A stretch of 64,000 nucleotides of DNA from Ceratodon purpureus (taxonomy: Eukaryota; Streptophyta; Bryopsida; Pseudoditrichales; Ditrichaceae): the NCBI GenBank assembly GCA_014871385.1, contig CM026426.1, positions 109,960,457 to 110,024,456 of the forward strand, in the 5' to 3' direction. The position numbers and the translations under genes were made by a program. The notes below the pieces were generated by a model that ran no database searches, was not told where the DNA came from, and saw only the letters and a list, made by a program, of their open reading frames with translations. This document shows positions 1-64,000 of the stretch, piece by piece; within the stretch, counting starts at the first letter, position 1, and each line of letters begins with the position of its first letter.

Positions 1-249
1 ATTGAACCGGAGCTCCCTTGGGCCATATGGTAATAGGTGGTGATCTTGTCAACCCTTGGTTCCCGCACTTGTTGGAGTCTTGGCATTATCACTTGCAGCC
101 TTCAATACATCCGCAAAGCTCGTACACTCGATTTCCTGTTGGGTATTCAACTCCCCACCAGACTATGCAACCCATGGTTCTGCAAGGTGAATTGGAGAAG
201 ATGCCAGTAGAAGATCCTTGCAAATCTTGCATCGGTAATTCAAGCACGA

Positions 250-1547
250 TATCATCTCTCTGCACACAAAGGATGTAGATTAGAGCCACAAGAGAATAGA
301 ACAGCAACCTTCCAAATGAATCCCTGATCACAGTAAGCACTAGACTCTTTACCTGGATATCGCAATGGTGGAATAGATTGCAACCTCGGATATTTGAACA
401 CTCTTGGTGTTTTTATAGTAAGCATCTGCCCCCTCGCAGCCGTGACTGCTGCCTTACAGGTCTGTAACTCCTCATGGGCACGCTCCAAGGCTTGTGCTTC
501 GTTACTCATTGTTAAGTCCAATTGAACAACACTGTCCCTGATTTGAGCATTAGCCTCCCTCATGTCAGCCAACTCCTTAGACAATGCCTCACACTCTTCA
601 ATGGTTTTTTTGTATAATGCTGTGCCACCCTCTGTACGTAGAATCTGCCGTGCCTCCTTGAGTTTTGAAACATATTTGTTGTTGAGTTCTTTTTCTGCTA
701 TTTTAGAGGATTCAGCCCTCATCCTTTCAAGACTGACGTTATACCTCTGTCGCATCTAGTGAAGACGTTCTTCTGCAACTTTCACTACATCGGACTTCTG
801 CTGCCCGAGCTCCAGTGCTGACTGAAGCTCTCGAACATGAAGATCAGGTACTTCTTCTGCTCTATATCTTCCTCTATCACATAAATCCTTGACTATTGTG
901 ATCAGACCCTCGACTTGGCACCTAGTTGCGACTGGCCCTAGCTTAGTTGGATTTTGCCAGGCGTTCTTTAGGCGAGCTCTCGTGTCGGTCCAAGGCCTCG
1001 GCACACCAGTTCACTGGCTTTCCATAAACAAAAGTTGCAAAGCAAGCCTTAAGGAAACGAAGGCAGAAATAATTGTTATGGGGCGTGTTACCGTAGACCT
1101 TGAAATACTGTTTCCCAAACTGTTTGAGTTGCTCTTCATCTTCGCAATTAGAGAAATCGTATCTTCCTTTTGAAACTCCTTCCTTCCAAACTGATGTCAC
1201 TTCTTCATCTGAGCTAAAAGTGTAGCACTTGGAAACATCTTGTAATAGCGGCCCTTGATCTAAAAGGCCAACCACATTAGTAAAAACTCCTTCCCATACT
1301 CTGCATCTCGTCCCATGAGCATTGGCGCTGCAACAAGCAACTGTCGGCGCACTCACTCTTCAATCTTGCCAAGTTCAAATGGGTCGCCAAACTCCTCAGT
1401 GCAGAAAAATCTATCACTTTCGCCCTCTTCATCACTCTGATTTACATTATTGTTGTCACTAACCTCCTGCACATGAGGGGAACGACCCATGGAACATTGT
1501 TGTCTAGTCCTATGTTGCTTGCTCTCCTTTTTACTTTTCCCCGTCAT
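250..1547 (-). pseudogene. Decayed coiled-coil protein gene, function unknown
   Basis: Reading leftward from an ATG near 1547 there are three successive open stretches: a short charged start, a block of about 130 residues with several Cys (around 1356-943), and a long Glu/Ala/Lys-rich helical part (around 1004-252) that looks like a coiled coil. The second and third lie in different frames, and the helical part has one in-frame stop, so I read it as a gene in decay. At 1327-1355 a 29-nt segment starts GTGAGT and ends GCAG; leaving it out keeps the frame open, which could be a very short intron or chance. I recognise no family. The 3' end past 252 is unclear. Confidence 0.4.
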
Positions 1548-1559
1548 CTTCTAATCTAC

Positions 1560-2720
1560 GATACAGCCACCCTCACTGAATTCAATATGACTACTATCAA
1601 CGCAGAGAACTCTGCACTTCTAAGCAACACATACTACAGAAGGATCACCATTGTGGAATTGTAGAACGCTGCCCACGAGGTGAACCCAAGTGCTTATGAT
1701 GGCCACTTATGATCTAAGCCGGAAAAAAAAATGGCTGTAATTAATATATTCATTACAAATGTGTGAAGTTCATTATCGTTAGTTCAATTAAGAGGGAGCT
1801 TCATTAGAAGTAAACTGTCCAACATGAATACTAATGAGGAGAGTAGATATTACCGTAGAAGACAATTTTATCCATCTCGGTTACTAATTTCTTTAACAAT
1901 TGTAATATTCTCGTATAATTCTAAAAAAAACGAAATAAATAATGGAGGATCAACTGTAGAACAAAAATAAGTACAAATTATATATAAAGGACAAGTACTA
2001 GTACAATAAAAAAAAAACAACAACATAAACTATGGTAATAAAAGACAGCAACGTAAACTATGGTTTTAAAAGAAAAGAGAGAGGCATAAGACCAACTTCA
2101 AGAAAGAATAAGGGTGAAGCATATATTAGATAAATATTGGGCAACAATATCAAGAAGAACAAAGAGGGGTGAAATACAAAATCTGGGTTCAAAATATGAA
2201 GAAAATATATCAATGAAACATATTGGAACAACAGAAGGGACGGTAAATTATAAATAGTGGGAGAACATTAAGAAGAAAAAATAAGATTCACAAAATTATT
2301 TGAAAAATAAATAAATATCAAAAACAAAATAAAGAAGCTCGGATTCATATATCTTAGAAGAATAGTATATAAAGGATGAAGAAGTTGCTTCCTAGGTTTT
2401 AATAAACATACACGTAGTATCTAGAAATAAATATATAAATGTAGTGAAATACAGAATAATCTCTCATACCCATACTGATCTCATCTATGTTTCGGGGAGA
2501 CCCAAATACCTTGTCTAGGAGCGATTTTCTCTCCCAGTTGCATCCAGAGACTGGTGTTCCTATTGTCATTTAGAGATGTCTTCAACTGATCTAACTCATA
2601 GCAACTAAGTTCTCTGAATGACGCTGTCTCTAACCTGTCATTGTTAATCGGACTTGCTAGAGACCAAGAACTCTTGAATATGTTCAAGTTCAGATTGAAT
2701 CAGGAAGCTTCATACTCATC
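1560..2720. other. AT-rich spacer, no gene recognised
   Basis: This stretch is A/T-rich with many short A runs and no long open frame. A 68-residue minus-strand frame at 2481-2687 is the only coding-like signal and has no family features. I see no structured repeat. Confidence 0.5.
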
Positions 2721-2739
2721 CTTTGAAGTCTAGTGCCAT

Positions 2740-3680
2740 CCCGTATATGAATCATAATCCCATTTTGCCAATCGGAGGCAAGCATATGACAGTGTATACT
2801 CCTTCATCAACACGATTACATGACCTCTATTCTTCAAGAGTTCTTGCCTCCCCATATCCACGTTGTCAAAGTTTCACTACCTGCAGGTGCAACTCTCGTC
2901 TGCAACACCGGCACCCCACAAATTGATTCCACACATTACTCCAAGCTCGTGGGAAAACTCATCATTTTAAAGATCATGCGACCTGACATCGCATTTGCAG
3001 TCAACCGCATTGCCTCATACATGTGATCTCCCCAGCAAGCTCACATTACGCTACCTCAAGGGTACTTCAGATCACGGTCTATTGTAAGAACATGACAAAC
3101 CTCTGAATATTTGTGGCTACAGCGACATTGATTAAGGAACACACTCTAACACTTGGAGGAGCATCGGAGCATGCATGTTTACAGTTGCAAGCAGCTCCAT
3201 CAGATGGCAAAACAAGCGGAAATCAACGGTATCTCGCTCTTCGAGAGAGTCTGAGTACCGAGCCTTGAGCGACGAAGTCCAGGAAGCCGTTTGGCTCTCC
3301 TATCTTCTTTAGGAGCTCCAGATTCTACCACCCTCACCTAATCCTGTTCACCACTCAAACCCAAAAATTAGCTCAAACCTCACTCATCCCATTCAGCTCT
3401 ATTGTGACAATCAAAGCGCTCTTAAACTAGCTAAAAACCAGTCTTCCATGCAAGAAGCAAGCACATTGAAAGTTATCATCACTTTGTGAGAGAACGTGTG
3501 TTAGAGGGGGAGATTGGTCTTAAATTTATTAACACGGCGTCACAACCATCTGACATTCTTACAAACACTACCGGGTCGACTATGTCCTTCTTTACACATA
3601 AATTAACAGATCAGTAACATTTCACTGTTGCTTAGGACTTGTCGAACCATTTGTCCATTTACAGAATTATGTACAGTTTT
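2740..3680 (+). mobile_element. Ty1/copia fossil, end of reverse transcriptase plus RNase H
   Basis: Short translated blocks on the plus strand match the end of a copia polyprotein in order: the reverse-transcriptase tail (LVGKLIILKIMRPDIAFAVN at about 2950-3010), then RNase H with the LYCDNQSALKLAKN block near 3400-3440, then the typical C-terminal tail to about 3620. No gag, protease or integrase precedes it, so it is a 3' fragment. It is broken in several places and looks old. A 3' LTR may follow from about 3690, but I cannot fix its ends. Confidence 0.8.
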
Positions 3681-3689
3681 TCTGTCAAT

Positions 3690-4870
3690 CAAGTGTAGAA
3701 TTGGTACCCCAAAACGGAGCATCCACGTAAGCCGCCCATGTCAGCTCTCCAATCACTAGCACACGTCGGAGTTCCCGCCGGGTACAGTCACCACCACACG
3801 TTACAGTTCCCGCCAGGTATCATCGGTTACCCGCCATCGAACCCGTGGTCCGTTGTGCCGATCGCAGAGTGACATTTGTAGTCCGATGTTGAAGTCATGT
3901 GCATGAAGTGGTCGCCTCGGATTTATGAGTAGGTTGCGATGATGTAGATCCCCACCCTCCACATTTTGTATCTGCAAACTACGAGTCCACGTGTTTTTCT
4001 AATGATTAGTAACGTTTCCAAGCGTGATTCGTCCACATGTACTCAAATCAACCAAACAACCAACTTCCCTAATGTACCGACAAGGTGACATGTGCCATTA
4101 CTACATTGGGAGAAAAGTGCATAAAACCACGAAATTTGGATCGCTTTGTGAGAGAAAAAAGGAAAATGATTTATTCAGTATGTTTGACGTTGCACAGCAG
4201 GTAAAATTGTGCAGCCGTTCATATTAGTCATACAACCTCCGGAAACTACTGTTTTGCACAATCACATTTCCTACAGCAAAAAATTATGTACACTCCAGAA
4301 TTGATTGCAACTGGAATGTGCATTCAAACCAAATTAAAGCATGTGTTAATTCATTTCCTCGAATGTTGTTTATCTAGTGCAGGGGCACCTTTTTCCAAAG
4401 TTGCTTTTGACCTTGTTTTCCTTGTCTGATCTTCGCCAACGCATTGTAAATCAGCTTTGGACTTCTCAGGGTCGCGAGGAATGCAATCTTGTGAGCAGCG
4501 AGCAGCGAGCAGAGTACTGTTCATCGGGTAGTTTTTGAAATTTTTTAAATTTTTTTGATTTTTTCTAAAAAAATAATAAGAGGCGCCTATTACCGCAGAA
4601 TCTTAAAAGAGTCTAAAGGGAATCTTTGGGATTTAATGGCTGTTTACGCTGGTCCTGGGATAGTTAATATCGGTTTCTTTTAATTTGAAGACAGGGTTTG
4701 TGGTTTAGAGAAGACATGTATTGATATATGTATCCGGTAAATTATATACTTTATAGATAGAATGGAAAAATGTACAAAATTTAACTGCCTATACATCGGG
4801 TATACATAATAAAGTATATAGAAACTCGAATAATACAATCCAGTATAAGTACAAATAAAACTGGATGTTC
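3690..4870. other. Non-coding spacer, possible copia LTR remains
   Basis: I see no convincing gene. The GC-richer part (3700-3960) may be LTR sequence of the adjacent copia fragment. At 4494-4516 there is a short GAGCAGC tandem followed by an A/T run; similar GCTC-type tandems occur at 42470 and 53520. Confidence 0.4.
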
Positions 4871-4912
4871 ATACCAAGAAGCTAACTAACTAAACTGGAG
4901 GTAAAATCTAGT

Positions 4913-5507
4913 TCAGTAAGAACCACGCATGTGAAAACCCTCACTATTATAGGTATCACTGTCTCTAAGGTAAATTCGCATATCTTCACTATCGCCCCAA
5001 CCATTGGACTCGGACGAGGCTCCTTCCTCAATAGACGAAGCTCCATCGTAATGAATGCACTCCTCTGGTGGTGGAAGGTGGTAAATGTAGTCAATCTGGC
5101 CGCCAAAGAACTCATCTAAACCGTCGGAGTCGTAGCCATCACCAGGAGAATAGTCATCACTAGGGGCGCCATGAACATCCAACCCCCAGGGATCCTTGGG
5201 CTTTGAATCTCCATGGTCTGAGTGGGGAACCTCAACACAGATGTTGGTGTTCCCCATTTGAACCACTTGGATGGTGAGCTCATCGTCGCAGCCTCCAATG
5301 TCTATTCCTGCCTCACGAAGATAGTTCAAAGCTCCGACTGACTGGAGGTGCCTCTGGATCCACCTCTGTAGCAGGTTCTCCGTTCTCTGGCATTGATGAA
5401 GGGGTCTTCAAAGGAGTGCGATCCGATGCACACCCTGCGAGGAGTTCTAAGTCTGGAGACCATCCAGCCTCAGAAAGTCTCCTCCGCTGAGCCCGTGTGA
5501 GCACCAT
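4913..5507 (-). CDS. Hypothetical small acidic protein, two-part frame
   Basis: An ATG at 5507 opens a basic N-terminus (MVLTRAQRRRL) that runs about 60 residues. The next part is in another frame and gives an acidic, Asp/Ser/Gly-rich protein of about 138 residues ending at 4913, including a DELTIQVVQMGN block. The shift lies near 5320-5340. A segment of about 22 nt with GT and AG ends would restore the frame, but that is too short for a normal intron, so a frameshift is as likely. I know no family. It is the first coding signal left of the repeat arrays that border unit A, so it could be an accessory gene of that element or a host gene. Confidence 0.45.
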
Positions 5508-5879
5508 GGTGGTGTGTAGGAAAATGCTCAAACCCGAATCTACAAGTAAAAAACGTAAAAGTAAGTTAATAGAAATCGAAAGAAGTTTAATCCGAAAATA
5601 ACTGCGAGCATGTGAGGATAGTTGCAAGTTAAAACATGTGAAGATAAAAACATACAAAAGAATAAAAGCGGCATACAGAAAAAGACACTATAACCATATA
5701 CATAAAATGCCGCATACATAAAAGCCACAAAAGCCGCATACATAAAAAGATACAAGTGAATTTTGAAGAAGTTTTGAATTGCGAAGGTAATAGAAACTTA
5801 CATTTAATGGAAACCTGTGGAGTCCGACTGTGATTAATATAATGATCTGAACATTGCACAAAATTAATGATCAGCAACC

Positions 5880-6065
5880 AAGAAACACTAAGACTACAAA
5901 GACAATAACCCGAGAACCAGGATACAAGACACAAGAACCCGAGACCCAACAAACTAAGACTACGAAGACAAGAACCCAAGAACCAGGATACAAGAGAAGA
6001 ACCCGAGAACCACGATAGAAGACAATAACCCGAGAACTAGAATACAAGACAATAACTTGAGAAAA
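5880..6065. repeat. Short imperfect tandem repeat
   Basis: Variants of the phrase GAACCCGAGAACCAGGATAC recur about every 35-40 bases here, with AAGACAATAACC-type linkers. Copies are imperfect. Minus-strand frames through it are low-complexity artefacts. Confidence 0.6.
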
Positions 6066-6309
6066 TGACAAACATTACACTAACAAACTAACACAAAACA
6101 ATTCTAGAGAACTAAGTCGCACTAACCTTGAAGTTAGGACGCAAGTAGAAGAAGGAGTGGGGAGAGAAACCCGCTCCCTCTTATACTGGCTCTCGGATTC
6201 GAGAGCGAGTGAGGGATGGGAGGGTGGCGGCGCACTAGGGTTAGGGGTTAGAGGGGAGGGGAAGGACGTGTCTGGGATCCGAGACACAGTCTCTTGGATC
6301 CGCGACACG

Positions 6310-7045
6310 TTCCTGATGGAGGGAGGGAGGGAGGGAGGGAGGGAGGAAAAGGAGAGGGAGGGAGGAAAAGGAGAGGGAGGTAGGGAAAAGGGAGGGAGGG
6401 AGGGAAAGGAGAGGGAGGGAGGGAGGGAAAGGAGAGGGAGGGAGGGAGGAAAAGGAGAGGGAGGGAGGGAGGGAAAGAGGGAGGGAAAGGAGAGGGAGGG
6501 AGGGAAAGGAGAGGGAGGGAGGGAGGGAAAGGAGAGGGAGGGAGGGAGGAAAAGGAGAGGGAGGGAGGGAGGAAAAGGAGAGGGAGGGAGGGAGGGAAAG
6601 AGGGAGGGAAAGGAGAGGGAGGGAGGGAGGGAAAGGAGAGGGAGGGAGGGAGGGAGAGGAGAGGGAGGGAGGGAGGGAGAGGAGAGGGGAGGGGGAAAGG
6701 AGAGGGAGGGGGAAAGGAGAGGGAGGGGGGAAAGGAGAGGGAGGGGGAAAGGAGAGGGAGGGGGAAAGGAGAGGGAGGGGGAAAGGAGAGGGAGGGGGAA
6801 AGGAGAGGGAGGGGGAAAGGAGAGGGAGGGGGAAAGGAGAGGGAGGGGGAAAGGAGAGGGAGGGGGAAAGGAGAGGGAGGGGGAAAGGAGAGGGAGGGGG
6901 AAAGGAGAGGGAAAGGAGAGGGAGGGGGAAGGGGGAGGGAAAGGGGGGAGGGAGGGAGAGGGAAAGGGGAGGGAAAGGGGAGCGAAAGGGGGGAGGGAGG
7001 GAGAGGGAAAGGGGGGAGGGGCAGGGGCAGGGGAAGGGAGACGAG
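6310..7045 (+). repeat. Homopurine minisatellite (GGGA/AAAGGAGA)n
   Basis: About 730 bases of almost pure purine on the plus strand, built from GGGAGGGAGGGAAAGGAGA-type units that shift to GGGGGAAAGGAGA toward the right. It gives long Arg/Glu/Gly or Ser/Pro frames on the two strands, which I regard as artefacts. Such tracts can form triplex (H-DNA) or G-quadruplex structures. It abuts the GGATCC hairpin array. Confidence 0.9.
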
Positions 7046-7083
7046 TTTTTATTTTTTTTAAGAATATTTTTTAAAAACATATA

Positions 7084-7845
7084 GCCGAGACAACGTGTCT
7101 CAGATCCAAGACACGTTGTCTCGGCCGGGGGGGGGGGGGGGGACAAAGGTAAGGGAGGGGTTTAGGGGGAAGGGTAGGGCGGGGGTAGGGTAGGGGAGAG
7201 GGGGTTTTTTTTTTTTAAGGCATATTTTAGGAAAAAAAAAAGTCGAGACAACGTGTCTCGGATCCAAAACACGTTCTCTCGGCTGGGGGGGGAGGGTAAG
7301 GGAGGGGTTTAGAAGGAAGGATAGGGGAAGGGTAGCGGAGGGGAGAGTGGAGTTTTTTTTAAGGCATATTTTAGGAAGAAAAAAAAGCCAAGACAACGTG
7401 TCTCGGATCCAAAACACGTTCTCTCAGCTGGGGGGGGGGGGGGGGGGGTAAGGAAGGGGTTTAGGGGGAAGGGTAGGAGGAGGGTAGGGTAGGGGGAGAG
7501 GGGGGTTTTTTTTTTTTAAGGGATATTTTAGGAAAAAAAAGCCGAGACAACGTGTCTCGGATCCAAAACACGTTCTTTCGGCTGGGGGGGGGGGTAAGGA
7601 AGGGGTTTAGGGGGAAGGGTAGGAGGAGGGTAGGGTAGTAGGAGAGGGGGGTTTTTTTTTTTTAAGGGATATTTTAGGAAAAAAAAAAGCCAAGACAACG
7701 TGTCTCGGCCAGGGGGGGGGGGGGGAGGGTAAGGGAGGGGTTTAGGGGGAAGGGTAGGGGATGGGTAGGGGAGGGGAGAGTGGGGTTTTTTTTTTTAAGG
7801 GATATTTTAAGGGAAAAAAAAGCCGAGACAATGTGTCTTGGATCA

Positions 7846-7879
<34 letters not shown>

Positions 7880-7880
7880 G
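7084..7880. repeat. G-rich hairpin array, about 148-bp period
   Basis: About six units, each with (1) a short palindrome of the type ACGTGTCTCGGATCC followed by its inverse, (2) a run of 8-30 G, (3) a G-rich stretch with GGGGTTTAGGGGGAAGGGTA, and (4) a T run plus an AAGG(C/G)ATATTTTA block. The GGATCC-equivalent positions are about 7101, 7259, 7404, 7558, 7706 and 7839, a mean spacing near 148 with variation mostly from the G runs. The same palindrome recurs in the introns of the methyltransferase genes. A lone copy of the hairpin without the exact GGATCC lies near 8000-8030. Confidence 0.85.
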
Positions 7881-8034
7881 GGGGGGTGGTAGGGGAGGGT
7901 TCAAGGGGTTGGGGAGGAAGGTTAAGGGTAGGGTGGGGGCAAGAAAAGGGTAATGAGATGAAGAAGGAGATAAACGGAGAAAAATGAAAGACTTGAAAAC
8001 GTGTCTCGGATCTGAGACACGTTTTCAAGGACTT

Positions 8035-8610
8035 GTAGATGATGTGTAAATATTAATTAAAGTAGGAAATGTAAAGAAATGGAATCGAGTACTAAAAGTT
8101 TCTATGTGGATTCTAATTTGTTATAAATGATATGCCATTAAGAATTAAAATGAATGAACACTGCATTATCAATTCATGCATTGAAACAAATAAGGGCAAA
8201 GTGCACGAACAAATTAATGCGAGGTAATGGAAGAACAATATCTGAGCCGCATAAAACGAAATCCAGAATTTTATATATTCATAGAAATATGGGTATACAA
8301 AATGGAATGTGACATACTTGTTCTAGCTAGGTCATAGAGAAAGTCCTGTCCCACAGATTAACGCAACTCAAAAGGTAATCTGTCTAAACTGAATGAAACA
8401 TACGTAGATAGTGGATATTATCCGATAAAGTATAAGTATGATATAGTCTATAGAAGAGTGGCATAGGTCGGGCAGACTTGAGGACCGTGAACAGTAGTGC
8501 GCTCACTTTATATCTGCAAAAGAATAATCATTAGAAAGAGTCTGAAAAGATGATTCAAAATTTGAAAAAGAAAACGTTCAAAATATTTTGAGTTAAAACA
8601 GTAATCACTC
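8035..8610. other. Spacer downstream of methyltransferase gene A
   Basis: AT-rich sequence with no open frame of note. It probably holds the 3' end of the minus-strand gene that starts to its right. The last recognised exon ends at a GTGAGT donor at 8612, so one more small exon may lie here, but I could not identify it. Confidence 0.35.
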
Positions 8611-8612
8611 AC

Positions 8613-11600
8613 AGGAGCGTCTAGGAGTTTTCTTTGAAGTAGGCTCTTCAGCGTGTTTGGATGGTCCTCGTTTCTTTGGGGGAGGAGTAGGGCCGGCGAT
8701 TCATCCTCGACAGCCTCCGGAACAAGTGGAAGCAGAATCTCACTGTGAAGATCCGTGTCCTCCTCGTGAGCAATGAGGTGCTTGTTCATATATTTGCAGG
8801 CCTTAATAGAGGCGCCTGGAACAGGAACAGAAATAGGAAGTAAGATGTACAGGAGGATTCAGGAAACCATGAAAGTAACAAGTATGAAGAAATTAAAGTT
8901 TACCTATAGATGCGGTAAGGTCCATAATTATGTCCTCCTCTTGAGTTAGAAGGTCCAGCAAACCGATGAAAAGGTCTTCTGACTTCTCACGTGGACCACG
9001 CCATGGACCACCACTGACTTCTCTGACTGTCCAGTTATCCTGGTTTGTCTAGTTAACCACGAAACCTAGATTAACCATGTCAACGCCCTTAGCCTCAAGG
9101 TCAGATTGCTCATAGAAATGGAATCGAGAAGCAGGAATGTCTAAAGCGGCATTTTCTTCTCGCGCGAACGGCATGGTGTTAGTGACCGTGGTCTGTATAT
9201 CTAGAAAATTAGGGCTGTTCGTCTTAAGGTCGTTCATGACGATCCACTTGTGTTGCACCTTGAATCCCGCCCACTCCGACCAGCCCTCCAACTCCGAGAG
9301 AATGAACTTACTGTCAGGATAAAACACAAGGACTACTCTATTGTCTGCGATCCACTCATTGGCCCACTCAAAGTGTTTATGGATCCAGGGAGACTCTGAC
9401 TTCGTGGAATTAGGATCTGTATCAATCGGCAATACATTCCATTCTGGAATGTTATCATCATCAAAGAAGGGCACATGCAAATTCTCTGGAATGTCAAACA
9501 CGATAAGGTCAACAGCTTTGACATCCTGAGTGGCACCCTTGTACTGGCGACGCTTCTACTGCTGGTGCGCACCCAGGGAACGACCGATCGCTTTCCAATC
9601 GTTCTCAGATCTTGCATTATTGAGCTGAGGTCGTCAATAATCTGCTGTGCACTCTAATTGATCAGCAGAACCTCCGGATTGTAATTCTCCCGGGCCTTGG
9701 ACTTGATAGAGTAGTATGTCTGACTAAGGACCTGGCTGGGCAGAATAGAGACTCCGTGCGATCGCTGAGAGGGCATGCTACTTCCTAAAGGGGAAATTCC
9801 CTCTTCGTCCACAGCGCCTTTTAGTCCCTTCTGCTTGACAAGCTAAGCAAGTCTCTCATTGTTGACCTTATCCTCAGCTGCCTTCTGCTTGGCCAGCGAC
9901 TTCTCCTTGTCGCTTTGAGCCTTCGCTGCTGCCCTTTTCTCTCTGGTCTGCTTCTTTGCGAGTGACTTTGCTCGGTCTTTCTCAGACATGAATTCCTCCG
10001 TGGTTGGATTCTGCGTATTGATGCCTTGCGCCTCTATCTCCTCAATCTCCTTGATACATTTGGCTTTGTAGGCGCGCTCAGAGTCTTGCTCTTTCTCTTC
10101 TTTTTTGAGCTCGAGATACCACGGACATTCTTAAAGATGAGGGCGAGAGAAATGTTTCCTCTGATAATCGTTGAAGATATAGTCGGGGCTAGAGGTATCA
10201 AGCCACTTGGAGAACCGAATGGGAATGTTGTCAACTGTAATGGCACCTTTCTTCAGAAGCTTCCAATAAAAATACCTTACAATCATCTGAATCACAGCCA
10301 GCTTAGTGTCTTTTTGGTCATTGAAATGATGCTTCTTCACAAACCCACCATACCTTCCAAGAAATTCTGGAAAGCCCTTCTTCCAAATTTTGTGAACTCC
10401 TGTGCTAACAAACTTATCTATCGACACAATACCCATTGCAGGTGCCTGAGGTGGAATAACAATCTCCTCGTCTTCAAGAATTTGGGCGTATTGAATCCCA
10501 GTTTCTTCTTCAAGCTGCAAGGAAATATGATGTTCACTGTCAGCCCATGTAAATAGATTCACCGTTATAGCTAAGTTTCGTTATCTGATTGCAAGACTAT
10601 GACCTTCCATGAAGACATTTTAGAAAAATCTTTGCATTGAAAAATTTCTTTCGGATCCGAAAGACATATTTTGGTGGCAGAAATAAGCAAAAATATATGA
10701 TAAAACAAATGAACTTACTCCTGCCCAGAAAGCTGTAACTTCCACCCATAGACGAAGTTGTCCTGTAGCTGCAGGATACTTTGGAAAGTTATATAATTCA
10801 CGTAATTCTTTGCTCATATTCCACCAGTGAATCCATCTCTCCTTGTATTTCGTCGGCACTTTGGCAGTGGCAAACAGTTGGAGCTTCTTGGGATTCATCT
10901 CTGTTTTGGTTCTAAAAGTGCTGAAATGGGCTTCAATCTACAAGAAATCAATGAAGTTTGTGTCAAAACGTCATGAAACTCTAAGGAAACCAATAACATA
11001 GTCATATTTTAGGAAAATGTTGCAAATATCATGATAAATTAGCTTTTTCAAGGGGCCCTAAAACGTCTCTCGGATCCGAAAGACGTCAAAGGGCCCCCAA
11101 AAAGTGCTGCAATATCATCATATTACAGCACTTTGGGTCTCTTTGGACCCTCCCAAAGGGTCCCTCGGATCCGAGAGATCCTTTGGGAGGTCAAAAAAAG
11201 CCAAAATATCTCAAGAAACTTAATGAAAATCAGAAATTAAGCCTTAAAAATCCTTACCTCTCTGATGAATCCCTCTCCATTCTTCGGATCCGCTATCGTC
11301 AGTAAGCGGTCCATCTCAGTGTGCAGATGCATCTTGCAATCCTTTATCGCTGCATTTGCACGTTCAATTAGAATGTTGGTGTCCCCCTGTCTCTTTTCAC
11401 CATGAGTTATTAAGGAGTCCTCGTATATCTTCATTGCTGCTTCCTGTGCATTGATAATCTCTATATGCAAACGAGATATAATCAGTAATTCCATGGGTAT
11501 TCCAATGCCATTCTATTCAACTTTTAGAAGACATGGAAGTGTTTTGGAACAATACCTCATACAGGAAGTTGCAAAATGCATCCGCCGTGAGATGGTACCA

Positions 11601-12535
11601 CTTCTTATTCTTGATGGCACGGTTCCATTCTGTCAGACTGTTCCCAAAATCGCGTTCAGGGATGAGAGTTCTCAACTGGTCAAAGGGCATACTACCAAAC
11701 TGTATGACTCTTCGGAGCTCGTGAGTCCAATGTTGGTTCACATGATCGTATTCATACTTCCTGATATTGGATAATCTGATGATTAGTACTTCACATTAAC
11801 CAAAACTTTCCATAAAAGACAATCCTAGAAGTGAACTTACTTGTTCCACTATGTCATCGCATGCAGAATTTGTTGCTTGTTCTCCTCTGTGACACATATA
11901 ATATGTGTCTTCGGGCTTGGATGAAACGCTGGATTCGGATCTTAGGAATGAAAGTCTCTGATGACATTACTCCATGCCTTGTAGCGGTGATTACCATCCT
12001 AGATGTAAAACATCTTGTTTGAGTACTTCTCCAAACCAGGTGTTCTCTTAAACTTCTCCTCAAATGTCTTCTCTGCCTCCCTCCAAATCGGATCCCATAA
12101 GCCTCGCTGCTCTTCAGTGACCTCCTAAGTCTCCATTCTATAACTTCGGGTGGCCACACAGAAAACAGATGACCCACGTCTGTAGCCGTGAGCAAAATCA
12201 ACCTTCAGCTTCTCTATGTCAGGAGCTAATGCGCCGCGAACCTCTGTCATTGGAATCATACGCACAGAGGAATATCAAGCTCATAGACGGGTTTGTCAAG
12301 GCTTTCAGTTAATGCTTCTTGGCCTCTCCCCTTCCTTTTCTGCTGCAGTCTCTCCATGGTTACATGAATGCCAGGATCAACATCACCCTCTCCAATGCGT
12401 GGAGGTGCATCCATGTCCACGGGCTCGTAAGGTGTAATTTGTTCATACAGATTGGAGCACACAGTATGAGTATGTTTCCCGAATGTCTGCGCAAAAAACC
12501 AATGTCGCTTTCCTAAATCATCTAATTCTTTGAGC
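8613..12535 (-). pseudogene. ParB-like/amino-methyltransferase fusion, copy A
   Basis: Exons, read leftward: 12535-about 11839, 11775-11556, 11458-11258, 10937-10719, 10514-8904, 8815-8613, joined by GT-AG introns. Domains in order: an N-terminal linker; a ParB/Srx-like fold (DIPLC near 12260, then DGNHRYKAW near 11990-12015); an all-helical middle with ELRRVIQF and KNKKWYHLTADAFCNFLYE; a Lys-rich linker; then a beta-class amino-methyltransferase domain with VDLIVFDIPEN (motif IV position), a WANEWIADNRVVLVFYP strand block, PWRGPREK, and DLTASIG joined across an intron to ASIKAC (motif I, SAM site). The usual DPPY catalytic motif reads DIPE. Several in-frame stops indicate decay. It is probably nuclear. 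Domain order and intron places match the copy at 27-33 kb. Confidence 0.75.
10939..11257 (-). repeat. Intron with three consecutive hairpins, two GGATCC-centred
   Basis: Inside one intron of gene A lie three stem-loops in a row: about 11052-11096 (outer GGGGCCC arms, centre TCTCGGATCCGA), 11101-11134 (arms AAAGTGCTG and CAGCACTTT around an AT core) and 11149-11190 (arms CCTCCCAAAGG and CCTTTGGGAGG, centre CTCGGATCCGAG). The homologous intron of copy B carries the 149-bp GGATCC array. Confidence 0.8.
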
Positions 12536-13220
12536 TGCAAAAACGTGTCTCGGATCCAAGACACGTGTTTCCAGTGCCCATCCTCCGATCCAAACCTAAT
12601 TTTTTTTGGCCGCTCTTACCTGCGAACCCTCAGAAATCACAAACTTACGCTCGTCCATTGTCATACACAAGAACTTCACTACTCCAAAGAGACCCACAAA
12701 CCCCTCTTCTATTTTTTACTATCTGAAACTTTCCAACAACCCTCACAAACTAACTTCCTAACATACCCTCAACAACAACAACCGGAAAACTTTACTCCAA
12801 ACATCTCAGTGAAGCTCTACCAAAACCCTGAAACATACAACCCCCCTCCTCCAAAGAAATCCGCGAACCCTCCCCCACAAACGCCCTACACCCTCATACT
12901 CACGAACCACACAACCCCCCTACACCCACATACTCACAAGAACCTCTGCCCCCCCCCCCCCCCACCACCACAATACTCTCCAAACCCCTTTCAAACAACC
13001 GCGGACTCCTCCAGCAAGAAACAGAGGAAAAGATCTTCTCTCAGTTCACCACCCTTTTATACCCCCGCGGTCCCCCACCCTCTTAAATGCTCACCCGCGG
13101 ACCCACTGCTCGCGCACTCACACAGACACTCTAAACAGCAATTTCTCAATTGGAACTGATACAGACAATAATTCTAACGACGATGAACAAGTTCATAAGA
13201 ATGTCTCTCCAATGCTTACC

Positions 13221-14084
13221 TCCTCTGTCCCCCCTTCCTCCATCGCGGACGACCCCCTCGCAGTCTGAATTGAAGCAGATGCGTCGCTTGACTTCTGCTT
13301 CGCCTTCCCCTTCTCTCGTGACGCGCTTCGCACTCCCCCCGACATTTCCTGAGTACCCACATTGGACCGAGATGGATTAGTGCTCTCCTTCTCGTCACTA
13401 CTATCTGACCCTTCGAGTGTTATAAGCGCACCCAAGTCTTTAGTTATATCTTTTGCCATCTCTCATTAACTCAACACAGTCGACTCTCTAAGTCCTCACT
13501 TACAAACAAATGCTGTGAAGAAAGACTTTCATTTACAAATAAGAATATCCAAAGTCACAACCTCCAAAGCAGCCTTATACTGGGGAAGAACACGACAATG
13601 ATTATACACAAGGCGACTCATGAGAATGGGATTAGGGACAAGATGATCACACTGTACTTACCTCAACCAAAACCTCTTCCTCACTCTCAATGAGGGCACT
13701 CTCACACGACTTCCTCTTTCCTCCTCCCCTAAACCCTAGGTTGTAATCCTTCAACCCCACGTCAGTGTACTCAAGTGCTCGCCCGGATGAGACGGCTTGG
13801 TTCCTTCCGGCCGCACTCTTCCGAGTACGTGGTGTTTCAAACTCAAGTGCGTCCTCCTCCACCCTTTCTAATCGAAATGACTATGTCCCTTGTTCAGAGA
13901 CTTCCTCATACATTAGAGTCCTAACAGTTTTGTCTATGCTATCACCTTCCACTCTTTTTTTCTTTTTCGCCACTGCAGTAGATTTGTGCTTACCGCTCGA
14001 AAACTTATAAGTCTGCCCTCTCTTTTTGCTACTCCTAGGTACTGGCGTCTCTATTCCTACATCTTTTGACTTTTTCGCCGTCAT
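13221..14084 (-). CDS. Basic/acidic N-terminal exons, probably of methyltransferase gene A
   Basis: Two exon-like frames on the minus strand. The first (ATG at 14084 to a GTAAG donor near 13662) starts MTAKKSKDVG and is rich in Lys/Arg with KKKKR, a likely nuclear signal; it has one in-frame stop. The second (13459 to a GTAAGC donor at 13220) is Ser/Glu-rich and disordered. Both point in the same direction as the ParB-methyltransferase gene and end at splice-donor-like sites, so they may be its 5' exons. A basic minus-strand ORF lies in the same relative place in unit B (34666). Alternatively it is a separate small gene. Confidence 0.45.
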
Positions 14085-14344
14085 GTGTGCAGAACTGAAG
14101 AGAAATTCCCAACTATAACAACTGACTCTACACGCTCTCTAATGCCGTGCTCCAGACCACGCTTCAGTACTTATACTCTACCCCTCTGGACATATATTTA
14201 AAATCAGAATTCACATGAACAATTCCGTGGATGTCAAATCCTATTAGTCCACGAATAAATTATCAGTGGTAATATAAGGACCCATACCAATTAGTTCTTT
14301 CTCTCATCGTCGACGCTGCGGTTGTACTTTTCGCACATCTGACC
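14085..14344. promoter_or_regulatory. Divergent intergenic region of unit A
   Basis: About 260 bases separate the minus-strand start at 14084 from the plus-strand start at 14345. It should hold both promoters of unit A. I see AT-rich blocks but no motif I can name with confidence. Unit B has a comparable gap at 34667-35090. Confidence 0.4.
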
Positions 14345-14803
14345 ATGGATGCAGAGGGAGCCAAGCGGTCTAGTTCCCCCTTGGACGAGGATGCGATGCC
14401 ATTAGTGTTTTCAATTGACGATTTCCAAGGCCCTTTTGAGCCTATTCCAAAAGCTAGTGATGAAGGCCACGTCTCACCTCCTCCTGATCCTCTTCCAACT
14501 TCATTACATTCTCATATTTTAAAGTCCCCGGTACATCCTTGCATTGAGGCTAGTGCGGGTGACGTTGACGATGCTCACGTTGATGATTCTAATCCCACAA
14601 AGAAACATGCCTATGCTGATGTTGGGATCATTCAATTGGGAACGTACACAAGAGCTCTGTTACGTGGTACACCGTGCCGTAAGGGGCGCAAGCTTCAGAT
14701 GAAGGGATGCTCGGCAATTGTAGATGTGGACCCTGGATCCCAAAAGAATAGTAGGGCCAATATGCGCAAAAATAATTCGTCCAAGCGAGGCCGCCACGTT
14801 TGA
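14345..14803 (+). CDS. Accessory protein of the MULE unit, 152 residues, unknown
   Basis: A complete ORF starting MDAEGAKRSSS, acidic and disordered for the first 90 residues, then a conserved-looking block HAYADVGIIQLGTYTRALLR near residues 96-116 and a basic C-terminus (SSKRGRHV). The block closely matches HAYSKVGKIPPGTFSRKALR in the minus-strand ORF at 52119-52592 beside MULE copy C. Conservation of this block between two otherwise diverged copies suggests a real protein belonging to the element. The basic tail hints at nuclear or DNA contact. No family is known to me. It lies upstream of and co-directional with the unit A transposase. Confidence 0.6.
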   Translation: MDAEGAKRSSSPLDEDAMPLVFSIDDFQGPFEPIPKASDEGHVSPPPDPLPTSLHSHILKSPVHPCIEASAGDVDDAHVDDSNPTKKHAYADVGIIQLGTYTRALLRGTPCRKGRKLQMKGCSAIVDVDPGSQKNSRANMRKNNSSKRGRHV

Positions 14804-15417
14804 TTCTTGGTCTGGATTAGAAGGAGTATTGACACTCTCCTAGGACCATGATCTTAGATTTACTTGTTATATCACTTCCACTTATTTAATTCTATAAGCA
14901 TGGACATGTATCACTTGAAAGTGGCAGTCTATTTCTTAATAATATTAAAGCTACCAATCCTGTTTTGGTGTAGGTGGCTGTCATTCGTTTCTCCCTTATC
15001 GGTTACGCCATAGCATATGCTTTTTGTAATACTGTGTCCAGGTGTTGAGGAGATCAGTCTGTAAGCTCTATATCAGTCATGTCTATATTTTCCCGCTTTT
15101 ACACTTTGCAAATTGCGGCGTAAAACTGTCCCTTGGATCCGAAAGACATATTTTCTCTGCACCGCGCCAGCTACTCGTGTTTGTATCTGAAAAAAGACTA
15201 ATTGATTTGAATTTCATGCTAATCTAGCCAACAGTATTTCTCTCAGCCGTCTTCCTGCTTAACGCCAATGCTTAACAACTTTACTAATTTGATTTGACAT
15301 CAGCCATGTCGCTCTTACCTAACAGATGGCACATGAAGTGATACCAACATAAATGAGTTCTGGATTAATCATCATCACCTCACTTCTTATTCCCACTCTT
15401 CCTTTAGTTCTCTCTCA
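14804..15417. other. Spacer between accessory ORF and transposase A
   Basis: Non-coding, AT-rich. It contains one TTGGATCCGAAAGAC palindrome near 15133, the same type as in the methyltransferase introns. No other feature is seen. Confidence 0.45.
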
Positions 15418-15459
15418 ATGCATGACTCTACATCTCCAATCTTCTACCAGGCGCTTAGA

Positions 15460-18385
15460 ATGGCATCTATTCGTGCCCATGGCCATGTGGCCCCGTTTAC
15501 AGCGCCATTAGGTGAAGATGGATCAGTGAAGGTCTCGGAGCAGCTTTTGAGTCTTAGGTTTCATTTTCGAATGGGGTCCATGTACGTTGAGAAGGAGATT
15601 TTTGATGACAATGGAGTGTTGAGTGAGACTGTTCTTCAAGTGAAAACCAGAGAGGAAGAGGGTTTCGTTTGGACATTACATAGTGGTACATATAAAGTCT
15701 ATGGCCTCACGGATTCACAGATGTCAGAGTCTACTGTCATGCTGACTCCGCCCAGTTCTACTTCCACTGTTCGGGTTCCCGCTTTGGTGAAGGTCAAGAT
15801 AGAAGGCAGTGCTCCCGACGTCCACTGCCTCAGCGATACGGACGATGATGTGGTCCCTGATATCCGTCTTGGAGATACTTGTGCGAATCCATTCCAACGA
15901 CGGACCTCTTTGGGTTCCACTCGCTCGCTGCCGGGTAGGACTCAGCTACGTTCGCCATCAGTTTCCGCTGGCCGTCCCCCTGTTCATCCAACTTGACAGA
16001 AGCCGCGTAGCATCTTGGAGGCCATCAAGAAGACTGCAGGAATGAGGGGCTGCAGGTCAGATATATTGTCAATTGATTTTGCTAGCCTCGAGCATGTAGA
16101 AGTGAAGTACCTTCCCGCAACCTATGATGGTGACAAGATCTTCGAGTTGCCTCCTCTCCCTCAGAACATCCCGATGACATTCAGCGGAGAGTTGGATGGT
16201 ATGGGGAAGCAATACGACAGGCACGCGTGGTGTAAGACTATGACCACGAATGTTAAGAATGACTTTGGCCTAAAGTTTCGCAAGTCCAACTGTACGGGCC
16301 ATCTTCGGTGCCCGAACTTGAGCTGTGATTATATAGATAGGAATCCAGGGAAGGTGAATTCCACTGAGTGGGCTGGGCTTACCCCAAGTCAGATTTTAGT
16401 AGGAGAGAAGCATCCCTCTAACTCAACTCTTGTTTGCAAAATCTGCCATACTCCCCCTATCTGTTTAGAATTATGTACTGCGAGGATCTTCCATGTCACC
16501 AGCAAAGATCCAGACATGACTCAGGCCGCCATCTATCTCGGGCATCATAAACATCTAGTTTTGGATAGTACCTGCCTCGAGACCTTGGATCTCATGTACG
16601 AGTGCATAGGCGAGCAAGTCCTCTGTACTCCAAATGCAAAGAACTCTGCCATCGTCTTGGGAGCGAGGAAGATATTTCTGGCGGACTACCTCATTCAAGC
16701 GACTCCAGGGAAGAATCACCTTCGTGGTTCACCTATGGCTCAGGTGATGGACAAGTTTGAGACCATGTCGGATGCAAACATTTGGCACTTTGTTGCAGGA
16801 ACAAAGAAATTCTTACGCTAGGACAATGGTCTAGTCGATAACATCATGCGATTGAAGGAGTACAACGCCTTCAAATTCATCCACGAAAACCGCTTTCCAG
16901 GCCACACGAAAGGGAAGGTGTTCATCTTCAAAATGTCAGTGGATATGCCAGGCAGTGGTACAGACCTAGTGAAGCGCATGCAGCCCAGGAGAGACCTTCA
17001 AGATTCGTGGATCATGTTCGACCATGTCAGACAAGTGAAGGACTAGAGCACCATAGCATGTCATGTATATGATAGTAGATATTGCAGAGTCATGACCATA
17101 GCTCTATGTGATATGCTGTCCGAGGACGCCACTGCCCAGACCTTGTTCTAGGAAAACCTGAACAGTGTGATGGAGGACAATGGACATCCGAAGCCGAACT
17201 TCAAAGGATTCATGGGGGACAGTGCAAGCGCGAACTGGCATGCTATGCGGAAGGTGTACGACAACGGAAACGTGAATGACAAGATGGAAGGTCGAGAACG
17301 AACTTGTCTTTTTCACTGGACCAAGTGCCTTGAGCAGGTGACAATAGCCCACATCAGGCCGGACTATCAAGAGCAAATGAGATCCCTATGCAAGCAGTGG
17401 AAGGACACTAAGACCCAGGAGGAGGCGGAGGACATGTTCAACGTCATTCGAGGATGGTGGCAATCTGGAGGGTGTGTCACCTCGGACGCTGCATTACGAG
17501 CTCTCAACGATTGGATGGTCTTTTGGCACTACCGCTACAGGCAATGGGGTGGAGCAATGCAGTTCGTAAGTACCTAAATCTAAACCTTGGCCCCTATGTA
17601 AGTCCTGTATCAAATTCTTCCATGCATTGAACCAGTGGTCTTCTTCTGCAACATAATCTCTCGCTTGATGAACGAGCAGACATGCCTTCTTGCAACCTAG
17701 CAGAGACAATACACAACAAGTGGCTACAACAATCTTGTAACACTGGGAACTGCCTATACGACGCCACAGTGGACGATATGATGCGCGCCTTCATGCAAAT
17801 CACGCAGTACATGAAGTATCTGAAGGAGGGGCGATGAGGCAAAGGACCGAATAAAGAAGAGCTCCGTCTTCGTCAAGCACAACGAAGCTTGGACCCTGTC
17901 ATTATTGCTGAAGCAATGAAGGCCTATCCTGGAGCGGACGATGTGCTAACAAAAGAGAAAGGACTAGAGGGCGCCGAGATCTTTGGCTCATTATAGCGGA
18001 AGCTTGATCTCCTCCCGGGATCAGCTTACGACTCACACCGCTCAGATAAGGTGAATTATTCGATACCTGCCATGGGGACCAGGTCAAGAAGAGCAAGGAT
18101 TGACGAAGCCCTTTCGGATCCAACGTATGGTGTCCAACACATTACGTCTGTACAAGAAACATGTGGCACATTGCTCGCCTTTCGAATCGGTGAGCACGAA
18201 GATGTCAAGCCCTTCAAGCCCAGACGAGGAGAAATGCAATGCAAAGATTTTTAGGGGAGCAAAAGGCACACCTGCACCTAAGTATTCTGGGAGGAAGAAA
18301 GACTATCACACCAAACGTATTGTTCCTGTAGAGTTCTGGTTTTGCCCCGATGATATCAGCCGTTTGTTAACCGGAGATTCCTCAT
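15460..18385 (+). pseudogene. MULE-type transposase, unit A (C-terminus missing)
   Basis: Start chosen at MASIRAHGHVAP (15460), which lines up with MAQIRAEGHEVP of the unit B copy. In order: an N-terminal strand-rich region; a Cys/His cluster (CKICHTPPICLELC, then YLGHHKH) of the WRKY-GCM1/FLYWCH sort often found in MULEs; the RNase H-like core with IMFDHVRQVKD, CRVMTIALCDM, GFMGDSASANWHAM and TCLFHW (about 17010-17330); and an intron from the GTAAGT donor at 17569. The match to copy B ends at EFWFCPDDISRLL near 18370, so the SWIM zinc finger is lost. About half a dozen in-frame stops are present; two sit where copies B and C have Trp, as expected from G-to-A change. Mudr/MULE DNA transposon, inactive. 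Confidence 0.75.
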
Positions 18386-19631
18386 CTCCCCTCCCCTTTT
18401 ACCTTCCAATTATTTTCCCTTATAAACTCTCGCAGTTTTACCCCTGTAGTTTCAGAACAATCATCCAGTTACTTGGATGAACTCTGTCCAGCCGACTGGA
18501 TGAACTCTGTCCAGACTACTGGATGGACACTGCTAGGTTTAAAGGGCAGGATTAGGGTGAAAGCAGGCTACGCTAGTACGAAAATGGTGTCACAAACCAT
18601 ATTTTGAGAGGGATGTGGATTTCAATACGTTCCTGATTTTAATGTGGCATGTTCTTGACTGATTTGATTGAATAATATAATTGTTGGTATAACTAAGCGT
18701 CTATTTATATATTTTCTATTGATAAACTCGTTAGTGTGTGGACGTACTGAGTATATTAGTATACTACAGATTCCTGTCACTAAGGATATTGTTTGTGGAA
18801 ATATACTTAGTTCTGTAGGTTCCATGATTTTTTTTTCAATGTTTTTTTCCTGATATGTATAAATCATATAGCAGATGGATACTATGTTGAACAATTCGGA
18901 CAATTGAAATCCATTGAACAATTTATTTAGAAAATGTCCAAGTTTGTCCATGTCTGTAAAACATGGGGAAGAAAATGTTTTTTTTTTTTTTTTTTTTTTT
19001 TTTTGGCCCTTACAGAACACAACGAATACCATGTGGGCTTCCTGTATTCACGTACAAAAAAATAGTTTCAGTGTAGTTATGATACTTTGTCAAAAAACGG
19101 AAACTCGGAGTTCGTACATACCATATGTACTGCCGTAGTATCTTGATATACTCTGTCGAAGTCATTCGAGCAATGGTATCTGGACGCCTGGCATTCTGGA
19201 TCCAACTTTTCCGTAGCAACTCTCAATCATAGGACAGGCAAAAAGCTGCGACCCCTCCTAAATTGAGCAAACTTTTATGGGACTGTTAACGTATCTTTCT
19301 AATACATGGACTTGATTGAGGTTAGGGTTTCCAATGGGATCCAATTCTCTTTCAGCGTTACGGCGGTTCGGTGGTGGCTGAGTTATGTGGGTGCATGGGG
19401 TGACTATCTCAGATTCCCTGTTTCAGACTTCCTTCCATTTCGCTTTGGGGTTCTTCATGTGTTTTGCGTAGATCCGCTAGTGTTTGTAACTTCTGCAGCA
19501 ACTGTGGGCGACAACAGCTGTAGAATAACCAGGTACCACCGATTCTAGACACGTTTGAATGTGTTCTATTGAGCAAATTTGAAAATTCTTATGATTTTAT
19601 ACTGATATGTTTTCTACATGTTGCTTGCAAG
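18386..19631. other. Spacer between unit A and the DDE/SET element
   Basis: Contains a short direct repeat (GGATGAACTCTGTCCAG at 18476 and 18501), a T run at 18977-19004, and short frames without support. A possible upstream exon of the following gene ends at the acceptor-like TTGCAAG just before 19632. No terminal repeat was recognised. Confidence 0.4.
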
Positions 19632-22600
19632 ATGGGAAACGCTAGAGCACAGGATCGACGTCGCGGTGTAAAACGGCCTGGACCCGCCCAAAGAGCGCAA
19701 TCTCCTGTACGATCTACACCAGCTCTCTTAGCAGCAAGGGAGAATGTTGCTGAACGGCAACGACAAAGCAGGGCGAGGAGAAGACTGATAATAGAACGGC
19801 CAGAGCACTTGGCGAGAGAGGGTGCAAAATTGGAGATTTCAGGTCGACGGGATGTTCTTAGAGTGTCCAGCAGGATTTGTTCCTTCATTGTGGATGAGTT
19901 AGAGAACGAGTGTGATGGTCCGCGATTTCGTAAGGCTGTCGTGGAATCGGTTCTTAGAAATGCTGCCATTGTTCCACATTTGCCAGAATACTATAGCTCG
20001 GAGTTAGAGGCCAAGGCTGCTCATACGTTCATACAGTCATACAAAAATGAGTTACAGATGTTGAAAAACCCTGTCTCAGCAGATAAGCTCGTGAGGAAGA
20101 CCACCCTTTTAGAAGCAGCTGTTAGCAGTGATGTTTCTGGATTAAGAGCCTTATCTAGAGTTATGGGCACGAATCCTAAAAACGTTTCCTCTGCCATTCA
20201 ACGTCGTCGAAGTCTTCAATCGAGCGGGTTTTCCATTTTCAAGTTGCCTGAGAGGAGAAGGAGGGATGTAATTCCAAGCGAGACAAAGGAACTTGTGTTT
20301 ACCTGGTGGAGTTTTGAAACTCGTGTCAGTCCCAACAAGAAGGATGTGACCAGAAAGAGGTTGGGGCCGAAAGTTTACAATCACTAGGCTACACACCTTC
20401 TACTGGAAAGCAAGGTAAGAATTCTTACTTTGCCATTTCCTGTGAGAGAGTGTGCAAGGAACTGAGAAGGCAGTACCTTAAACATGAGTTTAGGCATATT
20501 GTGAATCAGTTATATTCCTAATGAAACCTCTTTTGAGTGAATTTGCACATACTTGTCGAACTCTGGAAGGACTCCATTATACTTTGTTCTACAGAAGGTA
20601 TCCACGGATACTGTAGCTGCCAGTATTGCTAGTACTTTGTCGCACTTAGTAATGTATTAAGGAACAAGAATCAGAGTCTTCGTATTTGTTGTAGATACTC
20701 GTGTGGTATATCCATAGTACTACTAAAATCCACTTTGGTACATCTTTGTATTTTGTACATATCCCAAAAGTATTAGTACTCCTTTCATGAAGTCCATAGA
20801 GTATGCATTCCTAAGTCATAATGGTATGTTCTTAGTAGCATAATGTACTTACAGAAGCCTTCATTATACTTTACTGTAAATTCACAGTACTGTGATATAC
20901 CTTGGAGAGGTTCTGATATACATCATATACATCACGACTATGATTTTAAACTACTACTATATATTTTAGGGAGCTTTGGTTATACTTAATATACAAGTGG
21001 TCTTATTTTGTAGTCAATAGAAGCCCTTGTACTACTTTGAAGTACTGTATTTCTCCCCAATTATACTTATGCAGTAACGTACTCCATTCCGAGTACATGT
21101 TAGTACAACAACTAAGTACTGGATCTTCTCTTCTGTTTTGCAGGCCACATTTTATGATTGTTTTGTTCAGACTCATCCACATGCTGCCATTTCCATGCGT
21201 TCCTTCGAGATCCTTAAGCCATTCTTTGTTAAGAAGTGTAAAGACCGAAATGTCTGTTGCTACAAGTACCATGTCGAATTGGATATGCTACGGGAGGCGT
21301 TCAACAGTATGAGGGATGCTGTGAAGGGAGTGCATTCTTCAATTTCTTGTAGTTGTTCATGTCCGGTTTGTGTTGATGCATCTTTGGATTCATGTTCTGC
21401 ACATTTCACCAAATTTGATGGAGTCACTAAGTTCTGGGAGCAGATTGTATGCCCAAAAGGGGAATCAGAGGAGTTCCATAAGCTCGAGTGCTTGATGGGT
21501 TCATGCTCACGGTGCGGTGTAGATTCCTTGAAGTTGTGCCCGCTGGAGGAAGGAACTCCAGCATTCAACCTGAGGTGGCGGTGCTTCAACTATGAAGTGG
21601 TTGGAGTCAACGATGATGGGGAACCACGGAAAAGAATCCAGGAAGTATTCATGGAAACCTCCTGTGTTCAGTTCATTGACTATTTGAAACCAAAGTTGCA
21701 GGAGTTTGTTAGTCACAACTTTGTTGCTAGATGGCAAGACGTACAATGTAGAGTTAGTATGAGAGAGTTACCATCTGATGCTATCCTCTCCCATGTTGAT
21801 TTTGCTGAAAATTATTCGTTTGAAATTCAGAACGAAATTCAATCCATGCATTGGCATTTAAATCAGATTACAATCCTTGTTCACATAACATATCGATTAG
21901 ATCCACTGACTAACACCATGGTGAAGGAGAGTCATTTCTATGTGTCCGATGATAAAACCCATGACACATTATTTGTACAGCATTGTTTCTTGCACCATTG
22001 GGAGTGGTTGCAATTGCAAGGTGTTAGTGTACAGCGTCATTGGATTTGGAGTGACGGATGTGCTGGACGATTCAAAGGAGCAAGACCCATGTACTTTGTT
22101 AGCAGATATTCGGGCCTTACTAATGGGTGTGTAATGTCTTGGAATTTTTTTGGTACAGGCCATGGCAAAGGGGAATGGGACAGAGTAGGTGCCGTTGTGA
22201 AGAGGGCTTTGAGGACAGAGCAGTTGCACAATCCATGGCGGCAGTTACAAAATGCGGCAGATGCGGTTGACTTCTTGAAGGAGAAAATGGAAGGGCTTGT
22301 GGAGAGTTCTGTTGGTGGAAACAGAACAGTATCTTATAGGTACTTTCACCTCATCAAAACTGATGATGTGGACCGCCAGCACCTTCATGGTTGCGAAACC
22401 ATATCCGGCTCTTGAAAATTACACTCCATAGAAGGGGTGTCTATCTCCGACCCAACATTGCTAATGGTGAGACAGTTGTCCTGTTTTTGTAGCCCCTGCA
22501 TGGACAGTGATTGGGGAGCTTGCGAGAAGAGTGGCCATGTCCAGGACTGGAGAGTCATTAAACTTGTTCCTTCCGATGTTTCATTTGTAAGGGAGCAAAT

Positions 22601-23039
22601 GATATCAAGTAAGTTCGAGGTTGAAGGAGAGGAGCCATGGAATTACGCCGCAGAAGAGACATTGGGCGACTTGGTGGGTGTTGGTGATAATTTTGCAGTT
22701 CCGGCAATTGAAGGTAATGAGGAAGGGGTGGACTTCTACATTCTTCAATGTCAAAGGAAAAAACAGATTGTACGGGAGAAGTTTACATGCGTTTGGGGTG
22801 GAGAGTTCGATGTAGGAGAATATGTCATTGCAGGGACTTATTATCAGAAATGGAGGAAGTCTCGGAATTCGTATGTGTACTTGAGGAATTCAAGAGTGGC
22901 TTACCTAAATGCCTCCCTGGTGATTGCTTGTAGATTTCAGATGGTTCCAGCCGCTCACCGAGTGAAGGGAGATGAACCGGTTTACCAATTGCAAAGCAAA
23001 ACCATCGATGTTATTAGGACATCTTTGGAGGCTTTATAA
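19632..23039 (+). pseudogene. DDE-type transposase-like protein, nearly complete
   Basis: Two exons, 19632-20414 and 21144-23039, join in frame across a GT-AG intron. The N-terminus is basic (MGNARAQDRRRGVKRPG). Exon 1 ends in TRVSPNKKDVTRKRLGPKVY, and a Cys-rich segment follows (CSCSCPVC, CLMGSCSRCG). Three blocks look like a DDE core: HVDFAENYS (about 21795), WSDGCAGRFKG (about 22050) and GKGEWDRVGAVVKRAL (about 22165). The last 100 residues may be a small barrel domain. I recall similar proteins repeated in algae, mosses and invertebrates, but cannot assign a named superfamily. Two in-frame stops, one in each exon, could each come from one C-to-T change. Its 3' end faces the SET gene 220 bases away. 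Confidence 0.6.
20415..21143 (+). repeat. Intron rich in GTAC/AGTACT
   Basis: This 729-bp intron of the transposase-like gene has roughly a dozen GTAC sites by hand count, where about three are expected. Many are AGTACT or GTACTT. The same bias appears in an intron and the upstream region of the facing SET gene. Confidence 0.6.
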
Positions 23040-23259
23040 AATATATTGTTGATGAAGTTTCTCAACTTCCACTTCAGATCTAGTATGTATTGATTATAAA
23101 TATATAAATTGAAATTTTGAAGAGAATCAGTTTCTGTATCAAACTATATACATTCATTTAGTTTTTGGTACATGTGGTTGAAATGAATTGAATTAGATCC
23201 TCTACAGATGTTGTATGTATTTGATTTCTAGCTACACTACAATTGCTGAATGGAACAAT

Positions 23260-26200
23260 TTAACGCTTCTTCCACCTGCAGTTCTTACTTCCACACACAC
23301 AACGAAATGGAGGAATAGGATGGTCAGGATCTTCGAAATCCAGCCTATAGTCCCACGTAAGTTCTTCCCCTTCCAAAACTTTTCGGTTCGTAAAAAAGGC
23401 TACCTATTCAAAACAGTAGTAAGAAGTAGTCAGAATAACAATACAAAATCAAAAAATAATGTTTACAAACCGAGCAGATCAGAGAATACTGCATTACTTC
23501 AGAGAATGTGAGAATACTTACTACAGTGCAATAAAGTACTCACAGGTACTAGGAGGTACTAGAAGGTACTGACGTCTATTAGCAAGTACTTACACGTATC
23601 TGTGAAGTACTACCAGAGTACTACTAGGTAGTAACAGGTGCTTACACGTATCTTTGAAGTACTAACAGAGTACTACTAGGTACTAACAGGAACTAATAGA
23701 TTAACATAGTTACCAATATGTACTAACAAGTATATTTAGTATACTAACGGGCTACTAACGGAGACTAATACATCCACTAGTGTACTAATAGGTAATTACA
23801 TATATTAACAGGTACGAAGCTCTCCCAAGGATTAAAAAAAAAATCAGCAATTCAGCTCACCTGGTAGTACCCTCTTCTAATGCTGTTGATTATGAATGGC
23901 AAGTCGACAAGGTTAGCATCGGAACAGCTGAACAAGTACGCCACTTGTAGAATCAGCAAATACACCATTTCATGAGGAGGTAAAACCCCTAATATCTAAT
24001 CACATATTCATAACAGAAAGAATGTACTTCATTTCTATAGAATTTTCACCTGTGATTTAGAAACTTGGAGATGTTTCCGAATTCTGATGCATCTATACAA
24101 AGTGCCTCATCGTCGTTGAATTCAATCTCAGCTCTCCAATCTGAGTCCAAATTCATGGCATACTTCCCCATGCCCTTACGTGTTGATAATTCTCTGCTTG
24201 TGATTATTTCTCCGACGTACTCGAAGACGAATGCTCCGGCCGGCAACTCTTCAAGAGTTTTAATGCCCCATTCCTTGTCGGAGTTGGTCTAATACCTGCA
24301 GCAAGCAAAGTAACAGAGGACAGAATTGTTGTTAGGATGTTGCACCCAATAACTCTAACGGGAACTGTAATGCACCAAAGGGAATAGTATCGGCTAGTCA
24401 CCTCTAGATTTTTAGTGACCCCGTGTTGGACCAGTCGGTTTGAGCACTGACTACGGCATGAGCAGCAAAGACCACACTCCTTCAGAAAAGTGTATGTTAT
24501 ATGCCCACAGCAATCTCCATACTGGGAATTTGAACACTGACAGCTATCGCAATATTCATAGAGATCCTCGTCTTCGCCCATATGTTCTCTGATCACCTAC
24601 AATGCCATCGGCCAATAATACATTAGTACACCTATCCCTCTGAACAGAAATCAAGATTGGCAAAGCGAAACGAACGTGGAGTAGGGTCACTAGAGTTTGT
24701 TTGTACTTACCATTTCAATGTAATGTGGATGCAAAAGGCCGGCCTTTGTATAAGGACGTAACCCACCAGCGCTAAATGCACACGGGCATGAACGGGAATT
24801 ACTAGAGCAAAAACCTACGGCGACAGGTGCAAAGGACATCCGACCTTGTATGTTGTCTCGATTCTCCAACCGATTTGTGGAATGTGCTTTCCCGTATGTA
24901 TTGGAAAGCTTTTGGTAATTTGTGAGTTCCGTCTCCGCAGGTAACAGTGACGGGCCTTTTCTCAGCACCAAAAGAAATATCAAAAGACATAACTTTCGGA
25001 CCCAAGTCCTGCATGAATAGTGAACAGCTAAGAAATGCTCTAGCAAGACATACTCTGTTAGCAGTTAGAAGTATATAAACAGTATATAAACGTTAGTATA
25101 GCAGCAGCAAGGGAAATAATTGTACCTCAATCCAGTGTGCATCCTGATCTATATGGATCAGTGCATTTGAATTGTATGTCAAGAGGCTACCCATTATGTG
25201 CAACAATGGGGAAGTTTTTAACTCAAAAAAGCATACATAAATAATAAAGGTACTCATTCTAAGAGTACGATTGGCAGCACTTAGCTAAACATCTGCTATA
25301 CCTGAACAACCCTGTGGACTAAAGGGATCCAAGAGAACAAGCCTGAATTAGATTAACAGGCTCTACGTTTAAGCTAAACACAAAATCATCACTACATTTA
25401 GAAGTACAGCTAGAATCCAACTGTATCAATAAAGAGGAGTAGCGACATTACTTCTTCGAGGTTCGCTTTACCTCGGTGGTTTCATTGTTTGGTGTCGTAA
25501 CTTTCTTCTTCTTCAATTTTTTCGAACCTTCACCCAAGCCCTCTACTGTTTCAGAAGGCCCATCGAGTCTAGTTCTGACCTTCTCAAGTTTGAATTTATT
25601 TCTTGTATTTAGTGGAGAAGGCTTGGTGCCCTTCCCCACATCCGCAACGCTCCTTGTCTTCACACTCGTCCCAGCTTTACCATGGTCTGCCTCAAATAGT
25701 GGTGGTTTGCGAACCGCACCCTTGTTGCCGGAGCCCTTTGTTAGTTCTTCAATCTCGGCCCTCAATCTGGGAACCACCTCATCTTTAGAGCCTTCAGGCG
25801 GGGGTTCCTCTTCTTCTGAATCCAACTCCGGAAGCTGAGTATCATCTCCACCACAGCCTGGGTACTGTGATAGGAACAGGTCCCGACCACTGGAATCCTT
25901 GAAAGCGCGGTGTACGTTATTCCCCGGGGTACTTAGGTTTGTATCCTGAGTAGCCTGCGCATCCATTACGACGCAGGAATTGAACCCATGTACTATAGAA
26001 TATAAAACCGTTTTATGGAATTAATAATAGTACTTTACAAGAAGGATCAGATTTTGGCTTACCTCTTCTGCAGGAGCTTCAGATGTTATCTCTAGAGCAT
26101 CAGATTTTTGTAATTCAGTACCCACTGTATCCACAAAAAGCACTCTGTTTGGTGTGATGACTTCCGGGTCTTTCTCAGCGGATGTACACTTCTCGGATCT

Positions 26201-26314
26201 TTGCTTCTCCGAGGACTTGTTCTTCTGCCGAAGTTGCACATCCTCTCCACGTGTGGGCGTTTCCAAATCCGCAACCCCTGAATCCGGAACCTTTGCTCGG
26301 CTAGTCTCTCCCAA
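23260..26314 (-). CDS. SUVR4-like SET-domain histone H3K9 methyltransferase
   Basis: Exons leftward: 26314-26063, 25954-25472, 25008-24711, 24599-about 24393, 24288-24050, 23937-23860, 23403-23260. The N-terminal 240 residues are disordered, acidic then Lys-rich. Then comes a pre-SET region with CPCAF, PYTKAGLLHPHYIE, ITYTFLKECGLCCSC and CSNRLVQHG; the SET domain with PAGAFVFEYVGEIITSREL, FLNHSCSDANL (NHSC, SAM/catalytic site) and GEELTWDYRLDFED; and post-SET FRCVCGSKNCRWKKR. The order and wording follow plant SUVR1/2/4 proteins, which methylate H3K9 in chromatin. The SET and post-SET parts are intact. One apparent single-base frame change lies in the pre-SET exon near 24825; it may be real or a sequence error. 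The N-terminal WIYLD domain of SUVR4 was not seen. It could be a host gene, but its position facing a transposase gene and the shared GTAC bias suggest it travels with the element. Confidence 0.8.
23520..23830. repeat. AGTACT-rich intronic tandem array
   Basis: Inside an intron of the SET gene, phrases such as GAAGTACTAACAGAGTACTA and ACAGGTACTA repeat about every 10-60 bases. I count about 13 GTAC in 310 bases, with one expected. Most are embedded in AGTACT or GGTACT. Confidence 0.75.
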
Positions 26315-26459
26315 ACTGTAAGTCCCGGTACAAACAGAGGCTTGTCCAACATTAAGCTGCTGTCAAGACCCTGCATGCCGAGAAACAAAACATTAGGAAC
26401 TATGCAAACAGCTAGAAACGATTCGATCAGTATTTGAGAAAGATATACCAAAGGAAACT

Positions 26460-27240
26460 ACTAGAGAGTATGTCAATGCACTATGTACTTTGATGTTACT
26501 TTGATGTACACTTCTAACTGTATAGAGTACATAGATAGACTTCTCAAATTCACAATGAATGGTATATAGACACCTAGGAACAATGTATTAAAAGAGCAAG
26601 AGTCTCAAAGATACTGTCGAAGTACTAGTAATTACAATAAGTAACTGTCCAAGTATAGACGACCAGTATGTTGAGAGACTCATGTGTACACTGAAGTGTA
26701 CTACAGATAACATGGTAGTGCATCAACATTCACCTAATGGTATAACTACATGGTACAACAATGTAATCAAAGTGTCAGAAACACTAATAGTGTACGTTCA
26801 TACACTCCAGCATACTACGTTATACCCCCCCAAATACTCACGCCATGTGTGTTGAGAGACTCAATATACCGTGAAGTATATTACTTAACCGATTTTCCAG
26901 TACTTCCTAGGACATATCTAGAGGCTTTACACAGTTTAGTGTACTATGACTGTCTTATATGACTCACAGGTAAAGTCGGATATTGACCGTCTGGAGTATG
27001 TGTATCTTTTAACCATACCAATGGTCCACACATGAAGTATAACATGACCTTCTGTATACTAAGTGAGAACAACCAATGACATGCCACCTACAACGAAGTA
27101 CGTGAATTGAACCGCAGAAGCAAGTAGACTTTCCTAAACGCTATTAGGTGATAGTAGGAATATATGTATTCAAATGCACATATTTTGCCGACATGACTCA
27201 CATGTCTTTATAAACCAGTCAAATAAGAAATAAAATACAT
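26460..27240. repeat. GTAC-rich region upstream of the SET gene
   Basis: Non-coding, AT-rich, with about ten GTAC sites scattered through 26480-27100, where two or three are expected. It lies between the 5' end of the SET gene and the 3' end of methyltransferase gene B, and probably contains the SET gene promoter and an element boundary. No terminal inverted repeat was recognised. Confidence 0.5.
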
Positions 27241-27262
27241 TCCATAAAGTCATTTCCCAAGC

Positions 27263-30200
27263 CTAGCACGACTGGTCAGAGATGCAAGTATGCTCTACTT
27301 CTGCCTCAATATCTAGGAACCTTTGAGCTCGTCCATCGAATAGTTTGGTCCTCGCTATTGGAGATGGTGGTGAGTCCAGTGTGCTCAACACCTGCGCTTG
27401 GTTCTCCGCGTAAACAGGAATTCGATGCATCACTGGCGACGGAATAATGTTCCGACTACACTCCATGAGTATGCCGGAATGGGGTTGCACATTCGGATTC
27501 TTGCGTATAGATTGCAATTAGTGACTTTCAGTCAACTTGAGCAATAGTGAGATGATGAGAGGATATGAAGGAATTAATCAGAGCATACTCACTTACTCAA
27601 GCGCGAGTTTCTTCAATCTCTTTCGGGCAATGTATGAGTTTGTGGAGATAGGAGGCTCCGCGTCCGCTGTGGTGGTCTCTTCGGTGGAGGTGTTCTCTGC
27701 TGTGGCAGGCTGTACTAATGCTTGATTAGATGGTGCTGGAGGATCCAACTTCATGAGTACCTCGTTGAAGATGTCTTTGTCTGCCTCTAATGCAACGATA
27801 TGGCGCCCAGTATCCCGGCAGGCTTTGATTGATGCTCCTACAATCCATATCCACTGTATAGTAAGTACCAGCAAGTACTTCTTCTTAAGCAAAGGAATTT
27901 GATAACAATTCGGCACTAAGACCTACCTGTGGCGGCGGTAACGTTGACGACCACGTCCCCTTCATCAGTCCTGGCGCGAATTATGCTCTCCATGAAGAGC
28001 TGATCCTTCTCCCTCGGACCGCGCCAGGGTACGCGATTCCTCATCGCCTGGTTTGCCATCGTTGTCCAATTCTGAATGACATCGTCCTCGGCAATGTCGA
28101 TTCCGTGCCTACAAAACTCTGGCGGTACCATCCGAAACTCGATATCCGAATGAGTAGAATGGGTAAGAAGGTGGACCCGAAAACAATTTGTCGTGGATCC
28201 GCTCTTCTTCGAAGAGCTGAGCCGCAGGCGATTGTATCCTAACCAGGACTTGTGAATCTTAAATGGGAACCATTTCAACCACTCCTCCATTTCCTTCTCT
28301 ACTGCTCCGGCGTCAGCGCTGTGAATTACAATTAGAGCGCCGTTGTCATGCAAAATATGTCCAGCGACGCCGAAAACTCCTGCAAGGAAATTACCGTCTT
28401 GATTGGTCCAATCTGGAATCTCATCTGTTCGCAGTGAAACACCTGGAACGCTCAACTTCTCCGGCACATCCACGATGACGAGATCGGCATATCCCCCACG
28501 AACAAGTTTGCCATTCTTGTATCTTGGCCGCTTATTCGTAATGCCCTTGATCCAGTCAAATACTGCATGGAAGCCCTCTGACATCCCCTTGAACGAAGTG
28601 ATCATTCCCTCCTCAGCCCATACCGCTACAGATTCGTTCTTGATCAGCTGCTGCGAGCTCTCTATATGCGCAGCTATGGCGACCACTGGCTTCTCGGCGT
28701 GCTCGATGCTTGGAGAGAGGCCAACCCTCTCGGGTGCTGTGGTCTCAGCCTTCTGATTCCCTGGCTTCTTCGCCGTCCTCTTCCTCTGCAATGGCTCCTT
28801 GTTCTCCGGTGGCTCCTTACTGGTCTCCTTTGACGTCGTCTTCGGCTGACCCTCTCTCTTTCGTTTGCGCGCGCTTGCATCTGCAGCCCCCGTCTCCGCG
28901 GACACAGCATGCGCATCCGAGTTGGGTAGACTGTCTAAATTTGGGGGGAGGATGTCGTCGACGAACTCATTCACCTCCTCTTCGCCATCCTTCTTCTTCG
29001 TGTGCTGTTCCTTGATTGCCTTCTCTTCCTCAGTGACCATAGTCTTTGGGCACTCTAGGTACGAGCATCCATCATTGAGGTGCTGCAAGTTGTATACCTT
29101 TCTTTGGTTCACTGTAAACATATACTCCGAGTTGTTGGTCTCCTTCCAGCTCTCCCAGGCTGCTGGGTACGCGTCTACCACTCCAGCTGGGATGAGCTCC
29201 CGCTTAAAGTACCTATAGACCAGCCTCTTCATAGCCATGTCAGTTCCAGCTTGCGACGCGAAGGGAAGAGATCTGGTGTAAGCATTGGCACCTGTAAAGA
29301 ATGCCCCGTACGCCTTCTCCCATAGGAGCACTCGCCACTTCTCCATGTAAGTCTCCATGGAGACTCATTTGGGCCTTACCTTGGAGCCGGATTCAGACGC
29401 CTCTTCTTCCTTTTCAATTGTTTCAAGCCAAGTTGAGCACTCAGCTTCCGCGGCCTCCTCAATCTGTAGATTTCATAAGCCCAAAGAAAGAGATTTAGAC
29501 AGAGATATTAGTAGAATCTCCCATATAAAACGAAGTGATGAAGGTGGACATTTACGAAGCTAAGCAGGAGATTCTTACATTAGCCCAAAAGGCAGCTCTC
29601 GAAAGCCAGGGGCCGAGCACATTCTCCGAGCACGGACTCGCAGGGAACTTTACCGTCTTCCGAGAACTTTCTGACCCGTTCCACATTCGCACCCATTTTG
29701 CCTTCGCTTTGAGTGTTGCTTCAGAAGTGGCAACCATAAGCAACTTGTCCAAACTCATCTCCACCTTTGTCGGATGTTTGTCGTAGTGGTTTTTAATCTG
29801 CAAATCAAGTCACCAAATATCAAAGTTACACGGCATGCGTCCAGAAAAATCCGACATCCCCTCAACATTTGAAAACCGAAAAAACCGCTGTCGGATCCTA
29901 CATTGCATTTTGAAGATCAAACTTTTTGAAGACCCCTCGCAAAAATCTCAATAGTTTGGCACCGATTATTAAAGTTACAGAACATGCATCCGGAGAAAAA
30001 CGACATCCCCTCAACATTTGAAAACCGAAAAAACTGCTGTCGGATCCTACATTGCATTTTGAAGATCAAACTTTTTGAAGACCCCTTGCAATAATCTCAA
30101 TAGTTTGGCATCGATTATTAAAGTTACAGAACATGCATCCGGAGAAAAACGACATCCCCTCAACATTTGAAAACCGAAAAAACCGCTGTCGGATCCTACA

Positions 30201-33200
30201 TTGCATTTTGAAGATCAAACTTTTTGAAGACCCCTCGCAATAATCTCAATAGTTTGGCATCGATTATTAAAGTTACAGAACATGCATCCGGAGAAAAACG
30301 ACATCCCCTCAACATTTGAAAACCGAAAAAACTGCTGTCGGATCCTACATTGCATTTTGAAGATCAAACTTTTTGAAGACCCCTCGCAATAATCTCAATA
30401 GTTTGGCATCGATTATTAAAGTTACAGAACATGCATCCGGAGAAAAACGACATCCCCTCAACATTTGAAAACCGAAAAAACCGCTGTCGGATCCTACATT
30501 GCATTTTGAAGATCAAACTTTTTGAAGACCCCTTGCAATAATCTCAATAGTTTGGCATCGATTATTAAAGTTACAGAACATGCATCCGGAGAAAAACGAC
30601 ATCCCCTCAACATTTGAAAACCGAAAAAACTGCTGTCGGATCCTACAGAGCATTTTGAAGATCAAACTTTTTGAAGACCCCTTGCAATAATCTCAATAGT
30701 TTGGCATCGATTATTAAAGTTACAGAACATGCATCCGGAGAAAAACGACATCCCCTCAACATTTGAAAACCGAAAAAACTGCTGTCGGATCCTACAGAGC
30801 ATTTTGAAGATCAAACTTTTTGAAGACCCCTTGCAATAATCTCAATAGTTTGGCATCGATTATTAAAGTTACAGAACATGCATCCGGAGAAAAACGACAT
30901 CCCCTCAACATTTGAAAACCGAAAAAACTGCTATCGGATCCTACAGAGCATTTTGAAGATCAAACTTTTTGAAGACCCCTGGTCTTTTAGTTATCCGAAA
31001 ACCATTGTCGGATCCTATAATACGATTCGTGGTAGTTCAAATATCACAGGACTTGCACTATTTTCACGAATTCTAGCATATAGAGTTAGTTTTAAACGCC
31101 GGTATCATGAATTTAAGCTCATTTGTCCAATAATTGGGTGATATTGGACATTGAACCATACAATTTAACACGGAACCGCGAAAATTACTTGAACCAAATT
31201 ACGACTGTCGGATCCGACAATGCATTTCTGACCTCTTGGATTTACGAGACCCCTGCCCAAATTTAAAAAAATAGCTATCTGAACATCAGAGAATTTCGAG
31301 AATAAAATCTCCTGGACCAACAGTACCGCGAAATTACTTGAACCAAATTACGACTGTCGGATCCGACAATGCATTTCTGACCTCTCGGATTTATGAGACC
31401 CTTGCCCAAATTTAAAAAAATAGCTCTCCGAACAGCAGAGAATTTCGAGAATGAAATTTGAGTGACACGCAGTACCGCGATATTACTTGAACAAAATTAC
31501 GAAAATCGGATCCAACAATGCTCTTTTGATCTCTAAGTTTTACGTGACCCTTGCCCAAATTTACAAAAAAAGCTTACAGAACAGTAGAGAATTTCGAGAA
31601 TAAAATTTGAGGGACACAAAGTACCGCAACATTACTGATTAAAAATTATCATTGTCGGATCCGACAATGCTCTTTTGACCTCTCTGTCTTACGAGACTTT
31701 TTCCCAAAATTGTAAAAATACCTCATTGTACAACAATGATTTTTCACAATAATATTTAAGGAACACACATTACCACGATATTACTTGAACAGTATTACGA
31801 ATATCGGATCCGACAATGCTCTTTTGACTTCTCAGTTCTAGGAGGCCCATGCCCAAATTCGGAGACATACCTCAGCATGAAACGCCTTTCCATGCGCCGG
31901 GTTCGCCACCGACTGCTCCTTCTAGAACTTGCTTTGCAACTTATCCTTCGCTTCTTTGACTGCTTTCTCCACAGCATTCTTCATCTCAGCCCCGGTGTCT
32001 TCGTCTGGGTGCTCTGTTATCCAGAGCTGCACTGCCTTCTCAACGACTCGGGCCAGTGTCCCCTGAGTAAATTGACATGTCAATATTTGTTTCTGTACCT
32101 CAATGAACCAATCATCATCTTCGGAATTCAGAAATTCTGAGTTACTTACCGCGTGAAGAAAGGACACAAAGACTTCGTGCGGCATGGTATGCCACGACCT
32201 CTTGGGAGCCGCCTTTGTTCGAGCCATGAGATCTGGGGGCAAAATACCACTCTTTTCCAAATCCTCAGCGGACATGCCTCCATAGGTTTGAATCTTGTGC
32301 AGTGTGTGAGGCAGTCTCTCTTTGATGAACGCTTCCTCGTTGGCCCTGCATAGGCAGAGATGTTAGTTCCATTATGACAATTAAGGAAGTTAAAACCCTG
32401 GACTGCATAAAAATGGAACAAGCTGAAAATCGGAAGTCTTACTTGTTGATCGCGTGCATAGCTGTCACTAGCGCTTCGCGACTGTCCTTCACCTCCAACA
32501 GTATGCAATCCGGTCTTCCATTTGCATATGCCCAGTCGTAGTCATCTGGGTACTCCATTTCGATAAACCCGCGCCACGCCCTTGTCCGATGATTACCATC
32601 AAAGACGTAGAACATCTTCCCACTAAGATCACGAGTTTCCTCGTGTTTTGATAGCTCCGCCTCGAACATGCTGTTCAAGATATGCCACACTGAACACCAG
32701 GAAGACTTCATCTCTTCGGTCACAAGTGTCTCCTCGCCCATATGCGACGTTGCCGCAACGTAGAATGCCCCTGAGCCGGGCCTTATCCCATTGGAGAACT
32801 CGGTCTGCAATTTCTGAACGTCACTGAGCTGCTGAGCATCGCGGGTCGAACGAAATCACACGGCAGCAAACGACATAGAGGAATCTTTATCAATGACAAC
32901 TTGTCTGGTTTACGCCTCATTCTTAAAAGTGCCGAATAGGGATCCAGCTGCATTTCCGATCGAATCTGCCTTCGTGCTTCGTTAACCCCAACTCGCCCCG
33001 CAGGTTGCAACAGGACCGCAGCTGCACCCTCCCGCGTTCCAACTTCGATCGACATGCTGATCAGAGCTTCAGCACCCTCGCCTGTTGCTGCCTCGGCCTC
33101 ACATTCGCCTGATGCAACAACCGCGTCGGCATCGATCTTGTCGTCGGTTCCTTTGGGCTCTTCCTCCCCGGTCGGATTCAAGCCCTCACGTGGGTTGTCC

Positions 33201-33403
33201 GATTCCGCGTGATCGTCTCCATCCACAAAGTCCTCCATGAAGACGTCGGAGCCAACTTGACCACCAACCGCGACGATCAGCGGTTGTGAGCTGTCCATAT
33301 ACTCGTCCCGAATCGATCCCTTCTGTATGTCTTCCAACACGGCGTTGAAAGTGGCCGCGTTCTCGTCAACCACATCAGCAAGGTTCGTGATCGTTCCGTG
33401 CAT
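27263..33403 (-). CDS. ParB-like/amino-methyltransferase fusion, copy B (nearly whole)
   Basis: Exons leftward: 33403-32443, 32345-32150, 32062-31871, 29797-29579, 29463-27927, 27837-about 27599, and a likely last one ending at 27263. Domains: an acidic N-terminus of about 130 residues; a ParB/Srx-like fold (LIKIPLCRL, GAFYVAATSH, YVFDGNHRTRAWRG, DCILLEVKDSREAL); a helical middle; a basic linker (ARKRKREG, RKRTAKK: nuclear signals); then a beta-class amino-methyltransferase domain with ADLVIVDVPEKL (motif IV), HILHDNGALIVIHS, PWRGPREKDQLFMESI and VNVTAATG spliced to ASIKACRDTGRHIVALEADK (motif I, SAM binding). Bacterial and phage DNA methylases often pair ParB with this fold. The catalytic DPPY reads DVPE, so activity is uncertain. 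One frame change and about two in-frame stops by my reading. Intron positions match copy A. Confidence 0.78.
29815..30985. repeat. 149-bp tandem array, eight units, intronic
   Basis: Eight near-identical units inside an intron of gene B. CGGATCC falls at 29892, 30041, 30190, 30339, 30488, 30637, 30786 and 30935, exactly 149 bases apart each time. Each unit holds GCTGTCGGATCCTACA, a CATTTTGAAGATCAAAC block and a GTTTGGCATCGATTATT block. Units differ by only a few bases. Confidence 0.95.
31180..31870. repeat. Older 149-bp array, five diverged units
   Basis: The same intron continues with a diverged set. CGGATCC falls at 31209, 31358, 31507, 31656 and 31805, again exactly 149 apart although the units differ clearly in sequence. 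Each contains TGTCGGATCCGACAATGC or a variant, a GAGACCCTTGCCCAAATT-type block and a GAGAATTTCGAGAAT block. It is recognisably the same family as the left array. One extra GGATCC at 31009 lies between the arrays. Confidence 0.93.
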
Positions 33404-34306
33404 GGAGACGCGGGTACATCATAAGACGCCGATAAATAACATGCAAAGAACCCTAAAAACATCCTCTCTCGAAACAACATGCCAAAAACCCTAAATGATG
33501 TTCAACCCTAACTCATCTATTTCTCCCTATATCCGCGACGCTACCATTTCGGTTACCTCCATTACTTGTGCATGCGACTTGAAGACTTCTCGAAAAGCTG
33601 CTCAACGGAGCTTTGACACCTTGAAACCAACAAAAACAATGCAGCAGTCGATCACCAATTCCCTCCAACAAGCGTTGCACACTCTGTCCTCCGTGAGCAC
33701 TATCCTAATCTTCCATAACCTCACATGCTATAAAGCTAACAACAATTTAAATCTCAGGCTTGACAGAACCCACGAACAATGGAGACATGTTTCTCTTATC
33801 ACACTCGAAGGTTCTCCTCCCTCTTCCTTCTCACCCAAACCCCGTGTCTGTGGATAGCTCACGAGCGCCCCCTCGACCTTTATGCTCCGAAACAGCCAGC
33901 CAGCAATAGCTTCATAAGCACACCTCAGCGATCCGGCGGCTCTCATCCCCAAACCTAGCCGCGGCTCTATTGTCCTTGCCACCAACCCTCACTGATGGCT
34001 TCAACCAAAATAGAGGCTGCCGCGTACTAAAACCCACCAAACAATGATGACTTTACTCGAACCCATAATTCTTTAAAACCTTAAACATCACATCACCACA
34101 AGCCGCGTTTCGCGCTTACCATTACATGATCATGGGTACTTTCGAAGGGTCTCAGTCACATCACTGTAGGCCGCCGCTAACGAGTACCACTAAGCTATCA
34201 TGAAAAGAAGCTGTCCATACAATCCTGTAAATACAAAGACTCCCAGTACCTCCAATCCTCAATCTCAACTATGCCAAGAACCACTTCAAAAGAACGTACC
34301 AAGAAG
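33404..34306. other. Region between methyltransferase B and basic ORF
   Basis: No gene is supported. Short frames on both strands (33495-33857, 33728-33985) overlap each other and have no family features. If the ORF at 34307-34666 is a 5' exon of the methyltransferase gene, this is its first intron. Confidence 0.35.
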
Positions 34307-34666
34307 TCATGCAAGGAAGCTTACATCTGAATGAGGTCTCTCATTCACCAAATCGGCGCCAAGGTCATGCACCACCCCGGTCGAATCGTCAATCGCCACA
34401 TGTCCTTCCGAGCGATGGCTGCTGCTTACTTCGGTGCCAGATTCCCGTGTGTTCGAGCTCGGACATCCCCCTACATCACATCGAGGGTCCCCAAGAATTG
34501 CTGTAACGGATCGGGTTCCCTTACTGACCTTACTATTACTTTGCTTACTATTGCTGCGCTTCCTATCCGTCAAAATCAACCCCTTCTTCTTCGTCGTCCT
34601 CTTCCCTTTCGCAGGTGTAGCCTGCTTGGGTGAGCTCAACTCCCCCATGCAGCGTGACTTAGGCAT
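34307..34666 (-). CDS. Basic Lys/Ser-rich small ORF, unit B
   Basis: A 119-residue frame starting MPKSRCMGELSSPKQATPAK with KRTTKKKGL and KRSNSKQSNSK, then a Ser-rich half. It sits where unit A has its Lys-rich minus-strand frame (14084), directly opposite the MULE gene across a short divergent gap. The residue make-up is alike but the sequences are not clearly alignable. It may be a 5' exon of the methyltransferase gene or a separate small nuclear protein. No family recognised. Confidence 0.4.
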   Translation of the reverse strand: MPKSRCMGELSSPKQATPAKGKRTTKKKGLILTDRKRSNSKQSNSKVSKGTRSVTAILGDPRCDVGGCPSSNTRESGTEVSSSHRSEGHVAIDDSTGVVHDLGADLVNERPHSDVSFLA

Positions 34667-35090
34667 TGTTGACGGTGAGACCTGTCAACCCTGTCGACGG
34701 CTCCGCTCATTCTGGTCCGAGCCCAAAGGTATGGAACGAGAGAAGTGAGGACATTACTCCACTCGGATAGATGAATGAGATGAGTGAATGCCAATTACTG
34801 GATGTGGTAAAATTGCACTATGTGCAAACATCACGACCTGCATTTATGACATACTCTTTGACGGCTCCTAGTAAAAAGCGCTGCATAATTAAATATCACA
34901 AATCCCTCTAATTTTTAAAATAGTCCTCCTTCTTAAGTCCCTAACCGATTTTGTTCAACCGTAATTTGGTAATGATGCGGTCGGAATCCCGCTGATTGTA
35001 GTTCCTTCAACACCACGCTCTAAGCGCAGTCTGTATATGGGACTCACCATTCGTCGCGTCTCCATAGTTTAATCCTGATTTCTCGCGACC
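34667..35090. promoter_or_regulatory. Divergent intergenic region of unit B
   Basis: About 420 bases between the minus-strand basic ORF and the plus-strand transposase start, equivalent in place to 14085-14344 in unit A. It should hold promoters in both directions. I can name no specific element. Confidence 0.4.
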
Positions 35091-38000
35091 ATGGCGCAAA
35101 TTCGAGCTGAGGGGCACGAAGTTCCTCTCCATGTACCTTGTAATGCCGAGGGAGTCGGATCCGTTAGCGCTGGTCTTCTAAGCGTCAGATACAACCTTGT
35201 GCTGGAGAGCATCCATCTAGAGGAGGAAGTTGTCGATGACGGCGGGAATTTGGTTCACACGGTTTATCAGATGCCTAGTAGGACTACTGAAGGGAGAGAG
35301 TGGCTTCTAGAGGCCAGAAAGTATGTTGCTAGAGGACTAACTCCAGACCGATGGGCAGCATCGACTGAGATACTTACACCCGGGCGCTCAATGACTTCAA
35401 CTGTGGATGTAGGTCCTGGTACTGAGGCCGCCAAGTTAGATCCAGTGGTAGAAGAGATCCATGTGCTCAGGGAATCGGACGATTTGTTTAGAACTCCGCA
35501 AGAGCACCCCATACCGACGCAGAAGTCATCCTTAGGCAGCCCGAGTGTCGTCTCTTGTCTCAAACGCCTAGCTTCACGATCCGGCGCCAAGAATGCGTTG
35601 TCCAGGCTGAACTTCAGTACGCTGAGGACAGAGCGGGTACCCTTTCTTCCGGGCAAATTCAATGGCGAGGTGCTTTTTGAGCTTCCTCCCGCGCCCCCCG
35701 CGACTCCATCGACGGCAAAATCAATGGCAGGAATGGACAAGAAGTACGACGGACATCCGTGGTGTAAGACGATGACGTCCAATATTTCCAACGACTCTGG
35801 GCTTACGTTTCGATACTCCGTTTGTGCAGGGCATCTGAGATGGTGCAATGACAATTGCGACTTTCGCAATTGAGGGGAGAACCGTCTGAGCGAGGTCAAC
35901 GAGGCTGAGTGGGATGGAGTGTCGCGGACCCCCTTCCAGGTGAGTTGTGATCCCCCTGCGAAATCTACGCTCGTGTGTAAGATATGCAAGACTCCTCCGC
36001 AATGCCTCGCCCAATGCCCTGCTAGAATATACTACGTCCTAAGGGGGGCTGACATGACCCGTGCGTGCATCCATATCGGCACGCACGACCATCCCGTAGG
36101 ATTCGCTGACTGCAGGTTAAGCAAACAGAGGATCCTCAACCTCGTCGAGTCGCATGTCGGTCAGAATCCTGAGGGCAAAACCTCTTCTATTGCATTGGAA
36201 GCTAGCAAGGACTTCTTGAGTGACCTCCTCCTTGCCCAACCCGGCGAAGTGCGTAAATATCTTTCGGATGATGAGCTCGATCAGGCGTTTAGGCTCTATT
36301 ATCCTCTTAGCAGGCCAGGTCTGAAGAACGACGTCACGACCTTCAGATCCGTCGGCAACAAGGGAGTAATGGACGGGATAGCCGCGCTGCGAGGTTGCAG
36401 CAAATGGGAGTTTATACACGAGAACAAATTTCCCGGACAGGGGGCGGAGGGCGAGAAGGTCTTCGTCTTCAAGATGTCGGAGAGGGGCCACGGGTCAGGG
36501 GTGGATCTCGTGAAGCGGATGCAGCCTGGCGAAGACTTGGAAGATGCGTGTATCATGTTTGATCACGTCAGGCAAACAAAGGATTGGTCAACAATGGCAT
36601 GTCATGTGAATGACTCCCAATACTGTCGTGTTATGACAGTTGCCATATGCGATGTGCAGTCGGAGGACGCTCGGGCGCAGAGTTTGCTCTGGCGGGGTCT
36701 GAACGGGGTAATGGCAAAGCACAAGGTGAATAATGTCAATTTCAAAGGCTTCATGGCGGACAACGCACAGGCCAATTGGAACGCTGTTCGAGTAATCTAT
36801 GGAAACGGAAACGCGGACGATCCAATGCCCGACCGTGAGCGTACCTGCCAATTCCACTGGGCAAGTTCATTGAAGAAGTATACGGAGGCTCACATTTGAG
36901 GTCACGATCTCCAAAGGCAACATTACGCTTTGTGCAGGCAGTATCGAGATGCAAAGACATGGGAGGATGCCGACATTCGTTACCATGCCATCCGTTCTTG
37001 GTGGATTTCATCCGCGGCCTCGACACCTGCTGGACTCGAACATCTGGAGCAGTGGCTCGTCTTTTGGCACTTTCGGTACCGGTAGTGGGGCGGTTACATG
37101 CAATTAGTGAGTCTTCTTCCGCTAAACTTGTCATTCTATTCGAATCCCTTGCTGCCACTGAACGTAGAGCTTGCTAAATTCATGGAATTCTCTTTGAATG
37201 CAGAACCTCACAGACGAGGAGAAGGACGAGATGCCGTCGTGCAACCTCTCAGAGACTGTCCATAATATCTGGCTTCAGATGTCAAGCAACCGTGAGATAA
37301 GCCTGTACACGGCCACAGTCGACGACTATGTCCGGGGCTTCATGCAGTGCACGAACTATAGCGCCTACCTCAGAGGAGAAAACCCAGGTAAAGGACGAAG
37401 CAAAGCCGAGCTCCGTTTACGGCGGGCTCAGAAGTCGGGCATTCCCAAACGTCTTGCTGATGCCTCGGAACACTTCCACGACGCTCCACAGATGCTCTCC
37501 CGTCAGCCCCACAGAGAAGGCGAAGAGGTCTTTGGCTCAACGAAGCGGAAGCTGGATCAACCAATTGGATCCGAATACAATTCTCACAGACCCGACAAAG
37601 TAAACTTCTCACAACCACGGGTGGCCACTAGGAAGACGCGTGCTCGGGTCGAAGCTGAACCAGTACCTGTGGACGAAGCCTCTTCGCCCGTCTGAAGCCG
37701 CGACGAGAATACGACTCGTCCACACGTAACTGCAGTAGAGGAGACGGACGTGGACGACAGTAAGTGGCATCTTATCAGGCTGCCGAAGGGCTGTGCAAAG
37801 GCATGTTTCGCACAGCAGGCAAAGACAAACAAGAAGTGCAAGGCCAGGCTCGTACGCGGAGGGAAGACCATAGTTGTGCCAAGCTACTGGGGCACCTTTA
37901 CAAAAGTCAGAAATGGATGCAGTTCTGCTTCTGTAACGACGACATTCAGAGATGCGTCATGGGCACGAAACGGAATTGGGTCTCAAGCATGGCGCCCCCT

Positions 38001-38618
38001 CCGCTTATCTGGCCCGTGAAGCGTGGAACTCGCCTGACAAAGCGAGAGATTTTGGACCTAGAGGCTGCTGGTTTTAGACTACCTCAACGTCAGGACCTAC
38101 CCTCTCAACGAGTTTTCCATGACGGCGACGGCAGCATTCCACAGCGGCCACGGTTTGAACTCTCGCACTTGGTTGTACCCGATGCTCCTGGAGTTTATCC
38201 TACAGTGTGTGGAGGTTTCAAGATTCGTCGCTGCAACCGGATTCCTAGAACCGAGCACGAGAACAATTGGGCGTCGTCGCTTCTACTCACGGTTCATATC
38301 CAATCCGTGACAATGATACCAACACGTGGGTTTGGTTGCATAATCAGCCTTGTCTCCGAGACTGTTTCCGAGTCAAACTTGTACAAGATCACAGTTGGCC
38401 CCGAGCCCGAATGCACCTGCCCCAACTTCAAGGAGATGTCCGTGAAGTCCCTTGGAAAACGTCCTCCCTGGGTCCCTTGCAAGCATCTTTACTACATCTA
38501 CAACGCAATATGCAACCTTGAAATGCATCGGGACTCTTACATCTATGCTCCAACTCTCAGCTTTAACGAAGTGAAGACGATCCTCGAGAGCGGCCTTCTT
38601 GAGCTAGTAACATTCTAA
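35091..38618 (+). pseudogene. MULE-type transposase with SWIM finger, unit B
   Basis: The fullest of three copies. From MAQIRAEGHEVPL: an N-terminal region (to about residue 210); a Cys/His region with CAGHLRWCNDNCDF, CKICKTPPQCLAQC and HIGTHDHP (WRKY-GCM1/FLYWCH-like, about 245-335); the RNase H-like core with IMFDHVRQTKDW, CRVMTVAICDVQSED, GFMADNAQANWNAV and TCQFHW (about 485-590), the MULE D..D..C.H layout; an intron near 37107-37202; and a C-terminal SWIM zinc finger with CTCPNF and CKHLYYI (38410-38500). About three or four in-frame stops and one frame change make it inactive as it stands. Some stops are one C-to-T step from the residue in the other copies. It should cut and join the element's ends; the partner gene across the divergent promoter is the ParB-methyltransferase. 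Confidence 0.8.
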
Positions 38619-38639
38619 GGATCGTTGTTGCCACTTCAA

Positions 38640-39000
38640 CCTCCCAGCCCAACTCCCGTGGATGCGAATCATGAACCGGCTTCGCTCCAACTTTAGGGTC
38701 GCCTACCTTGACGACTTCGTTATACTATCTACGTTCTAGAATAAGGGAGAAGGCACTACTCATTTTCCGCAAATCTCAGATGCGCGACCGTAGATGCATG
38801 CATCCATGAATGACATTCATTACAGCTTCTTAAATACATCTATATTCCGTGTGAAATATGCCTTCTCACTCATATTGCACTTACGCAATTGTCTCGGTTT
38901 ACATGGCTGCCTGGACAGTCAGACAATCATCACTCATCTAGCGAAATATCATTCATCTAGGTACGTCCCACTCTGAATGGGCTGTCTCAATCATGGAACC
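38640..39000. other. Spacer after transposase B
   Basis: No gene seen. It should hold the 3' untranslated region of the MULE gene. A short run TCATTCATCTAG-type repeats near 38935-38960. Confidence 0.4.
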
Positions 39001-41510
39001 GGCAGCCGCGATAGATAACCCCACTGTACATTAATAATGGGCCGGGTGTGAGCCAGCCGGGGTGCCACTCCAACCCGGCTGTCAGGTTTCATTGCCACTC
39101 CGGCTCTTACGGCTAGGCCGCAGTACCCCGCTTTCGACCTCCTCCCGAAAGTGATTGTCGGATCCGACAGTGGGTTTTGGCCACTCAGCAATGTCGCGGG
39201 TGGCGCCAGGCGACCCTCGTCGGATAGTTTTCTGACGGACCCCTCCTTTGGTTATTGCCACTCATGAGAGATGAGATATTTCTCGTCCACCAATATCCAT
39301 CTTCCAGTGGTTAAAAAATATAATTGTTGAGCGCACAGAGCCGTTTAGATGATGGTACGATGCAGGTGGCCGGTTACTCCGCATTTATTATCGAATATAA
39401 CCGTAGCCACGGCATTGATCTCATGTTCACCCTAAACAAATTCTCAGTCATGTAGCATCTTCCCACGTTCAATGGGTTCTCTAATTCATCGAACTAGCAC
39501 CCATGTTACTTCAAGCGCGCTCCACAGTAAGAGGGGTTTAAGTGCTAGCAGGCTCGGGGGCTACTTTTACCAGGCCCCCGAGTTTCTATAGGACTCGAGC
39601 TCCTACCGTCAGGAGGCAGTACCCCAATGTCGACCTCCTTCCGAAAGCAATTGTCGGATCCGACAGTGGGTTTTTGCCCGTAACGAATGTCGTGGGTGGC
39701 CTCGGTCGGCCCTCGTTGCATAGGTATGTGATGGACAGCGAGTTGGGATTTTGCCACTGACGACAGTAGTAAATAGTAATGATTGTTGAGAACAGTAGGC
39801 GGTCTTGATGACTTAACTCTGCAGGTATCCGATAACACTATAATAACCGCAGCCAAAGCATTGATCTGATGCCTCAAACCTAGGTGCAGGTCTTTAGCCC
39901 TAAACAGGAATCTAGGACTTTAACGCCTAGAAGTTGTTTTATTGGTAATTCCATGGTAATCGACAGTGAAGCAATCTCTTGGAGGTTACTGAGATGTGCG
40001 CCATCATAATGACCTCGGTTTCATAAATTTCAGTTTACTCACCTTAATACAGCCATAACACTGCCGTATACCTGGGACGATGATTCACCGCACCTTTTCA
40101 CCCTAAACCATTACAGCAGTATCGTAATTGCCGGCGGCTCACTCATGCTGCCTGTGGACTGATCTCTATATATGAGGTTATTGCAGAACGCTGGGTCATT
40201 TCCACCTGATGCCAATGGACCTCGCAATGAATCCGATTTGTTTTAGCCTAGGCCGTAGATCGCGACTTATGTTAGACACCAGCTCCATGATGGATCGGTA
40301 GATCGGGGATATAGTGTTTCGCAAGCCCTCCGCACAGGCCAAGATTGAGTTTTCACTATATCAGTCCGCTGAGGATTGGTCTCAGAATTTTAAGACGTGG
40401 CTTTTGAAGGTGTTTACCTGCAGTGTGCTCTATGATGATCAATTTTTTCATTCCACTGACGCTCCAAAGAAGATGAGGTGCATCATGCTTTTTGTCTGGG
40501 TACCTGGCCAAGGTTTTCAGGAAGCACCTTCTGGAGGAATCATGACACCTCATATTCCTCTGAGTGAGTCCACAACCTTCCATCGACTGAGTCAGGTGGG
40601 GTTCTTCCCGGACGGCAACAGCGTCACGTTGTGTTTTGCGCTGCCCTCCCCACCCGACCCAGTCCCGTTTCTCAGAGTCGATTTCTGGCGGGACACGTAC
40701 CGCCAGGAAGCGTATTCGGGGCTGCAAGTTCTTAATGTTGTTGACAACCCTTCGACGCAGTGCCCTACTCTGCGCATGATTTCTCTATGGAAACGAAATG
40801 GCGAAAGATGGATTTGTGATAGTTCTGTGATAGGTCCAAGTCTGCAGTTTGTATCGGAGGTGGCGAAGGAAGTTCCCGTTTGACATCTATTGTTGCATCA
40901 TTCCAGTATTGTCCTTCGTAGTACATGGCCCGCTAGGTTGCTGAGGGACAGCCGTATGCAGAGAGACATCAAATTTTCACCTACGTATATGAGTATATGA
41001 GAAGGAAGTAGACAGCGTGAACTGATCGCACATTCGCAAGAGGCCTTTGCGAGAATCATTGTATTGTTCTCATTTTGATCCTTTAATACATATATAATCA
41101 CTTTGAAATCAGCACCACTCCTTACATATGAGGTTTGCAAATTGCACTGTATGTATTATAACGCTTCTATCAATCAACCGAAACCTTCCTCATCAATCCC
41201 CATGACCATTCCGCACTTTAGGCGAGCGTGCATGATGAATTCCTCGTCCCTGATGCGAACCGACACCCATGCGGGCAGTACTCAAACTATTATCTGGCTA
41301 GGTATCATCTGGACCGGATATTGTGGTAACCCGGCTGTCGGAATTCCATGCCACTGCAGCTCTGTTCCCATGTCCGTAGTACCCCTGATGGACAAATCCC
41401 AGAATGTTGCTGTCGGATCCTACAATGGGTTTAGGCCAGTCATCCATGTCGTGGTTACCCCCCGACCACCTCCTCCAGTTTCCTTCCGAAAGTTCCAACG
41501 GTGGCTTATG
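39000..41510. repeat. Roughly 500-bp repeat, three diverged copies, GGATCC-bearing
   Basis: Copies at about 39000-39490, 39500-39900 and 41290-41510 share a GCAGTACCCC block, a CTCC(C/T)TCCGAAAG block, TGTCGGATCC(G/T)ACA, then GTGGGTTT or a close variant and an AATGTCG(C/T)GGGTGGC block. GGATCC falls in CGGATCC at 39159, 39655 and 41414. The first two are spaced 496 bases. The third is separated by the region with the ORF at 40314. These may be subterminal repeats of unit B. Confidence 0.75.
40314..40883 (+). CDS. Hypothetical protein, 189 residues
   Basis: A single open frame starting MFRKPSAQAKIEFSL with balanced residue content (IMLFVWVPGQGFQ, RVDFWRDTYRQEAY), which looks like a folded protein rather than chance sequence. 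I recognise no family or motif. It lies between repeat copies to the right of MULE B and in the same direction, so it may be a second plus-strand gene of the unit. No counterpart is visible right of unit A, where the element is cut short. Confidence 0.45.
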   Translation: MFRKPSAQAKIEFSLYQSAEDWSQNFKTWLLKVFTCSVLYDDQFFHSTDAPKKMRCIMLFVWVPGQGFQEAPSGGIMTPHIPLSESTTFHRLSQVGFFPDGNSVTLCFALPSPPDPVPFLRVDFWRDTYRQEAYSGLQVLNVVDNPSTQCPTLRMISLWKRNGERWICDSSVIGPSLQFVSEVAKEVPV

Positions 41511-41737
41511 ATATGAGGGGATATAATGGAGGGCATTTTTGTTAACGCCTTAATCATCCCTTTATTGCTCGTCGACACAGTTGTTACAAATCGTCGCACT
41601 CTGGCCATTTGGGAATCTAACAAGACAATGCCAAGATGTCATCACTCCTTGCAACCTATTCTTGCGATAACTTGAAGCTTTCGAAGTCTATTACCAGGCC
41701 TCACCGCAGCAGTCATTTACATACGCTACCCTATGCA

Positions 41738-42208
41738 CTACTGCTCAACTTTGTCGTTCTCTGTGTACTCTTCCAAGAAATCTAGCCTCTCCCAGCCCTC
41801 GTGGTCTTGAAGGTTGATTCCAATCTCAGTCTCCGTCGACGCAGGCACACTGGGTCGCACATAAGGCTTACGCAGCAGTGACTCGTACATCTTTCCGTCC
41901 CCAACCGCACCTCCGTATGGATTCGACACATTCCAAACTTTCTTTGGTTGGCTTGGAGTGAAGCTCTTCGGTTTCCACGACGGACTTGAAATCTTTGGAA
42001 GTACTCCAGAAGTGCGAAGCTCGCAGTATGATCCAACTCTTGAAGGAACCACCGAATCATCATGCATGTTTTCAGCTCTATCCACAGTAGGACCTACACA
42101 TGTACTCACCACCAAATAGTCACCCAAGTTTGAGAGGATGTCAATGACCTCACATTCCTCCACGTTGGGAACCCAAACATCAGTTTCCTTCTCTAACCTC
42201 TCCATCAA
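41738..42208 (-). CDS. Hypothetical acidic protein, 156 residues
   Basis: An open frame starting MMERLEKETDVWVPNVEE and ending in an acidic tail. It has a Ser/Pro/Lys middle (SSPSWKPKSFTPSQPKK). No known family. It sits between the unit B flank and the left edge of the gag-protease element, and could be a remnant of unit C cut off from the rest by that insertion. I could not align it with the accessory ORFs at 14345 or 52592. Confidence 0.4.
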   Translation of the reverse strand: MMERLEKETDVWVPNVEECEVIDILSNLGDYLVVSTCVGPTVDRAENMHDDSVVPSRVGSYCELRTSGVLPKISSPSWKPKSFTPSQPKKVWNVSNPYGGAVGDGKMYESLLRKPYVRPSVPASTETEIGINLQDHEGWERLDFLEEYTENDKVEQ

Positions 42209-42257
42209 GTGCCACTTTGGATCTCAAGACTGAAGTGATTTCAACCAATTTCTAGTT

Positions 42258-42395
42258 CAATTTTGGCACGTGTCAGATCGGATATTAAAATCCACGAACA
42301 TGTTCAAGAGGGGTACCCTCCTAATTTTGGCACGTGTCGGATCGGATATTCAAATCCACGGATTCGTTCAGGAGGGGTACCCTGCTAATTTTCTC
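42258..42395. repeat. Tandem duplication, about 65 bp, two copies
   Basis: The phrase TTTTGGCACGTGTC(A/G)GATCGG with the following AATCCACG and GGGGTACCCT blocks occurs twice back to back, at about 42265 and 42330. Confidence 0.8.
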
Positions 42396-42489
42396 GCTCC
42401 CCGGTGCCGCGGAAATAGGTCCTCTTTCACGAAATTTTGGTGGCCGGCGGTGAAATTTTTCTGCTCACCGCTCACCAGCTCACCGCTCA

Positions 42490-45400
42490 CCGCTGCCACA
42501 CCAGAATTCCCGTTCCCACTATAGGCATCTCCTGGTCTTCTCCCTCATCCTGGTCATCATCAGACCAATAAACATAAGATGGATAAGCCTCAACAAACCT
42601 CATCAAATACCTCAAGTACCTGGCCTGGTCCTCTGAATAGACCGGAATCTGGTCCAACGTCTGCTTCTTGGAAGTAGACAGTAGATTTCTGGTCAACCCC
42701 TTAGAAGCTTGAGTTGAGCTAACCTCAGACAACTCCACCTTCAGCTTGAATTGTTGGTTCTCCAAGGCTAGCCTGTTAAAATCCCTGGACCTACCGCTCA
42801 TCCTAGCCTCTAACTCCAATTGGTGCTGACTACCTCTGCCTCGACCTCCTGATCAACCCAAGCTTGTCTCTCCATGTGCTGGTTCTCCTGGAGTACCACC
42901 AACTGCTGCTGTGCATGCTGAAGCTGGTCAGTCAACTCCCGGATCCTCTCATCTTGGCCAAGTTTGATGTTTATCAATTCTTGATATCTTGGACCTGATC
43001 TGTTTTCTTGCTCTAGCAGCTTCTTCCCCCTTGAAGCCACTCCAAACACCACCTGTAAGTGCTCAACCAACTGGTCCAACACCTTGATAATGCCACCCTG
43101 GTCTTTTAGAGCCACCTGTCCTGCCCCTCTAGACCCCTCTGGCATCTTAGACTAGTCCTTGGCTCTTCGCTGCTCTTGTTCTACCTCCTGCAGGTCCCAT
43201 TTCTCCTGGTCAATTCCTTCATTTTTCTCTTTTTTATTTTTCTTACCTCCTCCATCTCTGGTCCATGTTGGCTGGTCCTTGCTTTCCTAGTCCAACCTAT
43301 CCATTCTCTTTTCCTGGTCATTTGGACTATAGTCCTGCTGGTCCTTCTCCAGACTCCCATTCTCCTGGTCTTCCAACTTGGCTTGAGTCTCATCTTCTTG
43401 GTCTCCAAGCTCTTGTTCCTGGTCTTCAAATTCTTGCTCCTGGCCTTGAAACTCTTCCTCTTGGTCTTGTCTTTTCTTATTCCGCTGGTCTTGATGTGCC
43501 TCCTTGTCCTTGAGAAATCTGCAGTCCTGGTCTTGTGAACCTCTTGTCTGCTCTCCTTTGGCGCCAGCTCTATCCTGGTCACCTAGACTGGTCCCTTCTT
43601 CGCCCACGTGACCACTATCCCCCTTTTGCTGTTCGACCAGTCCCTTGGTCGACTGCCTTAGTGTGGTTGTCTCAGACTAGTCTAGACTGGGCCGTTCTGC
43701 CTCTACCACCGACTCTGGGTCTCTATCTTTTTGGAGCAGTGCCACTGTCCCAACAACCAATACGTCCTGATTTGTGGCCAGCCAACGTTCCTCCTCTTCA
43801 TCTCTGACTCCTTCAGTAAAGTTGGAGCAGACCAGTACCTCAGGTAAATCTGGTCCAGACCCCTTCTTCTGGCTCACTGATACTGTCTTGACTGTCCCGT
43901 TGCCTCGAATTGTGACCAGATTTCCAGTAGTCATGATTGACCTTAGCATCAATTAACCAAGGACCACCTAACAGCATGCTATACTCCTCATTTACTTCCT
44001 TATTCTTGATCACAGTTAGTGTAATCAGAAAAGGAATGCTATGGATGTGTACCTTCACATTTCTGATTATCCCTACTAGTTCCACCACTATCTGGTCTGC
44101 CATCCTCAATCTGTAAGGTGTAGGTTGCGAGTCCTTCAGTCCCAAACGCTTCTGCGCCTCTTTTCAGTAATGAGATTGACACCAGATCCACCGTCTAGCA
44201 ATACCTTGTCCAAGGTCCCGTTGCCAATCTGCATAGTTAACATAGGCAATTCCGTGTCAACATCTACTGCCAAGCTGGGTATCAGACTTGGTTGACCTCC
44301 TTTTCTCGTCATCTGCTCCACTCCATCCGTTTCTCCTTCACCAGAGTCCTTACTGGCCCTTAACTCCGGAAACACATGAGCCTTGACAATCTCAATCATG
44401 TTTGGAGCCATCTGTAGTAGCTGATCCAAAGGCACAGTGATTGGACTGGCCAATATCCTCCTGCCCACCAAGTTTGCATAATCCTGCTCCTAGTCCCCCC
44501 TTGTACTGGTTTCTGCAGGTACTCCTGGTCCCTCTTGATCAGTCTTAAAGCTGTAATTGAGGACGTCAGAATCTGGGAATCCTTCCCACTCATTGTCTTG
44601 TATCTCTTCTTCAGCCATCTCCTGAGCTTCATGTGGGTGAGCAGTCTTGGTCTGCTCTGCTGCTCTGGCCTCCTGCTCTTCCTTGAGCTGAATCTCTTTC
44701 AGGGCTTCTAGCATAGAATCCCTGAGCTGTTCATCCTCCTTCAAGTCTTCCTTAGTCTGGACCTTCTTTGGTTCTGGTTCCTTGGTCTGGTCTTCAATAG
44801 GAGGTAATCATGCCTTCTGCCCCTGGCTTCTGGTCATACTATCCACGTCAATTGGGTCCTCTAGCTCATTGAGCCATTCAATTTCGACATTCGTCACATG
44901 GTGGTCTTGCTTCTTGGTCGCCTGGTCCTGTTGTACTCGAAACTGGTCCCACTGTACCTTCAGGGGGCAGTTCCAACTCCTGTGCCCTCGTCCACCACAC
45001 AAATAACAACATTCTAGCTTGTCACCATAACTTCCCTGCTCACCATTACCTGGTCTTGGATTGCATGGCCTCTGGTATCCTGGTGTGTAGGCTGTAGCTG
45101 GCTTGAGAGTAGATACCACATTTACTCCTACTAGTATATCTCCATCCTTCTCAACACCAAGTCCCCTCTGGTTTTCCGGGTTGTACCAGCAGTTACCATC
45201 TTCATGGCCAAGCTTCTTACATATACCACACACCCTCCTCAGGGGGTCGTGGCCTAGCTCCTTCCTGTTCACAGTTGCTACCTTACTGGTGGTCTCCACC
45301 TTCTTGACTTCAATCTTTGTTGGCTTTGGCACTGGAATCAGTGCAGTTCTCTTCACACCTCAAGGCAGCATCCACCAACTCTGTCAACGTTCGAATTGGT

Positions 45401-48400
45401 GCTACACTGGTCGTAATCTTGATGTACTCTAGTAAACCAGCCCTGAAATTGGTGATTCAAAATCCCTCTCCTGGATCTGACTGCAGACACTTGATCAAGG
45501 TCATAAACCTGTCATAGTAATCCTGCACCTTCTCCCTGTCTCCCTGCTTAAAAGACTTCAGCTCCCTGTGCACTGCTTCATCAGTTGTTTGATCCCGATA
45601 CCTTCTCCTGAAAGCAGCCTTGACATCCTCCCATGAGCAGTATAGGTGATTCTCTAGAAAATTTTCATACCAGGCACCTATCTTATCCGGTAGGGTAGTA
45701 CCCATCAAATTGATGATGACCTGCTCATCTGTTTCTCCGTTATGCCACAGGGTCCGCTCAAACTGACGAATGTGAGCATCAGGATTTGTACCTTCCTTGT
45801 ACTTGGAGTAGGTTAGTGGTTTTCTCTATGCCACACTGACTGGTCTTGATAATGGTGGTATGCCTGGTCTGCCAACTGGTGGGTAAACTGGTCTTACCGG
45901 CCGTTCTGGGTAACTGCTGGCTGCTGTGGCCACTCGTACGCCAATTCCGACTAGTGGTCTGGTTCCATACATTGTCCCTCCAACTGGTTCTGCTTGTCTT
46001 CGGAACCTTGTCCCTATACTGGGCGCTCCTGCTCCAATTTCTGCTCCTCCACCAGGCCAGTACACTGACTTTGGTGCCTCTAGCTAGTACAGATCACCAG
46101 TCAGGTGATCCACATAAGTTGTTGGTGCTCCTCCTTCTCCCAATGAACCTGCTGGTCTTGACTGGTTAAGGAAGTAGCTCTCTTCTGGTCCCTGGGGTAT
46201 AGCAGTCGCTGCAACTGGAACCCCCATCACCTCTGTTGATCTTGCAGGACCAGATCTTCCATCCTGTACCTCACACTGTTCATATCCTAGCAATAGACTC
46301 CCCTTTTGATGGGCCTGTAGCTTCTGGCTGTCTTCCCTCAACGTCTACTGTCATTTGTACAAGGTCGCTTGGCGGATTGCTTCTCGTCTCTCCTCCTCGT
46401 TTTTCTTCTGGTCCTCCAATCTCTGGGCCTCCTGCCACAAGCACATAGCCTCCTGGCGAAACAGGTCCTGATGTATGGCCTCCTGCTTCTGTGCTGCCTG
46501 CTTGATCTCTTCCCTCCTTTGAGCCTCCTGCCAGGATCTAAGGGCTTCTTGCCTCTGTCTCTCATGGTCCTCCTCCTCTATCCTCTTGGTCTCCTGCCAT
46601 AACCTCATGGCTTCCTTCAAATGAAGTTCTTCTCTCTTTTTCTGCTCCCAAGCCTCCATTGTTTCTCAACCTGGCTGTTTGGCCTAGTTCCTCAATCTGC
46701 GTCCTATAGAGGTCCTCCGTTGCCTGCTGGTTTCTTCTCTCTCTCTCTCTGCTTGTCTTCTAGCCAGCTATCGAGTCTTTAACTCCTCTAGCTGTCTTCT
46801 GTCCTCCTCGTCTTCTTCTATCTCCATTCCTTGGAACTGTACTGTCTGCTTCCTAATGGCCTACTGTCCCTGCGTGCTAGTCCTGGTAGGTTTTGAACTG
46901 GGTACTGCTTCTCTTGAGGCCCTGTCTTCACTCCTGACCTGGTCCAGTTTCTTCTTCAGTGTCTCCAGCGTCTCCACCAAGTCCCCTGGTGTCTGTATTC
47001 CTAGTCTTGGTGTATTAGGTCGGCTGGTGCTTCTCCTCTCGTCCTCTTGAAACTGGTCGTACGCTACTGTTGTCTCCAGTTGAGGATTCCAACTGTGTTG
47101 GGTGTCTCCACCGCCTGGTCTTGGAAACTCCCTTCTGCTGGTCCTTGGTGATGGCATTGAGCCATCATACTTCCTGATCTCCTCATCCTCCTGTCAGTTC
47201 TTGAAACTACGACCAGGTTCGCCCGTAGCCAATCTTGTCCTCCTGCTTATTCCAAGCAGTGTCTCCTGGCTTGAATTTTCTCCTACCAGATCTATGTCTA
47301 TCAAGTCCCCAGTCCCTCCTTTGGCAATGCTCTCCTCAGAGCTAATCTGCCCTTCCATGTTCCTGTCTGTATCAACTGCTGCCCTCTGCTCCCGGAGCTG
47401 GTATCTGGCTAGTCTTGCTGTTGCTTGTCTCATGGCTATTTTGTCCTTGTCCCACCCTTGGTAGCCTTCCTCCATTGTAGTACGATTACTGCTTCTCCCT
47501 CCTGGTACTCCCTAGTAGTGATCTTCTGGTATGTCTGCTTCTCCAGTAAGCCAAATATGCCCCTCTAGGTGATCTCTTGGGTAGGTGCTGTGGATCCTTG
47601 TCCTAGTCCTCCTCTGGTCCCTGCGTGCTAGTCCTTCGTTCTCCTGGTTCCTAGCCAGTGCATTCCTTTGCCACCCCAGTCTGGTCCTTTGTGGATCTGT
47701 CAGTAGCTTCTGCTCCCTCTTTGATTATTTTTTACTACCTTTAGGTTTTCTAAGTTTCTACTTATAGACCACGATTTCTACCAGAAACTGTTCCAATACG
47801 GTCTCACAAGTCTATTCCTCGAGGTCTATCATGGTCTTTCCTGTCCTGCCCCTTTAGTTTTTAGTAAATCTAGTCTAGTTTTACACTTTCCTGATCCTGT
47901 ATTCACTGTTTTTCCTAGATTTCATGATTTACTGGTCTAGTTTCCTTTCCAAACTCCTACCACTAGTCTCTAGGTTCCTTTCCTTCAGTTAATCCTGGTT
48001 TTCATTTTTACCACCTCGTTTTTACTATGATTTTTTTTCACTGCCTCATTTTTACTATAAATTTTTACTGCCTCATTTTTTTACCTCAAGTTTTTACTGC
48101 ATCATTTTTTTTTAACTACCCATACATTCACTTAGCCAGCAAATCTAGAATGCTTTTACTGACTGTTCTATTTATTTACTGCTGATCATACATTCTGCCT
48201 ATTGTTCCAAGCAATGCAAAATCAGACTAGTAAAAAAATACTTCCCTCATCATAGACTACTATCCCCTTTTTGCTCTTGGAGCTGCCCCCAGCTCCTTTG
48301 CTGGAGATCCGTCAGCCACATGAGCGCCTCTGTTCTGCCACTACTTGATACAGAATCTGCCACAGGCCTTCTCCCTTGGTTTGCCATCGAGCCTGCCCTC

Positions 48401-49208
48401 CACCAACGTACTGCTGCAGTAGCAGAATCCTAGTTGGTGTAGCAAAAGCCACATGATCCGAACTATTGCATGGTCGCAAATGTTAAAGGGTGATTTAGCT
48501 TCACCCTAAAAATCTAGTCTATTGTCCAAGTAATAATGAAAATCCACAAAATTTTAGTATCCACCTAACTTCTACTACTTAGAACCTTCCTGCTCCTAGA
48601 CTGTACCACGTTAATAAGCATCCTACCCCTTTCTACTGTCATCAATGCAACTACTCAACACATATTTCCCACAAACCCTAGCATTCAATGTTTACAACCC
48701 CCAAATGATCAAAAAGACCCTAGTTCTTGTCATTAATGCTCCCCAAGTACATCCAGTCCTGCTTCAATCAGTCCTGCTTCAATCAGTCTTGCTTCTAGTA
48801 CAGTATCTAATCTCTCATTCTTACTACAATCCTAACCTCCGTAGCTTAACCTCCAAGCCTACGTGCTCTGAAAACACACAAGAGAGCTCATTTGAGAGCC
48901 CTCAGCCCAAGAGGGAGAGAGAGAGAGAATGAGAGCCACAAGCCCCCTTCTCCACAACCCCATCCAAAACCCTAGCCGCCACCCTAGCCGCCACCAGCCG
49001 CCACCAGCCCTAACCTTGGCCGCCGTCATCCAACAGCAGTTTTCATCTTTCGGCACTTTTCATCCGTTTGGCAGTTTTCAAATAGGACAGAGTTAATGCT
49101 GTCCAGCACAGTAACTGGCAGTTTACTGCTGCAGGTAACAACAGTTTTACTGCCCCCTACAGTTTACTGTTCCTTCCCTTTAACCTACCAGTACAAATTC
49201 CGTTAACA
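42490..49208 (-). mobile_element. Gag-protease LTR retroelement fossil (Ty3/gypsy-like, no RT seen)
   Basis: Read leftward: LTR 48481-49208; an untranslated leader (about 47500-48480); coiled-coil Gln/Glu-rich frames (47160-46350); a Retrotrans_gag-type block with WYENFLENHLYCSWEDVKAAF (about 45670); a zinc knuckle CYLCGGRGHRSWNC (about 45000); an aspartic protease core VLLDGGSGVNLI (about 44190); then a Gln/Asp/Glu-rich coiled-coil region (43610-42490). No reverse transcriptase or integrase is visible, so it resembles a non-autonomous gag-bearing element. The left LTR is not found. It is broken in several places and of moderate age. The gag and knuckle fit Ty3/gypsy best. Confidence 0.75.
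48481..49208 (-). repeat. LTR of the gag-protease element, 728 bp
   Basis: Begins TGTTAA and ends TTAACA, the expected TG...CA inverted ends. The right edge at 49208 is sharp, because MULE copy C coding sequence resumes within a few bases. The right half closely resembles 55600-55910 inside the copia element (shared CTCCACAACCCCATCCAAAA and ACAGTTTACTG-type blocks). Confidence 0.75.
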
Positions 49209-51858
49209 TGAGCTAAGATTTATTATGTGGTTGGGAAACTAAACCAGACTAGGGCATGTATCCATCTCGGAACTCATAATCATCCAGTCAAGGTAGGGGA
49301 CTATAGGCACTCTAAGACGGCGATCAGTAGCCTAACCAAAAACTAGGTTAAGAAGACTCCTCAACCAAAGAAGAGTGTTGTAGGCAAGCAAAGTCCTGAT
49401 TGGCAGTTATCTTCTTCAGCTTGAAGACGCGCCCCCAAGAAGCTGACGATGCAGGAACTTGTTCCTGTACTTGACCGGTGTAAGGACATGGCTTCCCCAA
49501 ATATCCGCAAAAAGGTGATGACCTTCAAGTTGGTGAGAAGGTAAGGTGTCATGGACGCCATTACCAAGCTTTGTGGTATCAGTCTATGGGCCTATGTCCA
49601 AGAGAACAAGTTTCCTAGTCAGGGCGCTGATCTTGACAAGGTGTTCCTCTTCAAGATGTTTGAAGTTGGACCAGGAAGTGGCGTTGACCTGGTGAGAAGA
49701 ATGCAGCCCGGCAGAGATCTCTAGAACGCATGGGTCATGTTTGACCATGTGAAAAGAGTAAAGTACTGGACCACGATGGCCTGCCACATGTACAATTCGA
49801 CCTACTGTCGTGTCATGACAATTGCCTCATGTGACATGCAGTCCAAGGATTGCAAAGCCCAAATTCTTTTTTGGCAAAACCTGAACCTGGTCATGGAAAG
49901 CAATCGAGTTGAGGCGCCAAACTTCAAGGGCTTCATGGCAGACGCGCTCAAGCAAACAGGAATGCAGTTCGGATTGTGTATGAGGATGGCAAGAAGGAGG
50001 ACCCCATGAGGACAGAGAGAGGACCCGCATGTTTCACTAGACACAATCCATGGTCATTTACACGAAGAAGCACATCTTCGAAGAGCTGTGGGAACAGCAC
50101 AAGAAAATGTGTCACCAATACAGAAAAGCGACGACTATGGAAGAAGCGGATACCTTGTATAACGGCCTTCGCGCTTGGTGGGTATCCGCCGGAATAGTGT
50201 CGGAGAAGGCCCTCGGCAAACTTGAGCTGTGGCTTGCATTCTAGCATTTCCTTTATCGACAGTAAGGAGGATTCATGACCCAGGTACGCAAATTCTTATC
50301 TAACTTATTCTTCTACTTCTCTAGATTCAACTCTCTCGTCAAGGTTGATTTATCAATTCTAAAACCTTTGTGTGTTTCCCTTGCAGAAATTTACAAAGGA
50401 GGAATTTTCAGAAATGCCCTCATGCAACCCAGCGGAAACAGTTCACAACAAGTGGCTCTAAGCTTCAGGAAACAACGACCAGGATCTGTATGTTGCTACT
50501 ATAGACGACTTCGTCCGTGCATTTCTACAGTTCGTCAACTTTTACTAGTTCCTGAAAGGTGACGTGGGCGGCACAGGATCATCCAAGAAGGAACTCAACC
50601 TTAGGAATACTGGACCCAGGGCAAAGCAGACAAGAAATCCCATACTCCTAGAAGACGCGATGTTGGAGATGCCCGGTGCACAAGAGTTTTGCACACGACT
50701 GCCTTGCATGGCAGGAGAAGAAGTGTTTGCGTCAAACAAGCGAAAGGCAGACCTTCTCGTCGGAGCTGAAGAAGAATCACATCGTCCGGACAAGGTAAAC
50801 TATTCTCGACCTAAAGGTTCAAGATATGCTATAAGGGCTTGCACCATGCCCATTCCTGACATTGTGGAAGATGGCACCAAAGATGAGACCGAGGTACTTG
50901 AAATTGAACCTATGGCAGCAATATCTCAGGATACCCCATCATCACTAGTGAACGAGGCGGCGGTTCGACATGTCAATGCAGTTGAAGAAACCAAGGTCAA
51001 TGTCAAAGAGTGGCACATTTTGAGACTGCCCAAGTCTTCAGCCAAGTGCTGCTGGGCACAGAGAGCAGGTACAAAAAAGAAGTGTACAGAGAGAATTGTA
51101 AGGTGTGCTAATTCGACTGCAGCACCTACCTACACCAGAGTCTGCACTAACATTTGCAGAAACACATATGAAAAACGGAGTTCTTCTTCTGCTCCGACGA
51201 CATTGAGAGGTGTGTAAAGGATACGAGGCGCAAGTGGAATGCCAGATACTCTATGGACCAGGAGATGCCTCCGATTCCAGAGGTTTGGACCTAAATCTCA
51301 CAAAAATTTGCGCATTTGAAGCGGTAGGGTTTCTACTCCCGCAGAAGATGCCCGTCTCTCCAAGACTCCTCTTCTCTGCTGCCCCCCCCTGCAAATCTCA
51401 GATCTGTACCTGTTCCTGCAAAAGCTGACCGCTACCTTGGTAAGAGAGACGGCAAGATGGTGAAACGCACTGCCACTCGTCCAAATCCGGCGCAGCGTCT
51501 CTCCATGGGCTCCTCCGACTCCCTCAAAGCTCGCCTCCGTTCTGTCACCATGATACCTCACCCGAGCCATGGTTGCATCATCGGGCTAGATTCCGGCATT
51601 GCTCTAGCCATCACACAGTACCACATCACCATCAGCTCCTACCCGGCTTGCACTTGCCCTGCATTCAGAAAGACCATGACGAAGTTCAGAGGACGGACTC
51701 AATTCTCCTATTGCAAGCACCTCTACTTCATTCTTTTGAAGGTCTGCAACGGTGACCCAGATGCCGACCTATTCATCCATGCGCCCACTTTTAGTTTCAA
51801 CGAGGTCAAGGTATTCCTAGAGAGTGGAATCTTGACTCACCCTTTGGCAAAAAATTAG
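49209..51858 (+). pseudogene. MULE-type transposase, unit C (5' end cut off)
   Basis: Coding similarity to copies A and B starts directly after the LTR edge: TRACIHLGTHNHPV (about 49250) equals the zinc-binding HxH end of the other copies. Then come FVWVMFDHVKRV-type core blocks (MFDHVKRVKYW, CRVMTIASCDMQSKD, NFKGFMAD at about 49740-49940), the shared intron (donor GTACGC near 50284, acceptor TTGCAG near 50387), RPDKVNYSRP (about 50790), and an intact SWIM finger CTCPAF...YCKHLYFI (51648-51735). Several stops and frame changes are present. Four stops fall where A or B has Trp, Gln or Glu. Inactive DNA transposon, older than or as old as the LTR insertion. Confidence 0.78.
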
Positions 51859-52118
51859 TAAGCAGAATACTTTGGTGGACATGCCTTCTCATAGTGGACG
51901 ATGGTTAAGGGGGATGCTTTGTCATTGGTGATTGAATTTTTCCTTGTACTAAGTCAGCAATACGAATCTTGTATTGCCTATTTCAATATAATGGTTTTGT
52001 CATTCACATCTATTACATTGTGTAACAATAGCATTCACTTTTGACAAGTGGCCTCTAAACATTGTATCCACTAATAGTTGGACTCTACTAATGCCATCAA
52101 TACTTATTAATAGCTATT
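51859..52118. other. Short spacer between convergent genes of unit C
   Basis: AT-rich 3' flanking sequence between the end of MULE C and the end of the minus-strand accessory ORF. Nothing else is seen. Confidence 0.4.
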
Positions 52119-52592
52119 TCATTCATTGAACCTAATGCGTTCAGATATCTTCCTTGCATTTTCAGCATAATTACCAACCACCGGCTCTACTATAGGACAA
52201 GCTTCATCGACGTTCACTGTTCGTTCCACACTTGGCAATTGTCGTAGGTGGGGACGTTTTGACAATGGACGAGCTATACTTTTTCCTCGCAATGCTTTCC
52301 TAGAAAAAGTCCCCGGTGGAATCTTTCCAACCTTGGAGTATGCATGAGGTGGCAAGGGCACAACCGGCTCCTCTTCAGGTACTACGATACACCTTGGCTC
52401 TTCTACAGCCAATGGTTCTCCTATCACGTCTAATTCGACCTCCACGTCATCATTTCCACTATGATCTTCACTGCACCCATTCGCCTCCTCTTCCCCCTCA
52501 ACCTCCACAAACAGATGAAATGAGCCAACAACATCATCGAGTGAAAGAATAGTATCCCCGGCATCTTCCATAGCCAAAACACGCTCCTTCAA
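52119..52592 (-). CDS. Accessory protein homologous to the 14345 ORF
   Basis: A complete 157-residue frame starting MKERVLAMEDAGD, with an acidic first half, then HAYSKVGKIPPGTFSRKALR (about residues 90-110) and a basic/neutral tail. The HAY...VG.I..GT..R..LRG block matches the unit A accessory ORF; the tails (NARKIS versus NMRKNN) also resemble each other. Here it is convergent with the MULE gene, not upstream and co-directional, so either the element was rearranged or this is the edge of another copy. Open throughout. Function unknown. Confidence 0.55.
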   Translation of the reverse strand: MKERVLAMEDAGDTILSLDDVVGSFHLFVEVEGEEEANGCSEDHSGNDDVEVELDVIGEPLAVEEPRCIVVPEEEPVVPLPPHAYSKVGKIPPGTFSRKALRGKSIARPLSKRPHLRQLPSVERTVNVDEACPIVEPVVGNYAENARKISERIRFNE

Positions 52593-52639
52593 GGACTTGC
52601 TTCAAGAGGAGAATGAACAAAGAGGAAGAGACCTTCTAC

Positions 52640-53517
52640 AGCCACTACTTAAATATTCATGAGCTAGGTGCTTGGCGCCTTAGAAACCTGGACAATATAA
52701 TGTTAAACGGATTTCATCCCACTTAATGGGGTGACTAGGATTGTTAACATTATTTTTTGTTTGTTTAGGAAAAAAAAATTAAAAAACCAAAAAAGGAGGG
52801 GGATCTGGAGGAAGTTCGTTTAAAAATATTCAAAAGAATTTTATTTTTTCAAATAAAATAAAAAAAATAAAAAAAACAAAGGTTGTAAATAAAACTCAAA
52901 AAATGCAATTCAAAGAAGGTGTTTGTACACAAAGGGAAAACAGGACCAAAAATGAAAATTGAAATAAGAAAAAAAAATAGAATTGAAAATGAACAAAGAA
53001 TTAATAAGAAGAAAATGAGCAAACAAGTTAGAAGATGAAATGGAAATAAAATCAACGCTAATAGAAAAATATAATATAGGAATAGAATAGATAGATAGAG
53101 CAGGATTTGAGTAGATGGATAGAATGAAAGAACATGGGGAGGGAAACGAATTCAAATGATTTAAATAAAATAAAAAAATTGATGAATGCCATGAAGATGA
53201 GATTGAAAGAAATTTTAATACTGTGATGAAAATGACATAGGATCCTAAAAGTTAGTTTATCTGTTGTACCGACTTCCAGGCTAACACACATAGGGAGATG
53301 GAAGGTAGTAAATAATTATTAATAAAATGGTACTTTAGTCCACGAATATAGGGTAATAATTTTAAAAACTGTAACTCAGTCCACGGTTATAAGGTACCTA
53401 AAATAAGAATTATTCTTGGAATATTCTAGGAATATTTCTTAGAATATGTGAATATTTTAATTATAGGTTTTATTTTTGTAAAAAAACTATTGTTTATTGA
53501 TTTAGAACCTCATTTTC
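52640..53517. other. A-rich low-complexity spacer
   Basis: Mostly A runs and AAAT-type sequence from 52760 to 53240. Minus-strand Phe/Ser/Ile-rich frames here are artefacts of the A richness. An ATTCTT/AATATTCT-rich stretch near 53400-53460 is weakly palindromic. No gene. Confidence 0.6.
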
Positions 53518-53632
53518 TGCTCTCCGCTCTCTAAATCTCCGCTCTTAGCTCTCCAAATCTCTGCTCTCCGCTCTCTGCTCTCTGCTCTCCGCTCTCCGCT
53601 CTTCGCTTGCCGCTCGCCGCTCGCATACAAGT
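53518..53632. repeat. CTCTCCG(CT) tandem at the copia edge
   Basis: CTCTCCGCTCT-type units repeat for about 110 bases and drift to GCCGCTCGC. The copia coding similarity stops at its right border. A related CTCACCGCTC tandem marks the left edge of the gag-protease element (42470-42510). Confidence 0.8.
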
Positions 53633-53635
53633 CTC

Positions 53636-56600
53636 GTTCAGTAGGTCTTCAAGAATCCACGTTTTGTTTTGGTGTATGTTGTCAATTTCGCGTTGCATTG
53701 CTTGTTTCTAGTTCAAGTCAGACATGGCTTCATGGAATGTGGGCTCCGTGAAGTTTTGAGTTACCGTTGTCTCTGTAGATGCAGAGTAAACAGAGACGAG
53801 GTAGCAGTATGGGGACTATAAAGAAATGAACACGTAATAATCGCCGAGCTTGATACTGGAAGCACGGGTTCTACTACTTCGTCTAGGAGGAATGGATAGC
53901 ACTGGAGGCAAGGCTTCTAATGGTTGTTGTGGTGTTGTGCTAGAGGTAGGTGAGAAAAGAGTAAGCGGAGCTAGACTGTGAGATGTTGAACTATTTGAAA
54001 TGGGAGGTTGAGAAACTAGTGAGGATGGCACGGAGAAAGATGGAACGAAGTCCTAAGACAGGTGAGTTTCTAGCTTTTGTGAAGGTATTGGAGAAGATAT
54101 ATCATCTAAATTATTGAGGGATTTTGGTTTGGCATAATTAGAAGAGTGAAGCTATTTTTGTTAAAGGTTACATCTCGGCTGAGAATAATCTTTCTGGACA
54201 AGGGGTTATAACATCTGTACGCTTTAGATTGCTCGTCATAACCAATGAAGAAGGTTGGAAGACCTTTCTTGTCTAATATGGTTCGCTTCTCGTGGGGAAT
54301 ATGATAGAATGCTACACAACCAAGTACGCGAAGATGAGAATAGTCAGATTTTTTATCTGAGAATGCTTCTTCTAGAGTACAAAGATTGAGTGCACGGCAC
54401 AGGAGAGGATCCTAAACATAATTCACGGCCTTCGCTATCTCGTCCTATAGAGAGCGTGGTACTCGTGTGCCACAGACCGCGCTTCGCATGCCTTCGAAGA
54501 GATAGCGATTTTGTTGCTGTGCAACACCATTCTGCTGGGGTGAGTAACCCGTTGTTAATTAATGGTGAATGCCGTGGAAGGAACAAAATTTGCCGAACTC
54601 AGTGGAGACATATTCTCCGCCCTTGTCTGTCCAAAGGGCTTCTATTCTTTGAGCTGGAGTCTCAACGAGAGCTTTGAACTTGACAAAGTAGAATAGAGTT
54701 TGAGACTTGTGTATAAGAAAGTAGATCTACGTTTTCCGTGAGTAATCGTCTATGAATGTTAGTATGTACTTTCAGTTTGTACGTGTTAGTGTAGGCAAAG
54801 GCCCACAGATGTCACTGTGAACAAGCTGTAGAGGTGTGACACTAAATGTGGTTTGCAATTTCGGGAAGGATTGCCGATGGGACTTTCCTAGGGTGCAGCT
54901 ATCGCAATGTTGCTTCAGGTACGGAATTTTTGGGACGCCGTTGACCGGGTTCTTCTAAGTCAGATGGTACAGACTCTGGCAATTGACGTGAGCCAAGCGT
55001 CCATGCCACACTTTGATAGTCTCAAGAGAGACTTGTGATGAATGTTGTACTAATAGTGTAGGTGATAGTTGAGAACTTGTCATGGCTGTGAGCTAGTAGA
55101 GCTTGGTCCTAGGGTCTATGAAAGAGGTTTTATCCTTACTCTCTCAGAAATACATCATGTCCTAAATTTCTCTGAAATCCTGCGAAAATTACCGTACTGC
55201 CCCTGAAACTGCCCTAAATTCTCCTTCTAGCTCTGAAACTGCCAACTTAGATCTACTCAAATCCTGGGGTATATTCTCAGATCTGATAAATATTCCTACT
55301 CTCCTTGGTCTAATCTATAATACCCACTAGTTATTACACCAAATCTACAACACCCACCAGGCGAGTTGACTTTCCAGCCCGTCAAACCCCTAAAACATGC
55401 ATTTTCATACATTTACGCACAAATCACTTCAACTCCTTTCCATAAATCACTGTAAATCCGTACAGCATCCTGCTCCCTACTGCTAGTACTGCCTGGACAC
55501 TACTGCTGCACTGAAATCTGTAATGCCAGCAGCTCCTAAGTAGTCCTGCAGCCTTTCCTACACTCCAACTACAAACATACACTACCACTGAGAGCTCTAA
55601 ACTGAGAACAAGAAAAAATCAGAGAATGGGCTGCCAAACCTCCTCCCCACAACCCCATCCAAAATCCTAGCCGCCGCCGCCCTAAACCCTAACTGCCAAC
55701 AGTTTTCATCCAACCACCAGACTTCTCCAACCACCAGATTTCATCCATCCAAGAGTTTTCATCCATCTTGCGGTTTTCATCCAAAATAGAGTTACTACAG
55801 GCGAGGACAGTAACTTAACAGTTTACTGCCCCCCAAAATAACAGCAATTTTACTGCTCTCCTACAGTTTTACTGCCCTTCTAGTCTACTACCGTAAATCC
55901 CCGGTTAACAAGGTCACGATGAGCTTGAAGCAGAATTTTTTGGAAGCTTTTGTTAAAAATGAGACATTGTATTGACGTGAAAACAATATTGTGACCTAAA
56001 TCAGCTAGGGTCCCGACTGAAAGCAAGTTTGTCCGTACACCTGGAACGTAGAGAACATCATTGATACTCTTTATTTTTCAATTGGAAAAACTAACAGTTC
56101 CTCTGTTGTGAACTGGGAGAATCTGCCCCGTAGGAGTCCGAAGACTAGAGATGGATGAGTCAGTAAGATCGGACATGTGGTTGTTGTTTCCTGTGACGTA
56201 AGAGCTGGCGCCCGAGTCTAAAAGCCAGGGTTCCTCGTCCGTAGAGAAGGCGGCCATGTAGGCGTTGAGAGAGGCGTCAGTCTCGTCGTCTTCTTCGTCA
56301 TCATATTCTTCATCAGGTACGTCAGCGACTGTAGAGTATGCGCTCTCGTTCGTTTTCATCTTTAATAGCTGGATTTGCAGATTACGTATTTGTCGCTCTA
56401 CTTTGGTGATCTTGCAATCAGTCTTACAGTGGCCACTCCGTCCGTATTTCTTGCAGATGCGAGGAGAGCTTGTGCGGCCGCGTCCTTTGGTTGCTCTGTT
56501 GGAGCGTCCCCCTCTGCTTCCTGAGATGGCGCCCCGCCCTAGTGGATCGCGGTAATATGAGCTTCGAAGGGAGCGCTCGCTGTTCCGTAGCACGTACAGA

Positions 56601-57300
56601 ACCTCTTTTGAATCCTGGTTTCTGTCTAAGAGTAGAGAGCTTTCTTCATGTAACATTAGGCCTTGAAGATCAGAAAAACCAAGACTTTTTTCTCTACCTT
56701 TTTGAATTGCTTTGATTGTGGACGAGGACCTAAGAAGACTAGCTAACATCTGATCTACTAAATCTTCGTCTTGCAAAGTTACTCCTAAACTTGCAAGTTG
56801 TATTATGATGAAATTGGTTTCCTGTAAATGGGAGTCTACAGTCTTTCCTTCAGCCATTCTAAGCAAATAGAGTTTTTCTTTCAAAGCTAGCCTTTTAGAG
56901 GGACTCTAAATATCATACATCCTCTTGAAGGTGTTCCACATTTCTAGAGGATTTGTGAGATGCATAATATGAAATATGATGTGATCTTTTACCGTTGAAA
57001 TGATGATTCAGCAGGCTCATATCTTGAGCTCTGCATCGGCATATGAAGTGGATGCTGCTAGTGCAACATTCTGCTGTTGTGATGCGGTTGCAGTGTTGGA
57101 TTGCTAAGTTGTGGCTGCGGCAGTGGCCTGCTGTGGTGTTGGCCATGCTGCGGTAACAGTTGAGGTAGCCACTGAAGAGTTGGCGCTGGAGCTCTGTGTT
57201 GTTGGGATCGTGAAAAATCGCCAGAGGCCTTCATGCATCACTAGTGGAAAACCTGCGACAAGAACACCTAGGAGAACACCGAAAATCTGTCTAATAAGGG
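53636..57300 (-). mobile_element. Ty1/copia fossil, gag to start of reverse transcriptase
   Basis: Leftward order: gag (from about 57290, with LYLLRMAEGKTVDSHLQETN near 56870), zinc knuckle CKKYGRSGHCKTDC (about 56440), protease WLLDSGASSYVTG (about 56220), GAG-pre-integrase and integrase blocks (LAHVNCQSLYHL near 54990, CGPLPTL near 54800), a Ser/Thr/Pro-rich linker with RRSSRTRASSIKLGDYYVF (about 53840), and the first part of the reverse transcriptase with AMQREIDNIHQNKTW (about 53680). The polymerase and RNase H are missing beyond 53636. It is interrupted by an inserted LTR and broken in several further places. No LTR of its own is recognised. Confidence 0.85.
55129..55910 (-). repeat. Solo-type LTR inserted in the copia element
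   Basis: Copia coding similarity stops at about 55911 and resumes at about 55128. The sequence between ends in GGTTAACA and its right half matches the LTR at 48481-49208. AGGT occurs at both edges (55125-55128 and 55911-55914) and may be the target-site duplication. The left end is less certain because the TG start is not preserved. No internal region remains. Confidence 0.65.
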
Positions 57301-58128
57301 GAATTTGAAATGGTGTACTGAAAAATGTTGCGGTGTAATTGGACACCCTCTGATTCTAAAACGCAGACGTTATGAAAGGGGTTGCAGTCAGGCAGAGGTC
57401 CCACCTCCGTGGCGAATATGGCCCCACCCACGTGGGTCACGCTGTTCGAACCGTCGACCTTGTAAGTGAAGGAAGTAATACTGCGAGTTATTGCAGTGGA
57501 TATTTCCCTCGAGGGATGTTCATCCGTGACGTCAGGGCGAGGGTAGTCTCCAAAGGTAAAGTAACAACTTATCGTTACTCTCTGTTACCCGGTGCTCGTG
57601 ACCAGGATGACGTTCATGTTATGGTTTCCAGCGGATATACGGGAGGAAATCCTCATGCCCTGTTTGTTAGTACCTGGATACAATATATGATTTATGCCCG
57701 GGATATATTCTATATTCTTATCCGCCCATGTAATACCTAGTTTATTGCTCTAAAACTCGTATCCGTTTTTGCGATTGACTATTGATATTGAGGAACGGCT
57801 CATGTCCATTTTCACTACTCGGTATCTTGCGCATAAGATTCTTATTGACGCTCGGAATATCGAGTGAGGTTATTGGCTGGATGAATGACATCATCCTTGC
57901 AAGATCTGTTACAGATCACGGATGTGGAGCATGAATTGCATATTCGATTGGGTGTGCAGTGATTTAGAAACTGAAGCGCCTTGGGACGGTATTTAATTTT
58001 TCAAAACCATACAATGGTTCACTGAAGCACATGCGTGATACTTCACTGTGTAAGCTATGTCTTCGATACTAAACCAAAACCGAACAGTGGTCTAGGCCAA
58101 CATGGTTAAAGGAAGTCCAAATACTACA
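57301..58128 (+). other. Spacer with one weak ORF (57372-57740)
   Basis: A 122-residue plus-strand frame (MKGVAVRQRSHLRGEYG...) has a mixed, protein-like composition but no recognised family and no supporting context. The rest is non-coding. The copia 5' LTR would be expected here but I cannot delimit it. Confidence 0.3.
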
Positions 58129-58853
58129 CTACAATCTCGCACCACCTCCCCTGGGATGCCCAGGGACCTTAGGCTTCTTGTGGAGTAGTTTAGTGTCCCA
58201 TTTGACATACACGCTAGATCCACTTGATTTCACGAGAGCTTGGTCCATCGTTGTTATAGGTTGTCTGTCCTCTACATACATGAGTGGAAGATTTGGCACA
58301 AATACCTTGTGCACTTGTACCATCTGCTGACCATTTGAACAAAGGGATCCGAACTTGGACTTGCGGAATTTCCAACTCCCACCTACTTTACCTTCCGCCA
58401 CCACCATCTAACCACACTATGGATGCAGAATGTAAACTAGTGTATTGACGGCTATTGCATCACTAGTGATTCGCGGTAAAAGAATTACCTCAAATCTCAT
58501 ACGCAATGGTCGATGAACTCGTGTAGGATCCGAAGACATGGCGCAAGTGCTAACACCATCGACAGTAGACATAATATCAGACGACTGGTGACGAGTGTGT
58601 GCCGATGGAGAAGTGTGGGTGAGGGTGGGTATGTTGAGCTCTCTGCTGGAGAGGGGAGTGCTGTCGTTCCGTGGTGCCGGGGAGGGATCACCTAAACCCG
58701 TCCCTATGGAGGCAGATACATCGGTGGACACTGCAGCTCCAATTGGCATTCGATTTCTAAAATTCTGCACCACTCTGTTAGGGGTCACAAGAATAGTATC
58801 TCCGCTGGCCGAGGACGGTGAAGCATTTTCTAGTAAACGGACAACGTCATCAG
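58129..58853 (-). CDS. Hypothetical gene, 3' part (split by insertion)
   Basis: Two minus-strand frames: 58853-about 58430 (NPDDVVRLLENASPSSASGD, RVVQNFRNRMPIGAA) and 58407-58129 (SWKFRKSKFGSLC, VHKVFVPNLPLMYVED). They look like exons of the gene whose upstream part lies right of 61448: the reading direction agrees, and the insertion between them carries terminal inverted repeats. The second frame ends in a basic, Pro/Gly-rich tail. No family recognised. Confidence 0.4.
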
Positions 58854-58984
58854 GGTTGTCATAATAGACGGACGGGCCATAAAATTGTCGTGTAGTCACG
58901 TGACGGACGTGACGGACGGTTATCGGACGGGCTCCCCTGCGATAAATTACTGTCCTCACAGTTTACTACTGTTTACCATGGGTG

Positions 58985-59059
58985 GCACCCGTCGCAGCGT
59001 CTGCTCGCGCCCGTAGGCACACCCGCGAGCACTCGGGAGCGCAGAAAAAAAAAATTTTA

Positions 59060-59156
<97 letters not shown>

Positions 59157-59245
59157 TTTTATTTTTTATTTTATTTTTTTGTTTTGGTGCGCGCGCCAGA
59201 GTGCTCGCGGGCGTGCCTACGGGCGCGAGCATTCAGGCGCGAGAC
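58985..59245. repeat. Large inverted repeat with (TA)n centre
   Basis: The left arm near 59007-59045 (CTCGCGCCCGTAGGCAC, CCGCGAGCACTC) and the right arm near 59195-59230 (GAGTGCTCGCGGG, GTGCCTACGGGCGCGAG) are inverted copies. Between them are an A run, about 80 bases of TA repeats and a T run. It could extrude as a cruciform or long hairpin. Frames across it are artefacts. Confidence 0.9.
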
Positions 59246-59639
59246 TTTCACAAAGAAATTGTTCATTTCATTTTGGTGATAGTTCATCCTTTGGGCATGT
59301 GCATGTAGGCATGTACATAGGAAAAAATAAAGCACCAAAATGAAATGAACATTTTCTTGGTGGAGGTTGGGTGCGTGCGTGTCGGTGTGCGTAGAAAAAA
59401 CTAGCACAAAAATGAAATGAAACCGAACTCCCAAAACTCATGTAGATATGTTCTTGTATGATTTGAATCCTGATTTTTGTACTATTAAAGTTATTCTTGT
59501 TAAATATAGTTTTATATTTTGTTCATGATTGCATTCATTAATTAAATATGTAAATAACTTATATTTCATGTTATTCTTGAATTTATTTACCATGTTTCAT
59601 TCAATTGGCACATATAATAAGTTTACATAACAAATATAG

Positions 59640-60440
59640 GAAAAAAAATACATCATAGACTTGGAATGATAAAATAAATACATGATAGACTAAGAATGGA
59701 AGAAAAAGAAAACAAGAAGATAGAATGGAATAGTAATGAAGTTAAAAATAACAAGATGATAGAATAGAAGACAATTAAAAAAATATATAAAAATAAAAGA
59801 TGGAATGGGCGATTAATCGAAGAATAAATAAATAAATAAATACATCATCCACTAGAAATGGAAGAAAAGGAAAACAAGAAGATAGAATGGAATTATAATG
59901 AAGTTCAAAAGGACGAGATGATAGAATGGAAGACAATTGGAAAAATATATAAAAATAAAAGATGGCATGGGCGACTAATCAAAGAATAAATAAATAAATA
60001 AATACATCATCCACTAGAAATGGAAGAAAAGGAAAACAAGAAGATAGAATGGAATTATAATGAAGTTCAAAAGGACGAGATGATAGAATGGAAGACAATT
60101 GGAAATTTTAATACACAAAAATAAAAGATAGAATGTGAAACCAATGGAAGAATAAATAAATAAATAAATACATGATAGGCTAAGAATGGAAGAAAAGGAA
60201 AAGAAGAAGATAGAATGGAATTATAACGAAGTTAAAGGAATGAGATGATAGAATGGAAGACAATTGGAAATTTTAATATATAAAAATAAAAGATAGAATG
60301 TGAGACCAATGGAAGGCTATTAAAATACATAAATACATCATCCACTGGATATAGAAGAAAAGGAAAACGAGAAGATAGAATGGAAGAAGAATAGAAAAAT
60401 CAACAAATAAAGGGATAGAATGGGAGAAATATAAAAAAAA
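59640..60440. repeat. AT-rich tandem array, 162-166-bp period, five units
   Basis: GATAGAATGG following an AAAACAAGAA-type block occurs at 59719, 59881, 60043, 60209 and 60374. Units also share AATAAATAAATAAATACAT and GAAGACAATTGGAAA. The two spacings on the left are exactly 162. No coding content. Confidence 0.85.
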
Positions 60441-60779
60441 GTCATGGATAAAAAGCCATCAAGTGTGATGAACGACATAGTCAACAATGAATTGACGTTT
60501 CAATAGATTATGATTTAATCAACGCGAAGATAGTGGAAATGTACACAAAATGTTCTAGTTTAAACAAAATTAAACTAACTCCAAAATCTTCTACTAATCT
60601 AATTATCTATGCCTTTTGCTACTATTTTAATTCTAATATCATATTACAAAAATGTTCTCATCACTCATCGATCTCCATCACATCGCGTATTGAGCAATTG
60701 AGCTCCCTAGTCTGGCAACAATTATTTGTGCATAAAATTGCAATGAATAGCTTCCTGATGGAAGTCCGATGCAAGCTAT

Positions 60780-61073
60780 TAGGCGAGTGCAGACGGGCGC
60801 CAGTACTCGGGCGCGAGCATACCGGCGAGAGCAAAGGAGGAAGTAGCACCAAAATGAAATGATCAAGAACTTGGTGGAAGTCCGGCGCACGCCATCGGGC
60901 GAGTGCGGACGGGCGCGAGCATACGGGCGAGTGCGAAAAAAAAATAAAAAAAAATAAAAAAAAATAAAAAATTTCAGAACTTTGGCTGGTTTCTGTGTGC
61001 GCGTTTGCTGATACGCTCGCGCCCGTCTACGCGCGCCCGAGTACAGACGGGCGCGAACATACAGGCGTTTGCG

Positions 61074-61107
<34 letters not shown>

Positions 61108-61320
61108 AAAAACTATGGCTGGTTTCTGTGTGCGCGTTTCCTGATACGCTCGCGCCCGTCTGCGCGCGCCCGAGTGCAGACGGGCGCGAGCATACGGGCG
61201 AGTGCGGAAAAAAAAAAAAAAAAAAAAAAAATTTTTTTTTTTTTTTTTTTTTTTGCACCCGCCCGTTTGCTCGCGCCCGAATGGACGCGCGCGAGCGCAA
61301 GCGTGCGCAAAAGTCAGCGC
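60780..61320. repeat. GC-rich palindromic repeats separated by poly-A/T
   Basis: Several units of CGCTCGCGCCCGTCT ... AGACGGGCGCGAGCAT, each a self-complementary block, followed by A runs of 20-35 bases. Two adjacent units share TATGGCTGGTTTCTGTGTGC (60980 and 61114). They are related to the arms of the large inverted repeat at 58985-59245 at the other side of the same element. Confidence 0.85.
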
Positions 61321-61447
61321 TAGGTAAATTCGTTTTTCCCTTACCGTGAGTCAACCGGTGAATTCCCTTATGTGACGGACACGGGGGTGTGTCTTGTCAC
61401 CATGACGGACTAACGGACTAACGGACGGTCGGTCTATTATGACAACC

Positions 61448-63109
61448 ATGAACGGCATCCACGGCTCTTGTAACGAAGCCACCTGATTTCACGAGCCTGG
61501 ACATTGTTCCATTATGCTGATCACCGAGAGAGACGTCGTTTGGAGGAATCGGTGGAGTCGATGTCGTATGGGAGGCAGGTTGATTAGCATCGTTCACTGT
61601 AGATGTTGGTTTAGGACACGGTGGAGGTAATGGTGGTTGCTGGACGGGATTGACGAGCCTGAGCAATAACTCTTTGACTTCTCTGATCTAATCCTTGCTG
61701 GATGATAGATCTACAGCCATTTTCTGGACTGTCGACTCCAAGGCATGAATTCGGGTTGATTCTCGAATACTGTACGGGGGCGTTGCACAGGAATGTTGTT
61801 CACAAAGAAACCAAGTGCATGAGAAGTGAAAATCTGAGCTGGACATACGAAGCCTTTACATCTGAGAGCGCGTGGTGACTTTACGTACACACAAGTGCAG
61901 AGTGACTTAGGTGGTAATACATGCGGATAATATGGGAGGATTCACTGGAGGGAAACAAGGAGTGTCGACGTGCCGGGGACCTTGACCCGAGCCGGCAGTT
62001 AGAACTGGTTGGACGCCTATCGTCGGAGTACTTTGCTGAAATTCACTATCTTGGCTCCCTGAAGACATGCTATTGAACGTGGACATGCTGGGAAGCCTGC
62101 TTGATCCCCCTTCTTGAACTTGTGTCCCGAATAACAACTGGGAGAAGGATGTAATAAGAATTGTTAACCGGATTTCTTGGAATAAATAGATGAATGGTTC
62201 AAAAGCTTCAGTATTATGACTTACTTGGTCTGATGACTGCTGCGAATGGTGTGGATCAGGTGTCACTTCCGCATGATGTAGTCGCGTGGACTTGTTTTTC
62301 TTCCGCATCTCAGTCATTGCTACGGATTCCTCTTTCCCAGCTGCACTCAACCAATATTTCCTCTACTCCGTAAAAGCCTCCACCGGACAACGGGGATGTC
62401 TCTGACCACTTTTTTTAATAAAATACTTCTTCCAAGATTTTCTATCGTTTTAAAGAGCAGTTTTCAAAAATCTTCCTAAGTATTTTATGTCTAATGGCCT
62501 AGAGTAGGTAAAGGTTTGTGCTAATTTCTCAGCAACACACTCAACTTGAGATTGCCAATACTCTCGCCTGGCCTTATAACTTCGAACCTTAAAACTAATG
62601 GTTTGCCTAGCACATAGGTGTGCCGCCCGGTGCCATGGGCTTCTGAGTCCGATTACAATACCTGAGTCTGATACGGGGATCTCTATAACCGGGTCTCGGT
62701 TTTGGGCATGAGCGGCAGCCATTTCCTTCAGGTACGGCCTCTTAAATTCACGAGTTGCAGCTCGCCTCTTGCTTGAGTCCAACCTGCCCGACATCTGCGC
62801 GGTGTGCTGGGAAGAAGGAGGATCGATGTTGCTGTTCTCCTGTGCTATGTGATGTGTACCTGGTTCATGAACGTTAGCCCTCTGATTGTCGATGTTGCTG
62901 TTGGGTGTAGAGTGGGTGGGGCACGTTGATGATGACGGCATCGACCTCGGGCTACTGCGCAATTCCGCGGGAATATCGTCAAATAGCGTTGGAGACGGGC
63001 CTCGCTGTGGCATGAAGCGAGACTGCGGAGGAAAGCATGTTTGTTCTTGGTACATAGCGTATAAGGGTGCGGACACGGTCGCATGGGGTATTCCTAGCGA
63101 CTGCAACAA
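61448..63109 (-). CDS. Hypothetical multi-exon gene, possible transposase-related
   Basis: Minus-strand exons: 63109-62450 with a Pro/Ser-rich start and then PWHRAAHLCARQTISFKVRS and SYKARREYWQSQVE; continuing past 62450 (WKKYFIKKSG); then 62350-about 62227 (KEESVAMTEMRKKNKSTRLH) spliced (GTAAGT donor, CCAG acceptor) to LLFGTQVQEGGSSRLP and on to 61907; and 61666-61448. The gene continues left of the inserted element at 58853. The Arg/Trp/Lys-rich block resembles the DNA-contacting part of plant Ptta/En/Spm-like proteins, but this is only an impression. One in-frame stop is present near the join at 62450. Confidence 0.4.
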
Positions 63110-63712
63110 TGTATAGTAAGTTGTTAGTCCCGAAGCAACATTTTCCGCTTTCTAAATTTCTGCACATTTCTAAATTACATGTTCAACGGAGTAGGAATTT
63201 AAAGAATACGTAGTTATCAAATGAAAAGTATGATTTGCCCACGTATAGAGTCATGAAGGTCAGGATGCACTTTGTCAAAACCACCGAGGATATTTAGTAT
63301 GGAGTGAAGTCACAATCTAAAACAAAACAAAAAATTTATACTTGTCTTCAAAAAAATAGAGAGCAAGTAGGCTTCACCATTAGAATTAAGGACTCATATT
63401 AATCGATTGATAATGAAAGTACCCGGCTATGAATAACGTTTTGCAACAGTCTAGAGGTCACCTGTAGTCCTGAAAGACAATGCATGCATTTTCATTGAAC
63501 GGGATTATATTAAACAACATTTCTGAAAAAAAGCGATGTTAATGGAAACCAGAAACGCGAGATCCATGAACTGCTGTCTAGTGGACAGGATGCATAAGTA
63601 AGGCCTAGGTTTCATATAATTACGTCCACGAGATGTGGAGTGTGTGAGAGAACCGTATAAGATTAACAATGAACCAGCGAATGGAAATGTCGAGACGGGG
63701 TCTTAAATGCAT
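63110..63712. other. Spacer or intron, nothing recognised
   Basis: AT-rich, no frame of note. It may be an intron between the frame at 63109 and the one at 63713-64000. Confidence 0.35.
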
Positions 63713-64000
63713 TCACCCAATCATGCAAACGTAGTCATGAAATGATGAAGCAGGAAGATAATTGGTGAGAGACAATACCTGAGTGTAGGGAGCAGAAGAC
63801 GTCCGTCTTCCGTTGGGGAATTGATGGTGCGCCATCCTCACAGGAAACGCCATTTGAAGATGGGAGTCAAGCTGAAAAATACCAGGGGCTCCCGACGGCG
63901 GTGGTGGTGAATGGGAGCTGCCAACAGACTCCGTGTTGTCTGTTGGCCAAGGATCAAATTCTGCTTCATGTCGGGGCATGGATTCCCTAGACCTTACCAT
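63713..64000 (-). CDS. Pro/Ser-rich partial frame at window edge
   Basis: A 95-residue minus-strand frame (MVRSRESMPRHEAEFDP..., SHSPPPPSGAPG) in the same direction as the gene to its left, with a similar Pro/Ser-rich composition. It probably is an upstream exon of that gene. The start may lie outside the window. Confidence 0.35.
   Translation of the reverse strand: MVRSRESMPRHEAEFDPWPTDNTESVGSSHSPPPPSGAPGIFQLDSHLQMAFPVRMAHHQFPNGRRTSSAPYTQVLSLTNYLPASSFHDYVCMIG

Follow-up and report, generated by a model that had tools for sequence, protein, structure and literature searches.

Does a spliced moss gene that joins a ParB-like domain to a bacterial-type amino-methyltransferase domain belong to its host, and on what DNA might its product act? 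The question is raised by a locus in a 64,000-nucleotide stretch of Ceratodon purpureus DNA (contig CM026426.1), hereafter the window, where the initial annotation had recognised such a gene on the minus strand and had argued that it was spliced and used in a eukaryote.

Structure of the ParB-methyltransferase gene

The predicted protein of the seven-exon gene is about 1190 aa long; a helical middle joins its ParB-like DGNHR domain to a permuted N6/N4 methyltransferase domain.

27263–33403, minus strand: ParB-like/N6_N4 methyltransferase gene, seven exons, a pseudogene here; from exon alignment to intact copies
33403–32443, 32345–32150, 32062–31871, 29797–29579, 29463–27927, 27837–27597 and 27500–27263, minus strand: exons (about)
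32442–32920, minus strand: ParB-like domain, DGNHRTRAW at 32600–32574; weak phrog_1033 match in relatives
29811–31870, minus strand: intron 3, with tandem repeats of a ~149-bp unit that carry sites resembling TGTCGGATCC(G/T)ACA
27597–28700, minus strand: methyltransferase domain, as matched by PF01555 and PDB profiles in the alignment of subfamilies
28470–28456, minus strand: motif IV region, DVPE, within the methyltransferase domain
27945–27927, minus strand: motif I, NVTAATG, continued by ASIKAC in exon 6
31922–31924, minus strand: in-frame TAG; the intact C4 copy stays open here
29365–29367, minus strand: in-frame TGA; the intact C4 copy stays open here

The spliced product was borne out, as the seven exons and the GT-AG junctions between them recur in the other copies aligned (A_C2, A_C8, B_C13 and B_C7), and motif I is indeed rebuilt across an intron. 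The 482-aa exon has 88 scored matches in the genome, mostly stop-free, from 3919 first-look candidates; these matches, together with recognition of the domain by Pfam and PDB profiles, rule out chance. The copy in the window is nevertheless a pseudogene, and the use that the initial annotation had supposed is not supported for it: besides the two in-frame stops, its exon 1 carries an 8-nt frameshifting insertion (about 32838–32828) and its exon 7 acceptor is altered from CGCAG/C to CGCAA/G. In its motif I, N replaces D. Family-A copies read GTG where the window gene has its ATG, which B and L036 share; this leaves uncertain where translation of family A starts.

The methyltransferase and ParB-like domains

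The proposal of a permuted, beta-class-like amino-methyltransferase domain in a spliced eukaryotic gene agrees with the profile searches. Pfam N6_N4_Mtase (PF01555) was matched by all five subfamily domains at E ≤ 1, with 34.3 bits for member B against a cut-off of 26.7, and 37.3 bits for subfamily F, whose sequence was joined by eye. The best PDB profile matches were DpnA (1e-7), where the score is confined to the motif I half (30.9 bits versus 1.1 bits), CcrM (8.5e-5) and MboIIA. The CcrM alignment covers columns 66–293, beginning in the motif IV region and reaching motif I, and confirms the order IV ... I. Recognition by Pfam and PDB profiles required both the subfamily alignment and the last exon; single-exon pieces from the window and from L036, which lack that exon, gave no significant profile match. 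A search for IMG/VR relatives with the methyltransferase alignment returned 43 pattern stretches, none of which was confirmed.

The catalytic motif IV of amino-methyltransferases reads (D/N/S)-x-P-(Y/F/W). Among 21 loci scanned, several of which represent the same copy, motif IV was found in 20, as D-[IV]-P-E in 18 and as D-Q-P-[YF] in the other two. The former is borne by the A–E copies read and by L036 and L037 of a second species, all of which lack the catalytic form; that form was present in subfamily F alone, as DQPY or DQPF in L038 and L039. The missing aromatic residue argues against ordinary amino-methyltransferase chemistry in A–E and L036/L037. All five aligned subfamilies keep the D and third-position P of motif IV, the T-G of motif I, and an E and a D further downstream, as would be expected if SAM and substrate were still bound. 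The first glycine of motif I is confined to two B copies, L014 and L030.

The ParB/Srx-like fold proposed for the first part of the protein fared less well. Its DGNHR box is invariant in all five aligned proteins, and phrog_1033, annotated as a ParB-like partition protein, weakly matches three of the five (best E 0.0088; 0.25 for L036). Against this, Pfam, NCBIfam and PDB profiles detected no ParB, and phrog_2331, a phage transposase family, matches about equally weakly (E 0.025 for one member and 0.043 for the family-C protein). The ParB profile gave only weak matches to unrelated proteins in the PDB, and the ParB alignment yielded 296 pattern stretches in IMG/VR with none confirmed. The ParB assignment, based on a short motif and weak matches, is weaker than the methyltransferase assignment. 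A methyltransferase exon lies downstream of 116 of 150 ParB exon matches, on the same strand and within 15 kb.

Association with giant DNA transposons

The gene lies within a truncated transposon copy, and remains of other elements are found elsewhere in the window.

27138–42512, minus strand: truncated family-A transposon copy, 96–97% identity to the 25.2-kb element on C4
35079–38615, plus strand: divergent transposase-like gene, two exons, with stops here; tblastn with intact A proteins, 93–97% identity
40176–40880, plus strand: ORF g2 (235 aa), conserved among elements
41756–42217, minus strand: ORF g1 (155 aa), conserved among elements
8613–12262, minus strand: family-C ParB-methyltransferase gene, the older of the two in the window, interrupted by several stops; located by tblastn searches using A and B proteins
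15460–18435, plus strand: divergent transposase-like gene of the family-C copy
15450–15466, no strand: empty site matching the insertion point of a family-B element on C5, with target-site duplication TCTAAGCGCC

Full elements of 25.2 and 28.1 kb (a 25–28-kb class) have terminal inverted repeats (TIRs) of about 55–90 bp. Six copies were fetched, and the four in which both ends were seen all have exact 10-bp target-site duplications (TSDs); the TSD of Sola1 transposons is 4 bp. TIRs, a TSD of fixed length and an empty site together mark these elements as DNA transposons. In the window copy the left TIR begins at 42512 (CGGGAATTCTGG...), homology stops at 27138, and the right ~10 kb of the full element is absent. 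Element copies on different chromosomes are 94–99% identical, and the near-identical open-frame copies on several chromosomes suggest recent activity.

In the elements, the ParB-methyltransferase gene stands head to head with a large transposase-like gene. A second genome-wide scoring gave 150 matches from 1303 first-look candidates. Of the 150 methyltransferase exon matches listed, at least 94 have a divergent upstream transposase match within 20 kb (median 7.9 kb). Other gene arrangements numbered 0–1, and 200 shuffles, which used approximate lengths for contigs C1, C3 and C12, gave a mean of 0.6 and a maximum of 3. The transposase-like protein has, by eye, a SWIM-like CxC...CxH near its C-terminus. 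The MULE transposase profile PF10551 did not match it in the Pfam search, hhalign against two host MULE proteins was negative, and its profile found only weak matches to unrelated proteins in the PDB. Between PF10551 hits (65 of 93 genome-wide) and transposase places (23 of 141), the nearest pair was 169 kb apart.

Judged from sequence, the ParB-methyltransferase gene belongs to giant, multicopy DNA transposons as an accessory, and a host-gene status is not supported; the window contains one truncated, inactivated family-A copy and the remains of other elements.

At least six subfamilies are present, and the probable moss radiation of ParB-methyltransferase transposons is new. L036 and L037 are contigs of a "cyanobacterial" metagenome bin, and their intron positions match those of the window gene. 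A bacterial origin for them was rejected on account of these introns; the bin more likely includes plant DNA, probably from a moss. Exon 5 of this pair has a dN/dS of 0.098 at a dS of 0.31; between A and B, dS is saturated across most of the methyltransferase gene. Where it is measurable, the protein sequence is under purifying selection.

A palindrome repeated through the elements

The 10-bp palindrome TCGGATCCGA recurs in sequences of five subfamilies and the second species. It was counted 11 times in A, 6 in B, 4 in L033, 10 in L034, 8 in L035 and 3 in L036, against an expectation of at most 0.031 each, and is the commonest 10-bp palindrome in every one of them; the counts include amplified copies and are therefore not independent events. 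It is absent from 33 kb flanking A copies and, in the window, from the 36 kb that belong to neither of the two element copies, and it was not found in the partial sequences L037, L038 and L039.

10649–11176, no strand: three TCGGATCCGA palindromes in the family-C copy
39156–39169, no strand: palindrome TGTCGGATCCGACA outside the gene
39652–39665, no strand: palindrome TGTCGGATCCGACA outside the gene

The sites of element A lie outside coding exons. TCGGATCCGA is often in intron 3 of the ParB-methyltransferase gene, and non-coding sites of A also occur at 2.8–3.3 kb and 16.7–23.6 kb. Intron 3 of the window gene has 14 sites with up to three mismatches, starting between 29889 and 31802. Families A, C, D and E have differing repeat units with one common core. 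Only half-sites are present in B intron 3, and at 12 bp the palindrome CAAGGTACCTTG (5) outnumbers GTCGGATCCGAC (4) in B. The outer bases read TG..CA in A and B; the second species shares TC..GA with C and E. In family D they are asymmetric, TTT..GA.

Across the genome the 14-bp form TSTCGGATCCGASA occurs 1772 times and its reversed control not once. Mixed halves make up just 21 of these occurrences, leaving 1751 fully symmetric, a count that excludes the family-D form. When 50 listed sites of the 1772 were compared with 16 known element-gene places on C1, 34 had one of these genes no more than 30 kb away (mean of the random control 2.2). Seven of the 18 site clusters on C1 had no known element gene within that distance.

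Possible roles of the protein

The matching palindromic sites dotted through the transposons suggest that these elements may be able to identify copies of themselves and to mark them chemically. The ParB-like and helical part would bind the palindromes as a parS-like centre, gathering the protein on its own transposon through the TCGGATCCGA sites, and the SAM-binding domain might then methylate the transposon DNA or, where motif IV is D-[IV]-P-E, sense or bind it; such marking could serve the regulation of transposition or protection from silencing. In its general form, as an accessory protein that binds parS-like palindromes and acts on its own element, we favour this reading with some reserve. 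Its fuller version is a tentative one, which we hold to be rather less than evenly probable: a self-recognising epigenetic system in which the ParB-like part loads on the intron palindromes and spreads, and the SAM-dependent domain marks (6mA/4mC) or tags every copy. Protein and site variants would, on this version, diverge together, so that families tell their own copies apart.

There is not far from an even chance that the protein is a catalytically silent relative of methyltransferases, a SAM-dependent DNA-binding or regulatory factor (e.g., in anti-silencing or transposase control), with only subfamily F still methylating. The contrast between D-[IV]-P-E in the A–E copies and L036/L037 and DQPY/DQPF in L038 and L039 fits such a factor, as do the restriction of the first motif I glycine to two B copies and the conservation of sequence under selection in L036/L037 exon 5; the invariant residues of motifs IV and I and the downstream E and D would fit a domain that still binds SAM and a substrate. 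We think it unlikely that the palindrome serves the transposase or a host factor, or is a repeat-prone sequence, with the gene as passenger cargo. Sites do extend beyond the gene into the non-coding parts of A, and the ParB-like part is a predicted binder of the palindrome. Transposase binding sites are, however, expected at inverted repeats and not in an intron, one core is kept across the different repeat units of A, C, D and E, and the gene shows purifying selection in the parts measured and is linked to the transposase in at least 94 of 150 matches. A domesticated host methyltransferase gene lying among repeats by accident would also be long, spliced and under purifying selection, but we consider it highly improbable given the many genomic matches (88 and 150 scored), the TIR/TSD elements enclosing all four copies with both ends seen, and how often a divergent transposase-like gene lies no more than 20 kb away. 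TIRs, TSDs, copy number and transposase linkage led to its rejection for the full elements seen.

5mC is regarded as the main means by which land plants silence transposons, and a plant transposon with a bacterial-type amino-methyltransferase domain and dense candidate sites offers a testable case of self-marking. ParB-like proteins are known mainly from the partition of bacterial chromosomes and plasmids; if the favoured reading of an accessory protein acting on its own element is true, their known range would come to include a mobile element of a eukaryote and its candidate parS-like sites. The possible recent activity of the transposons could be tested in living moss.

Comparison with known systems

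The same domain pair within one protein, likewise on mobile elements, is described for ParB-CTPase/N6_N4_Mtase fusions of phages and prophages in PMC12704722. The L036 ParB exon had no match among 50,697 phage records (tblastn, E ≤ 1), and the methyltransferase domain of B had distant matches only. DpnA, CcrM and MboIIA share the permuted order, with motif IV before motif I, but are bacterial and have a canonical DPPY-type motif IV in place of D-[IV]-P-E or D-Q-P-[YF].

Eukaryotes are known to have acquired DNA methyltransferases, as in retrotransposon DNMTs (PMC5890265) and the bacterial-type N4 methylation of rotifers (PMC8885841). According to the abridged accounts of both, the former likewise belong to mobile elements but are C5-cytosine enzymes, the rotifer N4-cytosine mark is the host's own, and no ParB-like part is noted for either. 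With Mutator-like elements, as outlined in excerpts of PMC6446971, the moss elements share a TSD in the 8–11 bp range, TIRs, accessory ORFs that are often antisense and possibly a SWIM-like CxC...CxH after the transposase core; unlike theirs, the transposase here lacks profile support (PF10551, hhalign).

The closest counterpart is Sola1-1_Ec32 of Ectocarpus, a giant 21.5-kb DNA transposon that encodes a 1104-aa ParB-like and N4/N6 DNA methyltransferase protein on the strand opposite its transposase (PMC12477816, in extract). The same extract mentions similar proteins in green and red algal transposons, and its authors suggest that the protein binds and marks its own transposon. Compared by description, the two systems appear to have a common architecture, with a weakly assigned ParB half in the moss protein, and an orientation antisense to the transposase. 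The elements described here differ in their moss host, their 10-bp TSDs, the D-[IV]-P-E of most copies read and their repeated palindromic sites, of which that extract makes no mention. The architecture is already known, and what is new is the probable moss radiation, the repeated sites and the replacement of D-P-P-Y by D-[IV]-P-E.

The ParB-methyltransferase gene in the window

The gene under study, which joins a ParB-like part and a helical middle to an N6/N4 amino-methyltransferase domain, was delimited by setting its sites and frames against intact copies. The initial annotation had read a continuous spliced product from this locus; a seven-exon gene does lie there on the minus strand, but the unbroken frame exists only in its relatives.

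Features of the window (positions, strand, description)
33403-27263, minus, ParB-methyltransferase gene, seven exons
42512 to 27138, family A transposon copy, truncated
49212-51834, plus, degraded transposase-like gene, third copy from this broad family, 37-50% identity to family A
56078-56905, minus, retrotransposon-like Gag-like ORF with zinc knuckles (by eye)
44808-45359, minus, retrotransposon-like Gag-like ORF with zinc knuckles (by eye)
6061-7161, low-complexity stretch, strongly purine-skewed, several frames open

Compared with intact copies, the window gene has lost its frame to three lesions: an 8-nt insertion (exon 1), a TAG (exon 3) and a TGA (exon 5). Its exon 7 acceptor is changed as well, and the first residue of motif I is N in place of D; the window copy is therefore a pseudogene. 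Family-A copies read GTG at the position of the window's ATG, so that their start codon is uncertain; ATG is found there in family B and in L036, a locus from a second species.

Giant transposons carrying the gene

The window lies close to the end of a 110.5-Mb contig in a genome of 362 Mb. A genome search with a 482-aa exon scored 88 matches among 3919 candidates, comprising 29 of family A (67-100% identity, including the window) and 59 of family B (48-52%), and a search with the window's second copy (9049-9555), in which 150 of 1303 candidates scored as matches, added families C, D and E. Element ends were found by comparing copies across several chromosomes, which gave lengths of 25.2 kb (family A) and 28.1 kb (family B) and inverted repeats of ~55-90 bp, the first ~12 bases of which are unlike between the two ends. 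Six copies were fetched, and all four with both ends visible carry an exact 10-bp flank duplication (ATTGTGGCAC, AGCTTCAAAC, TCTAAGCGCC and ATTGCTGGAC; by eye). The family B copy on contig C5 adjoins a family C transposase gene, and the matching empty site is found at ~15450-15466, within the window's family C copy.

Families A and B share a transposase-like gene of ~1150 aa in two exons, along with the ParB-methyltransferase gene. They also have in common seven more ORFs without assigned function, two of them with dN/dS near 0.5 and perhaps not genes. The transposase and methyltransferase genes are divergent: at least 94 of the 150 methyltransferase exon matches listed have a divergent transposase match within 20 kb, with 0-1 for other arrangements and a random mean of 0.6. 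A methyltransferase exon follows downstream within 15 kb for 116 of the 150 ParB exon matches listed. The transposase carries D...D, C-x2-H and SWIM-like CxC...CxH motifs (by eye). The 10-bp TSD is consistent with Mutator-like elements; profile tests of the transposase give this class no support.

At the candidate catalytic D, the transposase of the C5 family B copy reads MANS, while those of the C13 and C7 family B copies and of the A copies read MADS. The conserved ORF g2 (40176-40880; element B 1559-2236) is ~94% identical between A and B, compared with only 70-82% for the transposase and the ORF g228, which may reflect recent exchange between elements or different constraint. Another conserved ORF (element A 15250-16167, C4 copy; element B 19692-20741) begins in B with what resembles a signal peptide (by eye); its match to the plant self-incompatibility protein S1 scores 18.1 bits, below the cut-off of 24. 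On the window's 110-Mb contig, all nine other family-A matches contain stops in the searched exon, and 13 of 15 full-length matches on other contigs are free of them. Family-A copies on the window's contig thus appear to be decaying; this contig may be a sex chromosome.

Homologues in a second species and selection

Two contigs, L036 and L037, turned up in a 'Synechococcales' metagenome bin (AVDCRST_MAG81) when bacterial and archaeal genomes were scanned. Because both contain this gene, its introns in corresponding places (L036 ATG at 552), they are most likely plant contamination of the bin: eukaryotic contigs, probably from a moss. The two are 90.7% identical, and over 548 codons of exon 5 their dN/dS is 0.098 (dS 0.31); selection on the protein sequence is purifying. 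In the A-B comparison, dS has reached saturation across most parts of the ParB-methyltransferase gene, and dN/dS is ~0.09 in the transposase exons.

Protein domains

The methyltransferase assignment of the initial annotation held: in an alignment of five, all five subfamily domains match the N6_N4_Mtase profile, and the alignment also matches phage DNA methyltransferase families. PDB matches are DpnA (1e-7, chiefly via the motif I half), CcrM (8.5e-5, with an alignment that starts in the motif IV region and reaches motif I) and MboIIA (0.017). Two B copies have DIGAGTG as motif I and a third has DISAGTG; the remaining intact copies follow D-[VLI]-x-[AT]-[AS]-T-G. For motif IV, families A-E and L036/L037 have D-[IV]-P-E, a form that retains the D and the second P and has lost the aromatic residue; in subfamily F it is D-Q-P-Y and D-Q-P-F (L038 and L039). 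These two loci form a sister subfamily with a near-canonical D-Q-P-[YF] motif IV, to which 28 further PF01555 hits may or may not belong.

The proposed ParB-like domain fared less evenly. Its DGNHR box and further residues are invariant and it has weak matches to ParB-like phage proteins, but Pfam, NCBIfam and PDB returned none.

Repeated palindromic sites

Intron 3 of family A contains 149-bp tandem units with TGTCGGATCCGACA or near copies. The family C, D and E loci have different units, with TCTCGGATCCGAGA or TTTCGGATCCGAGA; in L036, three TCTCGGATCCGAGA precede the start codon. The common core TCGGATCCGA occurs 11 times in A, 6 in B, 4, 10 and 8 in the family C, D and E loci and 3 in L036 (expected 0.001-0.031), and all 11 sites in A fall outside coding exons and ORFs. 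It is absent from 33 kb of A-copy flanks, from 36 kb of window sequence beyond its two copies (a stretch including the degraded third transposase copy) and from L037, L038 and L039, which are short pieces. Among 12-bp palindromes, a different one is slightly more frequent in B. The first half of element B intron 3 (10186-13011) holds CTGTCGGATT and the second half AATCCGACAG, half-palindromes in opposite orientation.

Across the genome there are 1772 occurrences of TSTCGGATCCGASA and none of its reversed control; as only 21 sites are mixed, non-symmetric forms, the remaining 1751 follow one of two symmetric versions, a count without the family D form TTT..GA, whose outer bases lack symmetry. 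On contig C1, 34 of the 50 sites listed (random mean 2.2) and 11 of 18 site clusters (random 0.86) have a known element gene no more than 30 kb away. The other seven clusters have no such gene and no listed ParB or methyltransferase match within 30 kb; three have such a listed match within 60 kb.

Possible function and relation to known systems

The sequences show a transposon-borne gene, under selection where measured, and repeated symmetric sites. In the proposed mechanism the ParB-like and helical parts would bind the palindromes, like ParB at parS. The fused domain may methylate DNA or only bind SAM, and subfamily F may differ from the rest in this respect. The purpose could be self-marking, transposition control or escape from silencing.

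A survey of ParB-CTPase fusions describes N6_N4 methyltransferase fusions as frequent in phages, and its text contains no word beginning 'plant' (PMC12704722). In open-licence literature, searched mostly at listing level, we met no report of elements of this kind in mosses. The ParB-methyltransferase kind of transposon gene is already known, from algae (PMC12477816); new here are a probable moss radiation, the change in motif IV and the palindromic sites in repeated copies.
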